From Variovorax sp. EL159 (GTDB taxonomy: Bacteria; Pseudomonadota; Gammaproteobacteria; Burkholderiales; Burkholderiaceae_C), in NCBI RefSeq assembly GCF_900100965.1, contig NZ_FMUJ01000005.1, positions 62,001-126,000 on the forward strand: a stretch of DNA of 64,000 nucleotides, read 5' to 3'. Made by a program: the position numbers and the translations under genes. This document shows positions 1 through 64,000 of the stretch, piece by piece. The notes under the pieces are model-generated. The model saw only the letters and a list, made by a program, of their open reading frames with translations. It searched no databases and was not told the origin of the DNA. Position 1 is the first letter of the stretch. Every line of letters starts with the position of its first letter.

Positions 1-84
1 GGCCAGGTGAGTCACGAAGACCTGGCACGACGCGATCCGCATTTCACTGCGGCCTACGACGCGCTGCACCCGAATAACAGCTGA
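1..84 (+). CDS. C-terminal end of an unidentified protein
   Basis: An open frame runs from the first base to a TGA at 82-84 and gives 27 residues ending in HPNNS. It stops 13 bases before the next gene, whose ribosome binding site (GAAGGAGA) begins right after this stop, so the two are probably co-transcribed. The tail is too short to assign to a family. Because a maleate isomerase follows two genes later, it might belong to a nicotinate or pyridine degradation cluster, but that is inference. Confidence 0.5.
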   Translation, partial: GQVSHEDLARRDPHFTAAYDALHPNNS

Positions 85-97
85 AGGAGACATCACC

Positions 98-1084
98 ATG
101 AGCCCGTTGTTTCGCGCCCGTTCGCTGGGTGCCAGCCTGCTGTGCTTGGCTGCCATCATGAGTACTCCTGCGTTCGCGCAGGTCTTCCCGGCCAAGCCGG
201 TGCGTGCCGTCATGCCGTATTCGGCCGGTAGCGGGCCCGACGCGGTGATGCGCAACGTCGGCGACAAGCTGGGCCGCGAATGGGGGCAGCAGGTCTTGGT
301 AGACAACAAGCCCGGAGCCAACAGCTGGCTCGCGCTCGGCGAGGTCAAGCGTGCAGCCCCGGATGGTCATACGCTTCTCGTAGTCGATGCGATGCCGATG
401 ACTCTGCAGCCGCATCTGTACAAGCAACTGCCCTTCGATCCAGTCAAGGATTTCGAGCCCGTCGCGGGGATGTACTCCACCAATTTCTTCATCGTAGTCG
501 GCGCCAACTCTCCGTGGAAGAACCTGTCAGATCTAATGGCAGCCGCGAAGGCAAAGAAGGGGCAGGTCAGCTATGGAAGCTGGGGCGTTGGCAGTCCGGC
601 TCATGTGGGCACCGCACAGCTGGAGGGTGCGACCGGTTTGCAGATGATGCATGTCCCTTTCAAAGAGCTGCCGCAGCTCTACACGGCTGTCGCGACCGGG
701 GATGTCGACTGGGCCTTTGGTACCGCGGCGACAGTGGATGCGCTGTACCGTGCCAGAAAGCTCAGGCTGCTGGCTTATGCAGCCCCTAAACGGTTGGCAG
801 GCTATGAGGACATTCCCACTGTGGTTGAAGCTGGCGGGCCAGCGGGTTTCGAACTACGTACCTGGGTCGCGCTCTATGCGCCGAGGGGCACACCAAAGCC
901 GGTGATTGACCGCATAGGCGACAGCATGGCTAGAACATTGACGAACCCCGAGGTGCGTGCGCGCTTTGCCGGCTTCGGCTTTGAACCGTGGAGTGCGTCG
1001 CCCTCGGAAATCGCCCGCGTCGCTGCCGCAGATACCCGGCGCTTCGCTGAGGTAGTCAAGCGCGCCAGCATTTCATTGGACTAA
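98..1084 (+). CDS. Bug/TctC-family tripartite tricarboxylate transporter substrate-binding protein
   Basis: This is a 328-residue periplasmic solute receptor. A signal peptide ends near residue 27 (STPAFA-Q), followed by the family start (FPAKPVRAVMPYSAGSGPD). Later motifs include PGANSWLA, the VSYGSWGVGSPAHVG segment (normally YAS.G.GS..H), and MMHVPFKEL. Bug proteins bind carboxylates or other small polar ligands and are very abundant in Burkholderiales, often without a dedicated permease nearby, as here. A good Shine-Dalgarno (GGAGA) precedes the ATG. The maleate isomerase begins 12 bases downstream, which suggests a dicarboxylate or pyridine-derived ligand; the ligand is not proven. Confidence 0.93.
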   Translation: MSPLFRARSLGASLLCLAAIMSTPAFAQVFPAKPVRAVMPYSAGSGPDAVMRNVGDKLGREWGQQVLVDNKPGANSWLALGEVKRAAPDGHTLLVVDAMPMTLQPHLYKQLPFDPVKDFEPVAGMYSTNFFIVVGANSPWKNLSDLMAAAKAKKGQVSYGSWGVGSPAHVGTAQLEGATGLQMMHVPFKELPQLYTAVATGDVDWAFGTAATVDALYRARKLRLLAYAAPKRLAGYEDIPTVVEAGGPAGFELRTWVALYAPRGTPKPVIDRIGDSMARTLTNPEVRARFAGFGFEPWSASPSEIARVAAADTRRFAEVVKRASISLD

Positions 1085-1096
1085 AGGATAGACATC

Positions 1097-1879
1097 ATGA
1101 GCAATCGTCCCTTCCGGATCGGGCAGATCGTGCCCAGTTCCAACATCACCATGGAGACCGAGGTGCCGGCTATGTTCCGGGCCCGCGAGGCGATTTGCCC
1201 CGAGCGTTTTACCTTCCATTCGAGCCGCATGCGCATGCATAAGGTGACGAAGGAAGAGCTTGAGGCGATGAACAGGGAGAGCTTGCGCTGTGCGGCCGAA
1301 CTCGCCGACGCCCGGGTCGACGTGATGAGCACCGCATGCCTGGTTGCCATCATGGCGATGGGACTGGGCTATCACCGCGAAACTGAGCGAGAGCTGACGC
1401 AAGTTGCTCGCGCGAATCAGTCTCTGGCGCCGGTGATGACCTCTGCCGGTGCGCTGGTCGAGGGGCTGAAGACACTGGGTGCAAAGCGCATTTCTTTGAT
1501 GGCGCCCTACATGCGGCCGTTGACAGATCTTGTCGTGAAGTACATCGAGAACGAAGGCATCGAGGTCGTCGATTCGGTCTGCTTCGAGATTCCCGATAAC
1601 CTTGAGGTTGGAATGCGTGACCCGATGAAGCTGATCGATGATGTCAAGCGGCTCGACACGACCGGTGTGGACGTGGTTGTCGCATCGGCGTGCGTTCAGA
1701 TGCCTTCCCTGCCGGCCATCCAGCGCATCGAGGACATGCTGGGCATTCGCACTGTCTCGACGGCCGTGTGCACGGTGCGTCGCATGCTGGATCATCTGGC
1801 CCTGGAACCAGTCGTACCTGGAGCCGGTGCTTTGTTGGCGGGCAGCCAGCAGCCTTTCGCACCGCGGCTTGTGGCCTGA
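1097..1879 (+). CDS. maiA: Maleate cis-trans isomerase
   Basis: A 260-residue member of the Asp/Glu racemase superfamily, converting maleate to fumarate without cofactor. The N-terminal signature RIGQIVPSSNITMETE and the blocks RFTFHSSRMRM, CLVAIMAMGLGYHRE, PVMTSAGALVE and ACVQMPSLPA match what I recall of MaiA/NicE. The two catalytic cysteines of the family are at Cys81 and Cys199. In nicotinate (nic) pathways this enzyme does the last step, from maleate to fumarate, and the synonym nicE applies there. It sits in a probable operon with the Bug gene upstream. The family assignment is firm; the pathway is inferred. Confidence 0.93.
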   Translation: MSNRPFRIGQIVPSSNITMETEVPAMFRAREAICPERFTFHSSRMRMHKVTKEELEAMNRESLRCAAELADARVDVMSTACLVAIMAMGLGYHRETERELTQVARANQSLAPVMTSAGALVEGLKTLGAKRISLMAPYMRPLTDLVVKYIENEGIEVVDSVCFEIPDNLEVGMRDPMKLIDDVKRLDTTGVDVVVASACVQMPSLPAIQRIEDMLGIRTVSTAVCTVRRMLDHLALEPVVPGAGALLAGSQQPFAPRLVA

Positions 1880-1918
1880 TTCGCCTGTTCTGACCCCGAC
1901 TGGGCGCTGAAGCACGCG

Positions 1919-2821
1919 ATGCTGGATCTCAACGACTTTCGTTACTTCGTTCGCATCGTGGAGAGTGGTGGGCTCACCGCCGCTAGTCGCAGGATGAACG
2001 TGCCGAAATCGACGGTCAGCTATCGCTTGCAGCAACTCGAGACTTCGCTCGGCGTCCGACTGATCAATCGGACATCGCGCAGCCAGAGCATGACCGAGGC
2101 GGGGGAGTTGTTCTATCGGCATGCAGTCGCCACACTCGAGCGGGCTGACCTTGCCGAGAGCTCCGTTCGCGAACGGCTGGCAGAGCCTAGCGGCACCATT
2201 CGCTTTACGACCGCCGTGGCGACATCGTTGTTCGTGATGCGATACGTGCTGCCTGCCTTCCTCAGGCGCTATCCCAAGGTGCGTGTGATCCAGCACACCA
2301 GTGACGAGCCTGCTGATATAGGAGGTGGGAGCTTCGATCTCGCCATACGCGCGCATACAGGGCCGCTGTCGGATTCGACGCTGGTGTCGCGCGTACTTGC
2401 GCCGGCGCCCTGGTTCCTCTTTGCTGCGCCGGAATACCTGGCACAGCGCGGTGAACCTGTCTCTCCCGAGGATCTGACCAGTCACGACACCTTGGCCATG
2501 CTGCATCGTGACCGGCCGATGGCCTGGAAGCTCAGGCATCCGACGCATGGGGAGTTCATTGCGCCGCTCGAGCCACGCGTTGGTGGAAACGATCTTCTGA
2601 TGCTCATGCAGGCGGCGCGCGAGGGCTTAGGCATTGCAGCCCTTCCCGGATATGTCTGCCGGGAGGACGCCGAGACCGGAAAGCTCCGACAGATTCTGCC
2701 CGACTGGCGAGCTGGCGAGGCCAGCATCACCGCGGTCACACCGCATCGGAACGGCATGCTTCCTTCTGTTCGCGTCTTTCTCGACTTCTTGATTGAAGAG
2801 GTCCCCAAGATAGTCTATTGA
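1919..2821 (+). CDS. LysR-family transcriptional regulator
   Basis: A 300-residue LysR-type regulator. The N-terminal winged helix-turn-helix (LNDFRYFVRIVESGGLTAAS, then RMNVPKSTVSYRLQQLE) is followed by the linker helix and an effector-binding domain. It lies on the same strand 39 bases after the maleate isomerase, with no divergent partner, so it could be co-transcribed with that gene or control it from within the cluster. The ATG has no strong Shine-Dalgarno. The effector cannot be deduced. The gene ends 15 bases from the stop of the convergent amidohydrolase gene. Confidence 0.92.
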   Translation: MLDLNDFRYFVRIVESGGLTAASRRMNVPKSTVSYRLQQLETSLGVRLINRTSRSQSMTEAGELFYRHAVATLERADLAESSVRERLAEPSGTIRFTTAVATSLFVMRYVLPAFLRRYPKVRVIQHTSDEPADIGGGSFDLAIRAHTGPLSDSTLVSRVLAPAPWFLFAAPEYLAQRGEPVSPEDLTSHDTLAMLHRDRPMAWKLRHPTHGEFIAPLEPRVGGNDLLMLMQAAREGLGIAALPGYVCREDAETGKLRQILPDWRAGEASITAVTPHRNGMLPSVRVFLDFLIEEVPKIVY

Positions 2822-2836
2822 CGGTCGCTGCCTGCG

Positions 2837-3835
2837 TCAGCCCGATTGAGCACCCGACTTGGCGCGATCATTCACAGCAAGTGCGCCGTGCTTGGGAGCC
2901 AGCCTAGGAAAGAGTACTCGCGCATTGCCATGGTTGATAGCGGTACGTTCCGCAGTCGAAAGTCCGTCATACACGTCGAGTTTTGCAGTGAAGCCCGCGG
3001 CGATCTCCTTGGAGACGTAAGGGAAGTCGCTGCCAAAGAGGATCCGATTGCTCTCAGTAAATGCTCTCAACCCTGCGAGGGCCGGATGGCCCGAAGACAA
3101 CGCGGTGTCGAAGTAAAAGCGTTGAAACTTCGACAGTATCTCCGTGGGGCTCGCGGCATCCGGGCGGAACACACGGGCGAGCTCAGCAAAGCGATGCGAG
3201 GCATAGGGCAGAAATCCTCCTGCATGAGCAAGGATGATCTTGACGTTCGGGCGGCGATCCAGGGTACCGTTCAATGTGAGTTGCACGGCTGTGCGCGTCG
3301 TGTCGAACGGATAGTCTGCCAGTGGACCTGCAACGCCTTGAGCCGTTGGAAGCGGCGGCTGCCCTGGGTGGACAAAGACCACAGCTTGGCGGCGGTCGAG
3401 TTCGGCCCACAAGGGTTCGAAGGCTGCATCCCCAAGGTACTTGCCGGCGTAGTTGGCAAGAAGGATGACGCCATCGGCGTGTAGGACATCGAGCGAATGC
3501 GTCAGCTCCTGGAGTGCCCCGTCGACATCGGGCAGTGGCAGCGTTGCAAAGTTGCCAAACCGATCCGGCCGCTTGGCGACCAGGTCCGCGGTGTACTCGT
3601 TGACACGGCGAGCCATTTCGCGGCGCTGGCTTTTGTACCATTTGACGACGCTTGGTGCGGTCAGAGACAGGATGCCGGTGGCGATTTCCTGCGAGTCCAT
3701 GAAGGCGATGGCACTCTCCGGCGTCCATTGCGGAACCATCGTGCCTGAAGGGTCCCCGCCGTGATCGGGCAGGGCCTTGGCCCAGAAGGGCGGAACTACA
3801 TGTTGGTGTACGTCGATACGAGCTGCAGTGCTCAT
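2837..3835 (-). CDS. Amidohydrolase family protein (ACMSD / resorcylate-decarboxylase type)
   Basis: A 332-residue metal-dependent TIM-barrel hydrolase of the amidohydrolase-2 group, which includes aminocarboxymuconate-semialdehyde and gamma-resorcylate decarboxylases. Metal-ligand motifs are visible: RIDVHQHVVPP at the N-terminus (HxH type), FVHPGQPP, IILAHAGGFLPY, and FGSDFPYV with the conserved Asp. I chose the internal ATG at 3835 because GAGGAAAG lies just upstream; an in-frame start 15 codons earlier has less support. It is the last gene of a minus-strand unit with an aldehyde dehydrogenase and a GMC oxidoreductase, so decarboxylation or hydrolysis of the acid formed upstream is a reasonable guess. 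Confidence 0.9.
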   Translation of the reverse strand: MSTAARIDVHQHVVPPFWAKALPDHGGDPSGTMVPQWTPESAIAFMDSQEIATGILSLTAPSVVKWYKSQRREMARRVNEYTADLVAKRPDRFGNFATLPLPDVDGALQELTHSLDVLHADGVILLANYAGKYLGDAAFEPLWAELDRRQAVVFVHPGQPPLPTAQGVAGPLADYPFDTTRTAVQLTLNGTLDRRPNVKIILAHAGGFLPYASHRFAELARVFRPDAASPTEILSKFQRFYFDTALSSGHPALAGLRAFTESNRILFGSDFPYVSKEIAAGFTAKLDVYDGLSTAERTAINHGNARVLFPRLAPKHGALAVNDRAKSGAQSG

Positions 3836-3905
3836 GATTCTTTCCTCGATCAATGAATGCGATGGGGAAGCAAGCGACACCTGGTGCCGCTTGCAGGACT
3901 GAAGC

Positions 3906-5378
3906 TCAGAACGGGTAATTCGGAAGCTGTGCGTGCGTTGTCACCCACTGCCATTCGCTGAACTGGTCAGCGTTGGCGAGCGTGCTGTGGCCGAACCCGT
4001 TTCCGGAAATACCAAAACCCCCGATCGGACCGTAGACGCCGTGGACCACGGTCTGGTCATTGATGTGCACCACGCCAGAGCGAATGCCGTCGGCAATGCG
4101 TTGTGCTCTCGCGAGATCGGAAGAGGCAACGGCCGCGGAGAGCCCGTAGGCTGTCGTGTTGGCGAGAACGATCGCTTCCTCGTCGGTCTTGAAGGTGGTG
4201 ATCGCGGCGACTGGGCCGAAGATTTCTTCGTCGAATGCTGCCATTCCAGGCAACACGCCGGTGATGACCGTCGGCTCGAAGAACAACCCGTTGCGTTCAC
4301 CACCAACCAGTACTTTGGCACCCTTGGCAGCAGTCTCTGCAACGATGCGGTCGACATTCTTTGCCTGGCGTTCGTTGACGATGGGGCCGATCTGTACCCT
4401 CTCATCGATCGGATTTCCGACAATCAGCGCCTTCGCCTTCCTGACCAGTGCTTGTGCATAAGCATCGGCGATGCTTTCGTGAACGATGTGACGACCCGTT
4501 GTCAGGCAAATTTGCCCCTGGTGGAAGAATGAGCCCCAAGCGCCCGCACTTGCTGCAGCTTCGATATCTACATCGTCTGTCACGACGTACGGATTGTTGC
4601 CGCCAAGCTCGAGCGACACGCGCTTGAGCATTCCGCTTGCCACAGAGCCAACAGTTCGTCCGACACGGGTCGAACCGGTAAAGCTGAGCATGTCGACGAG
4701 TGGCTCCTTGACAAGGGCTTCGCCCGTCTCCGCCGCGCCAGGCAGCATGTGAAAGAGTCCCTCAGGCAAGCCAGCTTCCTCAAGCAGGCGCGCGAAGACG
4801 ACGCCGCCAACAATCCCGGTTTGCACGTCGGGTTTCAGGATCACCGCGTTGCCCATTGCCAGTGCTGGACCGATGGCGCGTGCCCCGAGAATGAGCGGCG
4901 AGTTCCAGGGGGTGATGATGCCTATGACGCCCAATGGAGTTCGCCGAGCGATGCTTTGAAACCCCGCTTCCAGCGTCGCGGTCAGAACGCCCAGTGGCTG
5001 GCTTCCCAGAGCAGCGGCTTCGAGAAACTCGCGAGCAGTCATCTGCACTTCCCACTGCGCTTTAGCTTTGATCGAGCCGGTTTCCCGAACGAGCTGCTCG
5101 GCGATCTCGTCGGCATGCAGCAGCATCAGGCGAGAGAACTCTCGCATGACATCGCCGCGCTTGGGGCCTGGCAACTTGGCCCAGTGCTTTTGGGCGAGGT
5201 GTGCGCTGACCGCTGCCAAGGAAACATCCGCAGGAGAGGCGATGCCCACCTCTCCCAGCTTCTCGCCCGTTGCTTTCTCTGTTACGTCGGCAATTCCGGC
5301 GCCTGGATCTTTCCAGCTGTTGCTATAGATCTTGGCGCGCCATGCTGGGTTCGAGGTCAGCAGGTTTGTGTTCGTCAT
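3906..5378 (-). CDS. Aldehyde dehydrogenase (benzaldehyde/vanillin dehydrogenase-like)
   Basis: A 490-residue NAD(P)-dependent aldehyde dehydrogenase. Key motifs are TPWNSPLILG in the Rossmann part, SFTGSTRVGRTVG, the general-base region SLELGGNNP, and the catalytic cysteine in FHQGQICLTTGR. The HQGQIC form is typical of aromatic aldehyde dehydrogenases, so oxidation of an aryl or related aldehyde to the acid is likely; substrate is inferred. It lies between the GMC oxidoreductase gene (50 bases upstream) and the amidohydrolase gene (70 bases downstream), all on the minus strand, as expected for consecutive steps. Confidence 0.93.
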   Translation of the reverse strand: MTNTNLLTSNPAWRAKIYSNSWKDPGAGIADVTEKATGEKLGEVGIASPADVSLAAVSAHLAQKHWAKLPGPKRGDVMREFSRLMLLHADEIAEQLVRETGSIKAKAQWEVQMTAREFLEAAALGSQPLGVLTATLEAGFQSIARRTPLGVIGIITPWNSPLILGARAIGPALAMGNAVILKPDVQTGIVGGVVFARLLEEAGLPEGLFHMLPGAAETGEALVKEPLVDMLSFTGSTRVGRTVGSVASGMLKRVSLELGGNNPYVVTDDVDIEAAASAGAWGSFFHQGQICLTTGRHIVHESIADAYAQALVRKAKALIVGNPIDERVQIGPIVNERQAKNVDRIVAETAAKGAKVLVGGERNGLFFEPTVITGVLPGMAAFDEEIFGPVAAITTFKTDEEAIVLANTTAYGLSAAVASSDLARAQRIADGIRSGVVHINDQTVVHGVYGPIGGFGISGNGFGHSTLANADQFSEWQWVTTHAQLPNYPF

Positions 5379-5428
5379 TTCAATACTCCGTTAACTGATT
5401 TCGGTTCTGTCGAAGGAAGGCGAGATGC

Positions 5429-7042
5429 CTACGAGAAAATCTTTGCAGCAATGCGTTCGGCCACCATGATGGTTGTCACATTCGTCGCGACCGACGGGAT
5501 GTCGGGAAGGATCGATGCATCCACTACGCGCAGTCCTTCGACACCTTTCACCTTGCCCCATGCATCGACCACTGCGGTCGGGTCCGAAGCCGTTCCCATC
5601 GGAACCGTGGAGGTTGGATGCAGGTAGGCGGCGACGGTCGAGACGATGTTGGTGCGCAGGGACTTCTCGTCATCCACTGCACTGCCTGGGCTCATCTCGT
5701 GATCGACAAAATCCGAGAACGGGGCCGCCCTCCCGATCTGTCGGGAAAGCATTACGGCTTCAACCATCCGGTCGAGATCGTTCTTGTCTGCAAAGAAGTT
5801 GTAGTGAATACGAGGTGCGGCGCGCGGATCTCGACTTGCAAGCCGGAACTGCCCGACGGACTTCGGTAGAGTCACCGCAGCAGCGAGCACGATGGCACCA
5901 CCAGTCGGGCTTGCCTTCGGGTCGATGAAATGCGTACCCGAGACATGCAGATCCAGTTCGTTCGCCTTCGCACTGTTAGAGCGAGTCCAGACGATGGCGC
6001 CTGCAGCAGGATCCATCTGATTCACCTCCCGCTTCAGCGCATAGACGTTGTAGTAGAAAGGATGGTCCTGGAGGCGGTCGCCCACCGGGAGGTCGACAAG
6101 CGGTTGAATGCCAAGCTCCGACAGATGACTGGATGGCCCAATTCCCGATCGCATCAGGATTGCAGGGCTACCAAATGCACCTGCGGCGAGCACGACCTCG
6201 CCCGCAAGGATGACCTTGCCGTCGGCGAGCCTGACGCCAGTGGCGCGATGGCCTTGGAATACCACCGCGTCCACCTCGGCGTCAGCATGGATCGTGAGAT
6301 TGCGGCGGGCCCGAACGGATGCCGTGAGATAGACCATCCCGGTGTTCATCCGCACGCCGTCCACGACATTGAGCGGGTAGGGGCCGACGCCGTGCTGGTT
6401 GGCCCCATTGAAATCGGTTACACGTGAAAGTCCGATTGCCTCGGAGGCATCGACAAAGGCGCGCATGGACACGGTGTTTTCCTGTCCGGTTCTTTGACGA
6501 ATGGGAAATGGGCCGCCTCGACCGTGCCAGGCGTCATCGCCGCTCGGCGTGTTCTCCATGGCCTTGTAAGAGGCGAGCACCTCTTTCCATGACCAACCCT
6601 CGATGCCTCGATCGGCCCAGCGGGCAAAGTCGGTAGCGCGCGCGCGCATGGCCACAGTGCCGTTGACCGCCGAGCTGCCGCCGATCACGCGGCCGCGCGG
6701 CACAGGGACGTTGTGCCCGAGCAGGGCTGCATCCTGCGTGCTGTAGTTCCAGTCGAATGCCGGTGAGCCTGCAACGATGTTGGCGTTCTTAAGCACAGGC
6801 GGGTAGCTGCCGGGCGCGAAGTTCGGTCCTGCCTCGATCAATAGCACTTGCCGACTGTGGTCCTCGCTCAGACGCGACGCGAGAACCGCTCCTGCGGAGC
6901 CGCCGCCGACAATCACCACGTCGAAGCTCTTGGTCGTCTTTTTCTTCTGGGTGCGGCTCAAGTTGCTTGGATTTGCTCCTGCCATCAGCGTCACCGCGGA
7001 GGCGGCTCCTGCGACGAGAACACTGCGTCTGGATGTCTTCAT
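5429..7042 (-). CDS. GMC-family FAD-dependent oxidoreductase with Tat-like leader
   Basis: A 537-residue glucose-methanol-choline oxidoreductase. The FAD-binding motif DVVIVGGGSAGAVLASRL lies near residue 40, RGRVIGGSSAVNG is the first GMC signature, and the C-terminus carries the catalytic His in YLHPTSTVPMG and the ASILPDIPSVATN segment. The N-terminus TSRRSVLVAG followed by a hydrophobic stretch resembles a twin-arginine signal, which suggests export. The start at 7042 is preferred because GGAAGAG precedes it; a longer frame opens at 7150. It is first in the operon and probably oxidises an alcohol to the aldehyde used by the next gene. Confidence 0.92.
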   Translation of the reverse strand: MKTSRRSVLVAGAASAVTLMAGANPSNLSRTQKKKTTKSFDVVIVGGGSAGAVLASRLSEDHSRQVLLIEAGPNFAPGSYPPVLKNANIVAGSPAFDWNYSTQDAALLGHNVPVPRGRVIGGSSAVNGTVAMRARATDFARWADRGIEGWSWKEVLASYKAMENTPSGDDAWHGRGGPFPIRQRTGQENTVSMRAFVDASEAIGLSRVTDFNGANQHGVGPYPLNVVDGVRMNTGMVYLTASVRARRNLTIHADAEVDAVVFQGHRATGVRLADGKVILAGEVVLAAGAFGSPAILMRSGIGPSSHLSELGIQPLVDLPVGDRLQDHPFYYNVYALKREVNQMDPAAGAIVWTRSNSAKANELDLHVSGTHFIDPKASPTGGAIVLAAAVTLPKSVGQFRLASRDPRAAPRIHYNFFADKNDLDRMVEAVMLSRQIGRAAPFSDFVDHEMSPGSAVDDEKSLRTNIVSTVAAYLHPTSTVPMGTASDPTAVVDAWGKVKGVEGLRVVDASILPDIPSVATNVTTIMVAERIAAKIFS

Positions 7043-7332
7043 GATCTGCTCTTCCTTTGAAAGCTGAGGCGCTGATATGCGCTCGGTTAACTGGTCGATC
7101 GGGTGACCGGCCTTCGAGTCAAAGTTAAGCCTGGAGCAGATAGCCAACAAGATGGTTGACTAGGAAGTTGGGTCCAATGGATCGGACGTTTACTCCGGAT
7201 CTCAGATGCCAGACGTGTGGTCCGAGGGGGCAGCGATCCGAGGAGTACGAACGAGAAACCGGGTCATTCCCCGTTGGTTTTCAACGCCCTCCTAGGAAGA
7301 CGCGGATTTGTCGATGGATCCCGGTGTAGCTG

Positions 7333-7746
7333 ATGCATGCAATGAGAGGACGGATTTCTCAGGGCCTGTCGTCTGAAGCTAGAGATGCACTAGGAGCCTG
7401 GCAACGCCACCGCGTCGAGCAGAGGCCTTCATCGAGCGTGCTGGCGATTCAATCCCGCGCAAATGAGGCCTCAGGCGATGGCCTCGTCGCTGTTCATGAA
7501 CTGGGTCAACACGTGACGACCCGTAATGCATTAGCTGGGGTAATTTCCGGGATGGGGGTATCGGTCGTTCTGGAAGCGGTTACGAAGCCGAATACCGCCG
7601 AGGCTCACTACAACGGCATTGAGGGTCTAAATGAGACCGTAGAGATTGCTTTGACCCGGTTGTGCGAAAGCGTCAATGAAGTGCTGGGAAGTCTTGTTCA
7701 GATTGCGGCGAGAGCCACAAAATTGCGCGTACCAGCGCAAGCATGA
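7333..7746 (+). pseudogene. Possible remnant of a LysR regulator (C-terminal part only)
   Basis: This open frame of 137 codons has no start context, and its first half matches nothing. Its second half resembles the end of a LysR effector domain: the GMGVSVVLEAV segment corresponds to the usual G.GV.L.PE.V, and the spacing to VEIALTRL and VNEVLGSLVQIA mirrors the usual VELALAWR...SPVLRRFLE ending. No helix-turn-helix is found upstream in any plus-strand frame. It would be the divergent regulator expected upstream of the GMC operon, now decayed. A chance frame remains possible. Confidence 0.35.
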
Positions 7747-7797
7747 CGCTTGGCAATGTCGTGTCGACTGCGTGAGCGGGCCGTGGTAGCTCGTGAG

Positions 7798-8757
7798 TCA
7801 CGAGGCACTGGACGACGATCTGCGTGTCTGACGGGGCGTCTCCCCGTATCGTTGCATATAGATTTCCGAAAAGTGACCCGGGTGACTGAATCCATGACGA
7901 TGGGCAATGGCTGCAATGCTCAAGTGGCGCTCATCGACAAGGTCCTTGCGCACTTTTGAAAGTCGGGCGTGCCGCGCGTAGACGGAAGGAGAGGTCTGGC
8001 GGAATGAGCGAAATCCGTCGAACAGTGCGCGAACGCTGACACCGACGTGCGCTGCGATCTCTTCGGTCGTTAACGCGCGGTTGAGATTTGCTTGGATGAA
8101 CTCTTCGGCTTTTCTGACATGGCGCGGAGCGGTGGAGGCAGGCGACCTTAGATTTTCGCGATATGCATTGGGCTGCGTCAGAAGCAACGTCGACAAGACC
8201 ATGCTCTCGATCGCCTGAAGGGTGGGGACAGGGAAAGTGGCAGATGGATCACGTTGCATCGCATCCAGCGCCGCCACCACCGGCGAAAAGGCGGACCATG
8301 TATCGGAACCCTGCGAAATACAGGGCGCGAAAGAAAAGTCCTGCTCGGGGCGAAAGCCCAATGTGCGCTCTGCGTAGTCTCGCAGCGTGGACATCTTGAT
8401 GCGCAGAACCAGCATGTCGATGTCGGGTCCGTACTGCACCGTCGATACACGGTTCACGTCGATCACAGCGTAGTGCGCCGAATCGAATGCTGTGTCGGTT
8501 TCTCCATGGCTCACCCGGCCCGTTCCGAGTCGAGGCATCTGCAGCAGGATCACGTCCGCGCGCTCCTCTGGTCGTACAACCACTTGGGTGCCGTACGACA
8601 GAGAACTCAGAGACATGCCCTTGCTGATGGATCGGATGGAAAACCGCAGCGTGAGCTTGTCGTCATGAGGAACGTGAATGTGATGCGGAGACCATTCGGT
8701 GCCCATGATCTGTACACCCTCGCTCAGTGAAGTGGTTCGATAGACACGCGGTAGCAC
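7798..8757 (-). CDS. AraC-family transcriptional regulator
   Basis: A 319-residue regulator with an N-terminal AraC-binding-like (cupin-type) domain and a C-terminal AraC double helix-turn-helix. The C-terminus shows RALTTEEIAAHVGVSVRALF and LSIAAIAHRHGFSHPGHFSE, typical of the two recognition modules. I place the start at the GTG at 8757, because a full AGGAGG lies five bases before it and the sensor domain begins there (VYRTTSLSEG). The frame extends upstream to 8985, but those residues look non-coding. It is divergent from the RidA gene and may control that cluster or the GMC operon. Confidence 0.88.
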   Translation of the reverse strand: MLPRVYRTTSLSEGVQIMGTEWSPHHIHVPHDDKLTLRFSIRSISKGMSLSSLSYGTQVVVRPEERADVILLQMPRLGTGRVSHGETDTAFDSAHYAVIDVNRVSTVQYGPDIDMLVLRIKMSTLRDYAERTLGFRPEQDFSFAPCISQGSDTWSAFSPVVAALDAMQRDPSATFPVPTLQAIESMVLSTLLLTQPNAYRENLRSPASTAPRHVRKAEEFIQANLNRALTTEEIAAHVGVSVRALFDGFRSFRQTSPSVYARHARLSKVRKDLVDERHLSIAAIAHRHGFSHPGHFSEIYMQRYGETPRQTRRSSSSAS

Positions 8758-9084
8758 AGCAACCTCCTGAACGCCGAAGAACCAGCCATTGGCAATGCGG
8801 AACTCCCAACACTGTAAGACCGTGACCAGGCTTGGTGCAAGCTGCAGATCCGGAGTTTGGAAACGAGCCGATTCGGGAGTCGTCGACGCTTGCTGGCGAA
8901 AAGTCCTGCCGGATTCTGGTCCGGATTGCCGGAAATCGGCATTTATGGAAGTGGCCAACCCTAGAGTCAAGTCCCCAGCAAGCATTGGGTCTGGCGCCTC
9001 TGCTGGCAGGGTCTGTGCGCCTCGATACGCAGGGGCGGATGAAGCCAGTCCATATCTGCGAGTTCAATCGACAGGAAAGCTCTC
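8758..9084. other. Divergent intergenic region between araC-type and RidA genes
   Basis: These 327 bases separate the AraC gene (minus) from the RidA gene (plus). No convincing coding sequence or palindrome stands out; the open frames present on both strands lack family features. It presumably holds the promoters of both genes and the AraC binding sites. Confidence 0.5.
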
Positions 9085-9489
9085 ATGGGAAAAATTCTTC
9101 ACGTCGCTTCGCCATTGCAGGTCCAGACGCCGCCGCTTTCGGCTGCAACACGTCACGGCGAGCTGGTTTTCATTTCTGGAACGCCCGGATATCACGATGA
9201 CGGAACGATTGCCGAAAACGACTTCGAAGCACAGTTTCACCAAGCGGTGACGACTTTGCAGGCGCTACTCCTCGCCGCGGGCAGCTCCATGCGCAGCATC
9301 CTGAAGGTGAACGTGCTGCTCACCCGGGAGGCAGATGTGCAGGCGATGAATCTTCACTACGGAAGCGCGTTCGGCCCTGCACCGTATCCCGCCAGAACCA
9401 CTTCGGTTGTGCGCGCACTTCCCGATCCAAGAATGCTGCTTGAGATCGAATGCATCGCCGTCGCTACAGATGGGTCGGAGGTACTCTGA
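9085..9489 (+). CDS. RidA/YjgF family reactive imine/enamine deaminase
   Basis: A 134-residue Rid-family protein. LVFISGTPGYHDDGTI near residue 28, FHQAVTTLQALLLAAGSSM, and the C-terminal PYPARTTSVVRALPDP.MLLEIECIA block are the hallmarks; the Arg in PARTTS matches the substrate-binding arginine of active family members. RidA homologues hydrolyse enamine or imine intermediates and are often recruited into degradation pathways of nitrogen compounds. The stop overlaps the next start by one base (TGATG), so the DJ-1-like gene is translationally coupled. Confidence 0.92.
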   Translation: MGKILHVASPLQVQTPPLSAATRHGELVFISGTPGYHDDGTIAENDFEAQFHQAVTTLQALLLAAGSSMRSILKVNVLLTREADVQAMNLHYGSAFGPAPYPARTTSVVRALPDPRMLLEIECIAVATDGSEVL

Positions 9490-10223
9490 TGGCCGCCATT
9501 ACCGAGCAATCGGATACGTCTCGACCATTCCGCGTCGGCATGCTGATCTTTCCGGGTATGACGAAACTTGACTTCGCCGCCCCACTGGAGGTATTCGCCC
9601 GCATGCCAAATGCCGTGGTGCACGTTCTGGGCAAGACGCTTGAGCCAGTTCTTACCGACATCGGCACGCTGGAACTTCCCAACATGCGGATGACCGATGC
9701 GCCACCACTTGATTTGCTTTTCATCGGAGGCGGGCCCGGCGTCAACGCCCTGATGGAGGACGAGGAAACCGTGGGTTTCTTGGCCGCGCGAGCACCGCAG
9801 GCGCTGTGGATCACCTCGGTGTGTACTGGCGCCCTGGTTCTTGGTGCCGCCGGCCTTCTGAATGGTTACAGGGCCGCGACGCACTGGACTGCGATGGACG
9901 TACTGCCCCATTTCGGCGCACAGCCGGTCGCAGAACGCGTGGTCATCGACCGCAATCGCATCACCGGCGGAGGGGTCACGGCGGGTATCGACTTTGCGCT
10001 CACCGTCGCCGCGCAGATTTACGGGGAAGAGCGGGCGCGAGCGATGCAGTTGGGTATGGAGTACGCCCCTGATCCGCCTTTCGACAGTGGCTCCCCCCGT
10101 ACCGCGTCGGCGGAACTCGTTGCTCTTGTAGCTAACGGCGCCGCGGCATTGACTCTTGAGCGCCACGAGATCGCTCGGCGCGTGTCGCGGCACAGAGACT
10201 GGTCGCATCCCGGCGCCGAATAG
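9489..10223 (+). CDS. DJ-1/PfpI family protein, isonitrile-hydratase-like
   Basis: A 244-residue member of the DJ-1/PfpI superfamily. The nucleophile elbow SVCTGALVLGAAGLL with its cysteine, the following GYRAATHWTAMD, and the ITGGGVTAGIDFAL block match isonitrile hydratase (InhA) and related GlxA sensor domains. No AraC-type DNA-binding domain follows, so it is an enzyme type rather than a GlxA regulator. The start used (MAAITEQ) overlaps the RidA stop. The 26-residue tail is poorly conserved. Hydration of an isonitrile or similar carbon-nitrogen function is possible but unproven. Confidence 0.88.
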   Translation: MAAITEQSDTSRPFRVGMLIFPGMTKLDFAAPLEVFARMPNAVVHVLGKTLEPVLTDIGTLELPNMRMTDAPPLDLLFIGGGPGVNALMEDEETVGFLAARAPQALWITSVCTGALVLGAAGLLNGYRAATHWTAMDVLPHFGAQPVAERVVIDRNRITGGGVTAGIDFALTVAAQIYGEERARAMQLGMEYAPDPPFDSGSPRTASAELVALVANGAAALTLERHEIARRVSRHRDWSHPGAE

Positions 10224-10306
10224 TCGAGCCACTGCAAAAGGCCATGGATTGAGTTGATGGTCTCGGTCGTCACGCCGAGGCTGTCAGACGTAACAGAGGA
10301 GTTTCA

Positions 10307-11281
10307 ATGAAGTTTTTTGGAAAAAGCGGCTGGATCGGCGTGGTTCTCATGACTTGCCTGAGTACTGGTTGCGGCCTGGCAATTGCGCAGGACCACAAGG
10401 GGCCGATCACTTTGGTTGTCGGATATCCCCCGGGTGGATCTGCGGATATCGGCGCGCGGATCTTGGCAGAAAAGCTGCCTGCCATTCTTGGACAGTCCGT
10501 GGTGGTCGATAACCGGTCCGGTGCCGGTGGACAAATCGCAGCACGCCTCGTGAAATCTGCTCCCAGCAATGGATCGGTGCTGTTCTTCACGAATGGCCAC
10601 ACCGTCGTCACCGTGCCTCGGATCTTCAAGGTCCCGGGCTTCGACACGATGACCGACTTCAAGCCTGTCGGGACGTTCGCCAGCTTTGAGTTTGCATTAG
10701 CGGTGCATCCCAAGACCCAGGCCCATAGTGTTCAGGAGTTGGTGGCCTACTTTGCTCGCACACCCGCTGATCGCAGCATTGCCGTTCCTGCTCCGGGCAG
10801 TGCGCCGGAATTCATGGTCGGCCGTTTGGCGCAACTGACGAAGTCGGACGTTCAGTCAGTGGCGTACCGAGGCGCAGCCCCGGCCGTCCAGGATCTGCTG
10901 GGAGGGCAAGTGGCCGCGGCGGTCCTGCCCGTGGCGGACATTCTCCCGTATTTGAAGGCCGGTCGACTGCAAGCTATCGCGGTCACTCAGGCCACGGCGC
11001 TATTGCCCCACGTGCCCGCTTTCGCAGACCTGGGTCTTGGAGAGCTGGCTGCCTCGGACTTCTTGGCTGTGTATGCACCCGTTGGTGTGAGCGACGACAA
11101 CGTGGCGCGTGTCAATGCGGCGATACAGAAGGTACTTGCCATGCCCGATGTGTCCGAGCGGATCCACTCGTATGCGATGCAACCCTTGCCAGGATCACCG
11201 GACGACCTGCGTAACCGCTATCTCGCCGCGAGCAAAACGGTAGGTGCACTCATGAAGGCCGTGGATTACCAACCGCAATGA
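10307..11281 (+). CDS. Bug/TctC-family substrate-binding protein
   Basis: A 324-residue periplasmic receptor. The leader ends near GLAIAQ, followed by GPITLVVGYPPGGSADIGAR, VVVDNRSGAGGQIAA and VAYRGAAPAVQDLLGG, all Bug landmarks. A clean GAGGAG precedes the ATG. It lies between the RidA/DJ-1 pair and a creatininase-type amidohydrolase gene that begins 13 bases downstream, so it is likely the uptake receptor for the compound these enzymes process. No membrane partners are present in the window. Confidence 0.93.
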   Translation: MKFFGKSGWIGVVLMTCLSTGCGLAIAQDHKGPITLVVGYPPGGSADIGARILAEKLPAILGQSVVVDNRSGAGGQIAARLVKSAPSNGSVLFFTNGHTVVTVPRIFKVPGFDTMTDFKPVGTFASFEFALAVHPKTQAHSVQELVAYFARTPADRSIAVPAPGSAPEFMVGRLAQLTKSDVQSVAYRGAAPAVQDLLGGQVAAAVLPVADILPYLKAGRLQAIAVTQATALLPHVPAFADLGLGELAASDFLAVYAPVGVSDDNVARVNAAIQKVLAMPDVSERIHSYAMQPLPGSPDDLRNRYLAASKTVGALMKAVDYQPQ

Positions 11282-11294
11282 GAACTGGGCCGAC

Positions 11295-12110
11295 ATGAAC
11301 AGTCAGAGAGCAGATAACGAAGGTAGGCAATTCGCCGGACCGGTCGGACCCACGCGGTGGGGTGGCTTCAAATCGCCCGATTTTTCACGGGTGGACGTTT
11401 CGTCGACGATGGTAATTCTCCCTATCGGATCGACGGAACAGCATGGCCCGCACCTTCCGGTGGAGGTCGACAGTCTGCTGGTCAGCGAGGTGGCGCACCG
11501 TGCCGCGGCGCTTGCGCCGGCGTTGGTATTGCCGACGCTTTGGGTCTCTCTGGCGGAGCACCACATGGCATATGCCGGTAGCCTCACACTGGACTTTGAG
11601 ACGCTCCTGGCATTCGTGCGCTGTGTGGTGCGATCGCTGAAGCGTCAGGGGTTTCGCCGGATCCTGCTTTTGAACGGACATGGCGGTAATATGGCCGCAC
11701 TGACTCTGGTCGTCGACAAGTTGAGCGCTGAGTTCGAACTGCCGCTGGCGACGGCGACCTACTGGAATGTCGCGGCGAAGGATTTCGCTGCGATTCTTGA
11801 AGGCCAACCGAATCTGTTGCACGCCTGTGAAGCAGAAACATCGATGGTGATGTTTCTACGCCCTGACCTCGTGGATGCTCAGGCGGCCTGTACGGTCGCT
11901 TCTGCGCCGACTGGTTTTCTCCAAGAAGGCGGTATCCATCGCTGGCGCGACATGTCCCACTGGTCCCGCAGCGGAGTGGTGGGGACACCGCGGCTGGCGA
12001 GCGCAATGAAGGGTGAGCGCCTTTTGGAGGCCGCCGCATCGGCGCTGGCAGATCAGTTCGCGCGCGGGGCGATCTGGGGTGATGAAATGGTCAAGCCTAG
12101 CCCGGTGTGA
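11295..12110 (+). CDS. Creatininase family amidohydrolase
   Basis: A 271-residue creatininase-fold protein. The metal-binding motif GSTEQHGPHLPVEVDS near residue 44 supplies Glu, His and Asp ligands, LLLNGHGGN near residue 128 supplies the next His, and HACEAETSMVMFL supplies a Glu. Family members are zinc or manganese enzymes that open cyclic amides (creatinine) or hydrolyse formamides. The first 30 residues are an extra tail. With RidA, a DJ-1 protein and a Bug receptor next to it, a pathway for a nitrogen-containing compound is suggested; the substrate is unknown. Confidence 0.92.
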   Translation: MNSQRADNEGRQFAGPVGPTRWGGFKSPDFSRVDVSSTMVILPIGSTEQHGPHLPVEVDSLLVSEVAHRAAALAPALVLPTLWVSLAEHHMAYAGSLTLDFETLLAFVRCVVRSLKRQGFRRILLLNGHGGNMAALTLVVDKLSAEFELPLATATYWNVAAKDFAAILEGQPNLLHACEAETSMVMFLRPDLVDAQAACTVASAPTGFLQEGGIHRWRDMSHWSRSGVVGTPRLASAMKGERLLEAAASALADQFARGAIWGDEMVKPSPV

Positions 12111-12523
12111 CGGTCGCAGGCGGGAAAGGGCCGTGCTAAGAGGCCGCTCTTAACAGGCTGCCGCAATATCTTGTTCCAATTTCCCAATGGGGGCCGGCGC
12201 GTTGTGTTTGTAAAAACACGAAGCCATTTGCGATGCGCAGCCATAAATTTATTGAACGACTTCGTTCCCGTCGATCAATCGCCTCGCCGTGTCCGCGTGA
12301 TGCTCGTTGAGGAATTCGCCAAATGGACGCGCTGTTCTCCCGGATGTACGAGAGCGACGCTGAGGGAAGCGGCGAGAGCTTATCGAACGAGCATCGTCCT
12401 CTGCCAGAAGCGGCGCTTATGGGCGTATGCAAACACGCTATTGGTTTCTGCACACGCACCTCAATACATTGCTCCTACTCTTTGGCGGCGAATCTCTGAG
12501 CCAACAAAAAATAGGAGACGTTC
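12111..12523. other. Gene-free interval, promoter region of the alpha/beta hydrolase unit
   Basis: No convincing gene is seen in these 413 bases. A 107-codon minus-strand frame is present but has no family features or start context. The interval has lower GC than its surroundings, consistent with regulatory sequence. The only clear element is the AGGAGA ribosome binding site just before the ATG at 12524. Confidence 0.5.
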
Positions 12524-14656
12524 ATGGCAAATCGAGGCTCTGCGCGGATGGGCATCGGCATTTCTTCGGTCGCAACCCTCTGCCTGATCGGGGGTGGTGG
12601 AGATGTTCTTGCGGCAGGTCCTCGGTTAGACCTTGAGGCAGGCACTGAGGCGACCAGCGCATCGATCATTGGAAGATCACGCATCGCCCGACTTGAGATT
12701 ACTTCTAGGGTGAGTCCTGCCTTTGAAGGAAAGAGTTTCGGGAGCATAGGTCAGTATGAAATGCTGATTGGTAAGTACTATGGTGAGGCGGACCCTGCCT
12801 CGCCGATCAATATCTCTGTGGTCGATCTGAAGGGCGCGCGCCCTAACGGATCGGGTCTCGTTGAATACAGCGGTGACGTTGCAATTCTGAAACCGATCGA
12901 TCAGAGGAAGGCAAATGGAACCTTGGTCTACGAGGTAGTCAATCGAGGCTCGAAGATCTTGATTCCTGGAAGCCTGTTGAACGGGGACAAGACGTTCGAT
13001 ACTGCGGCAGGGGCCAAAATTGGAGTCGGACTCGAGCAAGGCCAAACGATGGTTTGGAGTGGGTGGCAGGGAGACATCGCATCGACTCACGACGCGAAGG
13101 GTGGCGGCCTGATGGCGGCATCGCTCCCTATTGCCAAGGATGCGAGCGGAGCATCCATCACTGGGACTGTTGTTGATGAATTTGTACTTGACGGCTCGGC
13201 CGGGGCTTCTATCCCGGCCATAGCGCCCACCGCAACCTCCTTCGACGCGCCTTTGTCCTATATGCCATCGGTTAGTGGTGTGGCTGACATCAGGCTCACA
13301 GTGCAAGCACGTGCGGATGACACGCCACTCGTACTGCCAAGCTCCCAGATGGATTTCGTCGGACCTAAGAAGCTACGGGTGCGATTGGCCGCAGGCTACG
13401 ATCTTGGTGCGATCTATCGAATCACCTATGTGGCCAAAGATCCGATCGTCATGGGATTGGGTTCAGTATCAATTCGTGATCTGATCTCCTTCCTTCGCAA
13501 CGAGGTTCAGGATTCCTTGGGCAACGCTAACCCCGTGACCTCGGGCGGAAAGCCGACAACTCAGAGAACGATCGGCATTGGGCTTTCGCAAAGTGGTCGC
13601 TTTCTCAGAGACTTTGTCTACCTTGACTTCAATCGCGACGAGCAGGGACGCCGCGTATTCGACGGTGTGATTCCGTCCGGAGCGGGCGGCAAGCGCGGGT
13701 TTTTCCACCAGAGGTTTGCACAGCCTGGTCGTTCGCCGGATCTACAGCATGAGATGCGCGGTTATCCAGGTGCTCAATTTCCATTCACCTACCCAACGCT
13801 GACTGATCCGGTGAGCGGCAGGACAGACGGGATTCTTGCCCGCTGCACCTTGAGTCAATCCTGTCCAAAGGTAATGCACCTGGATAGCGAGTGGGAGCAA
13901 TGGCAGCAGGCCGGTTCGCTTGTCGTGACCGATACCTCAGGTGCGCCAATCAAGTTGCCTGAGAACGTGCGTTCGTATGTTTTTGCGGGTACGCCGCATT
14001 CAGTCGGCGGTAGCGTGTCGCAGGGCACACTTCCAGCCAACGCTGTCTACTGCGAAGGCCTTGGCAACCCTTTGAGCTGGGCGCCTTTGTATCGGGCTCT
14101 TTTTCTTGGCATGGAAGACTGGATCGCGAAGGGGACGTCACCGCCGCCGAGCCGCAATCCGTCTAGCGCTGCAGATGGCCGCCTGTCGATAGACGCGTTG
14201 GCTAGCAGCTATCCAACAATTCCAGGATATTCCTTTAGCAAGCTATATGGAAGACTCCATCTGGTCGACTTCAATGCTGACCCTTGGCGCGTCCTGTCAT
14301 CACCTGCGAACTATCCATTGAGCTTCTTGCGCGTCAATGCCGATGGCAATGCCTACGATGGCGTGTTGCTTCCGGAGATGTCCGTCCCGATCGCTACCTA
14401 CTTGGGTCGCGCGACTCGCGCGGCTAACTACGCGCAAGGCGAATTGTGCAACGTTCATGGAGCCGCAGTCCCTTTCTCCAGGACAGTGGCGGATCGTATC
14501 GCAAATGGTGATCCCAGGCTGTCGCTGGAGGAGCGGTACCGCTCGGATGCGGACTACCAGGCCAAGTTGAAGGCTGCCGCTGACGCTTTGGTGAGTCAAC
14601 GGTTTCTGCTTCAAGCTGATGCTGATCGGTACGCCACGTACATCCTTCCCCGTTGA
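12524..14656 (+). CDS. Large alpha/beta hydrolase domain-containing protein
   Basis: A 710-residue secreted-type protein with a weak hydrophobic leader (about residues 8-30). The ARLEITSRVSPAFEGKSFG start and the body resemble the large alpha/beta hydrolase-domain family (Pfam Abhydrolase_10) commonly found in proteobacterial catabolic clusters. The probable nucleophile is the serine of GLSQSGRF near residue 355, and the His in FAGTPHSVGG may complete the triad. It probably hydrolyses an ester, lactone or amide. It precedes the crotonase gene by 39 bases on the same strand. Substrate is unknown. Confidence 0.85.
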   Translation: MANRGSARMGIGISSVATLCLIGGGGDVLAAGPRLDLEAGTEATSASIIGRSRIARLEITSRVSPAFEGKSFGSIGQYEMLIGKYYGEADPASPINISVVDLKGARPNGSGLVEYSGDVAILKPIDQRKANGTLVYEVVNRGSKILIPGSLLNGDKTFDTAAGAKIGVGLEQGQTMVWSGWQGDIASTHDAKGGGLMAASLPIAKDASGASITGTVVDEFVLDGSAGASIPAIAPTATSFDAPLSYMPSVSGVADIRLTVQARADDTPLVLPSSQMDFVGPKKLRVRLAAGYDLGAIYRITYVAKDPIVMGLGSVSIRDLISFLRNEVQDSLGNANPVTSGGKPTTQRTIGIGLSQSGRFLRDFVYLDFNRDEQGRRVFDGVIPSGAGGKRGFFHQRFAQPGRSPDLQHEMRGYPGAQFPFTYPTLTDPVSGRTDGILARCTLSQSCPKVMHLDSEWEQWQQAGSLVVTDTSGAPIKLPENVRSYVFAGTPHSVGGSVSQGTLPANAVYCEGLGNPLSWAPLYRALFLGMEDWIAKGTSPPPSRNPSSAADGRLSIDALASSYPTIPGYSFSKLYGRLHLVDFNADPWRVLSSPANYPLSFLRVNADGNAYDGVLLPEMSVPIATYLGRATRAANYAQGELCNVHGAAVPFSRTVADRIANGDPRLSLEERYRSDADYQAKLKAAADALVSQRFLLQADADRYATYILPR

Positions 14657-14695
14657 CGCGCTGGCCGTGTCTGCCCTATCGACTGCCAGAACTCC

Positions 14696-15526
14696 ATGAC
14701 CGACAGCGCACCGTCCCTCTCTCACCCGGCTCCTCATGTAGCGCGGATCGACCTAAATCGCCCCGATAACGCCAACCGCATCGAGCTCAGCGATCTGTCC
14801 GCCTTGCACACACTCTTGGATAAGTGTGAGGCCGACACATCCATCCACGTGCTGATCCTGGGAGCGCGTGGGCGTCACTTCAGCTCGGGATTCGATTTGC
14901 GCGCGCTGCTGGCTCAGGCAGCGTCTGGACAGAGTGGTTCGCAGGACGGTGACGGTGGTTTTGAGATCCTAGCCAACCGGATTGAGGCGACGCACCTGAT
15001 TACCGTAGCGGCGATCAACGGACCGGTCATCGGCGGAGCCACCGATCTGGCGCTGGCTTGCGATGTCCGTATCGGCTCGCAGGATGCATACATGCAAATG
15101 CCAGCTGCGAGGTTTGGTCTTCCGCTGTATTCGTCAGTGCTGCAGCGCTACGTGAGCCGACTTGGCATAAACCACGCAAAGCGATTGGTGTTTACGGCGC
15201 AGCGCGTCGATGCCTCTGAGATGCTGGCCATCGGGTTCTTGAGTGAAATAGTGGATTCTGGCGATCTCGCCGGGAGATGCTTGGTACTTGCCAAGCAAAT
15301 CGCGGACATGCCTGCTAACCCTTTGGTAGCGATGAAGATGGCATTGAATGCTTTGTCTGTTGGGCTTGGCAACGAAGACCAGATTCGCGAGGGCTTGCGA
15401 GGTGCATTTGACGGGCCTCAGATCGTCCAGCGAGTCCAGGCGGTCAGGTCGGCTAGCAGGATATCGGGCGCAAAAAATAAGTTCGATCGTGAAATGAAAT
15501 TCGAAGTTGAGGAGAAGGGGCAATGA
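14696..15526 (+). CDS. Enoyl-CoA hydratase/isomerase (crotonase) family protein
   Basis: A 276-residue crotonase-fold protein. The oxyanion-hole segments HFSSGFDLRAL and INGPVIGGATDLALACD are present. However, the two glutamates of true hydratases are altered: the GGxxE position is Asp (GGATD), and the PE position reads PA (QMPAARFG). It may therefore be an isomerase, hydrolase or lyase of the superfamily rather than a hydratase. Its stop overlaps the CoA-transferase start by four bases (ATGA), so the two act on the same CoA thioester. Confidence 0.9.
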   Translation: MTDSAPSLSHPAPHVARIDLNRPDNANRIELSDLSALHTLLDKCEADTSIHVLILGARGRHFSSGFDLRALLAQAASGQSGSQDGDGGFEILANRIEATHLITVAAINGPVIGGATDLALACDVRIGSQDAYMQMPAARFGLPLYSSVLQRYVSRLGINHAKRLVFTAQRVDASEMLAIGFLSEIVDSGDLAGRCLVLAKQIADMPANPLVAMKMALNALSVGLGNEDQIREGLRGAFDGPQIVQRVQAVRSASRISGAKNKFDREMKFEVEEKGQ

Positions 15527-16743
15527 TCGATGCCGCCATGCCCAAGGGGCCGCTTTCCGGGCTTCTGGTACTCGACCTGACCCGCGTACTGGCCGGGCCA
15601 TATTGCACTCTCAACCTGGCCGATCTCGGCGCACGTGTGATCAAGATTGAGATGCCAGTGACGGGCGACGATTCGCGTCAGATCGGACCATTCGTTGGAG
15701 ATGGAGAGGGTCGAACGTCAGCGTACTTCGCATCCGTCAATCGAAACAAGGAGTCGATTGCTCTAGACCTCAAGAATCCGGAGGATAGGGTGATCTTCGA
15801 AGGGTGGCTCGCACGCGCCGACGTGCTGGTCGAGAACTTCACACCGGGAACGATGAGCCGCCTGGGGTACGGGTGGGAAGATATACATCGACGGTTCCCC
15901 GCGCTAGTTATGGCTTCTATCTCCGGATTCGGGCAAACCGGACCTTCGCGGGAGCTACCGGCCTACGACATGGTGGTTCAGGCCATGGGAGGGGTTTTAA
16001 GTCTGACGGGTGAGGAGGATGGTCCACCGACACGCGTCGGCGTATCAATCGGTGATCTCGCGGCGGGACTGTTCGGTGTTATCGGAATTCAAGCTGCGCT
16101 GCTTGACCGCGTTGGCACCGGTATCGGCCGGCACGTGGATGTAGCGATGCTCGATTCCCAAGTCTCTCTGCTAGAGAACGCATTGGCACGCTTCCAGATC
16201 GACGGGCAGGTTCCCCGTCCGATTGGCTCGCGTCATCCGTCGATTACGCCCTTCGGCGTATTCAAGGCAGCCGACGGCTACATGGTCGCGGCGGCTGGCA
16301 ACGACAAAATGTTCCTGCGCCTATGTGCCACCTTGGGGCTTGAAGGACTGATTGCCGATCCTCTGTATTCCAGCAACTCTTCGCGTTGTACGAACCATGA
16401 GGCGTTGAAAAAGATCATCGAAGGCGTTCTCGCGCTAGCCACAGTCGCGCATTGGCTTGCCTTGCTGAGAGGGCAAGGGATTCCCTGCGGACCGATGAAC
16501 GACGTAGCCGCCGTCATGGCTGATCCTCAGGTAAACGCACGGGACATGCTGCCCGATTTGCCCTTGCCGCGCGGCCTATCAATGAAGGTCGCGCGAAGTC
16601 CGGTGCGTTTTTCCGGAGCGGCGCTACAGCCCGTGCTACAGGCGCCAGAGCTAGACCAGCATCGCGCGGCCTTGTTGGCTGAGTTGGAATTATCGGTTGC
16701 GCCCAGACAGTTTCCCCTGTCACGAACGAAGGAGACAACATGA
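15523..16743 (+). CDS. CaiB/BaiF family CoA-transferase
   Basis: A 406-residue class III CoA-transferase. GLLVLDLTRVLAGPYCTLNLADLGARVIKIE is the N-terminal signature, shown here in abbreviated form as DLTRVLAGPYC and LGARVIKIE, and the catalytic aspartate fits the Asp in SIGDLAAG near residue 178. ASISGFGQTGP and AYDMVVQAMGG are typical. It moves CoA between carboxylic acids without ATP. It overlaps the crotonase gene before it and the broken Bug gene after it by four bases each, so transport, CoA activation and crotonase chemistry form one unit. Confidence 0.93.
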   Translation: MIDAAMPKGPLSGLLVLDLTRVLAGPYCTLNLADLGARVIKIEMPVTGDDSRQIGPFVGDGEGRTSAYFASVNRNKESIALDLKNPEDRVIFEGWLARADVLVENFTPGTMSRLGYGWEDIHRRFPALVMASISGFGQTGPSRELPAYDMVVQAMGGVLSLTGEEDGPPTRVGVSIGDLAAGLFGVIGIQAALLDRVGTGIGRHVDVAMLDSQVSLLENALARFQIDGQVPRPIGSRHPSITPFGVFKAADGYMVAAAGNDKMFLRLCATLGLEGLIADPLYSSNSSRCTNHEALKKIIEGVLALATVAHWLALLRGQGIPCGPMNDVAAVMADPQVNARDMLPDLPLPRGLSMKVARSPVRFSGAALQPVLQAPELDQHRAALLAELELSVAPRQFPLSRTKETT

Positions 16744-17729
16744 CGCCACATGGCTCAATTCGCATGGTAGTCGCCGCCTTGGCGACGGGAGCGCTGATTT
16801 TGGGGCCTGCTTTGGCGCTAGCTCAGTCCTATCCGAACAAGCCGATCAAGCTTGTTCTGGGGTATCCCCCGGGAGGGGGGCTGACGGAGTTGCTCGTCAG
16901 ATGGTCGACACATTGGCTAAATACCTTGGCCAGCCAGTAATCATCGAATACATGCCAGGTGCTGGCACCACGCTGGCCTCGGCAAATGTGGCGAAGGCGG
17001 TGCCCGATGGGTACACCATCTACATGAATGCCTCGGGCATCTACGGGTCGGACAAGGTGCTATACAAGAAGAGCGCTCGCTACGAAGCCAAGGACTTTAC
17101 GCCGATCACACGCTGGACTATCGCGCCAATGATTCTTGCCGTGAGCACGGCTTCGGGGGATCAAAACCACGAACGACCTGATCGCGCGAGCCAAAGCCGA
17201 ACCCGGAAGGCTTGCCTACTCCTCATCTGGAAATGGATCGCCACCGCATCTGGCGGGTATGTATTTTGAATCGCGGACTGGTATCCAGATGCTGCACGTC
17301 CCGTTCAAAGGCGGTGCACCCGCGTTGCAGGCTGTCGCAGCGGGAGACGTGCAGTTGAGCATGGGTACACCGCCCTCGGTAATGTCTTTGGTCCAGACTG
17401 GACGCGTGACGGCTATCGCTGTCACGTCCGGTCAACGATCGCCGATGTTCCCGAATTTGCCAGCGGTCGCCGAGGCCGGCATCAAGGATTTTGACTATAC
17501 GTTCTGGTTCGGCCTGTTTGGCCCAGCAGGGATGTCAGCCGAGGTTGTGGGGAAGCTGTTCGACGCAAGCGTAAAGACGTTGAATGATCCCGATATCCGG
17601 GCGCGATTGGCTCAAGGAGGGAACGAAGCGGCGCCATCTAAGTCGCCTGCCGAGTTCGCGAGCTGGGCGGAAGCGGACGGAAAGAAGAACGCCGACCTGG
17701 TGCGTAAGTTGGGCGTGACGCTAGATTGA
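16740..17729 (+). pseudogene. Bug/TctC-family receptor with two compensating frameshifts
   Basis: Read across three frames, this gives a complete Bug protein of about 330 residues: leader ending ALALAQ, then SYPNKPIKLVLGYPPGGG, a shift into ADGVARQMVDTLAKYLGQP, and a second shift into IKTTNDLIARAKAEPGRL, continuing to MLHVPFKGGAPALQ and the normal end. The first shift is explained by one G missing in the G6 run at 16875-16880, the second by one G too many in the G5 run at 17155-17159. Codon use is otherwise normal, so the lesion is recent or a sequencing artefact at homopolymers. The ATG overlaps the CoA-transferase stop. Confidence 0.88.
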
Positions 17730-17757
17730 GTCTTTTCTCGCGGGCGTTGGGGAGGAC

Positions 17758-18690
17758 TCAGTAGCTGAGGGTGGCTCCTTGCCAGTGTCCCTCTTCGACC
17801 ATCTTCCGGACTACAACGAGGAGGGTCTGCTTTACACATTGAGAGGCGGATGTGAGTTCGATCATTCTTGAGTGTGCGAGCTGAGCCTTTCGGACGATCG
17901 CTGGTTCTATCAAGATCGCGCACAGTGATGCATTGGCCGAGTGCCACGACAGCGCGGAGTAAGGTACAAAGGTCCCCATATCTCCCTGAGCGACCAAAGT
18001 CAGCAAACTCTGGATGGAGCTGGTCTCCGCATATACACGGGGCTCGATCCCCGCCTTCCGAAAGGCGAGGTCGACCAAGTGCCGCAAGGTTGTGGAGCGA
18101 GCGGGTAGGACAATCGGTCTATCAGCCAGATCTTCCAGCCGTATGGACGTAGGGCCACCTGGCAGATGCTCTGTTTCAGAGTAGACAAAGTAGAGGTGTT
18201 CATCGACCAGCGGTTCTACCCGCAGACCGTCTGACAGTGAATCGCCCACCAGGATGCTGAGATCCACGCGCTCTTCTATCAGCTGGGCGGCGAGGTAGCT
18301 GCTCGGACTTTCATACACCTCAAGCAGGATGCCTGGATGTTCTTGGCGAAGTGCAGCTACCAATGGGGCAACCAAGATGACGGCAATCGTCGAAGGAAGT
18401 CCGATGCGAACGCGCCCTGATACCCGTTCAGCTGAGCCGGTCACCACATTCTTGGTTTCGGCCGCGAGCTTCAGGATGACCTGTGCGTGCTTGTACAACT
18501 CGAGGCCAGCTGCTGTAGGCTTGGCGCCCCTAGCGCCTCGGTTGAGAAGCCGGATGCCAAGATCAGACTCGAGTGCTGCGAGTTGCTGGCTCAGGGCGGG
18601 CTGTGCGATGTACAAAGCGCTGGCTGCGCGGGTCAGCGAGCCGGCATCGACGATCGCGGTGAAATAGCGAAGTTGGCGTAGCTCGAGCAT
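17758..18690 (-). CDS. LysR-family transcriptional regulator
   Basis: A 310-residue LysR-type protein. MLELRQLRYFTAIVDAGSL, AASALYIAQPALSQQLAALE and LGIRLLNR form the winged helix domain; GRVRIGLPSTIAV opens the effector domain. The RQLRYF and AQPALSQQ forms resemble the Nac/CynR-like group. It is convergent with the Bug gene (28 bases between stops) and may regulate the 12.5-17.7 kb catabolic unit. No adjacent target promoter is evident on the side of its start codon. Confidence 0.92.
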   Translation of the reverse strand: MLELRQLRYFTAIVDAGSLTRAASALYIAQPALSQQLAALESDLGIRLLNRGARGAKPTAAGLELYKHAQVILKLAAETKNVVTGSAERVSGRVRIGLPSTIAVILVAPLVAALRQEHPGILLEVYESPSSYLAAQLIEERVDLSILVGDSLSDGLRVEPLVDEHLYFVYSETEHLPGGPTSIRLEDLADRPIVLPARSTTLRHLVDLAFRKAGIEPRVYAETSSIQSLLTLVAQGDMGTFVPYSALSWHSANASLCAILIEPAIVRKAQLAHSRMIELTSASQCVKQTLLVVVRKMVEEGHWQGATLSY

Positions 18691-18887
18691 GACTCGTCAA
18701 GTTTCACGTACGAACGAGGAATTCCCTCGGGATCTAATGCTCCAACAGCGTGTAGGTTCTACGCCTCAGGCACCTGCGAAAGTTCTGCGTCGAACGGCGA
18801 GACTGGTCGAGCGAATACAGGCACCACATACGGGTGAACAGATAGGTGACGCTTGTGTCCGCTGCTCCCCGTGGCGGGTGCTTAAAT

Positions 18888-20501
18888 TCATAGCTGCTTC
18901 TCAGGAATAAAAGGTCCTAGCAAGTGCAGGCGAAATCGCTGCCAGAACGTGGTCTCTGGCGGGGCGTCATAAGTCAACCTTGTTCCATCGCCGTTGTCTT
19001 CGATCCACTGAATATCTTTGCCGTTCGTACTCAACTGAAGTTCATAGGAACTGCCTGTATCTGCAAAGCTTTCCAGCTGCCGTGCCATCTCCTCGCTGTC
19101 AATGATCAGTCCTAGTTCCGTGTTCAGTCGGGCGGATCGCTGATCCAGATTCATAGAGCCCAGGAAAACCTGCTTGTGGTCCACGATAGCGCTCTTCATG
19201 TGCAATGCGCCTGTCCGACGTCCAAAGATGCCCGATTTTTGTCGCCGCACACTTAGCGTGGGACTGATCTCCTTGACCCGAACTCCCGAGATCAACAGAG
19301 CCTTGACGTGCGCCCAATAGCCCACGTAGACCCAAGGCTCATCTGTCGACGCCAACGAATTGGTCAGCAGCTCGACATCGATGTCGTTTGCCTTGGCGTC
19401 GACCAGGCTGGTCACAGCGTTGTCGCTCGGGACGAAGTACGGCGACACCATCTGGATGCTTTGGCGGGCTGTCATGAGCCAGTGGATGACTCCTTCGGTG
19501 ACGGTCCCCTTGAGTGAATTCTCCGTCTCGTTCACTCCTTCCGTTTTCGTCAGGGGGTCGAAAAGAATCCGTGCGTTTGCCCAGAGCAACGGACTCAGTT
19601 GGTGGCGTGCCAGCTCGAAGGGAAGGTTCAGCATTGGAACGAGTTCCAGCGGTATCGAATCAGGCTCGCCATCGAGCGGGTGTCTGGGTCTGCCATCTAG
19701 CGGAATCTCACTCGCCTTGGGTGGGAGCGCATGTAAGGTCTGTCGCTCAAAGTCCTCCTGAAGCTGAGTGGGCGATAGCTTGCTGTGGATGATGCTGTCG
19801 AGGGGGAAGACGACCTCGCTATTCCAGTAGTGATCGAATTCGCGGGACAGATCACGCACCACGGGTCCAGCCACGAAGGTGTCCATGTCGATGAAGTTCG
19901 CGCCCTTGGCGTTCATCACGTACTCGTCGGCCATGTTGCGGCCACCGGCCACGGCCGCCACGTTATCCGCGACGAAGAGCTTGTTGTGCATGCGCCGGTT
20001 CACGCGGCGAAATTCCAGGCCCGAACTGATGAAGCGGGTGATCTCGCTGCCGCGGCCGCCCGGAAACGGATTGAACAGGCGCACTTCCACGTTTGGATAG
20101 CTGGCGAGCGCCAGCAGCAGCTCGTCTTCGCCGACTGTGTACAGGTCATCGACCAGCAGGCGGACGCGAACACCTCGCGTCGCGGCATCGCGCAACGCGC
20201 GCATCAAGGTGAGGCCTGTGTTGTCGCCCTGCAGCAGGTAGTACTGCACGTCGAGGCTGCGGGTGGCGAGCCTGGTCAGTTCGATCCGAGTCGCGAACGA
20301 GTTCGGGCCGTAGGGCTGCAGCTGGAATCCTGAGCGGCCGTCCGTGGGTAGCACTTTCTGCGTGATCGCGGCCAGCGGCGTCTGCGCGTAGTCGTCGATG
20401 GCCGATGTCGGCGCGCGGGGGATTTGGGACGGCAAGCTGGAACAGGCGGCCAACAGAACGGCCAGAACCAGAAGGATGGAAATGCGAACCAGGGACTTCA
20501 T
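18888..20501 (-). CDS. Phospholipase D-family lipoprotein (cardiolipin synthase-like)
   Basis: A 537-residue protein with a lipoprotein leader (VLAVLLAAC lipobox, Cys near residue 20) and two HKD motifs: HNKLFVADN followed by GGRNMADEY, and HMKSAIVDH followed by GSMNLDQRS. Both have the HxKx4D spacing, so both active-site halves look intact. The family includes cardiolipin synthase C-like phosphatidyltransferases and phospholipases; anchoring to a membrane at the periplasmic side is inferred. The start at 20501 follows TGAGG; the frame opens 20 codons earlier. It does not obviously belong to the catabolic clusters. Confidence 0.9.
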   Translation of the reverse strand: MKSLVRISILLVLAVLLAACSSLPSQIPRAPTSAIDDYAQTPLAAITQKVLPTDGRSGFQLQPYGPNSFATRIELTRLATRSLDVQYYLLQGDNTGLTLMRALRDAATRGVRVRLLVDDLYTVGEDELLLALASYPNVEVRLFNPFPGGRGSEITRFISSGLEFRRVNRRMHNKLFVADNVAAVAGGRNMADEYVMNAKGANFIDMDTFVAGPVVRDLSREFDHYWNSEVVFPLDSIIHSKLSPTQLQEDFERQTLHALPPKASEIPLDGRPRHPLDGEPDSIPLELVPMLNLPFELARHQLSPLLWANARILFDPLTKTEGVNETENSLKGTVTEGVIHWLMTARQSIQMVSPYFVPSDNAVTSLVDAKANDIDVELLTNSLASTDEPWVYVGYWAHVKALLISGVRVKEISPTLSVRRQKSGIFGRRTGALHMKSAIVDHKQVFLGSMNLDQRSARLNTELGLIIDSEEMARQLESFADTGSSYELQLSTNGKDIQWIEDNGDGTRLTYDAPPETTFWQRFRLHLLGPFIPEKQL

Positions 20502-20526
20502 TTTGGCCTCAGTTTGCGGCGTGACC

Positions 20527-21324
20527 TCAATAGGTGCCCGGATAAGCACCTCCATCCGCAAGTACGTTTTGTCCGGTCAAGTAACCCGCATGCACGCTGC
20601 ATAGGAAGGCGCAGATCGCGCCGAATTCTGCCGCAGTCCCTAGTCGCCTGGCGGGAATCAACTGCTTGTGCCTTGTGACCACAGTGTCGAGATCCTCGCC
20701 GCTTCTCTCCGCCGAACCGACGAACGTTGCCTGGAGGCGGTCCGTCTCAAACGAGCCGGGGAGCAGGTTGTTGATCGTCACCCCTTTGGCGGCGATCGAT
20801 GACCTGGCGATCCCAGCCACGAATCCTGTCAACCCGCTCCGTGCGCCATTGCTCAAGCCAAGAAAGCTGATCGGCGCCTTGACCGCGCTAGAGGTGATAT
20901 TGACGATGCGGCCGAATCCTCGCGTAGCCATGCCGTCGACGCTGGCTCTGATCAATTCAACGGGTGCGAGCATGTTGGCATCGATCGCGCGGATCCACGT
21001 CTCTCGGTTCCAGGCTCGAAAGTCGCCGGGCGGTGGTCCTCCAGCGTTGGTGACAACGATATCGAATTCCGAGTGCAGAGAAAGGACGGCCTTCCGGCCC
21101 TCCGCAGTCGTGATGTCAGCCGTCACCTGCTTGACGAAGTTTCTCGAGCCCGCATCAGCTGCAACCTTCGAAAGCGCTCGGGCGGCGGCGTCCAGGCCGG
21201 CAGCTCCTCGCGCGACGATCACTACATTGGCGCCTTCGCGAACCAGCGCCTCGGCGCAGCCGTAGCCGAGCCCCTTGCTGGCACCGCACACCAGCGCTGT
21301 CTTGCCTGAAATTCCCAGGTCCAT
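20527..21324 (-). CDS. SDR family oxidoreductase lacking the usual catalytic Tyr-Lys pair
   Basis: A 265-residue SDR. The cofactor motif is CGASKGLG and the NAG motif is VTNAGGPPPG. The active-site region reads VNITSSAVKAPISFLGLSNGARSGLTGF, given here in parts: ITSSAV, then LSNGARSG, where the standard YxxxK would lie; Tyr is replaced by Ser and Lys by Arg. This matches the beta-ketoacyl-reductase-like SDR subgroup known to lack a perfect tetrad. It starts 18 bases after the stop of the aldehyde dehydrogenase gene, so the two are in one operon. Confidence 0.9.
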   Translation of the reverse strand: MDLGISGKTALVCGASKGLGYGCAEALVREGANVVIVARGAAGLDAAARALSKVAADAGSRNFVKQVTADITTAEGRKAVLSLHSEFDIVVTNAGGPPPGDFRAWNRETWIRAIDANMLAPVELIRASVDGMATRGFGRIVNITSSAVKAPISFLGLSNGARSGLTGFVAGIARSSIAAKGVTINNLLPGSFETDRLQATFVGSAERSGEDLDTVVTRHKQLIPARRLGTAAEFGAICAFLCSVHAGYLTGQNVLADGGAYPGTY

Positions 21325-21342
21325 GCTCTTGCTCCCAGGCCC

Positions 21343-22737
21343 TCAAGCCACCAGTACTTTCAACTGCGAAAATTCCGCCAGCCCTTGCTCCCCTAGTTCG
21401 ACTCCCATGCCCGACTGACGTGCACCGCCAAACGGAACATCGGGCGAGACCGGGAAATGTGTATTGACCCAGACGCTCCCGGCGTCGATGCGCAGTGCGA
21501 CCTCGCGAGCGGCATCGCGGTCACTGCTCAAGACGGAAGCGCCCAAGCCATAGGGAGAGGCATTCACTGTCGCCACTACGGCTTCCAGGTCGGTGAAGCG
21601 GACAATGGGCAGGACCGGGCCGAACTGCTCTTCGTCCACGATTCGACTTCCATCAGCAACGTCGCAGACGATGGTCGGACGAATGAAGTACCCAGGGCCG
21701 TCAAGCCCGACGCCGCCCGCTACAACACGCCCTGTGCTTCGAGCGCCCTCGATCAGTTCATTGACAAGATCGAACTGTCGCTTGTTCTGCAATGGCCCCA
21801 GAGTCACATCAGGAGTCGATCCTGCACCCACTGAGGTGCGATCAGCGATGGCCGCCAGTGCCTCCGTGAGCCGATCGTGCAGGCTTTCGTGGACGTAGAC
21901 GCGCTTGATAGCCGAGCATGTTTGCCCATTGTTCTGGAACGCGCTGCGAAAGATATGCGTAGCGATGGCCTCGGGATCTGCGTCGGGCAGAACGATAGCC
22001 GGATCGTTTCCGCCGAGTTCAAGCGTCAACCGTTTCAGCGTCGCAGCGGCGCTGCGCATGACGGCACGCCCCGTCGCGGTCGAGCCCGTGAACGAGATCT
22101 TCCGAATGCCCGGATGACTAGTGAGAAGGGGACCCAGATCCCCGGCGTCACCCAAGACGTTGAGCACACCAGGTGGAAGAGCGTCCTTGACCAATGCAGC
22201 CCAGCGCAACGTTGTCAGAGGCGTTGTCGGGGCCGGTTTCAGTACCACCGTGTTGCCCATGAGAAGTGCGCCTGGAAGCTTGAACGCCATCAGCGCAATC
22301 GGATAGTTCCAGGGCACGATGGCACCGACAACGCCGAGTGGATCCCGAAGCAACTGCGCTCGACCCGAGGGCAAGGGGGAGGGCGTCAGCGCAGAGGGAG
22401 CAAGACTTGCGTGATAGTCGAAGAAACCGGCACAAGCCGAGAGTTCGCCTCGTGCATCCTCAAGAGGCTTCCCTTGCTCCTGCGAAAGCAGCCCTGCCAA
22501 TTCCTCCGCGTGCGAGCGCGTAATCTCCGCCATCCCGGAAAGTACCGCCTGGCGCTGTGCCAACGAAGTGGCTCGCCACGCCGGGAATGCCCGATTGGCA
22601 GCGGCAACGGCTTGATCGAGCTGTGCCGGGGAGGCGGCTGGACTCATGGCGATACGTTGCTCTGTGGCGGGATTGATGACTTCGAACTCCAGATCGCCTG
22701 GAACCAGATGGCCGTCAATCAGAAGGTTGTAGCTCAT
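21343..22737 (-). CDS. NAD(P)-dependent aldehyde dehydrogenase
   Basis: A 464-residue aldehyde dehydrogenase. EVINPATEQRIA is near the N-terminus, VPWNYPIALMAFKLPGAL binds cofactor, FTGSTATGRAVM and TLELGGNDPAIVL hold the base, and the catalytic cysteine is in FQNNGQTCSAIKRVYV. The form resembles succinate-semialdehyde or short/medium-chain aldehyde dehydrogenases, less the aryl type at 3.9-5.4 kb. It lies between a small membrane protein gene (15 bases upstream) and the SDR, on the same strand, downstream of the ATCTTTAC operator region, which suggests control by the divergent TetR. Confidence 0.92.
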   Translation of the reverse strand: MSYNLLIDGHLVPGDLEFEVINPATEQRIAMSPAASPAQLDQAVAAANRAFPAWRATSLAQRQAVLSGMAEITRSHAEELAGLLSQEQGKPLEDARGELSACAGFFDYHASLAPSALTPSPLPSGRAQLLRDPLGVVGAIVPWNYPIALMAFKLPGALLMGNTVVLKPAPTTPLTTLRWAALVKDALPPGVLNVLGDAGDLGPLLTSHPGIRKISFTGSTATGRAVMRSAAATLKRLTLELGGNDPAIVLPDADPEAIATHIFRSAFQNNGQTCSAIKRVYVHESLHDRLTEALAAIADRTSVGAGSTPDVTLGPLQNKRQFDLVNELIEGARSTGRVVAGGVGLDGPGYFIRPTIVCDVADGSRIVDEEQFGPVLPIVRFTDLEAVVATVNASPYGLGASVLSSDRDAAREVALRIDAGSVWVNTHFPVSPDVPFGGARQSGMGVELGEQGLAEFSQLKVLVA

Positions 22738-22752
22738 TGAAATATGCCTCTT

Positions 22753-23310
22753 TTAGTGATGGACGGACGCGTGCGCGCGCACGTAGCCTGGATACCACCG
22801 AGTGAACTTGATGGCGCCAAGAATCGCGGTCACGGTCACGGCGATGCTTAGCCAGGTAGGCACGGACGGTACGTAGAGCATCGCAATGTCCGCCGTCACC
22901 ATGAAGGCGAATGCCACAGCCCACGCTGCTGTGATGACGTCGTTGACTTTCAGGAAGGCTGGTTGCATCCAGACCTCGGGCGAGGTCTGCTCCTTTGCGT
23001 ACTGCAGCGTAAACGGGCGACGCACGACAATGGACGCAAGCACCACCAGAAAGAGACCAGCGTCGACACGCAGACGCACGGCGAGCAGCGACCATTCCGT
23101 TTGCGTGACAACCGCATAGAGCGCGAGGCCACCAAAAAGCGCTGCCGTTCCGATTTCCAGCAACTTCACTGTTCGATTCTTTGAAAAAAGATCTCGCAAG
23201 AGGAAGACTACCGCGAGGGCGGTCGCCACTCCCAATGCGGGGAGAACACCGAGCATGCGATCTAGCAGTGCAAAAGCGATGAAGGGAGCGAAGCTAAGTA
23301 ACATGCCCAT
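22753..23310 (-). CDS. Integral membrane protein of unknown function
   Basis: A 185-residue protein with about five or six hydrophobic segments (for example FAPFIAFALLDRMLG, ALGVATALAVVFLL, LFGGLALYAVV, and WLSIAVTVTAILGAI), so an inner-membrane protein. I do not recognise the family. It is the first gene of the minus-strand unit with the aldehyde dehydrogenase and SDR, and is divergent from a TetR gene; the 116 bases between them carry two operator-like sites. A role in uptake or export of the pathway compound is possible but not shown. Confidence 0.8.
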   Translation of the reverse strand: MGMLLSFAPFIAFALLDRMLGVLPALGVATALAVVFLLRDLFSKNRTVKLLEIGTAALFGGLALYAVVTQTEWSLLAVRLRVDAGLFLVVLASIVVRRPFTLQYAKEQTSPEVWMQPAFLKVNDVITAAWAVAFAFMVTADIAMLYVPSVPTWLSIAVTVTAILGAIKFTRWYPGYVRAHASVHH

Positions 23311-23333
23311 GAAATTTCCTATCGTGAGTATTT

Positions 23334-23350
23334 ATCTTTACGGTGAAAAT
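23334..23350. promoter_or_regulatory. Operator-like site 1 (ATCTTTAC type)
   Basis: ATCTTTACGGTGAAAAT: half site TTTAC, three-base spacer, then GAAAA, an imperfect match to the palindrome TTTAC-N3-GTAAA. It lies between the divergent membrane-protein and TetR genes, within 25-40 bases of the start at 23310, where a repressor could block the minus-strand promoter. Confidence 0.55.
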
Positions 23351-23380
23351 ATTGCAGCTTAGGGTCGTACCGTCAAGCAA

Positions 23381-23398
23381 AATTTACATCGTAAAGAT
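23381..23398. promoter_or_regulatory. Operator-like site 2, perfect TTTAC-N3-GTAAA palindrome
   Basis: TTTACATCGTAAA at 23383-23395 is a perfect inverted repeat with five-base arms; read on the minus strand it extends to ATCTTTACGATGTAAA. It lies 31 bases before the TetR start codon and 33 bases from site 1. Near-identical sequences occur upstream of the cleavage-oxygenase and PhzF genes. Confidence 0.65.
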
Positions 23399-23426
23399 CA
23401 AGAGAAAAGAAAGTTACACGCAAGTC

Positions 23427-24095
23427 ATGACCACTGCACGTCCTCGCGCCACTCCCAGGAAGAAGGCCGCACTACCGAAGCCCTACCACCATGGCTCATT
23501 GCACGACGCCTTGCTTGTTGCCGCGGAGACGGTGCTTCTGAGAGACGGGATTTCTGGCCTCGCGCTTCGTAATATCGCGCGCGAAGCAGGCGTTTCGGCC
23601 GCTGCGCCGAAGCACCACTTTGGCGATACAACGGGTCTACTGAGCGAGCTTGCCGCAATCGGTTTTCGACGCTTGGGTGATGTCATGGCTTCGACAATGA
23701 AGAATGCGCCTGATGAGCGAACACGGCGCAACGCGCTCGGGCGCGCCTATTTGCGCTTCGCGTACGAGAACGCAGGCATGTTCGGATTGATGTTCCGCAA
23801 CGAGATCATCAACATGGAGCATCCTGCGCTTAAAGAGGCCGCCGCTTCAATCATGGACGTAATGGTTCCGGTGATCGAAGGGAAGGCGGATGCTTTAAAG
23901 CAGTCAAAGAACCCCTTGTCCAGGATGAATGCGATGCGCGTCACGGCAGCTTGGGCTTTTGTGCATGGCCTTGCTACACTGTTGATCGATCATCGTCTGG
24001 GTGGCATCCTGAAGGCAACGTCTGCGTTCGATGATCCGGTCTCGCTCGTCGATGTCGTCTTGGAGGAGGTTCGATTGGGATTGGACAACTCGTAG
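23427..24095 (+). CDS. TetR/AcrR-family transcriptional regulator
   Basis: A 222-residue TetR-type repressor. The DNA-binding domain opens with KPYHHGSLHDALLVAAE and continues ISGLALRNIAREAGVSAAAPKHHFGD, the helix-turn-helix, here quoted in part as NIAREAGVSAAAPKHHF. The C-terminal domain follows the TetR_C_33/WHG-like pattern. I use the ATG at 23427 (MTTARP), because the longer frame from 23343 would run through both operator-like palindromes. It is probably autoregulated through these sites and is the best candidate for binding the matching sites at 35.55 and 36.75 kb. Confidence 0.88.
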   Translation: MTTARPRATPRKKAALPKPYHHGSLHDALLVAAETVLLRDGISGLALRNIAREAGVSAAAPKHHFGDTTGLLSELAAIGFRRLGDVMASTMKNAPDERTRRNALGRAYLRFAYENAGMFGLMFRNEIINMEHPALKEAAASIMDVMVPVIEGKADALKQSKNPLSRMNAMRVTAAWAFVHGLATLLIDHRLGGILKATSAFDDPVSLVDVVLEEVRLGLDNS

Positions 24096-24112
24096 CCCAA
24101 ACTTCGGCCTTC

Positions 24113-25654
24113 TTAGATCATCAGTTCGATCAAAAAGGGTCCCGTACGTTTGAAGCTGCTAGACATCAGGTCGGCACATTCATCCATCGTCGTCGCTTGC
24201 GCGGCTTCAACACCAAGTCCGTTTGCGATCTTCACCCAGTCCAGGTTGGGATTCCCGAGATCGAGCATGCTCATCGCGGTCGGGCCAGGGGTTGCACCAA
24301 CGCTCTTGTATTCGTTGATGAGAATGCGGTACTTTCGGTTGTTGAGAAGAATGGTCGTGTTTGGCAAGCGTTCACGGGCCTGTGTCCACAACGACTGAAG
24401 CGAATACATGGCCGAGCCATCCGCCTGAAGACTGATCACACGGCGTTGGCCGCCGCTGCCAATCGCAGCACCTGTAGCGACAGGCAGACCATCGCCGATG
24501 GCACCGCCGGCGAGGTGCAGCCAATCGTGCGCCGGAGCGGCGTGGGTGTGCCGATAGAAGCCCCGCCCATACGAAATGCTTTCATCCGAGACGATGGCGT
24601 TCTCAGGCATCAGCGCAGCCAAGGTTTGCGCCAATCCCTCTGGCGTTGGCGCGCCAGTCGCAACTGAAGGGCGCGGGCCAGGATCCGGCATCGCAACCTC
24701 GGGAGCGCCGAGCTCATCAACCAACGCCTGCAGTGCGGCGTCCGGATCCTGATCATTGCGCGAAAGGAAATGCAGCTGGGTCTGATCGGGATACTGCCTC
24801 GATGGCATACCCGGGTAGGCAAAGAATCCGACGGGAGGCTTCGCATTGACGAGGATGATGTGTTCGAAGTGCTTGAGCGCTTCCATGGCCTGCTCGGCAA
24901 TGTAGGGGACGCGCTCGAGCGGTAGGCGGCCGCGGCCGCGTGAGAGATGCGACGTCACTTGATCCGCCATAACGGTTGCACCGGTGGCTTGGGCGATGCG
25001 CCAAGCGAGAGTCTGGGACCCGGCGAGCACGCCACGCCCGGCGAGCAAAATCAGAACCCGCTTGCGCGAACGCAGGATGCGCGCTGCATTCTGGATGGCC
25101 AGCGGATCGACTACGGGGGCGTTTGGAATGTCCAGGGCGTCCGCGACCATGCCTCCCTCGTCCCAGGACGTGTCGGAGGGCAGGATAAGTGTCGCAACCT
25201 GCCCCGGGAACGTCCGCGCAGCCTGCACCGCAGCCGCCGCGTCGCGGCCAACGTCGGCCGACCTGCTACTCGTGTGCACCCAACCTGATACAGAGCGCGC
25301 GATGCCATCCGTGTCGGCGGTGAGCGGCGCGTCCAGCGGGCGATGGAAGGTTGCTTGATCGCCAACAATGTTTACGATCCCGCTTCGCGCACGGCGGGCG
25401 TTGTGCAGATTGGCCAGACCGTTGGCGAGACCGGGTCCGCAATGCAACAAGGTGCAGGCTGGTTTTCCCGCGATTCGGTAGTAGCCGTCGGCCATGCCGG
25501 TTACGACGTTCTCGTGCAGGCCTAGCACGCAGCGAATTCCCGGCGTTTGATCCAACGCCGCGACGAAATGCATCTCGCTGGTGCCAGGATTGGCGAAGCA
25601 GGTATCCACGCCCGAACGCAGAAGCGTGGCAACAAGACTTTTGGCACCGTTCAT
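24113..25654 (-). CDS. Thiamine-diphosphate enzyme, acetolactate synthase large-subunit-like
   Basis: A 513-residue ThDP-dependent enzyme. The N-terminal domain has the conserved Glu in LGLHENVVTGMADGY and the FANPGTSEMHFV start seen in benzoylformate decarboxylase-like members. The C-terminal ThDP domain has GDGLPVATGAAIG and the metal-binding motif in the form ADGSAMYSLQSLWTQ..., ending in ILLNN; the first Gly of GDG is Ala. Members cleave or form C-C bonds next to carbonyls. AAGGAG precedes the ATG. It is last in the unit with the TetR and CoA-ligase genes, so a 2-oxoacid or 2-hydroxyacyl step in that pathway is plausible. Confidence 0.9.
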   Translation of the reverse strand: MNGAKSLVATLLRSGVDTCFANPGTSEMHFVAALDQTPGIRCVLGLHENVVTGMADGYYRIAGKPACTLLHCGPGLANGLANLHNARRARSGIVNIVGDQATFHRPLDAPLTADTDGIARSVSGWVHTSSRSADVGRDAAAAVQAARTFPGQVATLILPSDTSWDEGGMVADALDIPNAPVVDPLAIQNAARILRSRKRVLILLAGRGVLAGSQTLAWRIAQATGATVMADQVTSHLSRGRGRLPLERVPYIAEQAMEALKHFEHIILVNAKPPVGFFAYPGMPSRQYPDQTQLHFLSRNDQDPDAALQALVDELGAPEVAMPDPGPRPSVATGAPTPEGLAQTLAALMPENAIVSDESISYGRGFYRHTHAAPAHDWLHLAGGAIGDGLPVATGAAIGSGGQRRVISLQADGSAMYSLQSLWTQARERLPNTTILLNNRKYRILINEYKSVGATPGPTAMSMLDLGNPNLDWVKIANGLGVEAAQATTMDECADLMSSSFKRTGPFLIELMI

Positions 25655-25754
25655 TTCAAGTACTCCTTGGTAGATTCCGTGTAATCGCAGGAGGCGAGGC
25701 CCCCAGATTTTTTGATGAAGTCGCAGCGCCGATTCCTGGGGAAAGGGGTAGTCG

Positions 25755-26444
25755 CTACGACGTGCTGCCTTTGATGTCGGCGGTCAAGCCGGCGATGAGA
25801 ACGTTGGCGAGTGCGCGACATTGCTCCGTTGCTTGCAGCTTCTGGCGCGGGTTCTGTTGGCGATGGACAAGCAGAGTGCTCAGGCCATGCGTGGCACTCC
25901 ATACGTGCACGGCCGCGGCCTCCGCGTAGCTTGCGGGAAGCTTGTGAGCTTGAAGGTGATCTGCAATCGCGTGCATGAGAAGCCTGAACGATGCGATGGA
26001 GGCCATCCTGAGTTCCTCGTAGTCGTCCTTGTCGGCGAGCTCGGAGCCGAACATCAGGTTGAAAAGAGCAGGTCGTTCGATTGCAAACAGGACATAACCC
26101 AGCATCAAGGCGCGCAGGCGCTCCTCGGCACTCATGCTTATCGTCAACATTTCCAGCCGTTTGGTGGTGAGTTGCTCGAAGCCCTTGGTCGCGATGGCCG
26201 CAAGCATTCCTCGCTTGTCCTGGAAATGGTGGCCTGGCGCTGTCTGAGACACTCCTGCAAGCCTGGCCGCACCGCGCAGGCTCAGCGCATCGGCTCCCTG
26301 AGTGTCGAGCAGAAAAATCCCTGCGGCGATCAGTGCGTCGCGCAAATTTCCATGGTGATAGGTATCCTGCTTGCGCAATTGATTGGGCATCCGCGTGATG
26401 CGACCAACCTTGACGGCAGAGGGGAGGTGCGCACGTTTGTTCAT
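25755..26444 (-). CDS. TetR/AcrR-family transcriptional regulator
   Basis: A 229-residue TetR-type regulator. DTYHHGNLRDALIAAG and ALSLRGAARLAGVSQTAPGHHF are the DNA-binding domain; it is clearly of the same subfamily as the TetR at 23.4 kb. The frame stays open far upstream inside the CoA-ligase gene, but the real start is probably ATG 26444 or 26390; neither has a strong Shine-Dalgarno. It lies between the CoA ligase and ThDP enzyme genes and would be co-transcribed with them, which suggests feedback control of the unit. Confidence 0.85.
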   Translation of the reverse strand: MNKRAHLPSAVKVGRITRMPNQLRKQDTYHHGNLRDALIAAGIFLLDTQGADALSLRGAARLAGVSQTAPGHHFQDKRGMLAAIATKGFEQLTTKRLEMLTISMSAEERLRALMLGYVLFAIERPALFNLMFGSELADKDDYEELRMASIASFRLLMHAIADHLQAHKLPASYAEAAAVHVWSATHGLSTLLVHRQQNPRQKLQATEQCRALANVLIAGLTADIKGSTS

Positions 26445-26488
26445 CGCGAAGGCACGGAGATGTCTTGACCATTGAGTCTCAGCCCACT

Positions 26489-28462
26489 TCAATCCGTCTG
26501 CTGATCGATGGGTGCGCAGACGACGTCGGCCGGCGCAACTTCCGCGTAGAGGGCGGAAATTGACTCGCGTCGGTTGCTGATCACGGCGCGCTGATTGATG
26601 TAGCCCTTGTCTGCGACTTCTCCAAGATCGCGGCTTGGGGCCGACGGCAGTACGAGCGCTCGTTTGATGTGCTTGCTGCTGGCTCGTCGACCTGTATTCG
26701 CGCGTTCGAGCGCTATGCGCAGAACGGTTCGCACGGCAGCGTGCGAGGCCAGCTCGACGTACCCCAGATGTGCCATGTCCGGTACAAGGGTGCGGCACGC
26801 GGCCTCATCGATAAATATCAAAGCACCAACAAAGCGACGGTTCTCCCCTGTCACCACCACGTCCCTCGCAAATGATCCCAGTGCGGCAAGGAGGCGCGCG
26901 CGGACCGAGCCGACGTGAACCCAGGTGCCGCTGTCAAGCTTGAAGTCTTCGCCGAGCCTGCCGTCGAAGCGCAGGCCCGCACCGGGGAAATCCGACTGAG
27001 CCCATTGGACAGCGTCGCCGGTGCGGTAGTACCCCTCTTCGTCGAAGGCGGCTGCGCTGGCCTGCGCGTCGCCTAAATAGTGCGAGAACAAGTGAGGTCC
27101 AGCAATCCGAAGTTCATACCTGTCTGCAACAGGCACTAGCTTGACAGACACACCTGGCAATGGAAGACCCAGCGCGTCGGCCCCATTTGACGGCCAGAAG
27201 GTGGAGATCCCTGGGCCGCAAGTCTCTGTTGCGCCGTAGCCTGCGCAGATTGCGATGCGATGGCCAACAGCCCGCTCCGCAGCGCGCTGCAGTCGATCCT
27301 CGGTATCTCGCGACAAGGCGGCGCCACCGAACGTGAGGTACTCCAATTTCGAGAAAAACCGAGTCGCGAAGGCAGGGTCACGCTCCATCTCGGTTGCCAG
27401 CAGCCCAAAGCCCAGCGGCACATTGATGTACTGACTGGGCGAGAGCTCCCGCAAGTTGGCGACCGTGGCCGCGATGGCACCCGGGGCGGGACGTCCGGCG
27501 TCGATGTGCAATGCGGTGCCCATGCGCAGACAACGATGCAACACGATATTGCCTCCCATGACGTGGTGCCAGGGCAACCAGTCGAGCGCAACTTGCTGCG
27601 TGTCCGGTATTTTTTCGAGCACGGACGCAGCGATGGCCTGGGCGGCGGCGAGCGCCGCATGCGTCATGACAACAGCCTTGGGCTTGCCGGTTGAGCCGGA
27701 AGTGAACATCACCTTTGCCAGAGCTTTGCCGTGCGCGGTCTCGTGGCCAGATTGCGCAATGGCCTCATCACCGGCGAGTAGCGCCGACCAGTCGTTGTCT
27801 GGACCCGAGCCGACGACCAGGCCAGCTGAATCCAATCCAAGTTCGGTGGCCACCGGTGCAAATGCCGTGCGCTCTTCTACGTAGAAGCATGCAGGTCCAA
27901 GCACTTGCAATAACGACCGCAGCTGTCCTCGATCGCCACCGGGGCTTGCGTAAGCCGGGGAGACAGGCGCGACCGGGATGCCCGCGTACAGCGCGGCGAA
28001 AGTCAGGAGCGCGTGCCGCACGGAGTTTCCCGTCAGCATGGCAATCGGCACAATGGGAAGACCGTGCCGCCCCGCGTGCGCTACCGACCGCCGGCGCAAC
28101 TCTCCACCGATGCGACGAATCTGCTGCCATGCTTCGGCGTACGTTACGGAATACCAGGCGCCAGAAGATTCGCGTTCGGCGAGGCAGATCGCCTCAGGCC
28201 TGGCAGCGGCCCAGACGCTGAGCCAATCGACCACGTTGGCTGCGACCGTGGTCGTGGGAGCGTCCGCCGACAGCGGTCGCTCACGCAGCCCAACGGCTGC
28301 ATCATCTGACCAGCGCAGCAGAAAGCTGCCGTCGCTGCGCTCGATGCGTTCGATCGCCGGCTGCCTGAAGGGCAATCGTCCGTAGGCCGTCGGTTCTGTG
28401 GGCGCCGGGCGCAACAGTTCGCTGCGGATCGTCCGAGCGCTCTCTGGCGAATTTTCTAGCAT
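26489..28462 (-). CDS. Feruloyl-CoA synthase-like AMP-forming acyl-CoA ligase
   Basis: A 657-residue acyl-adenylate ligase. The P-loop-like motif FTSGSTGKPKAVVMTH is at residues 253-268, followed by DWLPWHHVMGGN, which is characteristic of feruloyl-CoA synthases, then GYGATETCGPGIS and YRTGDAVQW with the ribose-binding Asp. It activates an aromatic or related acid with ATP and CoA. It starts four bases after the ABC solute-binding gene stop, so import and activation are tightly linked. Ferulate itself is not proven as substrate, because no companion hydratase/aldolase (Ech) is nearby. Confidence 0.88.
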   Translation of the reverse strand: MLENSPESARTIRSELLRPAPTEPTAYGRLPFRQPAIERIERSDGSFLLRWSDDAAVGLRERPLSADAPTTTVAANVVDWLSVWAAARPEAICLAERESSGAWYSVTYAEAWQQIRRIGGELRRRSVAHAGRHGLPIVPIAMLTGNSVRHALLTFAALYAGIPVAPVSPAYASPGGDRGQLRSLLQVLGPACFYVEERTAFAPVATELGLDSAGLVVGSGPDNDWSALLAGDEAIAQSGHETAHGKALAKVMFTSGSTGKPKAVVMTHAALAAAQAIAASVLEKIPDTQQVALDWLPWHHVMGGNIVLHRCLRMGTALHIDAGRPAPGAIAATVANLRELSPSQYINVPLGFGLLATEMERDPAFATRFFSKLEYLTFGGAALSRDTEDRLQRAAERAVGHRIAICAGYGATETCGPGISTFWPSNGADALGLPLPGVSVKLVPVADRYELRIAGPHLFSHYLGDAQASAAAFDEEGYYRTGDAVQWAQSDFPGAGLRFDGRLGEDFKLDSGTWVHVGSVRARLLAALGSFARDVVVTGENRRFVGALIFIDEAACRTLVPDMAHLGYVELASHAAVRTVLRIALERANTGRRASSKHIKRALVLPSAPSRDLGEVADKGYINQRAVISNRRESISALYAEVAPADVVCAPIDQQTD

Positions 28463-28465
28463 CGC

Positions 28466-29665
28466 TCAGTCGGAAATGATGTCACCGAACTGCTTCCACG
28501 AGGTTCCGTCGAAGCGCATCAACTTCAATTGCCTGAAGGGGCGCAAGTCATCGGGTGACGTGTTGATCTTGATGCCGGGGAGCAAACCGCCGAAGTCGAA
28601 GTCCTTCAGGCTAGAGGCTTGCTTCATCACATTCTCCCGCGTCAGGTTGTCTCCTGCTCGGCGAAGAATCTCGGCCAGAACTTGAGCTTGGATGGCCCCG
28701 CCGGTGTAGAGCGAGTTTTCAGGATCGCCATTTGGAATCTGCTTCTTCAGCATTGCGTAGTACCCCTTGACGTATGGATCTTGAGCCAATGCGGGGTCGT
28801 AGAGATTCTTTGAAAAGGACGACGAGATGGCGCCTACAGCGTTCTCGACCCCTGCCGGGCGCAAGATGCCTGGCGTCGATGACGAACCCACGGGCAGGAT
28901 CAGCGTCGGCTTCCATCCGATTTCAGCGGCCTTGCGGATCGCCTGTACCACGAACTTCCCGTTCGTGAATACGGCCAACACCGTTGCGCCGCTGCTGCGC
29001 AGGGAGACGATCTGAGAGTCAACCGTCGGGTCGGTGGCCTCGTGTGTGACGTCGGCGACCAGGTTTGCTCGCTTGTCGCCCAGGCCGCGCTTGAACCCTG
29101 CGAGGTAGTCGGTGCCAAAGTCGTCGTTGCTGCGCAGCACCGCTACTTTCGCGTTGGGTGCGGATGTGGCCACGTAGTGGCCGAAAGCAGCCCCCTCGGT
29201 TTCCCAAGCTGGCATGCCAATCATCGTGTAGGGCGCATTCTTGACGTTGACGAAGCGTGTTGCACCCGTCTGGATGAGCAGTTGCGGCACCTTGTTGGTG
29301 TTCAGGTAGCGCATCGTGGCCGCATTGCTACCGGTACCGACGGTGCCGAACACGAAGAGGACCTTGTCCTGTTCCACCAGTTGGCGTGTCAATTCGAGGG
29401 CTCGCGCGGGGCTGAGCTCGTCGTCGAGTGCGATCACGCGGACCTTGCGGCCGTTGATGCCTCCTTCGTCGTTGATCTGATTGAACTGAGCTTGCGCACC
29501 ACGCGCCAAGTCACCAAGCAACGAATACGGGCCGCTGAAGGGCGTGGTCACTCCGATCACGATGTCGGCCTTGGTGCCGCTGGGGCTATCGCTCTTCTGC
29601 GCAAGCGCCGGACTGAGCGCGAACATCGCGGCGGTGATACCTGCAAGTATTCTGAGCATCTTCAT
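28466..29665 (-). CDS. ABC transporter substrate-binding protein (Liv/HAAT family)
   Basis: A 399-residue periplasmic binding protein. The leader MKMLRILAGITAAMFALS ends at PALA-Q, and DIVIGVTTPFSGPYSLLGD starts the mature fold, a standard type I periplasmic fold of branched-chain or hydrophobic-ligand receptors. GGINGRKVRVIALDDE is another landmark. I chose the start at 29665 because GGAG precedes it; the frame opens 38 codons earlier. Four cognate transporter genes lie directly upstream. In catabolic clusters such receptors bind aromatic acids; the neighbouring CoA ligase favours that reading. Confidence 0.92.
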   Translation of the reverse strand: MKMLRILAGITAAMFALSPALAQKSDSPSGTKADIVIGVTTPFSGPYSLLGDLARGAQAQFNQINDEGGINGRKVRVIALDDELSPARALELTRQLVEQDKVLFVFGTVGTGSNAATMRYLNTNKVPQLLIQTGATRFVNVKNAPYTMIGMPAWETEGAAFGHYVATSAPNAKVAVLRSNDDFGTDYLAGFKRGLGDKRANLVADVTHEATDPTVDSQIVSLRSSGATVLAVFTNGKFVVQAIRKAAEIGWKPTLILPVGSSSTPGILRPAGVENAVGAISSSFSKNLYDPALAQDPYVKGYYAMLKKQIPNGDPENSLYTGGAIQAQVLAEILRRAGDNLTRENVMKQASSLKDFDFGGLLPGIKINTSPDDLRPFRQLKLMRFDGTSWKQFGDIISD

Positions 29666-29702
29666 GAGGACTCCATGTGAAAAGTTGTGATAGGTGGATG
29701 AA

Positions 29703-30653
29703 TCAGCGCGTAAATCGTGCGGCCCACGCTCGCATGCCGCCAACGATGCCTCTGGGAAGGAAGTAAACGGTGAGCGCAATCGCGATTCCGAAAACCGCCC
29801 ACGGAGCGGCGGTGGAAACCGCCCCCGCTGCTGTGGGCACGAAGCGGATGAAGAAGGCGCCGATCACCGCACCCGCCAACGAAGCCAGACCGCCGACCAC
29901 GATGCCAACGGCAAGAATCATGGAATCAAACAGCGAGAACGAGTCGGCCGAAACGAACTGGATCTGCATCGCAAACAGACCTCCGGCAACCCCTGCGTAG
30001 ATCGCGCTGATGGCGAATGCGAAGATCTTGGTGGCATTGACATTGATCCCCATCGAAGCGGCGGAGATCGGATGCTCACGAACCGCCTGGATGGCCCGGC
30101 CTGTGCGGTTCTTGAGCAGATGCACCAACACTGCGTATCCCAAGACAAGGCAGAGCAGGACGACGTAGTAGTACCAGGTATCGGAGCGGACTCCCCATTT
30201 GGCAATCGCATCAGGGACCTGCAATGGATCGAGCACGATGCCGTCCGAGCCGCCGGTCCAAATTGCCAACTTCGGGTGCCGCACTAACTGTGGCAACGCG
30301 GCGGCGAACGACATGGTCGTCAACGCCAGGAGAGTTCTGTCGAGGCGCTTGATGGGGTAGGCGAAAAGAAAGCTGACGACGCCGCTTACCACGCCACCGC
30401 CAATGATCGCGACCGTCCATCCGAGTGGGGTGCGCGTTACCAGAATTGCCGTTGCATAAGCGCCCAACAGCATGAAACCAGCGTGTCCGAGTGAGGCAAC
30501 ACCGCAGTAGCCAATGAGAAGGTTCAAACCGAGCAAGGTCAGGGCGAACGTCAGGGCCATCGTGAACCGAAGAGTCCACACGTCCGTCAACAGCCAAGGC
30601 AAAGCCAGCGCAAGAACCAATGCCACCAGCCGAAGTTTGTTGTCGGTGTTCAT
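29703..30653 (-). CDS. ABC transporter permease, LivM-type
   Basis: A 316-residue polytopic permease. LNLLIGYCGVASLGHAGFMLLGAY, quoted in part as GYCGVASLGHAGF, is the LivM signature, and GGLASLAGAVIGAFF near the C-terminus is the loop that contacts the ATPase. It overlaps the LivH-type gene by four bases, which supports stoichiometric production of the two permease halves. Confidence 0.92.
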   Translation of the reverse strand: MNTDNKLRLVALVLALALPWLLTDVWTLRFTMALTFALTLLGLNLLIGYCGVASLGHAGFMLLGAYATAILVTRTPLGWTVAIIGGGVVSGVVSFLFAYPIKRLDRTLLALTTMSFAAALPQLVRHPKLAIWTGGSDGIVLDPLQVPDAIAKWGVRSDTWYYYVVLLCLVLGYAVLVHLLKNRTGRAIQAVREHPISAASMGINVNATKIFAFAISAIYAGVAGGLFAMQIQFVSADSFSLFDSMILAVGIVVGGLASLAGAVIGAFFIRFVPTAAGAVSTAAPWAVFGIAIALTVYFLPRGIVGGMRAWAARFTR

Positions 30654-31525
30654 ACGCGCGAGACTCCCGGTTTGCCGAAGATGCCGGCAGGCCTGAACAG
30701 AAGGATTCCGATGATCAGAAGATTGGCAACAGTCAGCTTGAGTTCGGTGCCTATCACGTAGGCACCTAGCAGGTTCTCACCCACACCTACAAGCAAACCG
30801 CCGACGATGGCCCCCTTCGGGTGATCGATGCCGCCAAGCAGCGCTGCGGTAAAGCCGTAGATGAGCATGCTCGTCATCATTAGCGGATCGAGGTAGAGGA
30901 TCGGCGCGATCATCATTCCGGCGATGGCACCAATCACGGTCGCGATGCCCCAACCCAGACTGGCCATGTGACGCACTGAGATTCCTGTCAGACGGGCCGA
31001 GTCGGGCGAGGCTGCCGCAGCACGCATCTTCAGACCGATATCCGTGTGGCTGAAGAACAGGTAAAGAGCCAGCATGATCGCCGCAGTGACGCCATAGATG
31101 CCGAGTTGGTGTGCCGTGACGAGGCCGCCGAGATAGGACACCTTGGGCAAGGGGCTCGGAAAGGTCTGGACCTTGTATCCGAAAAGACTTCCGGAGAGGC
31201 TATGAAACAGCATGAGCAGTCCCACGAGCACCATCAACACTGATATTTCTGGAGTTCGCCGGTCTTGAAGTCTTTGCAGGAGGAGCGCGTTGATGGCATA
31301 TCCGATCGCGAAGGACGACAGCAGCGTTAGGGCGGCCGACACGGCATAACTTGCGCCTGCTGTCATGCAGGCCCACGCAATGAAGGTAGAGAACGTCGCG
31401 ATCTCGGCTTGGGCAAAGTTCGCGAGCTTGCTGCTCTTGTGAACCATGACGAGTGCCAGGGCGATGAGCGCGTATACGCATCCGGTCGCCAAGCCCGAGA
31501 AAACCTGGAAAAGAAATGCTTCCAT
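30650..31525 (-). CDS. ABC transporter permease, LivH-type
   Basis: A 291-residue permease with LATGCVYALIALALVMVHKSS at the start (quoted in part as GCVYALIALALVMVHK), ANFAQAEIATFSTFI, and the EAA-like GGIDHPKGAIVGGLLVG. The start at 31525 is preferred, since GGAGG lies five bases upstream of that ATG; the frame begins four codons before. Only one base separates it from the LivF-type gene. Confidence 0.92.
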   Translation of the reverse strand: MEAFLFQVFSGLATGCVYALIALALVMVHKSSKLANFAQAEIATFSTFIAWACMTAGASYAVSAALTLLSSFAIGYAINALLLQRLQDRRTPEISVLMVLVGLLMLFHSLSGSLFGYKVQTFPSPLPKVSYLGGLVTAHQLGIYGVTAAIMLALYLFFSHTDIGLKMRAAAASPDSARLTGISVRHMASLGWGIATVIGAIAGMMIAPILYLDPLMMTSMLIYGFTAALLGGIDHPKGAIVGGLLVGVGENLLGAYVIGTELKLTVANLLIIGILLFRPAGIFGKPGVSRV

Positions 31526-31526
31526 G

Positions 31527-32243
31527 TCAACCTCCAAGATAGGCTTGGTGCAGCGCCGAATTTGCTGCGACCTCGGCTGGACTTCCCTGCCCGATGAGTC
31601 GACCGTTCTGCATCACACAGATGTGGTGCGCCATCTCGGTTGCCAGTTCGGCGCGCTGCTCGACCAGCAGGACGCCAATCTGGCTGTCCTTCGTGATAGC
31701 GCGCAAGATGGTGTAGATCTCCTGCACGAGCAGGGGGGCCAGGCCGAACGATGGTTCGTCGAGCAGCATCATGATGGGCCGCATCATCAGCGCGCGACCG
31801 ATGGCGAGCATCTGCTGCTCGCCACCTGAAAGTAGTCCCGCCGTCTGCTTTCGGCGTTGGGCGAGGCGCGGAAAGTAGGTGAAGACGCGGTCCATATCGG
31901 TGGTGATCGTCGACTTTTCGCCGGTCGCGAGGCCGCCCAGACGAAGGTTGTCGAGGACCGAAAAGTCGACGAAGGTGCCTCGGTTTTCAGGGACATGTGC
32001 GATGCGGAGTCGACTGATGCGGCTCGCCTCGAGTTCGGCGATGCTTCGGCCTTGGAATCGGATCTCTCCACTGCGGTTGCACATGCCACTGATCGCCCGC
32101 AAGACAGTGGTCTTGCCGGCACCGTTGGCGCCCAGCAGCGCGGTCACGCGCGAAGCATTGACGTCGAACGAGATGTCGCGCAAAACTTGGACACCCCCGT
32201 AGCCTGCCGACAGCCGACGGACCGTCAGAAGTTGATCGCTCAT
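31527..32243 (-). CDS. ABC transporter ATP-binding protein, LivF-type
   Basis: A 238-residue ATPase with Walker A GANGAGKTT, the Q-loop region VPENRGTF, signature LLSGGEQQMLAI and Walker B IMMLLDEPSFGLAP. The ENRGTF element is characteristic of LivF. The gene overlaps the LivG-type gene by four bases and forms the second ATPase of the importer. Confidence 0.93.
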   Translation of the reverse strand: MSDQLLTVRRLSAGYGGVQVLRDISFDVNASRVTALLGANGAGKTTVLRAISGMCNRSGEIRFQGRSIAELEASRISRLRIAHVPENRGTFVDFSVLDNLRLGGLATGEKSTITTDMDRVFTYFPRLAQRRKQTAGLLSGGEQQMLAIGRALMMRPIMMLLDEPSFGLAPLLVQEIYTILRAITKDSQIGVLLVEQRAELATEMAHHICVMQNGRLIGQGSPAEVAANSALHQAYLGG

Positions 32244-33031
32244 GCCGGCTCTCCTAGGTACGCCCGCAACACTTCGGGATGTTCGCGCACCTCATCCGGT
32301 GAGCCTTTCGCAATGACGCGGCCGAAGTCGAGAACGACGAGTTCGTCACAGACATTCATGACGAGGTTCATGTTGTGTTCGATCAGCAGTACGGAGATGC
32401 CATCCTCGTCGCGCAACCGATGGATGTGTTGAGCGAGTTGCTCCAGTTCACCGGGCGTGAGACCTGCGGCAGGTTCATCGAGCAATAGAAGGCGCGGACC
32501 TGCTGCCAGGGCGCGTGCCATCTCCACGCGTCTCTGGACCCCCGCAGGCAACTGACCTACTGGTGTTGAGGCATGTTCCGTAAGGCTCAGCCGATCCATC
32601 GCCAGAAGCGCGCGCGCTTCGATTTCCTTCTCCTCGGCGCGTTGCTGGCGGCTGCCAAACAAGGCTGCGATGTAGCCAGAACTACCTTGGCAATGCGCGC
32701 CGATGAGTACGTTGTGCCAGACGGGAAGATGGGCAAACGAGGCCAGGTTCTGAAAGGTGCGTAGGACGCCCATGCCAGCCATCTCATACTGCCGGTGCGC
32801 CAGGACAGACCGCCCTTTAAGGCGGATGTCGCCTCGGGTCGGGGGCTGGATGCGACTGACACAGTTCACCAGAGTGGTCTTGCCGGCACCGTTGGGTCCG
32901 ATCAGGCCACAGACCGAGCGAGGCCAGACTTTGAACGAGACCTGATCCAAGGCCTTGATTCCGCCAAACTGCACGCTCAGGTCGTCGACTTCGAGAAGCG
33001 ATGTTTTCTCAGGTGATGAGGATTGGGACAA
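32240..33031 (-). CDS. ABC transporter ATP-binding protein, LivG-type
   Basis: A 263-residue ATPase with Walker A GPNGAGKTT, signature variant LPAGVQRRVEMA and Walker B LLLLDEPAAGL. The LivG-specific insertion and the RTFQNLASF Q-loop are present. The only suitable start is TTG at 33031, with AGGA six bases ahead. It is the first gene of the Liv unit; 55 bases upstream ends the dienoyl-CoA-reductase-like SDR gene. Confidence 0.92.
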   Translation of the reverse strand: MSQSSSPEKTSLLEVDDLSVQFGGIKALDQVSFKVWPRSVCGLIGPNGAGKTTLVNCVSRIQPPTRGDIRLKGRSVLAHRQYEMAGMGVLRTFQNLASFAHLPVWHNVLIGAHCQGSSGYIAALFGSRQQRAEEKEIEARALLAMDRLSLTEHASTPVGQLPAGVQRRVEMARALAAGPRLLLLDEPAAGLTPGELEQLAQHIHRLRDEDGISVLLIEHNMNLVMNVCDELVVLDFGRVIAKGSPDEVREHPEVLRAYLGEPA

Positions 33032-33086
33032 GATGGGTCCTGACCAGGGTTCGATGTGGGAGATTGATCGGCGTTGGTATCGCTGT

Positions 33087-33992
33087 TCACGCCACGCGCA
33101 TCTGCCGGTCCTTCACGTCCTGCAGCCGAATGCTGTCGCGCATGTGCGCCCACTCTTCATCGGTGTTGTTTCGATAGGCATAGAAGTTGCCGCCGGTTGC
33201 GAGAGAGTTCCCGCCATCGATCGAGATGACTTGCCCGGTCATCCAGTCGGCACCATCCGCCATGAGGAAGCCTGCGAGATTCTTGAGCTCCGACATGCGA
33301 CCGATGCGACGCATTGGATTGTTCGCTTCGCGCCCTGAGGTCTTCTTGCCGGGCGTGAGCCGGGCATTCATCCCCTCAGTGGGAAATTCGCCTGGTGCGA
33401 TTGCGTTGAGGCGGATGCCGTAGCCGCCCCATTCCACCGCGAGCGATTTGGTCATGTTGGCTACAGCCGACTTTGCCATCGCCGAAGGGACCACAAAAGG
33501 ACCGCCGTTGAAGATCCACGTCACGAGGATTGATACGACGCTACGGGTTGGCAGCTCAGCACCGTCGGCCAGAAGCTTCCGTGCTTCCTGTGCCCAACGT
33601 TTCCCCACGCTGTGGGTCACGTAGAAGGTTCCGTGCATCACCGTGCTGGCGACAGCATCGAAGCCGCGATGCGAAAGGTCCTCGGTACGGCTCACGAAGT
33701 TGCCGGCCGCGTTGTTCAGGACACCGTCAAGTGGGCCGCCGTCGTCCCAGATCGCCTGAATCATCGCGTCGACGCCTTCAGGGTCGCGGATGTTCGTGGC
33801 AAATGCCCGGACTTTGGTGCCGTGCGCCGAAGCCAGTTCCGCCGCGGTTTGCTCGACAACCTCCTGTCGCCGGCCGCACAGATAGAGGTCGGCGCCGAGC
33901 GCGGCATACATGGAAGCCATTTCCTTTCCCAGCCCGGTGCCGCCACCGGTGACAAGAATTCGCTTTCCTTTGAGCAGTCCTTCTTTCAACAT
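33087..33992 (-). CDS. SDR family protein, 2,4-dienoyl-CoA reductase-like
   Basis: A 301-residue SDR. The cofactor motif is GGGTGLGKEMA, NNAAGNF follows the NAG pattern, and the active-site stretch FVVPSAMAKSAVANMTKSLA (exactly as in 2,4-dienoyl-CoA reductases, where VVPSxxAK replaces YxxxK) is diagnostic. QVISIDGGNSLATGG closes the fold. It probably reduces an unsaturated acyl-CoA, which fits the CoA ligase encoded in the same block. AAGGA precedes the ATG. It lies between the cleavage oxygenase gene (upstream) and the Liv unit. Confidence 0.9.
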   Translation of the reverse strand: MLKEGLLKGKRILVTGGGTGLGKEMASMYAALGADLYLCGRRQEVVEQTAAELASAHGTKVRAFATNIRDPEGVDAMIQAIWDDGGPLDGVLNNAAGNFVSRTEDLSHRGFDAVASTVMHGTFYVTHSVGKRWAQEARKLLADGAELPTRSVVSILVTWIFNGGPFVVPSAMAKSAVANMTKSLAVEWGGYGIRLNAIAPGEFPTEGMNARLTPGKKTSGREANNPMRRIGRMSELKNLAGFLMADGADWMTGQVISIDGGNSLATGGNFYAYRNNTDEEWAHMRDSIRLQDVKDRQMRVA

Positions 33993-34043
33993 TGAGATTC
34001 CTTGTTTATGTAGATGCGTGTAAGTGGAGCCAATCGACCTTGA

Positions 34044-35468
34044 CTAGCCGCCGGTCTGTGCGACGTTCTTCCGCTCTATGGCGGGAAACCAGTTGCCGTG
34101 AAATCCGGCGGGCACACGGTGGGGCAACGCGGCGCTGCACACGGGGCCGTGTGCCAGGTCCAGTGCGTTGAAGACGACCAGGTCGCTGCGGTTCTCCGTT
34201 GCGCGCCAAACCACCGCAAGCAACCATCCGTCGCCTTCCCGCGCATCCGCCGCGCGCGGCACGAAAACCGGCTCGGAGACTCGATCGTCGGGATTGAAGG
34301 TGAAGTCGGAACGTTCTTCCGTGGCGTGGTCCACATGACGCAGGCCGTTGTAGCTCTGCAAACGGCCGTCGCTAGTCACCACATGGGAGGCGTACCAGCC
34401 GTGTCGATACGGAAGTCCGGAAAACCGCTCATCAATGCGTGGGAACTCGCCTGGCACCGGATCGATTCGTATGCGCGTGAAACGTCGGCGTGTATCTGCG
34501 GTGTTGAAAGTCCAGCGCACAAGATGCGCGACTGGGTTCGCATCCGGGGAAGGCGAGCCGTCTGGCAGGGGAAACAACGGTGGCACGTCGAACTCCATCA
34601 CGTCGGCATGAAGGAGGTTCGGATGATTTGGGTCTTGCCACGCATTCATCGGGTGAAATACATAGCTGGGAGGGCCTTCCCACCACTCAATGTCACGCGT
34701 ACTTCCGGTGCGCGGCATGATGCCTACACGTGTACCAAACTCAGGCTCCCAGGCGTACGGAGGCAGTCCATTTTTCGCACGTTCCTGGCTTGCCGTGAGC
34801 GGCATGACAGGGAACATCACATAGTCCTTCGTGACCATGAAGTCGTGGACCATGCTCGCGTAGGGCGCCTCAAATCGTTCGAAGCGCGTGACTTTTCCCT
34901 GCGCGGAAATCACGCCGTAACTCATGCCGGCCGACAGTTGCTCGGGTGTTCCAAATCCAAAGAAGATCAGCTCACCCGTGTGCGGGTCCGTCTTTGGGTG
35001 TGCGGTGAAGGCGCCGTTCAACCCGCTGTTGAAATCGATAGGGCCGATCGTATCGAGCGAGTCGACATCGATGTCTATCGGCAAGTGCGCTTCCTCCAGC
35101 GCAAGCATGTGACCGGCGTGGCCGATCACGTTGGTATTGGCGGTTCCATCGTCACCCGCGGAGACGGACAGCGATGTGGCACGTGGCTGACCTGTTGCCT
35201 GCTGGGCCACGAGGCGCTGCGTACGAATCCAACGGTTGCGGTAGTGCACCACGCCGTTGTCGATGCTGAAGGCATGGAGCATGCCGTCACCCAAGAACCA
35301 ATGGCTGCCGGGCACCTCGATGTATGGATTGGGGCCGTTGCGCACCAACGTGCCACGCAACTCAGGGGGCCACTTACCACTAGAAGGCAAGGGCCCGAGT
35401 TGAGTCTCGAAGCCGATAGGGTCGAGCGGCGAAGCCAACGCCGACAGAGAAGGGGCTGAATCACTCAT
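34044..35468 (-). CDS. Carotenoid oxygenase family protein (stilbene/isoeugenol/apocarotenoid cleavage type)
   Basis: A 474-residue member of the RPE65/carotenoid cleavage oxygenase family, which uses iron held by four histidines to cleave C=C bonds. The four expected His regions are visible: TAHPKTDPHTGE, MVHDFMVTKDYVMFPV, FHPMNAWQDPNHPN, and GFHGNWFPA at the end. ELRGTLVRNGPNPYIEVPGSHWF is the N-terminal family block, quoted here as RNGPNPYIE and HWFLGDGMLHA. Bacterial members cleave lignostilbenes, resveratrol, isoeugenol or apocarotenals. The start at 35468 follows CAGGAGA. An ATCTTTAC operator-like site lies 85 bases upstream. The product aldehyde could feed the aldehyde dehydrogenase at 21-22 kb. 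Confidence 0.92.
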   Translation of the reverse strand: MSDSAPSLSALASPLDPIGFETQLGPLPSSGKWPPELRGTLVRNGPNPYIEVPGSHWFLGDGMLHAFSIDNGVVHYRNRWIRTQRLVAQQATGQPRATSLSVSAGDDGTANTNVIGHAGHMLALEEAHLPIDIDVDSLDTIGPIDFNSGLNGAFTAHPKTDPHTGELIFFGFGTPEQLSAGMSYGVISAQGKVTRFERFEAPYASMVHDFMVTKDYVMFPVMPLTASQERAKNGLPPYAWEPEFGTRVGIMPRTGSTRDIEWWEGPPSYVFHPMNAWQDPNHPNLLHADVMEFDVPPLFPLPDGSPSPDANPVAHLVRWTFNTADTRRRFTRIRIDPVPGEFPRIDERFSGLPYRHGWYASHVVTSDGRLQSYNGLRHVDHATEERSDFTFNPDDRVSEPVFVPRAADAREGDGWLLAVVWRATENRSDLVVFNALDLAHGPVCSAALPHRVPAGFHGNWFPAIERKNVAQTGG

Positions 35469-35550
35469 CGGATCTCCTGAGGTGCGCATTTGTGGTCGGA
35501 CTGCAGATGCAGGCCATTTCCGTTTGAGACAGGTGCAATGTAGTTTTCAA

Positions 35551-35567
35551 TCTTTACGATGTCAACT
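35551..35567. promoter_or_regulatory. Operator-like site 3 (ATCTTTAC type), upstream of the cleavage oxygenase
   Basis: TTTACGATGTCAA at 35553-35565, preceded by ATC, matches the TTTAC-N3-GTAAA palindrome found at the TetR gene with one mismatch. It is 85 bases upstream of the oxygenase start codon, at a distance suited to promoter overlap. Confidence 0.6.
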
Positions 35568-35719
35568 TGGTATTAACCTCTATCCATGACGGCAAGCGGC
35601 GGCGCCGATCTGCTAGTGGCTCTCGTGAATGAAGTGGCGTGAAGCGAAGCGTTGTCGCAAGCTGTCGAAAGCAGGAATCCGTGGTTCGTGCAGTCGCACT
35701 CTTCGTCCACTGGTTGGGC

Positions 35720-36670
35720 TTAGAGGGTGAAGCTTCCTTCGAAGACGGCGACGCATCGACCACCAACGCGTGTACGCGTAACCCCAAGGTGCGACTGCGC
35801 TCGGGTTAACAGCAAACTTGGGCGTCCCATGTCTTCACCTTGACGAATGCGGAGGTGAGTCTCCGAATCTCCGCTGATTTCTGTAAGCAAAGCGGTCAAC
35901 GCTGCAGCAGCGCTGCCTGTCGCTGGATCCTCCACCATACGGCGCGTGAACATTCGCGCGTGCACATCGCAGCCGGTGTCCGCTCCGACGTCGTGCGTAT
36001 AGACATAGATGGCTTGTGCGCCATCCAGCGGGAAGACTTTTTCAAAGGACTGGCGATCAGGGAGAACTCGGCGCAGTGCCGCACGCGACTTGACTTCGAA
36101 GACCAGTGACGGGAGGCCCGCGGAGACCACCTGAGGCAGATTTCTCTCCGTGGAAACGTCATCCGCCGTCAGGCCTAGACAAGCGGCTGCAAGTGCGGGT
36201 GAAACTTCGGAGCGTCGAGCGAGGGGCTCAGGGGAGAGGAGTTCAGCACCGACGACGGAATCGTTTTCCCATATGAGCTCTATCTGCACCAGGCCTGCAG
36301 CCTCTTCAAACACGAGATTCTTCAAGGGGGGATCGCCACGGTCCGTCGCTCTTCTAGCCAAGATGAACGCCGTACCGATGTTCGGGTGTCCAGCGAATGG
36401 CACCTCACGATCGGGCGTGAAGATTCGGACATGTGCGGTGTGGGAGCCATCGCGCGGGGGGAAGACAAAGGTCGTCTCAACGTAGTTGAACTCCCTGGCG
36501 ATCGTTTGCATTTGCTCCGCCGACAGGCCCTCGGCTTCGAGGACGACGGCTAACGGGTTTCCGCTAAACATGCCGTCGGTGAATACGTCGACGGTGGCGT
36601 AGCGGCGTCTTCTGGGTAGCGACTGGTTTTTTTCACGCGGCGCTGCCGACGAAGGGGATGGGTCGCCCAT
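35720..36670 (-). CDS. PhzF family phenazine-biosynthesis-like protein (isomerase fold)
   Basis: A 316-residue PhzF/YddE-type protein with the diaminopimelate-epimerase fold. The catalytic Glu is in EFNYVETTFVF, and PFAGHPNIGTAF and VEDPATGSAAAALTALL are the other signatures. ATVDVFTDGMFSGNPLAVV begins the fold. The start at 36670 follows AAGGAGA. Outside phenazine clusters these proteins act as isomerases of unknown specificity; here the gene shares an operator-like site with the cleavage oxygenase and may isomerise a pathway intermediate. Confidence 0.92.
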   Translation of the reverse strand: MGDPSPSSAAPREKNQSLPRRRRYATVDVFTDGMFSGNPLAVVLEAEGLSAEQMQTIAREFNYVETTFVFPPRDGSHTAHVRIFTPDREVPFAGHPNIGTAFILARRATDRGDPPLKNLVFEEAAGLVQIELIWENDSVVGAELLSPEPLARRSEVSPALAAACLGLTADDVSTERNLPQVVSAGLPSLVFEVKSRAALRRVLPDRQSFEKVFPLDGAQAIYVYTHDVGADTGCDVHARMFTRRMVEDPATGSAAAALTALLTEISGDSETHLRIRQGEDMGRPSLLLTRAQSHLGVTRTRVGGRCVAVFEGSFTL

Positions 36671-37085
36671 GAGATCTCCTTTGGACACGGCCTTGGCTGC
36701 GGACGCAGAGATTGCCGTCATCGGGATGCAGTTTAGCTCAAATCTTTACATCGTCAATATTGCGTCGGTGGCAACGCCTGCGTGCGATTTCCTTGCGTCC
36801 CGAGGCTCCAGTCCCGCTCGGGTCAGGGATCTGTTCGCCGTTACTCGAAGGGATGTCCTGAACTTCCCGCTCGAGCGTCTCCCACGGAAGTGAGCAGAGG
36901 GAGCCGCTCTCTTCGTGACATGAGGCGTCGAAAGCGGCCCGGTAAGTGGACGCCGCATGCTGGCTTCAGCCGCTCCACTCAGGATCGCCGGTCGGCTCCT
37001 TGTGTCGCTGTGGCTGGGCCGGCATCGTGAAAACGTGGGCTTCGACCGACGCAGAGCCGACCGAGCAAGAGATCTTTGGGGGTGA
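36671..37085. other. Gene-free interval upstream of the PhzF gene
   Basis: No gene with family features is seen in this 415-base stretch on either strand. It holds operator-like site 4 (36743-36759), close to the PhzF start, and otherwise shows nothing recognisable. The convergent side is the end of the SDR gene at 37086. Confidence 0.5.
36743..36759. promoter_or_regulatory. Operator-like site 4 (ATCTTTAC type), upstream of the PhzF gene
   Basis: TTTACATCGTCAA at 36745-36757, preceded by ATC, is a one-mismatch version of the palindrome at the TetR promoter. It is 75 bases upstream of the PhzF start codon, much as site 3 is placed for the oxygenase gene. Confidence 0.6.
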
Positions 37086-37853
37086 CTACCAGGTTGAATC
37101 ACCGCGAATCACGACATCTGCACCACCATCAATGAAGATCGTCTGACCGGTAACGTGACCGTTCTTTTCGCTGATAAGCCACGCAAGTAGTTCGGCAGCG
37201 GCGATTGGTTCATAGGGCCCGCCCAGAGGCATTGGTGTTCCGGCACTGATCCTCGCGCGAGTTCCCTCGTCATCGAACAGTCGCTTGAGTAGCTCCGTTT
37301 TCACAAGGCCAGGGGCAATAGCGTTCAGGGGGATACCGGCGCCAGACCATTCAGAGCGAATGGCATTGCGACGAATCCATCGCGACAGGGCTCGTTTGGT
37401 GGTGGCATAGACAAACTTCTCTTCTTTCGCCTTCTCCAGAGCCAGCGACTCGTCCCCGTCTAGCAGCACATTGAGGAGTTGAGGGTCGAAGAGATGAACG
37501 GAGGTGATGGATGACACAGCGACCGCACGAGGCGCTGACGATTCAAGCAACAGGGGGCGAAGGCCCTCGAGTGTCGCCAGGGCGCCGTAATAGTTCACGG
37601 CGACCGTGATCGGACCACCTGTGTCGACGCCCGCGATTGCGAGAATTGCGTCGATCTTCCCATCGCTGATCTTGGTGACTTGTTCGATCATGGTCGCACG
37701 GCCATGATGCTGGCTGAGATCTGCAACAACTTCTGCGTCACGTATGTCGACACCAATGACACGGCCACCTTGCGATTCAAGAAGACGCTTGGTTTCCATG
37801 CCGATACCGGAGGCTGCACCCGTCACTACATAAACTCGAGCTTGATCGGACAT
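37086..37853 (-). CDS. SDR family oxidoreductase (3-alpha-hydroxysteroid dehydrogenase-like)
   Basis: A 255-residue SDR with TGAASGIG near the N-terminus and catalytic FVYATTKRAL (YxxxK). The SITSVHLF region and the 40-residue insertion before the catalytic Tyr, as well as DGKIDAILAIAGVD, resemble 3-alpha-hydroxysteroid dehydrogenase/carbonyl reductase members. The start at 37853 follows TAGGAAAG; the frame opens much earlier without support. A CGGACA-N3-TGTCCG palindrome lies 130 bases upstream, identical in its arms to one at the neighbouring LysR gene. Confidence 0.9.
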   Translation of the reverse strand: MSDQARVYVVTGAASGIGMETKRLLESQGGRVIGVDIRDAEVVADLSQHHGRATMIEQVTKISDGKIDAILAIAGVDTGGPITVAVNYYGALATLEGLRPLLLESSAPRAVAVSSITSVHLFDPQLLNVLLDGDESLALEKAKEEKFVYATTKRALSRWIRRNAIRSEWSGAGIPLNAIAPGLVKTELLKRLFDDEGTRARISAGTPMPLGGPYEPIAAAELLAWLISEKNGHVTGQTIFIDGGADVVIRGDSTW

Positions 37854-37982
37854 TTGATTTTCTTTCCTAGGTTGAGTAAGCGCGAAGGCCAGTAGCGGCG
37901 CTGGCCTGCGATGTCCGTGAGGACCAACCAAAGATAGATGCGACCGGGTCCAGTACCAAGTGGGGTAGCGGTCAACACTGCT

Positions 37983-37997
37983 CGGACAAGATGTCCG
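37983..37997. promoter_or_regulatory. Operator-like palindrome CGGACA-AGA-TGTCCG
   Basis: A perfect 6+6 inverted repeat with a three-base spacer, upstream of the SDR at 37086-37853. The same arms with the same spacing recur at 39038-39052 on the other side of the LysR gene. It is a likely binding site for that regulator or another shared one. Confidence 0.6.
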
Positions 37998-38115
37998 CAT
38001 TCATGGTGCGGCAGTGGAAGCTATGACCTTCTCTGCCGGAAGGCACGAGCTGCTCCTGGGGGCTGGAGCAAGGACACTGCCGCAGCGCGGCGCGCCTGGG
38101 CACCTTGTGGCTATG

Positions 38116-39015
38116 CTATTTCTGGCGAATTTGCCGCTCGGAGTATTGCTCGGTCAAGAAGTCAATGAATGCTCGCAGCTTCGGCGTGATGTGCTTGCCG
38201 GAAGGCCACAGCAGACGAAAGACGTTTTTCTCCGTTGCATAGTCCTCAAGCACCGAAACCAAGGCGCCGCTGGCCAGGGCATGCTGTACGGAATAGTCCG
38301 ACATGTATGCGATGCCGGCTCCTGCCAGTGCAAAGCTCAACCGCGCCTCGTTGCTGTTGCAAGTCATGCAAGTCGGCAGCCGATACTCCGCCTCGTCATT
38401 CGTCCTACGCAACCTCCAGATCTGAAGCTTGCCCGTGTTCGGCATCCGAAACTGGATGCATGTATGCTGAGCTAGGTCCCTGGGATGGGAGGGCTTGCCG
38501 TGACGCTCGAAGTAGGAGGGCGCACCGACGACAAGCATACGGAAGCTGCCCACCAGTTTTGACGAGAGTTGTGAGTCTTCGACCTCGCCACTGCGCACGA
38601 CGGCGTCGAATCCTTCCTCGATCACGTCCACCTTGCGGTTGTCGAACTCCAAATCGAGCTCGACCTCGGGATATTTCCGCTGGAATGCTGTGAGTACTTC
38701 CAGGAATGGCGCGCCGATCAACGGGAATCCGATTCGAAGTCGGCCTCGAACCTCCGAGGTCGTTTGGGTCAGTGCTGCCTCTGCGGCGTCGAACTCATCG
38801 CGGATGCGCCGCGCATGCTCGAGGAAAGCCGATCCTTCAGCGGTAAGTGTCACGCTGCGCGTGCTGCGATGAAACATCCGAACACCAAAACTCTGTTCAA
38901 GGCGCGTGATGCTCTTGCCAATACCGGAGGCGGAGATTCCCAGCAGTCTGCCTGCCGCAACAAAGCTGCGTGCGTCCGCGACATGAACAAATACGTTGAT
39001 TGCGAAGCGATCCAT
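38116..39015 (-). CDS. LysR-family transcriptional regulator
   Basis: A 299-residue LysR-type protein of the PecT/DmlR-like group: MDRFAINVFVHVADARSFVAA, GRLLGISASGIGKSITRLEQ and VRMFHRSTRSVTLT form the DNA-binding domain (quoted in part: LLGISASGIGKSITRLE). It is divergent from the NTF2/epimerase/SDR operon, with a perfect CCGGACA-N3-TGTCCGG palindrome in the 144-base gap. A second copy of the palindrome lies past its 3' end, upstream of the minus-strand SDR, so it may control genes on both sides. Confidence 0.92.
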   Translation of the reverse strand: MDRFAINVFVHVADARSFVAAGRLLGISASGIGKSITRLEQSFGVRMFHRSTRSVTLTAEGSAFLEHARRIRDEFDAAEAALTQTTSEVRGRLRIGFPLIGAPFLEVLTAFQRKYPEVELDLEFDNRKVDVIEEGFDAVVRSGEVEDSQLSSKLVGSFRMLVVGAPSYFERHGKPSHPRDLAQHTCIQFRMPNTGKLQIWRLRRTNDEAEYRLPTCMTCNSNEARLSFALAGAGIAYMSDYSVQHALASGALVSVLEDYATEKNVFRLLWPSGKHITPKLRAFIDFLTEQYSERQIRQK

Positions 39016-39036
39016 ACGTGCCGAGGGTAAACAATT

Positions 39037-39053
39037 CCGGACACTTTGTCCGG
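39037..39053. promoter_or_regulatory. Operator-like palindrome CCGGACA-CTT-TGTCCGG
   Basis: A perfect 7+7 inverted repeat with a three-base spacer, 21 bases from the LysR start codon and 106 bases before the first gene of the plus-strand operon. Its position fits autoregulation plus control of the divergent operon. Confidence 0.65.
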
Positions 39054-39159
39054 GATGAGGTGAGTTGATGCCCCCTTATTCTTCGAGGTGAGAGCCGCTA
39101 AGTTCTGTTGACGCTGAGTGCGACGTTTGTTGCGCAGTCAGTCAACAGGAGATGTTCTC

Positions 39160-39600
39160 ATGACCAAGGTAGAGAGATCCGCAGTCCCTGCGGAGCAGGA
39201 AAAAGTTGAAGGCTTCGGACTCGACGTGCCGATGCTCGAGCTTGCTGAGCAGTTGGAAGGCCAAAGGTGGCTGGCCATGCTGGATGGGAATCACGAGGCC
39301 CTATCCCGATTGGTATCGGAGGACTTGTGGTACGTGCATTCGAGCGGCCTCAAGGATGGCAAGAAAGGCTATGTCGACTCCGTGAAGACGGGACTTGTCG
39401 TGTACCAGAGCTCCAAGCGTCAGATCAACACAGTCATTCGGCTTGGTGATCAAGCGTTCCTCGCCGGAGGCGAGGTCGTGATGGATGCCGTGATCCGAGG
39501 AGTCCAGAAGCGCCTGCAGTCATTGTTTTCCGTGACCTGGCGTCAGGAGCAGGGGATTTGGCGTCTTGTTGCTCACCAGACAACCCTGCTGCCGCTTTGA
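39160..39600 (+). CDS. SnoaL/NTF2-like protein (DUF4440 type)
   Basis: A 146-residue protein with the NTF2-like cone fold. Landmarks are QRWLAMLDGNHEALSRLVSEDLWYVHSSG near the N-terminus (quoted in part: LVSEDLWYVHSSG), and the C-terminal VTWRQEQGIWRLVAHQTT. Such proteins are small isomerases, dehydratases, or binding partners. AGGAG precedes the ATG at 39160. It is the first gene of a four-gene operon behind a divergent LysR and palindrome. Confidence 0.85.
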   Translation: MTKVERSAVPAEQEKVEGFGLDVPMLELAEQLEGQRWLAMLDGNHEALSRLVSEDLWYVHSSGLKDGKKGYVDSVKTGLVVYQSSKRQINTVIRLGDQAFLAGGEVVMDAVIRGVQKRLQSLFSVTWRQEQGIWRLVAHQTTLLPL

Positions 39601-39631
39601 TGCTGTTCACCTTTTCAGAAACGAGATCTGT

Positions 39632-40531
39632 ATGAAAGTATTTATCACAGGGGCGTCCGGCTTTATTGGCGGTAGCGTGGCCGTACGCCTGTTGGCCGCG
39701 GGGCATAGCGTCCGGGGCCTGGTGCGCGACGCCGAGAAGGCCGAGCGCATCGCAAAGTTGGGGGTCGAACCCGTCATTGGCACGCTTGATGACCGGGATC
39801 TCCTGGTCGCGGAGGCGCAAAAGTCTGATGGCGTCATCAACGCTGCGGACAGCGATCATCGGCCCGGAGTCTTGGCGCTCATTGAAGGGCTTTGGGGATC
39901 GGGTAAGCCGTTGCTACATACAAGCGGCTCTAGCGTCATCAGCGACGACGCCCGTGGGAACTCGGTCTCCGAGACCGTCTTTGAGGAGGAGACCCCATTC
40001 GTCGTTCCGCCCTCGAAGCAGGCTCGCCGTGACATCGATACAAGGGTGCTCGACGCCATCGGCTCGGGCATACGTGCGGTCGTCATTTGTCCCAGCAACG
40101 TATACGGCGTGGGCCACGGCCTCAATCCGCGTAGTGTCCAGATTCCATTCCTCGTCGATCAGGCCAAGAAGAGCGGAGTAGTGAAGATCGTCGGCCGCGG
40201 CGTCAACGTCTGGTCGAACGTTCACATCGACGATCTGGCCGAGCTTTATCTGCTTGCCCTCGAGAAGGCACCTGCAGGAACGCTCTATTTTGTTGAGAAC
40301 GGCGAGGTTTCATTTGGAGAAATCGGCGCGGCAATCGCGAAGCGAATGAAGCTCGGACCGGTCGTTTTCTGGCCGGCAGAAGAGGCGGCGAAGGAGTGGG
40401 GTGAGGTCTGGGCCTACTTCACCTACGGCAGCAACAGCCGGGTGAACGCGAAACGCGCCCGAAAGGAACTGGGCTGGAAGCCACTTCGCAATTCGGCGAT
40501 TTCCTGGATCGAAGAGGAGATGCCGCTATGA
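39632..40531 (+). CDS. NAD-dependent epimerase/dehydratase family protein
   Basis: A 299-residue extended SDR. The N-terminal MKVFITGASGFIGGSVAVRL is the cofactor motif; VIINAADSDH marks the second strand (as read: GVINAADSDHRPG). The catalytic tetrad is not typical: the usual YxxxK region reads PPSKQARRDID, so Tyr is not obvious. The family includes dihydroflavonol-reductase-like and NmrA-like proteins. Its stop overlaps the next SDR start by four bases. Confidence 0.88.
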   Translation: MKVFITGASGFIGGSVAVRLLAAGHSVRGLVRDAEKAERIAKLGVEPVIGTLDDRDLLVAEAQKSDGVINAADSDHRPGVLALIEGLWGSGKPLLHTSGSSVISDDARGNSVSETVFEEETPFVVPPSKQARRDIDTRVLDAIGSGIRAVVICPSNVYGVGHGLNPRSVQIPFLVDQAKKSGVVKIVGRGVNVWSNVHIDDLAELYLLALEKAPAGTLYFVENGEVSFGEIGAAIAKRMKLGPVVFWPAEEAAKEWGEVWAYFTYGSNSRVNAKRARKELGWKPLRNSAISWIEEEMPL

Positions 40532-41400
40532 GCAAAGTTTGGCTGGTGACTGGAGCGGCCAGCGGTCTGGGCGCCGGAATTGCCCGTGCCGCACTGGACG
40601 CAGGTGACCTGATGGTTGCTACGGATATGGATAGCGCTCGTCTTTCGACTGCCTATGCTGACAGTGGTGATCGCGTGCTTACTGCGAAGCTTGATATTCG
40701 CGATGCCCTTCAGGCTGGATCTGTGGTGAGTGCCGCCGTCAAGAGATTCGGGCGCATTGATGTGCTCGTGAACAACGCGGGCTACGGCCAGTTCGGGCCG
40801 TTCGAGGAGATTGCACCAGAGTCCGCTGAACGGCAGTTTGCCACCAATGTCTTTGGCACATTCAACGTGACGCGTGCGGTCTTGCCGGTAATGAGAGGCC
40901 AGCGCTCCGGGTATGTGATCAACATGTCGTCCAACGGCGGATTCAAAGGCGTTTCAGGTGCATCGATGTACTCTGCATCGAAGTTCGCCATCGAAGGTTT
41001 CTCGGAGGCTCTCGCGCTGGAAATCGCAGGCTTCGGTATCCGACTGACCATTGTCGAGCCCGGCGCGTTCCGCACGGACTTTCTTGATGATCGTGCCTTG
41101 AAGAAGGGTGATATCTCCATCGAAGACTACGAGGAGTTCCGCGCTCGGGCCAATGCTGTGTTTGTGCAGCGCAATCACCGCCAGGTCGGCGACCCGGAAA
41201 AGCTCGGGCAGGCGTTGGTGCAGCTTGCTGCGCAACCCGTTTCGCCGCTACGTTTCGTGGCAGGCGCAGACGCTCTGGCCGTCGTGACGCAGAAGATCAA
41301 AAGCGTAGCGGAGGAAGTTGAGCGCTGGCGAGATCTGTCGGTTTCCACGGATTTCGCGACCACACCATCGACTGAAAGTAATGAAAATGAGCAACGTTGA
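40528..41400 (+). CDS. SDR family NAD(P)-dependent oxidoreductase
   Basis: A 290-residue classical SDR. TGAASGLGAGIARAA, DVLVNNAGYGQFG, and the catalytic MYSASKFAIEGFSEA (YxxxK) are all intact, and the EPGAFRTDFL segment is typical of the large DltE/YusZ-like group. It overlaps the epimerase gene upstream and the SnoaL gene downstream, so all products are made together. Confidence 0.92.
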   Translation: MSKVWLVTGAASGLGAGIARAALDAGDLMVATDMDSARLSTAYADSGDRVLTAKLDIRDALQAGSVVSAAVKRFGRIDVLVNNAGYGQFGPFEEIAPESAERQFATNVFGTFNVTRAVLPVMRGQRSGYVINMSSNGGFKGVSGASMYSASKFAIEGFSEALALEIAGFGIRLTIVEPGAFRTDFLDDRALKKGDISIEDYEEFRARANAVFVQRNHRQVGDPEKLGQALVQLAAQPVSPLRFVAGADALAVVTQKIKSVAEEVERWRDLSVSTDFATTPSTESNENEQR

Positions 41401-41857
41401 TCTCATGGCACGCCTCGACGTGCTGGAAAGCCGCTTCGCTATTGAGCGATTGATCGGGCAGTACGCGCAGGCCTTTGACAATCAAGACGAGGCGATGCTA
41501 CGCGGCATTTGGCACGACGGTGCAACGCTGTCTCTCGGCGCGACCTTCGGTGCGTTCGAGGGAGTCGAGGAGATCATGCAATCTGCGCACTCGAACTGGA
41601 AGCAAATGCCGCACATGCATCATTGGATGGCCAATCCCATCATCGACATCGAAGGCGATCGTGCGACCGGAAGAGTTGCAGTCGACTGCCTATGCACAGA
41701 TGTGACGAGTGGTCCGGTTCAGATCAGTGGCCTCTACCATGATCGGTTTGAGCGCCGCGGTCATCGCTGGGCATTCGTGGAGCGCCGGTTCGAGATGCAC
41801 TTCTTGACACCGCTGCAGAACTGGACGCCGATCGCGGGTAGTGAGTTCAAGGGGTAG
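41381..41857 (+). CDS. SnoaL-like / NTF2-fold protein
   Basis: A 158-residue protein with the SnoaL-4-type pattern: LESRFAIERLIGQYAQAFDN, the HDGATLSLGATFG strand, and MPHMHHWMANPIIDIEGDRA (quoted in part: HMHHWMANPIIDI). The MHHW motif resembles bile-acid dehydratase and ring-hydroxylating small-subunit relatives. The start lies inside the SDR gene (ATG 41381 or 41387). Two SnoaL proteins in one operon with two SDRs suggest dehydration or isomerisation of a cyclic or polyol-like substrate. Confidence 0.85.
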   Translation: MKMSNVDLMARLDVLESRFAIERLIGQYAQAFDNQDEAMLRGIWHDGATLSLGATFGAFEGVEEIMQSAHSNWKQMPHMHHWMANPIIDIEGDRATGRVAVDCLCTDVTSGPVQISGLYHDRFERRGHRWAFVERRFEMHFLTPLQNWTPIAGSEFKG

Positions 41858-41866
41858 AGGGTGATC

Positions 41867-41982
41867 TGCGAAAGACGCGCCGCCGTGTGCGATCAAGCCC
41901 GCGGTAAGTTTGCATACTTCGCTGTTCCCCGACGCGTCAGCGACCTAGCGGATTCGCTGGCGCGTCTTTCGCATCTTTTTTT
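41867..41982 (+). terminator. Long-stem terminator with an alternative hairpin
   Basis: A 15-base arm TGCGAAAGACGCGCC (41867-41881) is exactly complementary to 41959-41973, and TCTTTTTTT follows, so it can end the plus-strand operon transcript. The 77-base loop contains GACGCGTCAGCGA (41931-41943), which pairs with 41954-41966 with one G-U pair. The right arm is thus shared by two exclusive hairpins. It sits between convergent genes. Confidence 0.7.
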
Positions 41983-42007
41983 ACGACGAGCTTGAAATCC
42001 GCTTCCC

Positions 42008-42925
42008 TCAAAAACTGCTATCAAAGGCTTCGTCTCCTTGAATGCGTTCGGCGAGGAATTCCAGCAATGCGCGCATTGCCGCACTATTCTGGCGTCGCTG
42101 CATGAAGGCCGCATACAACCATAGGTCGCGCGGTAGATGCTCCTGTAGCACAGGCACAAGGGCACCTTGGCTGAGGTGTTGTCGAACCATCACGGTCGGC
42201 ACGCAGATAACGCCAAGATCTGCGAGGGCAGCGCTGATCAGCGCCACGGCGTCGTTGGCATCCATTCGGCTGTTCACTGGTACCGCATAGATCTCGCCAT
42301 TCGGCCCCGCCGTTTGAAAAGGCAACGTGGGGGTCGGCCCCAACAAGGAATAAGTCAAGACATCGTGCTTGCGAATGTCTTCAGGTGTGCGCGGAAGGCC
42401 GCGTCGAGCCCAATAGCGTGGCGTTGCGCACAGCGACATGCTGACTGAGTGCAGGCGGCGAACAATGAGGTTGTCGTTGTTGAGCCGCCCCATGCGAATG
42501 GCAACGTCTACACCATCCTGAACCAAATCGACCACCCGATTGCTGAGGCGCAGGCTTACATGAACCTGCGGATGAAGGTTCATGAATGCACCCAAGACGC
42601 CTGGAAGGGGACTGTGCTCGAGTCCGTGCGGTGCAGTGATGTGAAGGCGGCCCGAGGGTTGGCGTGCGTGAGCTTCGAGCTCGTGAGCCGTCGTTTCCAA
42701 GGTCTCCAGTAGCGGCTTGCTGCGTTCGAGAAGCAGCCTTCCAGCATCCGTCAGGCTGACAGAGCGAGTGGACCGATTGAGCAAGCGAACGCCAAAGCGT
42801 GTCTCAAGCTGGGAGATGTGCTTGCTCACGGCGGCAGGAGACATTCGAAGCGCTACCGCCGTGCGCGAGAAGCTGCTTCGCTCGGCCACTGCTTGAAAGG
42901 TTCTTAGAAGCTCAAATCCGTCCAT
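42008..42925 (-). CDS. LysR-family transcriptional regulator
   Basis: A 305-residue LysR-type protein of the DmlR/PecT-like group. FELLRTFQAVAERSSFSRTA, SPAAVSKHISQLETRFGV and RLLNRSTRSVSLTDAG are the DNA-binding domain (each quoted in part). GRLHITAPHGL starts the effector domain. It is convergent with the SnoaL operon and faces away from the YciI gene; its target may be the Liv-SDR operon or its own upstream region, neither proven. Confidence 0.92.
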   Translation of the reverse strand: MDGFELLRTFQAVAERSSFSRTAVALRMSPAAVSKHISQLETRFGVRLLNRSTRSVSLTDAGRLLLERSKPLLETLETTAHELEAHARQPSGRLHITAPHGLEHSPLPGVLGAFMNLHPQVHVSLRLSNRVVDLVQDGVDVAIRMGRLNNDNLIVRRLHSVSMSLCATPRYWARRGLPRTPEDIRKHDVLTYSLLGPTPTLPFQTAGPNGEIYAVPVNSRMDANDAVALISAALADLGVICVPTVMVRQHLSQGALVPVLQEHLPRDLWLYAAFMQRRQNSAAMRALLEFLAERIQGDEAFDSSF

Positions 42926-43050
42926 GGCATTTCATTCCGTTGTCGGCCTGCGCCGGTGCATTCGAGTTCAGGCACGTATGCGGTGGAGATTTCTAAACCG
43001 GAAAGACCTCGTCATTCGATATGAAGGCCTCCCGTTCCCCTTGACCGTGA

Positions 43051-43350
43051 CTAGCGAGAGATGAGGTTTTCAAAATCGAAAAACGATTTCCGCCACCGTA
43101 TCACTTTGACTTGCTCGAAGAGCCCTCCCTGATTGAAGGGGTCCCCGGCGGCAAAGGCGTCAGCGATCGCGCGATCGTCGGTGTCGATGAGGATGATGCC
43201 GCCGTGCGGTCTATCGTTCTCGTCAAGCATTGCGCCGCCGGCGAGCATGAGGTGCTTGCGTGCGTCCAGGTAGGCAACATGCTCGGGGCGAAGTCGGGAG
43301 CGCAGTTCTTCTTCATGTGGCTTGTCGAAGGTGAGGATGGCATAGGGCAT
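43051..43350 (-). CDS. YciI family protein
   Basis: A 99-residue protein of the YciI family (ferredoxin-like fold). MPYAILTFDKPHEEELRSRL, EHVAYLDA and LMLAGGAMLDEND.P.GGIIL are the family blocks, with the conserved His near residue 21-22 and the Asp in IDTDDRAIADAFAAGDPF (quoted in part: AIADAFAAGDPFNQGG). The start at 43350 follows AAGGAAA. Members are dehalogenase-like or lyase proteins of small substrates. It is divergent from the Liv-SDR operon and separated from it by the 43460-43483 palindrome. Confidence 0.88.
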   Translation of the reverse strand: MPYAILTFDKPHEEELRSRLRPEHVAYLDARKHLMLAGGAMLDENDRPHGGIILIDTDDRAIADAFAAGDPFNQGGLFEQVKVIRWRKSFFDFENLISR

Positions 43351-43459
43351 GGTTTTTCCTTGGGGTTGATGTCGGATCGGCTTCCACACCTCTGCGAGAA
43401 GCCGGCTGGTAGATTCTGTTGTTGACATAAGTGTCTAATAATGGGGGAAACCCTCTGAT

Positions 43460-43483
43460 GTATTTGACGAAATAGTCAAATAC
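43460..43483. promoter_or_regulatory. Operator-like palindrome GTATTTGAC-N6-GTCAAATAC
   Basis: A perfect 9+9 inverted repeat with the spacer GAAATA, 44 bases before the ATG of the Liv-SDR operon and 109 bases from the divergent YciI start. AT-rich and symmetric, it has the look of a TetR- or GntR-type operator. The regulator is not identifiable, as the nearest regulator gene is of LysR type. Confidence 0.65.
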
Positions 43484-43527
43484 TAAGTGGGCGCGCCGCC
43501 TGAGGCGCGACCCACAAGGAGACATTC

Positions 43528-44775
43528 ATGCACAACAGGCACCCCGGTTCGGCCCTTGGCGCGGCGATGCGTACGGTCCCGATCGCCGTCGTCATCGCAA
43601 TGGCGGCCCTCCCCGCAACAGCGCAAACGACGCCGTCTTTCAGGATTGGGATGGCGACCGATATGTCGTCGGCCTACAGCGACCTGTCGGGCAAGTACTC
43701 GGTCGCTGCAGCTCAAATGGCGATCGAGGACTTCGGCGGCAGCGTGCTGGGGCGCCCGATCGAATTGCTTACGGCAGATCACCAACTCAAGCCCACGATT
43801 GGGTCGGCGATCGTCACTGAATGGTTCGATCGCGACAACGTCTCGGCCGTCTTTGGGCTTGCAGGCTCGTCGGTCTCGATGGCAGCTCAGGCCATTGCGA
43901 AGGCTCGGCCCAAACGCACCATCGTCTACACCATTGCGCAGAGCTCCGATCTGATTGGCAAGGCCTGCATCCCCAATGGGGTTCACTGGGCACCGGACTT
44001 CTATTCGTTGGGGGTCTCGCCCACGCGCTATGTCAGCCAGAAGCTCGGTAAGGACTGGTATGTGATGGTCCAGGACACTGCGGCTGGTCCGCCGGCCCGG
44101 GCGGCCGCAATGGCAGGCATAAAGGCTGGAGGAGGGCGTGTACTCGGCGACGTTCGCGTGCCGGTCAATGCCGGTGATGTTTCATCCTTCGTGCTGCAGG
44201 CGCAGGGCGCACGCGCGAATAGCATCGCGCTCGGTTTCGGCGGGACCGACATGGTCAATGTCATCAAGGCGGCCCGGCAGTTCGGAATGACAAGGGAGGG
44301 TGTGACTTTCGTTGCCGGTGGTGGGCTGTTCACCACCGACATCGCTGCGATGGGGCCGCAATTGGCCGCCGGAGTGACATTTGCGACACCGTTCTACGCG
44401 GAGATGAACGACGAGGCGCGAGCCTGGTCGAAGCGCTTCTTTGCAAAGACGGGACGCTATCCGGCGTTCTCTCACGCTGACGAGTATCAGGCCGTCATGC
44501 ACTATCTGAAGGCGGTCCAGAAGGCGGGTACCGACGATGCGACGAGCGTCGTGCCGACCATGCGCGCTATGCCGGTCACCTCTTTTGCTGTGAAGGACGG
44601 CCGCATCCGCGAGGACAACCAGTTGGTTCGCACCATGTATCTCGGCAAGGTGAAGGCGGAGTCACAGTCGAAATCTCCGGCCGACTACCTTGATCTGTTA
44701 GCGACCATCGCGCCCGAAGAGGCTTTCTCGCCCATCGCACAAAGCGAATGCCCCATGGTGAAGAAGCAGCCATGA
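43528..44775 (+). CDS. ABC transporter substrate-binding protein (Liv/HAAT family)
   Basis: A 415-residue periplasmic receptor. The leader ends near ALPATA-Q; FRIGMATDMSSAYSDLSGKY starts the mature fold, with AQMAIEDFGGSVLGRPIEL following. The AYSDLSG form is typical of receptors from aromatic and terpenoid catabolic clusters. AAGGAGA precedes the ATG. It is the first gene of a seven-gene operon; its stop overlaps the LivG-type start (ATGA). Confidence 0.92.
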   Translation: MHNRHPGSALGAAMRTVPIAVVIAMAALPATAQTTPSFRIGMATDMSSAYSDLSGKYSVAAAQMAIEDFGGSVLGRPIELLTADHQLKPTIGSAIVTEWFDRDNVSAVFGLAGSSVSMAAQAIAKARPKRTIVYTIAQSSDLIGKACIPNGVHWAPDFYSLGVSPTRYVSQKLGKDWYVMVQDTAAGPPARAAAMAGIKAGGGRVLGDVRVPVNAGDVSSFVLQAQGARANSIALGFGGTDMVNVIKAARQFGMTREGVTFVAGGGLFTTDIAAMGPQLAAGVTFATPFYAEMNDEARAWSKRFFAKTGRYPAFSHADEYQAVMHYLKAVQKAGTDDATSVVPTMRAMPVTSFAVKDGRIREDNQLVRTMYLGKVKAESQSKSPADYLDLLATIAPEEAFSPIAQSECPMVKKQP

Positions 44776-45524
44776 ATCCCTACATCCTCGAGGCGCAGGG
44801 CTTGCGCAAAGACTTCGGAGGCTTCTGTGCAGTTTCGGGAGTCGACCTGCGCGTCCGGCGCGGCCATATTCATGCACTGATTGGCCCGAACGGTGCCGGC
44901 AAATCGACCACCTTCAATCTGCTGACCAAGTTTCTTCAGCCCAGTGGCGGATCGATCTCCTACAACGGGCGCGACATCACGCGCTTGCGGCCTGCCGCAG
45001 TGGCTCGCCTCGGCCTGGTGCGCTCATTCCAGATCTCCGCTGTTTTCCCGCACCTGAGCGTGCTCGACAACGTGCGAATCGCGCTTCAGCGCAAGCTCGG
45101 CACTGCCTTTCACTTCTGGCGCAACAACAGCGGTCTCGATGTGCTGAACGACCGGGCGGAAGAGTTGCTCGCGTCGGTGGGGCTCGGTGACTGCCTGGAT
45201 AGCGTCGCGGCCGATCTTTCCTATGGCAAGCGGCGTGCGCTTGAAATCGCCACCACCCTGTCGCTGGACCCCGAGATGCTGCTGCTTGATGAACCGATGG
45301 CGGGTCTCGGCCGTGAGGACATCGGCGTCGTCTCCGAATTGATCCGGCAAGTGGGAAAGCATCGCACGGTGTTGATGGTCGAGCACAATCTTTCAGTGGT
45401 CGCAGCCCTGTCGGACACGATCACAGTGATGGCGCGCGGCCAGGTACTTGCCGAGGGCCCCTACGCGGAGGTATCCAAGAATCCCGAGGTCCGCGCGGCC
45501 TATATGGGAGCAGCTCATGCCTGA
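44772..45524 (+). CDS. ABC transporter ATP-binding protein, LivG-type
   Basis: A 250-residue ATPase with Walker A GPNGAGKST, signature LSYGKRRALEIA and Walker B LLLDEPMAGLG. RSFQISAVFPHLSV is the Q-loop region. The ATG overlaps the receptor stop by four bases; an upstream in-frame start lies inside the receptor gene and is not supported. Confidence 0.93.
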   Translation: MNPYILEAQGLRKDFGGFCAVSGVDLRVRRGHIHALIGPNGAGKSTTFNLLTKFLQPSGGSISYNGRDITRLRPAAVARLGLVRSFQISAVFPHLSVLDNVRIALQRKLGTAFHFWRNNSGLDVLNDRAEELLASVGLGDCLDSVAADLSYGKRRALEIATTLSLDPEMLLLDEPMAGLGREDIGVVSELIRQVGKHRTVLMVEHNLSVVAALSDTITVMARGQVLAEGPYAEVSKNPEVRAAYMGAAHA

Positions 45525-46218
45525 ACTGCTGCGCGTCCGCAACCTGCGCGCGGGCTATGGCGAGTCGCAGGTGTTGCACGGCATGGATTTCGACGTGCGA
45601 CAGGGTGAAGTGGTCACGCTGCTCGGACGCAACGGGGCCGGCAAATCGACCGCCCTGAAGGCGATCATGGGCATGCTCGATCGCCGCAGCGGCGAGGTGC
45701 TGCTCGGTGGGACGAACTGCATCGACCTTCCCTCTGACCGCATCGCACGCTTGGGCATCGCGTTCTGTCCGGAGGAGCGCGGTATCTATGCCAGCCTCAG
45801 CGTCGAGGAAAACCTGATGCTGCCACCCGTCATCGCGAAAGGTGGCATGAGCGTGGAGGAAATCTACGCGTTGTTTCCCAACCTCTGGGAGCGCAGGCGT
45901 AGCTTGGGAACCCGGATGTCGGGAGGCGAGCAGCAAATGCTTGCGATCGGCCGCATTCTGCGCACCGGCGCAAAGCTGCTCCTGCTCGACGAGCCAACTG
46001 AAGGCCTGGCACCCGTCATCGTCCAGCAGATCGAGAAAGCGATCCGCACCCTGAAGACTCGCGGCTTCACCATCCTGCTGGTCGAGCAGAACTCGCAGTT
46101 CGCCGCCAGCGTCGCCGAGCGGCACTACATCGTCGAGCACGGTCGGGTGGTCGACGCCTTCACCAGCGCTGAGTTCAACGAAAGCAGCGAGCGCGTCAAC
46201 ACCTACCTCGCCGTGTGA
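45517..46218 (+). CDS. ABC transporter ATP-binding protein, LivF-type
   Basis: A 233-residue ATPase with Walker A GRNGAGKST, the LivF-specific FCPEERGIYASLSVEENL (quoted in part: PEERGIYASL), signature RMSGGEQQMLAIG and Walker B LLLLDEPTEGLAP. It overlaps the LivG-type gene by eight bases and precedes the permease start by eight bases. Confidence 0.93.
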   Translation: MPELLRVRNLRAGYGESQVLHGMDFDVRQGEVVTLLGRNGAGKSTALKAIMGMLDRRSGEVLLGGTNCIDLPSDRIARLGIAFCPEERGIYASLSVEENLMLPPVIAKGGMSVEEIYALFPNLWERRRSLGTRMSGGEQQMLAIGRILRTGAKLLLLDEPTEGLAPVIVQQIEKAIRTLKTRGFTILLVEQNSQFAASVAERHYIVEHGRVVDAFTSAEFNESSERVNTYLAV

Positions 46219-46226
46219 GGATTCCC

Positions 46227-48161
46227 ATGTCAGAACTCTTCTCTTTCCTGCCGCCTGCCCCTGCATTGTTTGGCCAGCTACTGGTCGGCTTGATCAATGG
46301 CAGTTTCTACGCGATGCTGAGCTTGGGCCTCGCCGTCATCTTCGGCCTCCTGAACATTGTCAACTTCACCCACGGAGCGCAATACATGCTGGGTGCGTTG
46401 TGCGCCTATGTGCTGTTGAATGCACTGGGAGTTGGCTACTGGGCGGCGCTGATCCTCGCGCCGCTAATCGTTGGTGCGCTCGGCATTGTGCTGGAGCGAC
46501 TGTTCTTGCAGCACCTATACCGGCTGAACCACCTGTACGGCATGCTACTGACCTTCGGCGTGGCGCTCATTCTCGAGGGACTGGTGCGCCATCAGTTCGG
46601 CTCCACGGGCGTGCCGTACCCGATTCCTGAACTGCTGAATGGCGCTTGGGACATCGGCTTCATGGTGCTGCCAATTTATCGCGTCTGGGTAATTGCACTG
46701 TCGCTCGTGATCTGCTTGGCGACCTGGTATCTCATTGAACGCACACGCCTGGGTGCCCATCTGCGCGCCTCGACCGAGAACCCGAAGCTCACGCGCGCGT
46801 TCGGCATCAATGTGCCGCGCCTGGTGACGCTGACTTACGGTTGCGGTGTGGGTCTTGCGGCGCTCGCCGGCGTGATGGCCGCTCCGATCTACCAAGTCAA
46901 TGCGCAGATGGGGGCTGACGCAATCATCATCGTCTTCGCCGTGGTCGTCATTGGCGGGATGGGCTCGATCATGGGTGCGATCGTCTCCGGATTCGGTCTG
47001 GGTCTCGTTGAGGGACTGACCAAGGTTTTCTATCCGCAGGCTTCGACCACTATCGTCTTCATCGTGATGGTGCTGGTTCTCCTGGTGCGTCCGGCGGGCC
47101 TTTTCGGTAACGCGTTGTTGGCTGGAGCAGCCCACGGTGCGTCCAGCGACACGGCGACCTGTGCGCCACCACCAGTGTTGTCAAGGACTCTGTTGGTGGT
47201 GGTGCTTCTGCTGGGGTTGGTCGCGCCGCAGATCGTCTATCAGGTGTTCCTGATGAAGGTGCTGTGCTTCGCGCTTTTTGCCAGTGCATTCAACCTGCTG
47301 CTGGGGTACGGCGGTCTGCTGTCCTTCGGTCATGCGGCGTTCTACGGAGGCGCCAGCTACATCACCGCACACTGCGTGAAGGAACTCGGGATGGATCCGG
47401 CACTTGCTATTCTGGCTGGCACCGCGGCATCGGCGCTGCTCGGGCTCGCCTTCGGTGTGGTCGGCATCAGGCGGCAGGGCATCTACTTTTCGATGATCAC
47501 ACTGGCTTTGGCGCAGATGATTTACTTCATCGCTCTCCAGGCGCCGTTCACGCATGCCGACGAGGGCATCCAGGGGGTGCCGCGTGGAAAGCTCTTCGGC
47601 ATCCTCGATCTGAGTAACACCAACACGATGTACTACTTCGTGTTCGTGGTCTGTTCGCTTGGCCTCTGGCTCATCTATCGGACAATCAACTCGCCCTTCG
47701 GCAACGTACTGAAGAGCATCAGGGAGAACGAAGCCCGGGCGGTTTCGCTCGGCTATGACACCGACCTCTTCAAGCTGCAGGCTTTTGTACTCTCGGCCGC
47801 ACTCGCGGGCCTCGCGGGAGCTCTTGACGCGCTGGTCTTCCAACTGGCTTCGTTGACCAACGTGCACTGGAGTATGTCGGGCCACGCCATGCTGATGACT
47901 GTCCTCGGTGGCGTGGGCACCTTCGCTGGGCCGATTGTTGGTGCAGTGATCGTGGCCGCGATGGAAAACTACCTGGCCCAGCTCGGCGCATGGGTGACGG
48001 TGATTCACGGCGCAATCTTCGTCTTGTGTGTGATGGCTTTCCGCCGAGGAATCGTAGGTGAAGCGGCAAGATTTCTCCGGCTTCGATCGAAGGCGCGGGC
48101 TGTGGTGTCAGCGACCGCACCAGCACCGACCCGCCGGTTGAAAGCGGAGCCTCTTCAATGA
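46227..48161 (+). CDS. Fused LivH-LivM permease of a branched-chain-type ABC transporter
   Basis: A 644-residue polytopic protein joining two permeases. Residues about 1-300 are LivH-like (GSFYAMLSLGLAVIFGLLNI, NFTHGAQYMLGA, GGMGSIMGAIVSGFGLG); a linker around 305-320 is followed by a LivM-like half (LLLGYGGLLSFGHAAFYGGA, GGVGTFAGPIVGAVIV). The start at 46227 follows GAGG. One polypeptide thus supplies both membrane halves, unlike the transporter at 28.5-33.0 kb, which has separate genes. Its stop overlaps the first SDR start by four bases, tying transport to metabolism. Confidence 0.93.
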   Translation: MSELFSFLPPAPALFGQLLVGLINGSFYAMLSLGLAVIFGLLNIVNFTHGAQYMLGALCAYVLLNALGVGYWAALILAPLIVGALGIVLERLFLQHLYRLNHLYGMLLTFGVALILEGLVRHQFGSTGVPYPIPELLNGAWDIGFMVLPIYRVWVIALSLVICLATWYLIERTRLGAHLRASTENPKLTRAFGINVPRLVTLTYGCGVGLAALAGVMAAPIYQVNAQMGADAIIIVFAVVVIGGMGSIMGAIVSGFGLGLVEGLTKVFYPQASTTIVFIVMVLVLLVRPAGLFGNALLAGAAHGASSDTATCAPPPVLSRTLLVVVLLLGLVAPQIVYQVFLMKVLCFALFASAFNLLLGYGGLLSFGHAAFYGGASYITAHCVKELGMDPALAILAGTAASALLGLAFGVVGIRRQGIYFSMITLALAQMIYFIALQAPFTHADEGIQGVPRGKLFGILDLSNTNTMYYFVFVVCSLGLWLIYRTINSPFGNVLKSIRENEARAVSLGYDTDLFKLQAFVLSAALAGLAGALDALVFQLASLTNVHWSMSGHAMLMTVLGGVGTFAGPIVGAVIVAAMENYLAQLGAWVTVIHGAIFVLCVMAFRRGIVGEAARFLRLRSKARAVVSATAPAPTRRLKAEPLQ

Positions 48162-49006
48162 CGAGTGCAAACGCTGCATTGCACCGCAGGGTCGTGATAA
48201 CAGGCGCGGCTGGCGGGTTGGGGCGAGCAATGGCTCTTGGGCTGCTAGATGCCGGCTACAGCGTGATGCTCGTCGATCAGGATGCCACGCGGATCGGTGA
48301 GACGCTGGCGCTGGCCGACGCGCGCAGAGTCGGTGAGCGGGCCTTCAGATTCGATGCCGACCTGACTGCAACCGATGCAAGCGTGTCGATCATGGATGCT
48401 GCCCAGGTGCTACTCGGCGGAATCGACATCCTGGTCAACAACGCCGGCCTCGGCCCAGGCCTGATCAGCAAGAATTATTTCTCCGATCCTCCCGCCTTCG
48501 ATTCGTTGTCGGATACGTTGGTGCGGCAGTTCTTCGAGGTCAACGGCATCGCTCCGATGCTGCTGGCGATGCATGCGGCGCGGCGTATGCGGCTGCAGCG
48601 GTGGGGCCGCATCGTCAACGTAACGACCAGCCACGACTCGATGATGCGGCGCGGCTTTGCGCCCTATGGAGGCACCAAGGCCTCACTCGAATCGCACAGC
48701 GCGATCATGGCGCGCGACCTGGAGGGCAGCGGTATCACGGTCAACGTGCTGGTGCCAGGTGGTGCCGCCGACACGGCCATGATCCCGCAGGAATCTGGCT
48801 TCGAACGAGCTCAGTTGATCCGTCCCGAATCGATGGTTGCACCGCTACTGTGGCTGCTGGCCGACGTTCCGGATGCACCGCACGAGCGCCGCGTACTTGC
48901 GGCTGGGTGGACGCCGGAGGCGTCTACGAATGGACACCCTTCCGTGGCACCGATCGGCTGGCCGGGCACCGGCAGCCCGGCGATCCTGCCATCCAACTCT
49001 CATTAA
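48158..49006 (+). CDS. SDR family oxidoreductase
   Basis: A 282-residue SDR. GAAGGLGRAMALGLL, DILVNNAGLGPG and catalytic FAPYGGTKASLESHS (YxxxK) are intact. The last 30 residues, rich in Pro, Gly and Ser, extend past the usual fold and include GWTPEASTNGHP. It overlaps the permease gene and is followed 14 bases later by a second SDR. Confidence 0.9.
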   Translation: MTSANAALHRRVVITGAAGGLGRAMALGLLDAGYSVMLVDQDATRIGETLALADARRVGERAFRFDADLTATDASVSIMDAAQVLLGGIDILVNNAGLGPGLISKNYFSDPPAFDSLSDTLVRQFFEVNGIAPMLLAMHAARRMRLQRWGRIVNVTTSHDSMMRRGFAPYGGTKASLESHSAIMARDLEGSGITVNVLVPGGAADTAMIPQESGFERAQLIRPESMVAPLLWLLADVPDAPHERRVLAAGWTPEASTNGHPSVAPIGWPGTGSPAILPSNSH

Positions 49007-49020
49007 TCCCAGGAGCTTGA

Positions 49021-49827
49021 ATGAATTTTTCCTTCGAAGGCAAGGTGGCCGTTGTTACCGGCGGCGCGAACGGCCAAGGACGCGCCGAGGCGACCTTGTT
49101 CGCCCAACACGGCGCAGCCGTCGCGATCTGCGACGTCGCGCATGAGGAGGGCGAGGCACTTGCTACGGAACTGCGCTCTCGCGGTCTGCAAGCGCGCTAT
49201 TTCCCGCTTGATGTGGGCGTCGCAGCTGATTGGGACCGGGTGATCACAGCTGTCTCCGATTGGCAGTCGCGCATCGATATTCTTGTCAACAACGCCGGCA
49301 TTCTGAAGCGCAAGACCATCGCGGACTATCTTGAGGCGGAATGGCGGCATGTCATCGACATCAATCTGACGGGTAGCTTTTTGGGTATTCAGAAGGTGGC
49401 CCCATTCATGCGGGAGCAGCGCAGCGGGTCGATTGTCAATATCGGATCGAACGCGGCTTTTTCAGGCCATCCCGATCCGGCATATACCGCGAGCAAATGG
49501 GCTGTTCGAGGCCTGACCAAGTCGGCTGCGCTGGAGCTTTCGACATTCGGTGTTCGAGTCAACTGCGTCTGCCCCGGCCTGGTTGTCACTGACATCAATC
49601 GCAATGCTGCGCACTTGTGCACGATGATCGGCATGACGCCGATGGGGCGCGCAGCCGAGGTGGAAGACATCGCGGCCATGGTCGCCTTTCTCTCCAGCGA
49701 TGGTGCACGCATGATCACGGGCGAAGAGGTCGTGATCGATGGCGGCTTCACGGCTGGCGCTGCCTACTGGAAGGTCGCGATGGAGGCCGGCTACTACGGC
49801 GCGCGCAATGTGGGAGCATCGGCATGA
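49021..49827 (+). CDS. SDR family oxidoreductase (glucose/3-oxoacyl-ACP-reductase type)
   Basis: A 268-residue classical SDR with TGGANGQGRAEATLF, DILVNNAGILKRK, catalytic DPAYTASKWAVRGLTKSAAL (quoted in part: YTASKWAVRGL), and GEEVVIDGGFTAGAAYW at the end. AGGAG precedes the ATG. Its stop overlaps the third SDR start by four bases. The GGANGQGR form resembles cyclic-alcohol dehydrogenases. Confidence 0.92.
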   Translation: MNFSFEGKVAVVTGGANGQGRAEATLFAQHGAAVAICDVAHEEGEALATELRSRGLQARYFPLDVGVAADWDRVITAVSDWQSRIDILVNNAGILKRKTIADYLEAEWRHVIDINLTGSFLGIQKVAPFMREQRSGSIVNIGSNAAFSGHPDPAYTASKWAVRGLTKSAALELSTFGVRVNCVCPGLVVTDINRNAAHLCTMIGMTPMGRAAEVEDIAAMVAFLSSDGARMITGEEVVIDGGFTAGAAYWKVAMEAGYYGARNVGASA

Positions 49828-50603
49828 GTGGCAACAGCTTTGAAGGCAAGACGCTGCTCTTGGTTGGCGCAGGCGCGCACGACGGAATCGGGTACGCCAC
49901 GGCAAAAATGTTGGCCGAGCGTGGTGCAGACGTCGCACTCGCCGATCTGGATGTCGCGGCGGTAAATGGGTTGTCTGGCGAGCTGCCACGCGCGGCGCGG
50001 CATTCGGCCCACGCCGTTGACATCGGTAGCGAGCAATCGGTGAAAGCGATGATGGAGGCCGTAATGGCGCGACATGGCCGGATCGATGGTGTCGCCATCT
50101 GCGCGGGAATTTACGCGCGCGATTCTTTTCTCGAGACTTCACTCGCAACCTGGAACCGTGTGTTTACCGTCAACGCGACGGGCACGTTCCTGATCGCGCA
50201 GGCAGTGGCCCGTCAACTCGTGGCGCAGGGCGGCGGTGGACGGATCGTTGCAGTTGCTTCGATTGGCGGGCGCGCGCCGCAGCTTACGGCTGCGGCCTAC
50301 GGAGCTTCGAAGGCTGCAGTGATTCAGCTCGGGCGCTACATGGCGCTGGAACTGGCACAGCACAACATCACCGTCAACGTACTGTGTCCAGGCTCGACTG
50401 CCACGGCCATGATGGGCGTTGACCCGGTTCGCCACGCCGCGGCCGTGAGAGGAAACCTCGACCAATGGAGGCTCGGCATTCCGCTTGGCCATATGGCCGA
50501 GGCTCGCGACCAAGCGGCCGCAATTGCCTTCCTGCTCAGCGACGATGCGCGTCACATCACCGGACAGACAATGACGGTGGATGGTGGGCAGACATTTCTT
50601 TGA
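49824..50603 (+). CDS. SDR family oxidoreductase
   Basis: A 259-residue SDR with VGAGAHDGIGYATAKML, AICAGIYARDSF, catalytic AAYGASKAAVIQLGRYMALE (quoted in part: YGASKAAVIQLG), and ITGQTMTVDGGQTFL as the typical end. It is the last gene of the operon that starts at 43528. Three SDRs with one importer suggest successive alcohol/ketone steps on a cyclic or polyhydroxylated substrate. Confidence 0.92.
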   Translation: MSGNSFEGKTLLLVGAGAHDGIGYATAKMLAERGADVALADLDVAAVNGLSGELPRAARHSAHAVDIGSEQSVKAMMEAVMARHGRIDGVAICAGIYARDSFLETSLATWNRVFTVNATGTFLIAQAVARQLVAQGGGGRIVAVASIGGRAPQLTAAAYGASKAAVIQLGRYMALELAQHNITVNVLCPGSTATAMMGVDPVRHAAAVRGNLDQWRLGIPLGHMAEARDQAAAIAFLLSDDARHITGQTMTVDGGQTFL

Positions 50604-51052
50604 GCGAGACCGCTGCCTTTCGGCGCGTCGATACACCAACGAGCGCATCATTTCGTCGACAGTCTAGGAGAAGTTCGAGGTAATTTTTGTTGCCGTCTCG
50701 AACGTCGAAGCTCCTTGATCGGCTTGATCAGAAGGATGTCAATTTCGATGCAGAGGTTGGAGACGATGAGGGCGGCGACCCGGTCTACGGGATCGCTAAC
50801 GAGGTCGTCCGCTCCCCGGCCAGGGCACCACGAACATCGCCGGGCGCGACATCAAGGTCGGCGTCACCCCCGATCTACTGGAGAAGTATTCGACATAAGA
50901 GGTGTGGACGAGGTCTCGATCATCTTCGAAGCTTTGAGGTAGTGGCGGCAAGCGTTTGAGCTCGAAGCTCGCGAGGTTGCTCGTCACGATTGCAGAATTC
51001 TTCAGCCCTATATAACTAGACCGGATAGACAGTAGAAAGTCCATCCGCATCC
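50604..51052. other. Gene-free junction between catabolic genes and the mobile-element-like region
   Basis: No intact gene is seen. One frame (about 50804-50899) gives a short peptide ending TPDLLEKYST that looks like the tail of a protein and has no start, so it may be debris; I cannot name it. The stretch separates the ordinary catabolic operon from short genes typical of integrative elements. No integrase, tRNA or clear direct repeat is visible here. Confidence 0.5.
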
Positions 51053-51092
51053 CACAAAGCCCAGCCCGGCCTCCGCCGCGCTGGGCTTTGTG
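51053..51092 (+). terminator. Strong hairpin (CACAAAGCCCAGC / GCTGGGCTTTGTG)
   Basis: A perfect 13-base inverted repeat (51053-51065 with 51080-51092) around a 14-base loop, without a long T tract. It lies 64 bases before the first gene of the element-like region. It may be a terminator or a leader structure. Confidence 0.6.
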
Positions 51093-51156
51093 CCGTCTGG
51101 GTCTGCCAGGCGCGCCTTCTCCCTTCTTCAGAGGACCACTCCAACCCCCGCACCTC

Positions 51157-51570
51157 ATGGACCATGACTTCACCTCCACCACGCTTGACGACGAACCCTT
51201 CCAGCCGCATGAGACCTTCACATCCGCACCGAACGTTGCCTGCCCTTCCTGCCAGTCACAACGCGTTGTTCCGCGCGACACCGGCAAGAAGGCCGGCGCG
51301 ACCATCGGCACCGTCGCTGGCGCGGCCGGTGGCATCTCCGGTGCGCTGTCCGGTGTCATCACAGGCGCCGAGATCGGCATGGCCATGGCGGCCACCGCGA
51401 CAGCCACGACACCGTTCGGCATCGTCGCCGGCGCCATCCTCGGTGGCCTGAGCGGCGCGATCGCTGGCTGCACCGTCGGTGCAGCGTTGGGCGAAGCCAT
51501 TGACGACGCAATCCTGCGCAACCGCCGCTGCCTTGCTTGCGGCCAGACCTTCTCGGCCTCGCGCCGCTGA
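51157..51570 (+). CDS. Glycine-zipper protein with paired CxxC motifs
   Basis: A 137-residue protein of unknown function. An N-terminal CPSCQS motif and a C-terminal CLACGQTFS motif could together bind one zinc ion. Between them lies a long Gly/Ala-rich hydrophobic stretch (about residues 45-115, GTVAGAAGGISGALSGV and similar) with glycine-zipper spacing, which suggests membrane insertion. I chose the ATG at 51157 over the longer frame from 51088 because that extension looks non-coding. It precedes the DUF932 gene. Confidence 0.75.
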   Translation: MDHDFTSTTLDDEPFQPHETFTSAPNVACPSCQSQRVVPRDTGKKAGATIGTVAGAAGGISGALSGVITGAEIGMAMAATATATTPFGIVAGAILGGLSGAIAGCTVGAALGEAIDDAILRNRRCLACGQTFSASRR

Positions 51571-51606
51571 CCATTCCCCCTCATCTCCACTTAAGGACAT
51601 CCTCCC

Positions 51607-52596
51607 ATGGCACATCAAATCGAACAGATGGCATACATCGGCGACACCCCCTGGCATCGCTTGGGCCACCGCCTCCCACCCAAGCAGCCCCTCGAAGTCT
51701 GGGCCCAACAAGCCGGCATGGACTGGACCATTCGCGAAACACCCGTGCGCTACATGAGCGAGCGCGCAGCCGATGCCCTCCAAACTCTCCAGTCCTTCGC
51801 AGAGCAGAAAGTGCTCTACCGCAGCGACACTCACGCGCCACTGTCGGTCGTCAGCAGCCGCTACCAGGTCGTGCAGCCGCGCGCCGTGCTCGAGTTCTAC
51901 CGCGACTTGACCGAGATCGGTGGCTACGAGATGGAGACAGCCGGTGTTCTCAAGGGCGGGCGCAAGGTCTGGGCGCTCGCACGTACCGGCAAGCAGGCCG
52001 TGCTCAAGGGCCGTGACACCGTCAACGGCTACCTGCTGTTGGCAACCTCCTGCGACGGCACGCTGGCCACCAGCGTCACTCCCACCACTGTGCGTGTCGT
52101 GTGCAACAACACTTTGGCCATCGCATTGGACAGCACCAGCAACGTCATCCGCGTGCCTCACAACACCAGCTTCGATGCCGATGCGGTCAAGCGCCAACTC
52201 GGCATTGCCATCGGGCAGTGGGACGACTTCATGTACCGCATGAAGTCCCTGTCCGAGCGCAAGGTCAAGGGCAGCGAGGCCTTGCGATACATCGAGCGCG
52301 TGCTCTACGGGCCGGGTGATCTAGGCGGCGCCTCCGCCCCCGAGGCGAAGACAGACCCCATGCCACGGGCCTGGGCGGCCAAGAAGGTGCTGGAGCTGTA
52401 CGAGGGCAAGGGCCGTGGCGCCGAGCTCACCGCTGCCCGAGGCACAACCTGGGGCCTGCTGAGCGCGATGACCGAATTCGTCGACCACGAGCGGCGTGCC
52501 CGCAGTCGCGAGTACCGGCTCGACAGCGCCTGGTTCGGCCAGGGTGCGGCGATCAAGCAGCGTGCCCTGCACCATGCGCTCGAGCTCACTGCTTGA
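51607..52596 (+). CDS. DUF932 domain-containing (phage/plasmid-like) protein
   Basis: A 329-residue protein of the DUF932 family found on phages, plasmids and ICEs. The N-terminus has AYIGDTPWHRLGHRL and the core includes VSSRYQVVQPRAVLEFYRDL, TSVTPTTVRVVCNNTLAIAL and a Lys-rich C-terminal third. AAGGACA lies upstream of the ATG. Biochemical function is not established for the family. It is commonly next to a YqaJ-like gene, as here. Confidence 0.9.
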   Translation: MAHQIEQMAYIGDTPWHRLGHRLPPKQPLEVWAQQAGMDWTIRETPVRYMSERAADALQTLQSFAEQKVLYRSDTHAPLSVVSSRYQVVQPRAVLEFYRDLTEIGGYEMETAGVLKGGRKVWALARTGKQAVLKGRDTVNGYLLLATSCDGTLATSVTPTTVRVVCNNTLAIALDSTSNVIRVPHNTSFDADAVKRQLGIAIGQWDDFMYRMKSLSERKVKGSEALRYIERVLYGPGDLGGASAPEAKTDPMPRAWAAKKVLELYEGKGRGAELTAARGTTWGLLSAMTEFVDHERRARSREYRLDSAWFGQGAAIKQRALHHALELTA

Positions 52597-52657
52597 GCGC
52601 GATCAGCAGTTCACCCACATCCATCCACCTCCAACCTCCACGCGCCGCCCCTCACCC

Positions 52658-52692
52658 GAAGCCCCGTCTCTCCATCAGGAGGGCGGGGCTTC
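52658..52692 (+). terminator. Hairpin between the DUF932 and YqaJ-like genes
   Basis: GAAGCCCCG (52658-52666) pairs perfectly with CGGGGCTTC (52684-52692). Only a weak T-rich stretch follows. The hairpin is 35 bases before the YqaJ-like start, so it may end the DUF932 transcript or form part of the next leader. Confidence 0.55.
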
Positions 52693-52727
52693 TGGCTTTG
52701 GGGCATGCCCTCTTCAAGGAACAAATC

Positions 52728-53438
52728 ATGATCCACACCCGCGCAGAGCGCCTGCGAACGCCGGATGCCTCATCGGCAGGGCGCGCCCGACTGCATCTGG
52801 TGGCGATGCCCGCAGCCGATCGTTGGCCGGAAACGCCCGAGACATCCCAACCATCCATCTCACCTGAAACCGGCATCGGCCACCTTGATGCTGCCGCCGC
52901 CCTCGGCCGGGATCCCTTCAAATCTCCGATCCGCCTCTGGATGGAGAAGACGGGCCGCCAGGACCTGTTGCACCCGAAGCAACTCCAGGACGAAGGCCCC
53001 GGGTACTGGAGCCGATTGCTCGAGCCCATCGTTGCCGCGCACTACACGCAGCGAACCGGGCGCAAGGTGCGGAAAGTCCATGCCACGCTGCAGCACCCGA
53101 AGCACCCATGGATGTTTGCCACCATCGCGCGCGAGGTCGTGGCCTCGTGCGAGGTCCAGCTTCTCGAGTGCCTGTGCGTGGGCATGAACGTCGCTCCCCT
53201 GTGGGCCGACGGTGTTCCGGAATACATGCGGCTTCGGGTTTTGCACCTGCTGGCCGTCACGGGCAAGCAAGCCGCCGATGTGGCCGTGCTGCTGGGGGGC
53301 GAGGACCTGCAGATCTACCGCATCGAGCGCGATGAGGCCGAGATCGCGCGGCTCATCAGGGCACAGGGGGCGTTCTGGCGTGGCGTGGAACTCGACCGGG
53401 CGCCGCCTGCGCGGGACGACGAGGTTCCGATGTCGTGA
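52728..53438 (+). CDS. YqaJ/lambda-exonuclease-like protein with missing catalytic residues
   Basis: A 236-residue protein related to YqaJ-type viral recombinases. The order of family blocks is kept: AAALGRDPFKSPIRLWMEKTG, LEPIVAAHYTQRTGRKVRK, HPWMFATIAREV, and the C-terminal AVTGKQAADVAVLLGGEDLQIYRIERDE (all quoted in part). In active members the third block carries an Asp (ANPDG) and the next an ExK; here these read ATIAREV and LECLCVG, so the metal-binding Asp and the ExK lysine are absent. AAGGA precedes the ATG at 52728. It is probably non-catalytic. Confidence 0.8.
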   Translation: MIHTRAERLRTPDASSAGRARLHLVAMPAADRWPETPETSQPSISPETGIGHLDAAAALGRDPFKSPIRLWMEKTGRQDLLHPKQLQDEGPGYWSRLLEPIVAAHYTQRTGRKVRKVHATLQHPKHPWMFATIAREVVASCEVQLLECLCVGMNVAPLWADGVPEYMRLRVLHLLAVTGKQAADVAVLLGGEDLQIYRIERDEAEIARLIRAQGAFWRGVELDRAPPARDDEVPMS

Positions 53439-53456
53439 GGGCAGGCGCGGCTGCGG

Positions 53457-53687
53457 TCAGCGGCTGCGCCAGAAGCCCCACCACCGCCGGCGTGCCGTCC
53501 TCGACTCAAGGGGACGCATGTCCAGCGCGTCGTAGTTCGTGAACGGGGCCCCGGCGCGCCGGCGCAACTCCGTCTCGAGCTCGTGGGCGATACCGCGGGC
53601 CTGAACCTCTCCCTCAAGTGCCTTCCTGCGCCACTCTATCGCCATCGTGCTCAGCACCTCGTCGGGCAGTTCCTGCTTCGTCGTCAT
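53457..53687 (-). CDS. Small hypothetical protein
   Basis: A 76-residue protein, mostly helical and charged (EVLSTMAIEWRRKALEGEV), ending in a basic, Trp-rich tail (RRRWWGFWRSR). The frame continues to an ATG at 53786, which has AGGAAG very close to it and would add 33 residues; I prefer the internal start, because the extension has low-complexity character, but cannot decide. It is convergent with the YqaJ-like gene and divergent from the next gene. Family unknown. Confidence 0.55.
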   Translation of the reverse strand: MTTKQELPDEVLSTMAIEWRRKALEGEVQARGIAHELETELRRRAGAPFTNYDALDMRPLESRTARRRWWGFWRSR

Positions 53688-53831
53688 GCGCAGATTGTGC
53701 CGCCTCTGGCGGGCTGTCTTGACAAGTGTCTTGCCGCGGCCACAGGGCATTGCATGCGAGGGCAGACAAGCGGTCTTTTTTGCCATTTCTTCCTATTTCC
53801 CTTTCATCTTCTCTTCCACAAAGCAGCACCC

Positions 53832-54278
53832 ATGAACAACGATTCAAGCTCTCAATCTTCGACGGATCACGAATCCTTCACATCGTCATCGCCAGCACTT
53901 CACCACTACATCGCCAGCACATTGATGGTCAACGCTCGCCATCTGCCGTGGGCGATTGCGCAGCAGATCCATGCGGGACATCAGAACCTTGAGCGCGGAG
54001 GTACGTTTCAGGCCGGCGACGGCAGCCTCGTGATCTTCGAACTCGAGGCGTACAGCTGGCGCGTCGACGTCACCAACGACAGCATTGCGGCGGCCCTGGT
54101 GCTCGGATGGCACGAACTGCACCGGCTGCTGCAGCTGGCGCAACGACGCGGCTGCGAAGCGCTCGAGCTCGCAAAGATCAATCCAGCGCTGCCGGCTGTC
54201 CTTGATTTCGCGGTCTTCAGCTGGCCCGACCCATTGCCTCAAGAAGCTGGCGATGGTTTGGCGGGGACTGCGGGATGA
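53832..54278 (+). CDS. Hypothetical protein of the element-like region
   Basis: A 148-residue protein of unknown function. A Ser-rich N-terminus is followed by a compact segment with NARHLPWAIAQQIHAGHQNL and later VDVTNDSIAAALVLGWHELH. No catalytic motif or membrane segment is evident. Codon use with G/C in third positions supports coding. A rho-independent terminator (54400-54423) lies downstream. Confidence 0.65.
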   Translation: MNNDSSSQSSTDHESFTSSSPALHHYIASTLMVNARHLPWAIAQQIHAGHQNLERGGTFQAGDGSLVIFELEAYSWRVDVTNDSIAAALVLGWHELHRLLQLAQRRGCEALELAKINPALPAVLDFAVFSWPDPLPQEAGDGLAGTAG

Positions 54279-54399
54279 CAACCGCTACCCGTCGAGCGTC
54301 GATCGCCGAGGGATTGCTGGCCATGTTCGCGTGAGCGCCAGCTTGAACAGCGCACCCGAAGCTGCAACGTCCCGGCACTTCTCGCACACACATCAACCC

Positions 54400-54423
54400 A
54401 GCCCGCCTTGAGCGGGCTTTTTT
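54400..54423 (+). terminator. Rho-independent terminator
   Basis: AGCCCGC (54400-54406) pairs with GCGGGCT (54412-54418) around CTTGA, followed by a T tract. It ends the transcript of the 53832-54278 gene. Confidence 0.8.
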
Positions 54424-54513
54424 ACGTCTACCCAATGCTCATCAAATCGACACTTCCTTCAACCAAAACTGCGCCAGGTGTGATCACCCGGAGCGCCATT
54501 TCAAAGGCGTGAG

Positions 54514-55041
54514 ATGGGCAGCATCGTCTACCGCGCGACCAAGGACCAGGCGATCCACGATGAGCTGACCAGCGTCGGCGCCTGTTCGACGGTGCTCGCG
54601 CACCGCGTGATCGGCAGCCGGCTGTGGTTCCTGGCCCAGACCCGCACGGGAGAGCGCGCCGGCCGTAAATGGATTGGCCTGACGCTCATCGACTGCAGAA
54701 ACGGCGAGGCAGCCGTCAAGGCCATGGATGAAACCTGTGGGCCTTGCTACTACGACTGTCCGCTCGCATTTCTCGCGCAAGCCGATGCACCCACGGGACC
54801 GTACGCGGGCCCCTGGCGTGAGCAGGTGCGCGCGTTCCACGCAAGCCGAGCCACGCGACGCCTGGCGATCCAACCCGGCGCACGTGTCGCGTACGGCGAC
54901 CACACGTACGTGCTGCGCCACAGCCTCGGTCGCCGCGGCTGGGAGGTCGTTCGCGAGAGCGACGGCCTCGTCTTCCGCCTGAAGTCCCGACAACTCGGCA
55001 GCACCACGGTGCTGTCATCTTTGGAGAACAACCCATCATGA
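54514..55041 (+). CDS. Hypothetical protein (DUF6927-like)
   Basis: A 175-residue soluble protein. The N-terminal stretch MGSIVYRATKDQAIHDEL, the middle RKWIGLTLIDCRNGE and DETCGPCYYDCPLAFL (quoted in part: GPCYYDCPL) recall a family of small proteins on ICEs and plasmids annotated as DUF6927; I am not certain of the number. No catalytic motif is visible. Its stop overlaps the next start by four bases, opening a chain of coupled genes to 55841. Confidence 0.7.
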   Translation: MGSIVYRATKDQAIHDELTSVGACSTVLAHRVIGSRLWFLAQTRTGERAGRKWIGLTLIDCRNGEAAVKAMDETCGPCYYDCPLAFLAQADAPTGPYAGPWREQVRAFHASRATRRLAIQPGARVAYGDHTYVLRHSLGRRGWEVVRESDGLVFRLKSRQLGSTTVLSSLENNPS

Positions 55042-55349
55042 ATACCCCATTCCAGCGACACACAACCGTGCCGCCCTACACCCGCGATCTCGCGGCGAAC
55101 GACCAGGTCAAGTGGTCGGCCGAATTCGAGGTGCCGGAGATCGGCACCGACATCCTGGTCCGTATCAACGGCATCGGCCGCGCCAAGGTGGTTGGCTACG
55201 CCACGCAGGACGGCTACCTGGGTGTGATGTGTGAGCCGTACAACCCGCCCGACTGGTGGGTGCGCCAGAACGGACTTCCCGGTCCCGCCAATGCGGCGCT
55301 GGCGTTCGGTGCGGAGATCTCGCGCATCCAGACCGGCGAGGGCGCATGA
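55038..55349 (+). CDS. Hypothetical protein
   Basis: A 103-residue protein of unknown function with a beta-rich look: VKWSAEFEVPEIGTDILVRI and GRAKVVGYATQDGYLGVM (quoted in part), resembling a small SH3- or KOW-like barrel. It is coupled by four-base overlaps (ATGA) to genes on both sides. No membrane segment or signal is present. Confidence 0.7.
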   Translation: MNTPFQRHTTVPPYTRDLAANDQVKWSAEFEVPEIGTDILVRINGIGRAKVVGYATQDGYLGVMCEPYNPPDWWVRQNGLPGPANAALAFGAEISRIQTGEGA

Positions 55350-55642
55350 GCGGCGAACCTTCCACTTCTCGCACCACGTCCCCCACCGCTCCCCGCACCA
55401 CTCCCCGCACGAGGCTGGTGCTGACCGTCGAGCTCGCCGTCTTCGATGAGCACGCGTTGGCGCGTGCGGCCAGGGCCTGTGCACGCGAGGATGGGCTGAG
55501 CGAGGCCGTGTGGGCGTCGATGCGCGTGAGCATGTGCGATGACCTGATCATGTTGCTCGATCCGGGACTCGTTGCCGACGCAGGTTTCGAGATCATCCAG
55601 TCGATGTGCGAGGTGAACGGGCATGCGATCGACCAACATTGA
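55346..55642 (+). CDS. Hypothetical protein
   Basis: A 98-residue acidic protein. After a Thr/Pro/Arg-rich N-terminus comes a helical segment with FDEHALARAARACAREDGL and SMCDDLIMLLDPGLV. Function is unknown. The start overlaps the stop of the preceding gene by four bases and its end overlaps the next gene by 20 bases, which is typical of compact mobile-element operons. Confidence 0.65.
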   Translation: MSGEPSTSRTTSPTAPRTTPRTRLVLTVELAVFDEHALARAARACAREDGLSEAVWASMRVSMCDDLIMLLDPGLVADAGFEIIQSMCEVNGHAIDQH

Positions 55643-55841
55643 ATTTGTCACCGAGCTGATGGAGTTCAGCGCCCATGGGGCACTCATCCAGGCCTTTGTG
55701 CTGCAGGCACTGACCCAGTACGCCGACAGGGTGGCTGCCTGCGAACCCGAAGCGCTGGACACCAGCCTGGTCAGCGGTCACGCCTGGCACGGCTGCGCCC
55801 TCGAAGTGCAGCGAAAGCTCAAGCAGCGCTTCGACGCATAG
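55623..55841 (+). CDS. Small hypothetical protein
   Basis: A 72-residue helical protein (FVTELMEFSAHGALIQAFVL) ending in a basic stretch (QRKLKQRFDA). Overlap of 20 bases with the upstream gene supports translation coupling. Family and function are unknown. The 139 bases after it hold no further gene except the ribosome binding site of the next. Confidence 0.65.
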   Translation: MRSTNIEFVTELMEFSAHGALIQAFVLQALTQYADRVAACEPEALDTSLVSGHAWHGCALEVQRKLKQRFDA

Positions 55842-55980
55842 GCCCGACTGGGCTCCTCCGGGCTCTCGAAGTCCATCCACTCCCGCGCGCCTTGCCCCTC
55901 TGAGCCCATGGGCGGGGACGGGGACGGCTGCGCGCCCCGCGCCTGCGACAGCAGCACCTACCCCATCAAAGGAGAACATC

Positions 55981-56751
55981 TTGATCACCACGATCTCACG
56001 CGGTCGTTCGACGTCGCACGCCGCGTCGACAACATTCCCGCATCCATCTCTAGAACCTCTCCCAGAACCATTCACCTATCACTTCACCCGCATCAGCCGT
56101 AACGCCAAGACCGGCCCCATGGCCGTCACGACAACGAGTGCGAACTCCTGTCCGCCGGATTGCGGTTTCCGGCGCAATGGCTGCTACGCGGAGAGCGGGA
56201 CGCTGGCGCTGCACTGGAGGGCTGTTTCAGCTGGTGCGCGAGGCAGCACCTTCGAGGAGCTGTTGGCGCAGATTCGCACGCTGCGGCGCGGAGCACTGTG
56301 GCGGCACAACCAGGCGGGCGACCTGACACCTTGCGCGCCGGGCACGATTGACGCGCGCCGGCTCACAAGGCTGGCGATGGCGAACCGGGGACGGCGCGGG
56401 TTCACGTACACGCACTACCGGCCGACGCAGGCGAACCGGGCCGCCATCCGCAATGCGAACGAACTGGGCTTCACGGTGAACCTCAGCGCCCAGACGCTGG
56501 CGCAGGCCGATGCTTACGCAGCGCTTGGCGTGGCGCCCGTGGCGGTGGTTCTGCCTGTGGGCACCACGAAACCGATCAGGACACCCGAGGGGCGCCAGGT
56601 CATCGTGTGTCCAGCCAGCGTGGGCAACACCGACTGCCTGAACTGCGGTATCTGCCAGCAACGCGATCGTGCGGCCATCGTGGGATTCCCAGCCCACGGG
56701 GCTGGTGCCAGGCGCGTGCAGGCGATCTTCTTTGAGGGGAAACCCTCGTGA
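55981..56751 (+). CDS. Cysteine-rich DUF7227 / phage Gp88-like protein
   Basis: A 256-residue protein. Two Cys clusters, SCPPDCGFRRNGCYAESG and CPASVGNTDCLNCGICQQRD, resemble the gp88-like/DUF7227 family of phages and mobile elements, in which they probably bind metal; the enzyme activity is unknown. RRGFTYTHYRPTQANRAAIR lies between. The start is TTG at 55981, with AAGGAG positioned six bases before it; an internal ATG at 56119 would delete the conserved KTGPM segment. Its stop overlaps the next GTG by four bases. Confidence 0.75.
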   Translation: MITTISRGRSTSHAASTTFPHPSLEPLPEPFTYHFTRISRNAKTGPMAVTTTSANSCPPDCGFRRNGCYAESGTLALHWRAVSAGARGSTFEELLAQIRTLRRGALWRHNQAGDLTPCAPGTIDARRLTRLAMANRGRRGFTYTHYRPTQANRAAIRNANELGFTVNLSAQTLAQADAYAALGVAPVAVVLPVGTTKPIRTPEGRQVIVCPASVGNTDCLNCGICQQRDRAAIVGFPAHGAGARRVQAIFFEGKPS

Positions 56752-56972
56752 GAAGACTGCCGGACGAGGCCGCAGCGCCGGGCATGAACAGCCAGAGCGA
56801 GATGCTCGCGCTCGACGAGGCGTTTCTTCAGCAGGTGGATCGCGTGATGCTGCAGCGCAAGCAAACCGATCCGTTCCAACGGGAAGCAGTCTGGCGCGCT
56901 ACCGAAGAGGAGGCGCGGTTGCGGCAACTCCAGTTGCCAGACGAAGACCCCGTGCGGGGCAACCCGCGATGA
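56748..56972 (+). CDS. Small hypothetical protein
   Basis: A 74-residue charged helical protein (LDEAFLQQVDRVMLQRKQTD) starting with GTG that overlaps the preceding stop (GTGA). No family is recognised. It is co-translated with the Cys-rich protein and may be its partner. A hairpin follows at 57038-57071. Confidence 0.6.
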   Translation: MRRLPDEAAAPGMNSQSEMLALDEAFLQQVDRVMLQRKQTDPFQREAVWRATEEEARLRQLQLPDEDPVRGNPR

Positions 56973-57037
56973 AGGTGGTCCTTTTACTGGCATCAGGATG
57001 CAGCCCCTCTCTATCCTCCTCTTCCCACCGAACGGCA

Positions 57038-57071
57038 CAAACCCCGGCTCCCCTTGAGGGACCGGGGTTTG
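57038..57071 (+). terminator. Hairpin CAAACCCCGG / CCGGGGTTTG
   Basis: A perfect 10-base inverted repeat (57038-57047 with 57062-57071) with a 14-base loop, followed by TTCGTTTG. It probably ends the 55981-56972 transcript. Confidence 0.65.
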
Positions 57072-57131
57072 TTCGTTTGAGGGGCTAGAGGCCTGACCTA
57101 TCAACCACAAGGAAAGAAAAAGGACATTGCC

Positions 57132-57269
57132 ATGAACATCTGCTACGGGCCGCTCGACTACTTGACGGCCTTCGCATTCGTGCTCGCAGCGGGCCTCCTC
57201 TGCGGCTTCGGGTTGGGGTGGCATTTCGGGGGGTACTTTCGCGGTCACCCGCCGCAGGCATGTCGCTGA
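57132..57269 (+). CDS. 45-residue putative single-pass membrane peptide
   Basis: A short open frame begins MNICYGPLDYLTAFAFVLAA and carries one hydrophobic segment with Gly-rich end (LLCGFGLGWHFGGYF), then a short polar tail ending QACR. AAGGAC lies near the ATG. It is too short to assign; single-pass peptides of this kind are common between ICE genes. Confidence 0.45.
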   Translation: MNICYGPLDYLTAFAFVLAAGLLCGFGLGWHFGGYFRGHPPQACR

Positions 57270-57505
57270 GGCGAATTCGCTCAGATCTGACAGACCGATA
57301 TTTGCCATCAAGTCGGCCGGCTCGATGGCCTCACCCCCGTCTCCGCAGGGGTTTCACCGCGGCCCGCCCCATGCGGATTGAAGGGGTGGGCTGGACAAGA
57401 TTCAAAGGATCTTCATGCTCAAAGGATTGATCCCGCCTCCGCCTGTCATCGGGCGCATTTCAGGCGAGCTGACCTGTAGCGCATCGCATCAAGAAATGAG
57501 TTGCC

Positions 57506-57850
57506 CTACTTAGGAGCAGCCAACTCCTGAATCGAGCGCAACGCCTGCTTGCGCATCCGCACCCCCAGGGTGTGATAGAGCCGCAGAAGCTCTGCTTCGT
57601 CATCGTCGACCGCCCAAAAATACGACAACGGCACGTCCAGCGCTTGAGCCAAATGCGTCGACATCAGGACGTCCGGTGTGTGCTTGCCACGTTCGTACTG
57701 ATTGATTCTCGCGCTAGCGGAAAACTCGTCCACGCCGGCCGCCACGCCCAGTCCCTCTTGCGAGAAATTGCTGCGCAAGCGCGCGGCCTTGAGCCGCCTG
57801 GCGAACAAAGGCAAGGCGGGATCGATCTGAGCATGGCTTGCACGCGGCAT
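57506..57850 (-). CDS. XRE-family helix-turn-helix regulator
   Basis: A 114-residue Cro/CI-like repressor. The HTH lies at LFARRLKAARLRSNFSQEGL (quoted in part: RRLKAARLRSNFSQEGLG) with INQYERGKHTPDV as recognition and following helix; LDVPLSYFWAVDDDEAELL is the usual C-terminal continuation. The region upstream of its start carries two perfect palindromes, expected operators for autoregulation. It may control the element genes to its right. Confidence 0.9.
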   Translation of the reverse strand: MPRASHAQIDPALPLFARRLKAARLRSNFSQEGLGVAAGVDEFSASARINQYERGKHTPDVLMSTHLAQALDVPLSYFWAVDDDEAELLRLYHTLGVRMRKQALRSIQELAAPK

Positions 57851-57851
57851 C

Positions 57852-57866
57852 CTCAGATAGTCTGAG
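57852..57866. promoter_or_regulatory. Palindrome CTCAGA-TAG-TCTGAG at the XRE start
   Basis: A perfect 6+6 inverted repeat with a three-base spacer, two bases upstream of the XRE start codon. It overlaps the expected ribosome binding position and could act as a repressor site. Confidence 0.5.
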
Positions 57867-57883
57867 TTTTAGCTTTTTCTTAT

Positions 57884-57900
57884 ACTAAGGAATCCTTAGT
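57884..57900. promoter_or_regulatory. Palindrome ACTAAGGA-A-TCCTTAGT
   Basis: A perfect 8+8 inverted repeat around one base, 34 bases upstream of the XRE start, in an AT-rich stretch suitable for the promoter. It is a likely operator for the XRE protein. Confidence 0.6.
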
Positions 57901-58096
57901 CTTTCGGGGCGCGAACCCTACAGGAAAAGCACGTCCTATGACGAAACCAAGGAGGGACCGCTACATCACGACAAATGCACCCCACTGAAGACAAGACATT
58001 CCGAAAGTGCGTTACCCACTGGAATCATTTCGGAGAAAGGTACGTCGCCCTAGCAGGCATTGAGACGACCAGCCCCAGCTTTTCAGACCCCAAACC

Positions 58097-58471
58097 ATGA
58101 ACATTCACTTCACCAAAAACAACCAAACCCGCTTCGTCAAGCACGGCTTCTCGTGGCAGCTCTTCTTCTTCGGCCCCCTGGCGCTCCTGATGCGGGGGCA
58201 GTGGCCGCTGGCGCTGCTGTGCGCTGGATTCCTGTATGTGACCTACTTCGTCGTGGGTCTTGCCATCTTGCTGGTGCTCAACCCTGCCGAGGACTGGGTG
58301 GCCCAGACGTGGGCGATCCTCATCGCCTGCGGCCTGGTCGGGCATTTCGGCAACCGGATCTCGGCACGCAGCTATGTGAAAAACGGTTGGGCGCCTGTCG
58401 ATACCTTTCCGCCCGACTGGAATACCCCGCAGCTGATTCCACCCAAACCTGCCGATACCAAGCTCGGGTGA
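58097..58471 (+). CDS. DUF2628 family membrane protein
   Basis: A 124-residue protein with the DUF2628 pattern: RFVKHGFSWQLFFFGPLALL, two or three hydrophobic segments (WPLALLCAGFLYVTYFVVGL quoted in part), then GNRISARSYVKNGWAPV, the conserved GN...GW end. It is an inner-membrane protein of unknown function. The ATG lacks a strong Shine-Dalgarno. A GC palindrome (58486-58507) follows. Confidence 0.82.
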   Translation: MNIHFTKNNQTRFVKHGFSWQLFFFGPLALLMRGQWPLALLCAGFLYVTYFVVGLAILLVLNPAEDWVAQTWAILIACGLVGHFGNRISARSYVKNGWAPVDTFPPDWNTPQLIPPKPADTKLG

Positions 58472-58485
58472 GCGGCCTTCGGCTG

Positions 58486-58507
58486 GCCCGGCCGCGCGCG
58501 GCCGGGC
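58486..58507 (+). terminator. 22-base GC-only palindrome
   Basis: GCCCGGCCGCG and its exact complement CGCGGCCGGGC abut without a loop, followed by TCGTTTCC. It probably forms a hairpin that ends the DUF2628 transcript, although a T tract is missing. Confidence 0.5.
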
Positions 58508-58540
58508 TCGTTTCCACTCCACTTTCTTTCAAGACCTCCC

Positions 58541-58951
58541 ATGAAAACCATGCTCGGCACCGTCTTCGCGGTGTTCACTGCGATCGTCTTCACCCCTTTG
58601 GCACTTGCCAAGGGCGGCGACCCACTCACCAACCCCGACGCCGTGAGGCATCAGATCGACCGCTCGGCCATGGAGATCCAGATCCAGGGCTGGAGCCGAG
58701 ACCTCAAGTACCCGGTCTACCCGATCCAGGTCCAGGCGGGCGGCAGCGGCGTGTACTACACGACCACCGAACGCGTGAAGACCTACAAGGAGTTCGACTT
58801 CGACGAACTGCGCTGCGAGATCGGCGATGCCGATCGCGCCGTGCTGAAGATGCCCGGCTACGCGTGTACTGATGGCGTCTGCATGACCAAGGAAGGCGCT
58901 GTGCTCGGTACCGACCCGCGTCGTCCCCGGAACCCGAAGCACCGCTGCTAG
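58541..58951 (+). CDS. Secreted hypothetical protein
   Basis: A 136-residue protein with a clear signal peptide (MLGTVFAVFTAIVFTPLALA-K). The mature part has VYPIQVQAGGSGVYYTTTER and two pairs of Cys (ELRCEIG, YACTDGVCMTK, and a final Cys) that could form disulfides. No known domain is recognised. It lies 109 bases before a lipoprotein gene and may belong to the same transcription unit. Confidence 0.7.
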   Translation: MKTMLGTVFAVFTAIVFTPLALAKGGDPLTNPDAVRHQIDRSAMEIQIQGWSRDLKYPVYPIQVQAGGSGVYYTTTERVKTYKEFDFDELRCEIGDADRAVLKMPGYACTDGVCMTKEGAVLGTDPRRPRNPKHRC

Positions 58952-59060
58952 GTACGCACGGAGCGGCGACAACGGCGGGGACGGCGAGACAGCGCCCAAG
59001 CACATCCGCCTTCTCCATATCCATCTCCCCTACAACCATTTTTTACAGAAGACCTTTCAC

Positions 59061-60059
59061 ATGATTCCCTTCAATGTCATCAAATTGATCGGCCTCAGCG
59101 TGTCCTTGACCATGCTGGCGGCCTGCGGAGACAGCAAGATTTCCGCCGTCAAGGACACGCGCTTGCGTGGCGACGAGTTCACCGTCGGCGAGACCTTGAG
59201 CAAGATCAAGGAGTGCAAGAGCACCGACTGGACCAGCGAGATCGTCAACAACGCCACCGTCGTCACGCACACCTGCATGGTCAAGCTGGATGACGAACTG
59301 CTCAACTTGTCCAAGCAAGGGGAGCTGGCGGCCCTGAAAACCAGAGCGGATCTCGCGGACCTGTCCGTTACCACTGCCCTGTCGCAGGCCCGCAATATCC
59401 ATGCAGATGCATTGCGCTCCAGCCAGGAGCGTGCAACGCAGGCCGCTCGAAGGGTGGCCGAGGTCGATCAACGGATCCAATACATCGCCACCGAGCCGCG
59501 CTCGCAGTTCATTTCCATCAGTGGCGCCCCACTGAGACGAGGTGAGGCGCCGCCAGACGAAGCGGCGTGGGAAGCACGTCGCGCCGAAAACCTGGCAGCG
59601 GTGAATGCTGAAAAGGAAAAGCTGCTGGCAGAAATCGAAGCTGAAAAACAGAAGCATCAAACTGCGATCGATGCGGCCCAGAAGCAGATTGACGATGCAT
59701 CGACTTGGAATGAGAAGTACGCGCAGGAGATCCAACGGACCTACGCAGCCGTCGCCAAAGAAGTCGAGACCTACTACGACAAGAGCCACGCCCCCAAGGT
59801 CAAAACCGCCTTTCGATACCGCGAAGGCGGCAATGCTGAGCCCATCGGCGCCTCACTGTTCATCGATGACGTTGAGGGAGGGAGTGCCATTCCGGTCTAC
59901 CTGATGGATCCCAAACGCATGCGGGAGTACCTCACCTACTTGATGAAGAACGGGATGGGGATGGGAGCGCCCCGATTGTTCGATGAACGGTTCCCTATCG
60001 AGCACATCGGTGGCCCTGACGGTGGCTTCAGATACAAGAACTCCAAACCGGCGGCATAG
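59061..60059 (+). CDS. Lipoprotein with central coiled coil, unknown function
   Basis: A 332-residue protein. The leader ends in a lipobox (TMLAAC-GDS), so it is likely anchored in the membrane. An N-terminal domain with paired Cys (KECKSTDW, THTCMVK) is followed by long heptad-like helices (about residues 80-240, for example NLAAVNAEKEKLLAEIEAEK) and a C-terminal domain containing AVAKEVETYYDKSHAPKV. No family is recognised. A strong terminator follows at 60109-60143. Confidence 0.75.
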   Translation: MIPFNVIKLIGLSVSLTMLAACGDSKISAVKDTRLRGDEFTVGETLSKIKECKSTDWTSEIVNNATVVTHTCMVKLDDELLNLSKQGELAALKTRADLADLSVTTALSQARNIHADALRSSQERATQAARRVAEVDQRIQYIATEPRSQFISISGAPLRRGEAPPDEAAWEARRAENLAAVNAEKEKLLAEIEAEKQKHQTAIDAAQKQIDDASTWNEKYAQEIQRTYAAVAKEVETYYDKSHAPKVKTAFRYREGGNAEPIGASLFIDDVEGGSAIPVYLMDPKRMREYLTYLMKNGMGMGAPRLFDERFPIEHIGGPDGGFRYKNSKPAA

Positions 60060-60108
60060 ATTGCCACCGTGGCTGGGGAAATTCCACTACACCGGCAGGA
60101 TGGATAGA

Positions 60109-60143
60109 AAGCTGAGCGCACACCGCGCTCAGCTTATTTTTTT
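60109..60143 (+). terminator. Rho-independent terminator
   Basis: AAGCTGAGCG (60109-60118) pairs perfectly with CGCTCAGCTT (60126-60135), then ATTTTTTT. It ends transcription of the lipoprotein gene and separates it from the convergent large gene. Confidence 0.88.
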
Positions 60144-60315
60144 GTTTGGAACAACGCCTTTCCCTATCGCTACTACCGATAGATCACGCAGGCGTTGCGG
60201 TTGCGGCCCATACCGCGAAGGCGGCTACGCAGCAGCGATTGCCGCCAATGGTTCAGATACCGTGGAAAGCCAGGCAACGGCGGCAGACATACGGGAAAGG
60301 CTGCTTCCAGGCGGC

Positions 60316-63300
60316 CTAAATCTTCAACTTACTTTGTTCAGCCTCGACGTCCGCACGCTCAGCACTACGGCTCCATTCTTCAGAGATCGCCATCAACGTC
60401 GCGGACGTTCGAGGGTGCTTCAGAGTCGCTTCAGCCCAGCCCTTGTAACGTTCGGCAAGCTGGCGCTCCTGCCCGCCACCTTCGTTGATGCCCCTGCCAA
60501 AGACGCCGCGCTTGTTAAAGCATTCGATCGCAAACCCGCGTTCGACCTGTTCGGACGCGACCATTTCGATCACCTGGCACACCGCGGAAGGAGGCCAGAA
60601 GGGTACGCCGGGATCCTGAGGCGCATGAGCCAGGACGAAGCCGATGCGCTGGTCTCCGATGTCATCAAGGTCTTTGGCGGCGGTCAGGGTTCGAGCCTTC
60701 GTCACCCATTCGGACAGCTCTCGCGAGTCGATCTTTCCTTCGCGTAGGCCAGGCAACTTCTTGAACGCCGACAACACGTCGTACGAGGTATTTGCCCGTG
60801 CCTTCATCTCGGAAGTGATGACTTGGTCATCGGGCGTGTTCTTGCCCCTGAAGACGTGAGACAGCACATCGACGAACATCTCAGGGTCAGATGCCAACAG
60901 GTCATAGATGGTCAGCGGGTCGCTCTCGAAGCGCAAAAGTGGAAAGTAGGCATATTCCAAAAGCGCGACCTGCCGCCTCTCAACATCGCTGCGTCCCCGC
61001 AATTCCTTCAACGCCTGCCCGACGTAGTAGGAAAGCATGTTGCCCATGCGCTTGATGCTGCTGTCCACTTGGCCAGCGCTCTTGACGAGCAATTCCACTA
61101 GCAGGTTCGATGGCACGTCCTTACTGCGCCTGTGGATCAAGCCCAAGACGTCGATGTCCCGCCCCACGCCTCGGAACTGGTCGATCGCAAACAGGAACTC
61201 ATCGATGGGGCCTTCGGCAGGCAGCAAACCCTGGTGACGCCAATATTGTTCCTGCACCTCGCTGCCTAGGCCTTCGACATAGGCCCACGTCGATTGATTG
61301 GAAGACCACCCTAGCAAGAGCCTGGCCTTTGCGGTGCTGTCCGAAACATGGGCCAGAACGCGGTCTTCGAAAGCATCTTTCCAGCGGTCTCCGAACTTGT
61401 CGAAACCAAATGCCGAGACGTAGTACGTAAGGTCCGGCGGTGCGGCCGAGTCCAGGGCACCCTTCATCAACTCAAACATCTGATCGAGGGTGAACGGAAT
61501 CTGACCCAGGGTTTGGCCAAGAAGACCCGGCAACTTGACCATCTTCGCAAGCTTCAAAATGCCCGGCACGCCATCTCGAGCCAGCACGCGCTGGAGGACC
61601 TCCTTACGCACGTTGTCGGTATCATCGATCACTTCACCACCCGGGACGTACTTGCCAACGTGCGGTATCCAGTCATCGAACGCATGGCGGTCGGACACCA
61701 TGGGGTCGCTAGGACGATAGCGCTCGACCAGATTCTTCACAGCGGCAAGCTCGTCACCAGTCAATGCCCAGTCCGAGTCGCTGAAGTACTCATTGCGAGC
61801 CGACTCGTCTTTGAGGGCGTGCCAGATCGGGTTGCCCACAGCCGTTTGGTGAGCAGCGAGGTGGCTGTCGATGCGGGCGAGCACCTTCGCCCGATTGAGC
61901 GGCCGCAGTTGCCCCATCTTCTCGACGAAAACACCCAAACGGCTTTCGTCATCGCCGGCGGCGACAAGCGTACGGTCAACGACGGCAGTTTCAAAGTCCC
62001 ACACTACGCCGAAGGTAATTTCCTCCGGTACTTCCGGCGCCAGGTCACGCAGCTTGGGATGCTGCGTGGGGGAGGTCGAGTCCATGTGACGAGGCAGAAG
62101 CTTCTTGAGCAACTGCCAGCCAACGTCGGGGCGCGCCACTAGTACAGCGTCGAGGCTCGCGATGCGTTGGGGCAGCAATCCGTACGTGTTGGGTGACCAG
62201 CCCAGCAAGATGTCGCGCAGGCTGTTGATCGGCCGATTGACGTGGTTCGAATCCGGCTCCGGATCCAGTTGACCGAGCTTGGCGAGCACCACCACGGCGC
62301 GGATCAGGTAGCGCGGGTCCCAGGCAATCGATTCCAGCGCCCAGAGGAAGTGGACATGCGGGCTCGATGGGCCGAAGAATCGATCGCGCTCCGACTCGAA
62401 AATCTGTGCGACCTGCTCAGGGGCACCCTCGAGCATAGACTCGAGGGCCGTCAAAAAAGGGTTGGGTGCGGCCTCTGCGAGCAGCGCGGTCTGGTCGCCG
62501 AGACGCACTATTGAGTGGTGCGATTTGCCCCATTCGGGCAGCGCCTTGATCACGTCGTCGACGTACTGTTGCGGCGACTTGCCCTTGACGTGCAGGTCTG
62601 CCACCTTGTTCATTGAGGCGATGATAAGCAACGTCAACGCGAGGCCATCGCGCAGCCACCGACTGTGGGCAGATCCGGCTGCATTGGCCGGATCGTATTT
62701 TTGGTCTCGGGACGGCTGTTCGGGCTGCTTGCCGAAGACTTTAACGATGGCGTCACTCAGCCGCGTCAGATCTTCATCAGTGAGCTGACGGCCGTAGAAG
62801 TAGAAGGCGTCCACGGGCGCACGTACCTGCCAGACGTCGGCCTCTCGGTCGACAGGGCGATCAGGCAAGGCCAGCGTCGGCATGAGGATGACCTCGAGGG
62901 CACCATAGGTGGCGTGCCCACCGAGCTCCTTCAGCACCTCGCAGTCGGCGGGGAGATCGTTGGACCAACCTCCGGCGAGAAGCGCAGGCTTCAGCGCGGT
63001 GGCCTGGTCCACCCAGACGGGGTCAGCAACGGGAGCGTTCCTGATGAGCCGTTTCAGGATGGTCAGACTGCGCCCGCATCGATGCGCCAGCTCGTAGCCC
63101 TGTCCGTGGTCAAGCCCCATCTCCATGAAGCCAGGCACCATGCCCGTGGCGGTCGGCCGGTTCAGCATCGGGCTGCGTTTAGCCTGGGCACCAGTCGCGG
63201 CTGACAGCGTGGGGCATTTCCTGCCGAGCCCCCCCGCCAGTGATTCGGCAGCGCCTGTAGCAATGAAGACCATCTTGGTGCGCATCGCCAAAAAGCGGGC

Positions 63301-63999
63301 CGCCGCTTCGGTGCGTACGATCAGTGTTCTGGACTCCAAAGACTCGCGCGCGGCAGGCTCCGCGCTACGGATCGCCGCGACCGCGAATGCGATGACTTCC
63401 TCGGACGTCTCGGCGCCAAGCATGAAGGACTCGGGCTGCCCTTGAAGTTTGGCAATCAACGCATCGGCCTCCTGCTGGCGATCGGCGATGACAAGCTTCT
63501 CGCTGAGCTGCGGATTGAACTGAGTACTGAATTCGTCCCAGTACTCGTCGGTGCTCAAGGCGCCTTCTTGGGGAGCACTCTTGAGGACATTACGGGCATA
63601 GCGGGCAGCAATGGCCGGATGGTCTTTGAGCCATTGCACAAGCTGAACGCCGTCGATGTACTTGACGTCGTTCCATTTGCCTTCCCGACGACGATCATCT
63701 TCCCATTCCGGGATTTTCTTGGTCCCTGTGTTCCAAGAGCCGAGATTCACCAGTACCAGGGTGTTCTCTGCCATCTCTTCAGCTGGAGTTTGCTTCGTCC
63801 GTTTCTTGTAGTCAGCTGTCGCCTTTGGTGCGCCAGGGCCGGTGCCGAACTCCCACTTCGACTTGCCCGCCGGCACATAGCCCTTGGCCTCGGTCGTTTC
63901 GAGGTCTCCATCCCAGCCGCGCAGCTGGCTGACCTCACCGCTCGGAAAGCGAAAGCGCGACGCATCGTCGATAGTCATGCGGATCAGATCCGCCAGCAT
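60316..63999 (-). CDS. Large (at least 1227-residue) protein with nuclease-like N-terminus; candidate defence protein
   Basis: The frame runs to the window edge, so the true start may lie outside; ATG 63999 and 63978 are the candidates inside. Residues 1-70 contain QLRGWDGDLET (Asp30) and SKWEFGTG (Glu50), followed by Lys-rich KATADYKKRTKQ, an arrangement like a PD-(D/E)XK nuclease core. Residues 80-160 hold EGKWNDVKYIDGVQLVQWL and DEYWDEFSTQF, then a long helical region with GRSLTILKRLIRNAP, characteristic of large STAND-like proteins. No Walker A motif was found. It shares no metabolic context and lies next to element genes. The function is unproven. Confidence 0.75.
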   Translation of the reverse strand: MLADLIRMTIDDASRFRFPSGEVSQLRGWDGDLETTEAKGYVPAGKSKWEFGTGPGAPKATADYKKRTKQTPAEEMAENTLVLVNLGSWNTGTKKIPEWEDDRRREGKWNDVKYIDGVQLVQWLKDHPAIAARYARNVLKSAPQEGALSTDEYWDEFSTQFNPQLSEKLVIADRQQEADALIAKLQGQPESFMLGAETSEEVIAFAVAAIRSAEPAARESLESRTLIVRTEAAARFLAMRTKMVFIATGAAESLAGGLGRKCPTLSAATGAQAKRSPMLNRPTATGMVPGFMEMGLDHGQGYELAHRCGRSLTILKRLIRNAPVADPVWVDQATALKPALLAGGWSNDLPADCEVLKELGGHATYGALEVILMPTLALPDRPVDREADVWQVRAPVDAFYFYGRQLTDEDLTRLSDAIVKVFGKQPEQPSRDQKYDPANAAGSAHSRWLRDGLALTLLIIASMNKVADLHVKGKSPQQYVDDVIKALPEWGKSHHSIVRLGDQTALLAEAAPNPFLTALESMLEGAPEQVAQIFESERDRFFGPSSPHVHFLWALESIAWDPRYLIRAVVVLAKLGQLDPEPDSNHVNRPINSLRDILLGWSPNTYGLLPQRIASLDAVLVARPDVGWQLLKKLLPRHMDSTSPTQHPKLRDLAPEVPEEITFGVVWDFETAVVDRTLVAAGDDESRLGVFVEKMGQLRPLNRAKVLARIDSHLAAHQTAVGNPIWHALKDESARNEYFSDSDWALTGDELAAVKNLVERYRPSDPMVSDRHAFDDWIPHVGKYVPGGEVIDDTDNVRKEVLQRVLARDGVPGILKLAKMVKLPGLLGQTLGQIPFTLDQMFELMKGALDSAAPPDLTYYVSAFGFDKFGDRWKDAFEDRVLAHVSDSTAKARLLLGWSSNQSTWAYVEGLGSEVQEQYWRHQGLLPAEGPIDEFLFAIDQFRGVGRDIDVLGLIHRRSKDVPSNLLVELLVKSAGQVDSSIKRMGNMLSYYVGQALKELRGRSDVERRQVALLEYAYFPLLRFESDPLTIYDLLASDPEMFVDVLSHVFRGKNTPDDQVITSEMKARANTSYDVLSAFKKLPGLREGKIDSRELSEWVTKARTLTAAKDLDDIGDQRIGFVLAHAPQDPGVPFWPPSAVCQVIEMVASEQVERGFAIECFNKRGVFGRGINEGGGQERQLAERYKGWAEATLKHPRTSATLMAISEEWSRSAERADVEAEQSKLKI

Positions 64000-64000
64000 G

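Follow-up and report, generated by a model that had tools for sequence, protein, structure and literature searches.

A TetR-family regulator and a shared 19-bp palindrome predicted to control three promoters of a Variovorax catabolic gene cluster

TetR1, a 222-aa protein with TetR_N and TetR_C_33 domains (23427..24095, + strand) encoded in the 64,000-nucleotide stretch of DNA from the soil bacterium Variovorax sp. EL159 analysed here (the window), is very probably an inducible repressor acting on a 19-bp palindrome at four operators to control three promoters. From the genes, the sites and their rarity, the promoter-like overlaps, conservation and phylogeny we infer that TetR1 binds these sites and represses, that a pathway compound releases it, that the long gene run is co-transcribed and that the system is insulated from a related regulon. 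The first-pass annotation had proposed a regulon joining the TetR gene, the membrane-protein, aldehyde dehydrogenase and short-chain dehydrogenase (SDR) genes, the oxygenase and PhzF; this is supported and largely right, with predicted operators at all three promoters, TetR1 being encoded beside two of the sites and its homologues in relatives lying divergent from the oxygenase gene with paired palindromes.

The palindrome ATCTTTAC-N3-GTAAAGAT occurs in four copies in the window, at 23334, 23380, 35550 and 36742, with two to three mismatches each. Predicted operators O1 (23334..23352, + strand, ATCTTTACGGTGAAAATAT), O2 (23380..23398, - strand, AAATTTACATCGTAAAGAT), O3 (35550..35568, + strand, ATCTTTACGATGTCAACTT) and O4 (36742..36760, + strand, ATCTTTACATCGTCAATAT) were read directly and are backed by rarity and matrix score. 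O2 lies 46 bp from O1, and in it ATCTTTAC is read on the - strand. Direct reading thus confirmed the four sites noted earlier, as a 19-bp palindrome with coordinates that had been right within 1 base, together with the 116 bases that separate the membrane gene (ATG 23310) from the TetR gene (ATG 23427) and the perfect TTTAC-N3-GTAAA palindrome, which forms the core of O2. All four sites have TTTAC/TTGAC-type half-sites.

The cluster genes other than tetR1 are read on the - strand. The first gene after the O1/O2 promoter encodes a VC0807-like membrane protein (22753..23310; scoring 37.3 bits where the family cut-off is 65), a gene linked to TetR/RPE65 in relatives, and is followed after 15 bases by an aldehyde dehydrogenase (21343..22737) and then an SDR (20527..21324). 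Further along lie a PhzF-family isomerase under O4 (35720..36670, ATG 36670), an RPE65/carotenoid-oxygenase-family enzyme (34044..35468, ATG 35468), a second SDR 51 bases after it (33087..33992), a branched-chain-amino-acid-type ABC transporter of two ATPases, two permeases and a binding protein (28466..33031), an acyl-CoA ligase (26489..28462) of which several plasmid relatives, 34–39% identical, are annotated as feruloyl-CoA synthase, a second regulator TetR2 (25755..26444) and a thiamine-pyrophosphate (TPP) enzyme of the PRK07586 family (24113..25654). TetR2, which the first-pass annotation did not mention, shares two Pfam domains with TetR1 and is 29% identical to it in the alignment and 38% over the matched part.

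The oxygenase promoter probably reads on through the SDR, ABC transporter, ligase, TetR2 and TPP genes, this run from 35.5 to 24.1 kb having one direction with overlaps or short gaps. It is unlikely, though a prospect with some weight, that control by TetR1 stops at the membrane, oxygenase and PhzF promoters, the transporter, ligase and TPP genes using promoters of their own and lying outside the regulon; the gaps (44 and 100 bases around TetR2, about 50 after the oxygenase and after the first SDR of the run) leave room for these, but the genes are closely spaced in the same direction and no promoter-like site was found on the - strand from 34.0 to 24.1 kb in a search that detects sigma-70-like sites only. 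Searches of the family, class and plasmid collections that used the ligase as probe turned up no intact counterpart of the long gene run. At E≤1e-120 only the own genome was recovered among 399 in the family; for the class, a threshold of E≤1e-80 recovered 14 out of 369 genomes, own included, the others at most 40% identical (both with up to three candidates per listed genome), while the 26 plasmid records recovered were all less than 60% identical.

TetR1 matches PF00440 (28.8 bits, cut-off 24) and PF13305 (50.1 bits, cut-off 26.8), and its predicted model (mean pLDDT 87.1) has an N-terminal helix-turn-helix, with helices at 25–40, 47–54 and 60–65, and an all-helical ligand domain. Its structural matches are TetR-family PDB entries, the best in both sequence and fold being 3on2, a TetR-family protein of unknown function from Rhodococcus RHA1, 33–36% identical over the fold match. 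In a quick tree without bootstrap TetR1 falls in a 34-row clade (SH-aLRT 98) with the TetR proteins of a TetR-RPE65-VC0807 module found in Variovorax and near kin; contig C8 of this genome also carries a module of the usual type. At both positions 58 and 59 TetR1 is unlike every one of its 33 clade mates, with Ala-Ala in place of His-Thr, such that its recognition helix (VSAAAPKHHF) reads AAAPKHHF where the usual type reads HTAPKHHF; it also has residues unique in the clade at 26, 31 and 49. Within this clade CC half-sites are missing only from the sites of TetR1, and several clade mates carry mixed TTTAC/CC sites.

Residue 59 agrees with the operator base in 65 of 67 rows and ranks first of 222 positions for tracking it (0.831 bits), although other positions whose variation tracks the tree come close (0.797 bits at position 101); two Thr59 rows have A-type sites and 16 Thr/Ala rows have tied or no sites. 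An independent-pairs test gave three supported pairs, with means of 2.3 as predicted, 0.7 unchanged and 0 opposite, which is not significant (sign test p 0.25–0.5) because independent changes are too few. Our own alignment, in which H64 corresponds to TetR His44, places positions 58 and 59 at TetR Gln38 and Pro39, which make base contacts and are counted among the residues that matter for specific recognition (PMC7102968). In the AmtR paper, the residue at the Pro39 place is reported to have no more than a minor role in AmtR. On balance we lean towards a natural and complete rewiring on the window branch, in which two helix residues (58–59, His-Thr to Ala-Ala) and all operators, including two at distant promoters recruited into the regulon, changed together from TTTCC to TTTAC/TTGAC, insulating the catabolic island from the C8 sister regulon. 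The Ala-Ala helix and the TTTAC/TTGAC half-sites should keep the two regulons apart, although the scores of both matrices make cross-binding possible, the A59 matrix giving the C8 and C6 operators 18–23 bits and the T59-type matrix also ranking the four window sites first in the window (15.0–23.5 bits).

The latter ranking, and the presence of TetR2 in the putative operon with both Pfam domains, would suit an arrangement in which the four sites are real operators bound mainly by TetR2 or the C8 paralogue with TetR1 secondary. This is very unlikely, as O1 and O2 lie in the upstream gap of tetR1 itself with the 46-bp spacing of its homologues, no palindrome was found upstream of TetR2, the tree placement of which is unsure, and the T59-type matrix scores the C8 operators at 31–34, far above the window sites.

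Three promoter-like sites were found between 20.4 and 37.3 kb, each overlapped or flanked by predicted operators; shuffled sequence gave 4.0 on average, so that the count is not above shuffles and it is position rather than number that counts. The membrane-gene promoter (TTGACG-17-AATATT with TG before the second hexamer, 23348..23376, - strand) lies between O2 and O1, with O1 overlapping its -10 by 5 bases and O2 ending 3 bp upstream of its -35. The -35 boxes of the oxygenase promoter (TTGACA-17-TACATT, 35537..35565, - strand) and the PhzF promoter (TTGACG-16-TAAACT, 36730..36757, - strand) lie under O3 and O4, the second half-sites of which contain TTGAC, the -35 core. No promoter for tetR1 itself was found in this search. 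TetR1 bound at O1/O2 would control the membrane-protein/aldehyde dehydrogenase/SDR promoter and probably its own gene, while at O3 and O4 it would cover the -35 boxes and so control the oxygenase and PhzF promoters, with a pathway compound predicted to release it from the operators. The place just upstream of a -35 box, where O2 lies, is also used by activators, but O1, O3 and O4 overlap -10 or -35 elements in a layout of repression, making activation or dual regulation by TetR1, in place of repression, highly improbable.

Searches with the shorter pattern ATCTTTAC-N3-GTMAA at up to two mismatches gave nine window matches at six places (100 shuffles: mean 0.58, maximum 3), namely the four sites, of which three matched on both strands, plus 24228 and 45214 with two mismatches each. 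The exact core TTTAC-N3-GTMAA is present at five places in the whole genome (7,002,411 bases), three of them in the window. The whole-genome motif scan that the first-pass annotation had called for bore out the rarity of the strict palindrome, with six places in 7.0 Mb at up to three mismatches, the four window sites plus two others that each adjoin a TetR paralogue (reversed-pattern control, two matches per strand). A looser family pattern with one mismatch matched 15 genome places, comprising the four window sites, two C8 operators, the C6 operator and eight others (reversed control, three). A matrix trained on 67 sites from other genomes, with the window and its own genome left out, placed O1–O4 as the top four in the window at 25.6–29.8 bits with the next at 8.1, against background maxima of 11.2 over 220 kb taken from elsewhere in the own genome and 16.2 in 20 Markov-shuffled windows. 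A whole-genome model search at E≤10 returned five places, the four window sites and the C6 operator (150 scored of 2121 first-look candidates). Chance or likeness derived from TTGAC -35 boxes, to which the second half-sites of O3 and O4 might point, deserves virtually no credence given this genome-wide rarity, scores of 25–30 bits for 19-bp palindromes against at most 11.2 in the 220 kb, and conservation beside tetR homologues across several genera.

Gene order and operator spacing were compared in 20 stretches, picked as closest homologues plus two own-genome paralogues. An RPE65-family oxygenase gene lies divergent from tetR in 19/19 closest-homologue stretches and paired palindromes lie 46 bp apart in 18/19, with TTGACN-17-ATATT between the operators in all 10 displayed 46-bp loci, window included. 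Using a rule chosen after sites had been seen in the genus (at least 10/12 loose positions plus 5/8 paired), a palindrome was found upstream of homologous tetR in 82 of 90 regions, the 90 taking in window TetR1 (two sites), TetR2 (none) and two own paralogues, compared with 38 of 2971 control stretches, which may include real distal operators; for two or more palindromes the figures were 60/90 and 2/2971. Of 254 relatives recovered with peptide patterns that include part of the recognition helix, the best 80 supplied the named loci. The spacing of the operator pair is 46 bp in most of the clade of TetR1, 49 in several Burkholderia-type rows and 20–57 in others, and appears to track the promoter that the two sites enclose; helical phasing was rejected, the spacings having no common phase. 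Among 61 de-duplicated and mostly distant loci with at least 2.3 kb of upstream DNA (27 with less were left out), the divergent genes were RPE65 in 10, VC0807 in seven, both in three and neither in 41, such that the wider TetR-operator family also adjoins other genes. Ten annotated neighbour genes in relatives (pirin, FMN reductase, bestrophin-like and others) revealed no common pathway.

The oxygenase of the window belongs to a clade of 21 rows (support 97), all the other 20 being TetR-linked; for two unlinked RPE65 paralogues (C6, C7) no operator was found in genome-wide searches. It shares with the lignostilbene dioxygenases (LsdA, LSD4; PDB 6ojr and kin) the superfamily PF03055, the Phe59 place and the histidines, H157, H208, H272 and H457 being near-invariant in 38 sequences and, by analogy with the family, the likely metal ligands. 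Tyr101 and Lys134 of the lignostilbene enzymes bind the substrate 4-hydroxyl (PMC8191317). In the alignment the window oxygenase lacks the Tyr101 segment, and at the position of Lys134 it has Glu125, a Glu shared by 36 of the 38 sequences. Identity as a lignostilbene dioxygenase was rejected because these key residues are missing; the score against the corresponding NCBIfam is 340.6 bits against a curated cut-off of 800. From the enzyme set one might guess at a ring- or terpene-derived alkene as substrate.

The TetR-operator family is recognisable from sequence across Proteobacteria, and no description of it was found among the papers listed, as judged by titles and the opening lines of abstracts, in a coverage that mostly excludes subscription journals. 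One branch of the carotenoid-oxygenase family, so far uncharacterised, now has a likely regulator and operator, with the operators offering a route to the substrate via compounds that release TetR1. The regulator and all four target sites look altered together, probably for control of the catabolic cluster apart from that exerted by the related switch of this cell, and having both regulators and both operator sets in a single genome provides a compact natural pair for studying how repressor specificity diverges without cross-talk.

The window regulator is a diverged and rearranged relative of the TetR-RPE65-VC0807 module, for which no published name was found in the literature. Both have a TetR homologue, a 46-bp palindrome pair with promoter-like sequence between, an oxygenase and a membrane protein. 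In the module RPE65 is directly divergent from tetR, whereas in the window that place is taken by the VC0807-like gene and RPE65, under a predicted operator of its own, lies some 12 kb distant, for which reason the window copy is filed as a rearranged derivative rather than a standard member. The module has TTTCC-type operators and an HT helix where the window has TTTAC/TTGAC-type operators and AA, and the window adds PhzF, aldehyde dehydrogenase, SDR, ABC, ligase and TPP genes, with the detached oxygenase heading a long gene run. The window copy may have come from duplication or arrived with the low-GC region.

Autoregulated repressors of the TetR/tetO type share with the window system the TetR_N domain, a 19-bp palindrome and a divergent layout with paired promoter operators. 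The tetO palindrome has C/G two bases from its centre, as has that of the window. The window system differs in its TetR_C_33 ligand domain, in having catabolic rather than efflux targets and in the placing of two of its four operators 12–13 kb from the regulator gene. In kind this is an ordinary TetR regulon, unusual for an apparent natural switch of specificity beside a sister regulon.

The four operator sites claimed by the first-pass annotation, here delimited as O1 (23334-23352), O2 (23380-23398), O3 (35550-35568) and O4 (36742-36760), are all present when read directly in the window sequence, taking the form of a 19-bp palindrome ATCTTTAC-N3-GTAAAGAT with 2, 2, 3 and 2 mismatches, respectively. 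A pattern scan of the window gave nine matches at six places, the four sites and two poorer ones, against 0.58 matches expected, and the four sites are far from chance. Nor is the motif at chance frequency genome-wide, the full palindrome with up to three mismatches occurring at just six places in 7.0 Mb, the four window sites and one beside each TetR paralogue on contigs C6 and C8, with a looser pattern adding eight further places. Using a weight matrix built from 67 sites of regulators with alanine at recognition-helix residue 59 (Ala59), window and own genome excluded, the top four places in the window were O4 (29.8 bits), O1 (26.1), O2 (25.8) and O3 (25.6) with the next at 8.1, and a matrix from 68 Thr59 sites put the same four on top (15.0-23.5 bits; next 11.1). 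The operators of the sister regulon on C8 scored 31.3 and 33.8 bits by the Thr59 matrix and 18.3 and 22.4 by the Ala59 matrix. When the whole genome was searched with a sequence model built on 32 Ala59-type sites, five places reached E<=10, O1-O4 and the C6 operator; the best E-value (0.113) is weak in itself because the model is short and, with 150 of 2121 first-look candidates scored, it is the ranking that counts rather than the E-values.

The regulator TetR1 (23427-24095, + strand) has TetR_N and TetR_C_33 domains and is divergent from genes for a VC0807-like membrane protein, scoring below the cut-off of the VC0807 model, an aldehyde dehydrogenase and then an SDR. A gene run on the minus strand from 35468 to 24113 encodes an RPE65-family oxygenase, an SDR, an ABC transporter assigned by family to the branched-chain-amino-acid type, an acyl-CoA ligase, a second regulator (TetR2) and a TPP enzyme, with the PhzF gene (start 36670) having its own site, O4. 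TetR2 (25755-26444, - strand), flanked by the ligase and TPP genes, shares its frame with ORF 25755-26798 and was detected as a match of the TetR1 query, masked by an overlapping ORF in another frame (25651-26472) that matched no Pfam or NCBIfam family. Away from the four operators are a LysR gene (42008-42925, - strand) and a second branched-chain-amino-acid-type binding protein and ATPase (43528-45524, + strand).

Scanning 20.4-37.3 kb for sigma-70 promoters yielded three matches, every one at the operators, for the oxygenase (TTGACA-17-TACATT), PhzF (TTGACG-16-TAAACT) and membrane-protein (TTGACG-17-AATATT) genes and none for tetR1 itself. Since shuffled sequence averages 4.0 matches the count of three carries no weight, the informative point being that all three promoter-like sites coincide with operators. 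O3 and O4 cover the putative -35 elements of the oxygenase and PhzF promoters, while the predicted membrane-gene promoter is flanked by O2 and O1 with O1 overlapping its -10.

A search of 101 Variovorax genomes, own included, found TetR homologues no more than 67% identical. Nineteen stretches (L036-L054) were compared, one holding the own C8 copy and the others coming from 18 relatives chosen as closest. The RPE65 gene was divergent from tetR in every one, 12 had a VC0807 match and in 18 two palindromes lay 46 bp apart, the remaining stretch (L054) having a TTGAC-type pair spaced by 55 bp. The commonest operator pair in close relatives was ATCTTTCC-N3-GGAAATAT and ATTTTTCC-N3-GGTAAGAT. Across 14 chosen loci, compared without a shuffled control, all ten displayed with 46-bp spacing (window included) have TTGACN three bases past the first operator and, 17 bp beyond it, a -10 to which the second operator contributes its first bases; the four spaced by 51-55 bp retain TTGACN at this place and lack that -10. 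A twentieth stretch, around the C6 paralogue of the same genome (39% identical), contains sites and no RPE65 match, and in its 20 kb the other 21 query proteins from the window all went unmatched (the PhzF query being mistranslated). This third TetR paralogue (L055, L059) has the site ATCTTGAC-N3-GTTTAGAT at G000:C6:131699-131717.

More widely, 111 TetR entries were reduced to 91 by removing near-duplicates, 90 of them with upstream DNA. An upstream palindrome was present in 82 of these 90 regions compared with 38 of 2971 control stretches, and two or more in 60 compared with 2, the palindrome-bearing group including Rhodoferax, Burkholderia, Caballeronia, Rhizobium, Devosia and gammaproteobacterial MAGs. 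TetR homologues (33-34%) also occur in MAGs labelled Candidatus Gracilibacteria and Hydrococcus (L129 and L132), which may be mis-binned contigs; L129 has paired palindromes and none were found for L132. In Roseomonas aerilata (L090, 1716-2492) a bestrophin-like membrane gene follows a VC0807-like gene divergent from a TetR homologue, which may point to the role of the VC0807-like protein.

Many relatives have the order tetR, promoter, RPE65, VC0807. The window has the O1/O2 promoter directly before VC0807, with RPE65 12 kb away under a single predicted operator. The genome contains four RPE65 genes. The window copy falls in a 21-row clade in which the other 20 rows are all oxygenases linked to TetR (support 97, quick tree) and is therefore of the expected kind, now detached; whole-genome palindrome and sequence-model searches found no operator at the C6 and C7 RPE65 paralogues. 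The simplest reading of this layout is that RPE65 was removed from between promoter and VC0807. Of 61 loci, most of them distant, 7 also show a tetR-VC0807 arrangement.

The window has a G+C of 0.602 and the stretch right after it 0.584, with ten of eleven other own-genome stretches at 0.622-0.695, such that the cluster sits in a low-GC region of contig C10 that was perhaps acquired. Searching 398 other genomes of the family for the acyl-CoA ligase at E<=1e-120 gave no match. In a tree built without the helix residues TetR1 falls in a 34-row clade (support 98), nearest to that of a Variovorax MAG (L062; fork support 91) and not to the C8 copy, so that TetR1 need not stem from a duplication within this strain and was possibly acquired with the low-GC region.

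Most of this clade has the recognition helix VSHTAPKHHF; the helix is VSAAAPKHHF in TetR1, the sole Ala59 row among the 34 and the sole one scored A-type (TTTAC rather than TTTCC half-sites). At this base A occurs in seven of its eight half-sites, T in one and C in none, while among the half-sites found every clade mate, some with mixed sites, has one or more with C. Of the 222 positions, residue 59 is the most informative about the operator base, and the two agree in 65 of 67 rows (35 Ala/A, 30 Thr/C; 2 Thr/A disagree), counting those with Thr or Ala and a clear operator base (19 of 86 excluded for ties, no site or another residue), with a sign test on just three independent supported changes not significant. 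In the stretch 18-75 TetR1 has residues shared by none of the other 33 rows at positions 58 and 59 and also at 26, 31 and 49.

The first-pass proposal of a TetR regulon is thus well supported by sequence evidence. Passages of PMC12997858 contain nothing on this regulator. Judged on sequence, this would be an ordinary TetR regulon in kind, set apart by a cleanly defined operator family and an apparent specificity switch in TetR1 beside the sister regulon; the titles and abstract openings of listed papers showed no description of that family. Residues 58 and 59, directly ahead of helix 60-65 in the structure model, correspond, when aligned by us on the conserved His (H64, TetR His44), to Gln38 and Pro39 of TetR, described in PMC7102968 as base contacts important in recognition specificity; in AmtR, according to PMC2723105, alanine at the Pro39 place is of little importance. 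The window oxygenase is a carotenoid-oxygenase-family enzyme. By sequence comparison it shares the histidines of the lignostilbene dioxygenases but lacks equivalents of their Lys134 and Tyr101 (reference residues from PMC8191317), the place of Lys134 being Glu in 36 of 38 compared sequences.
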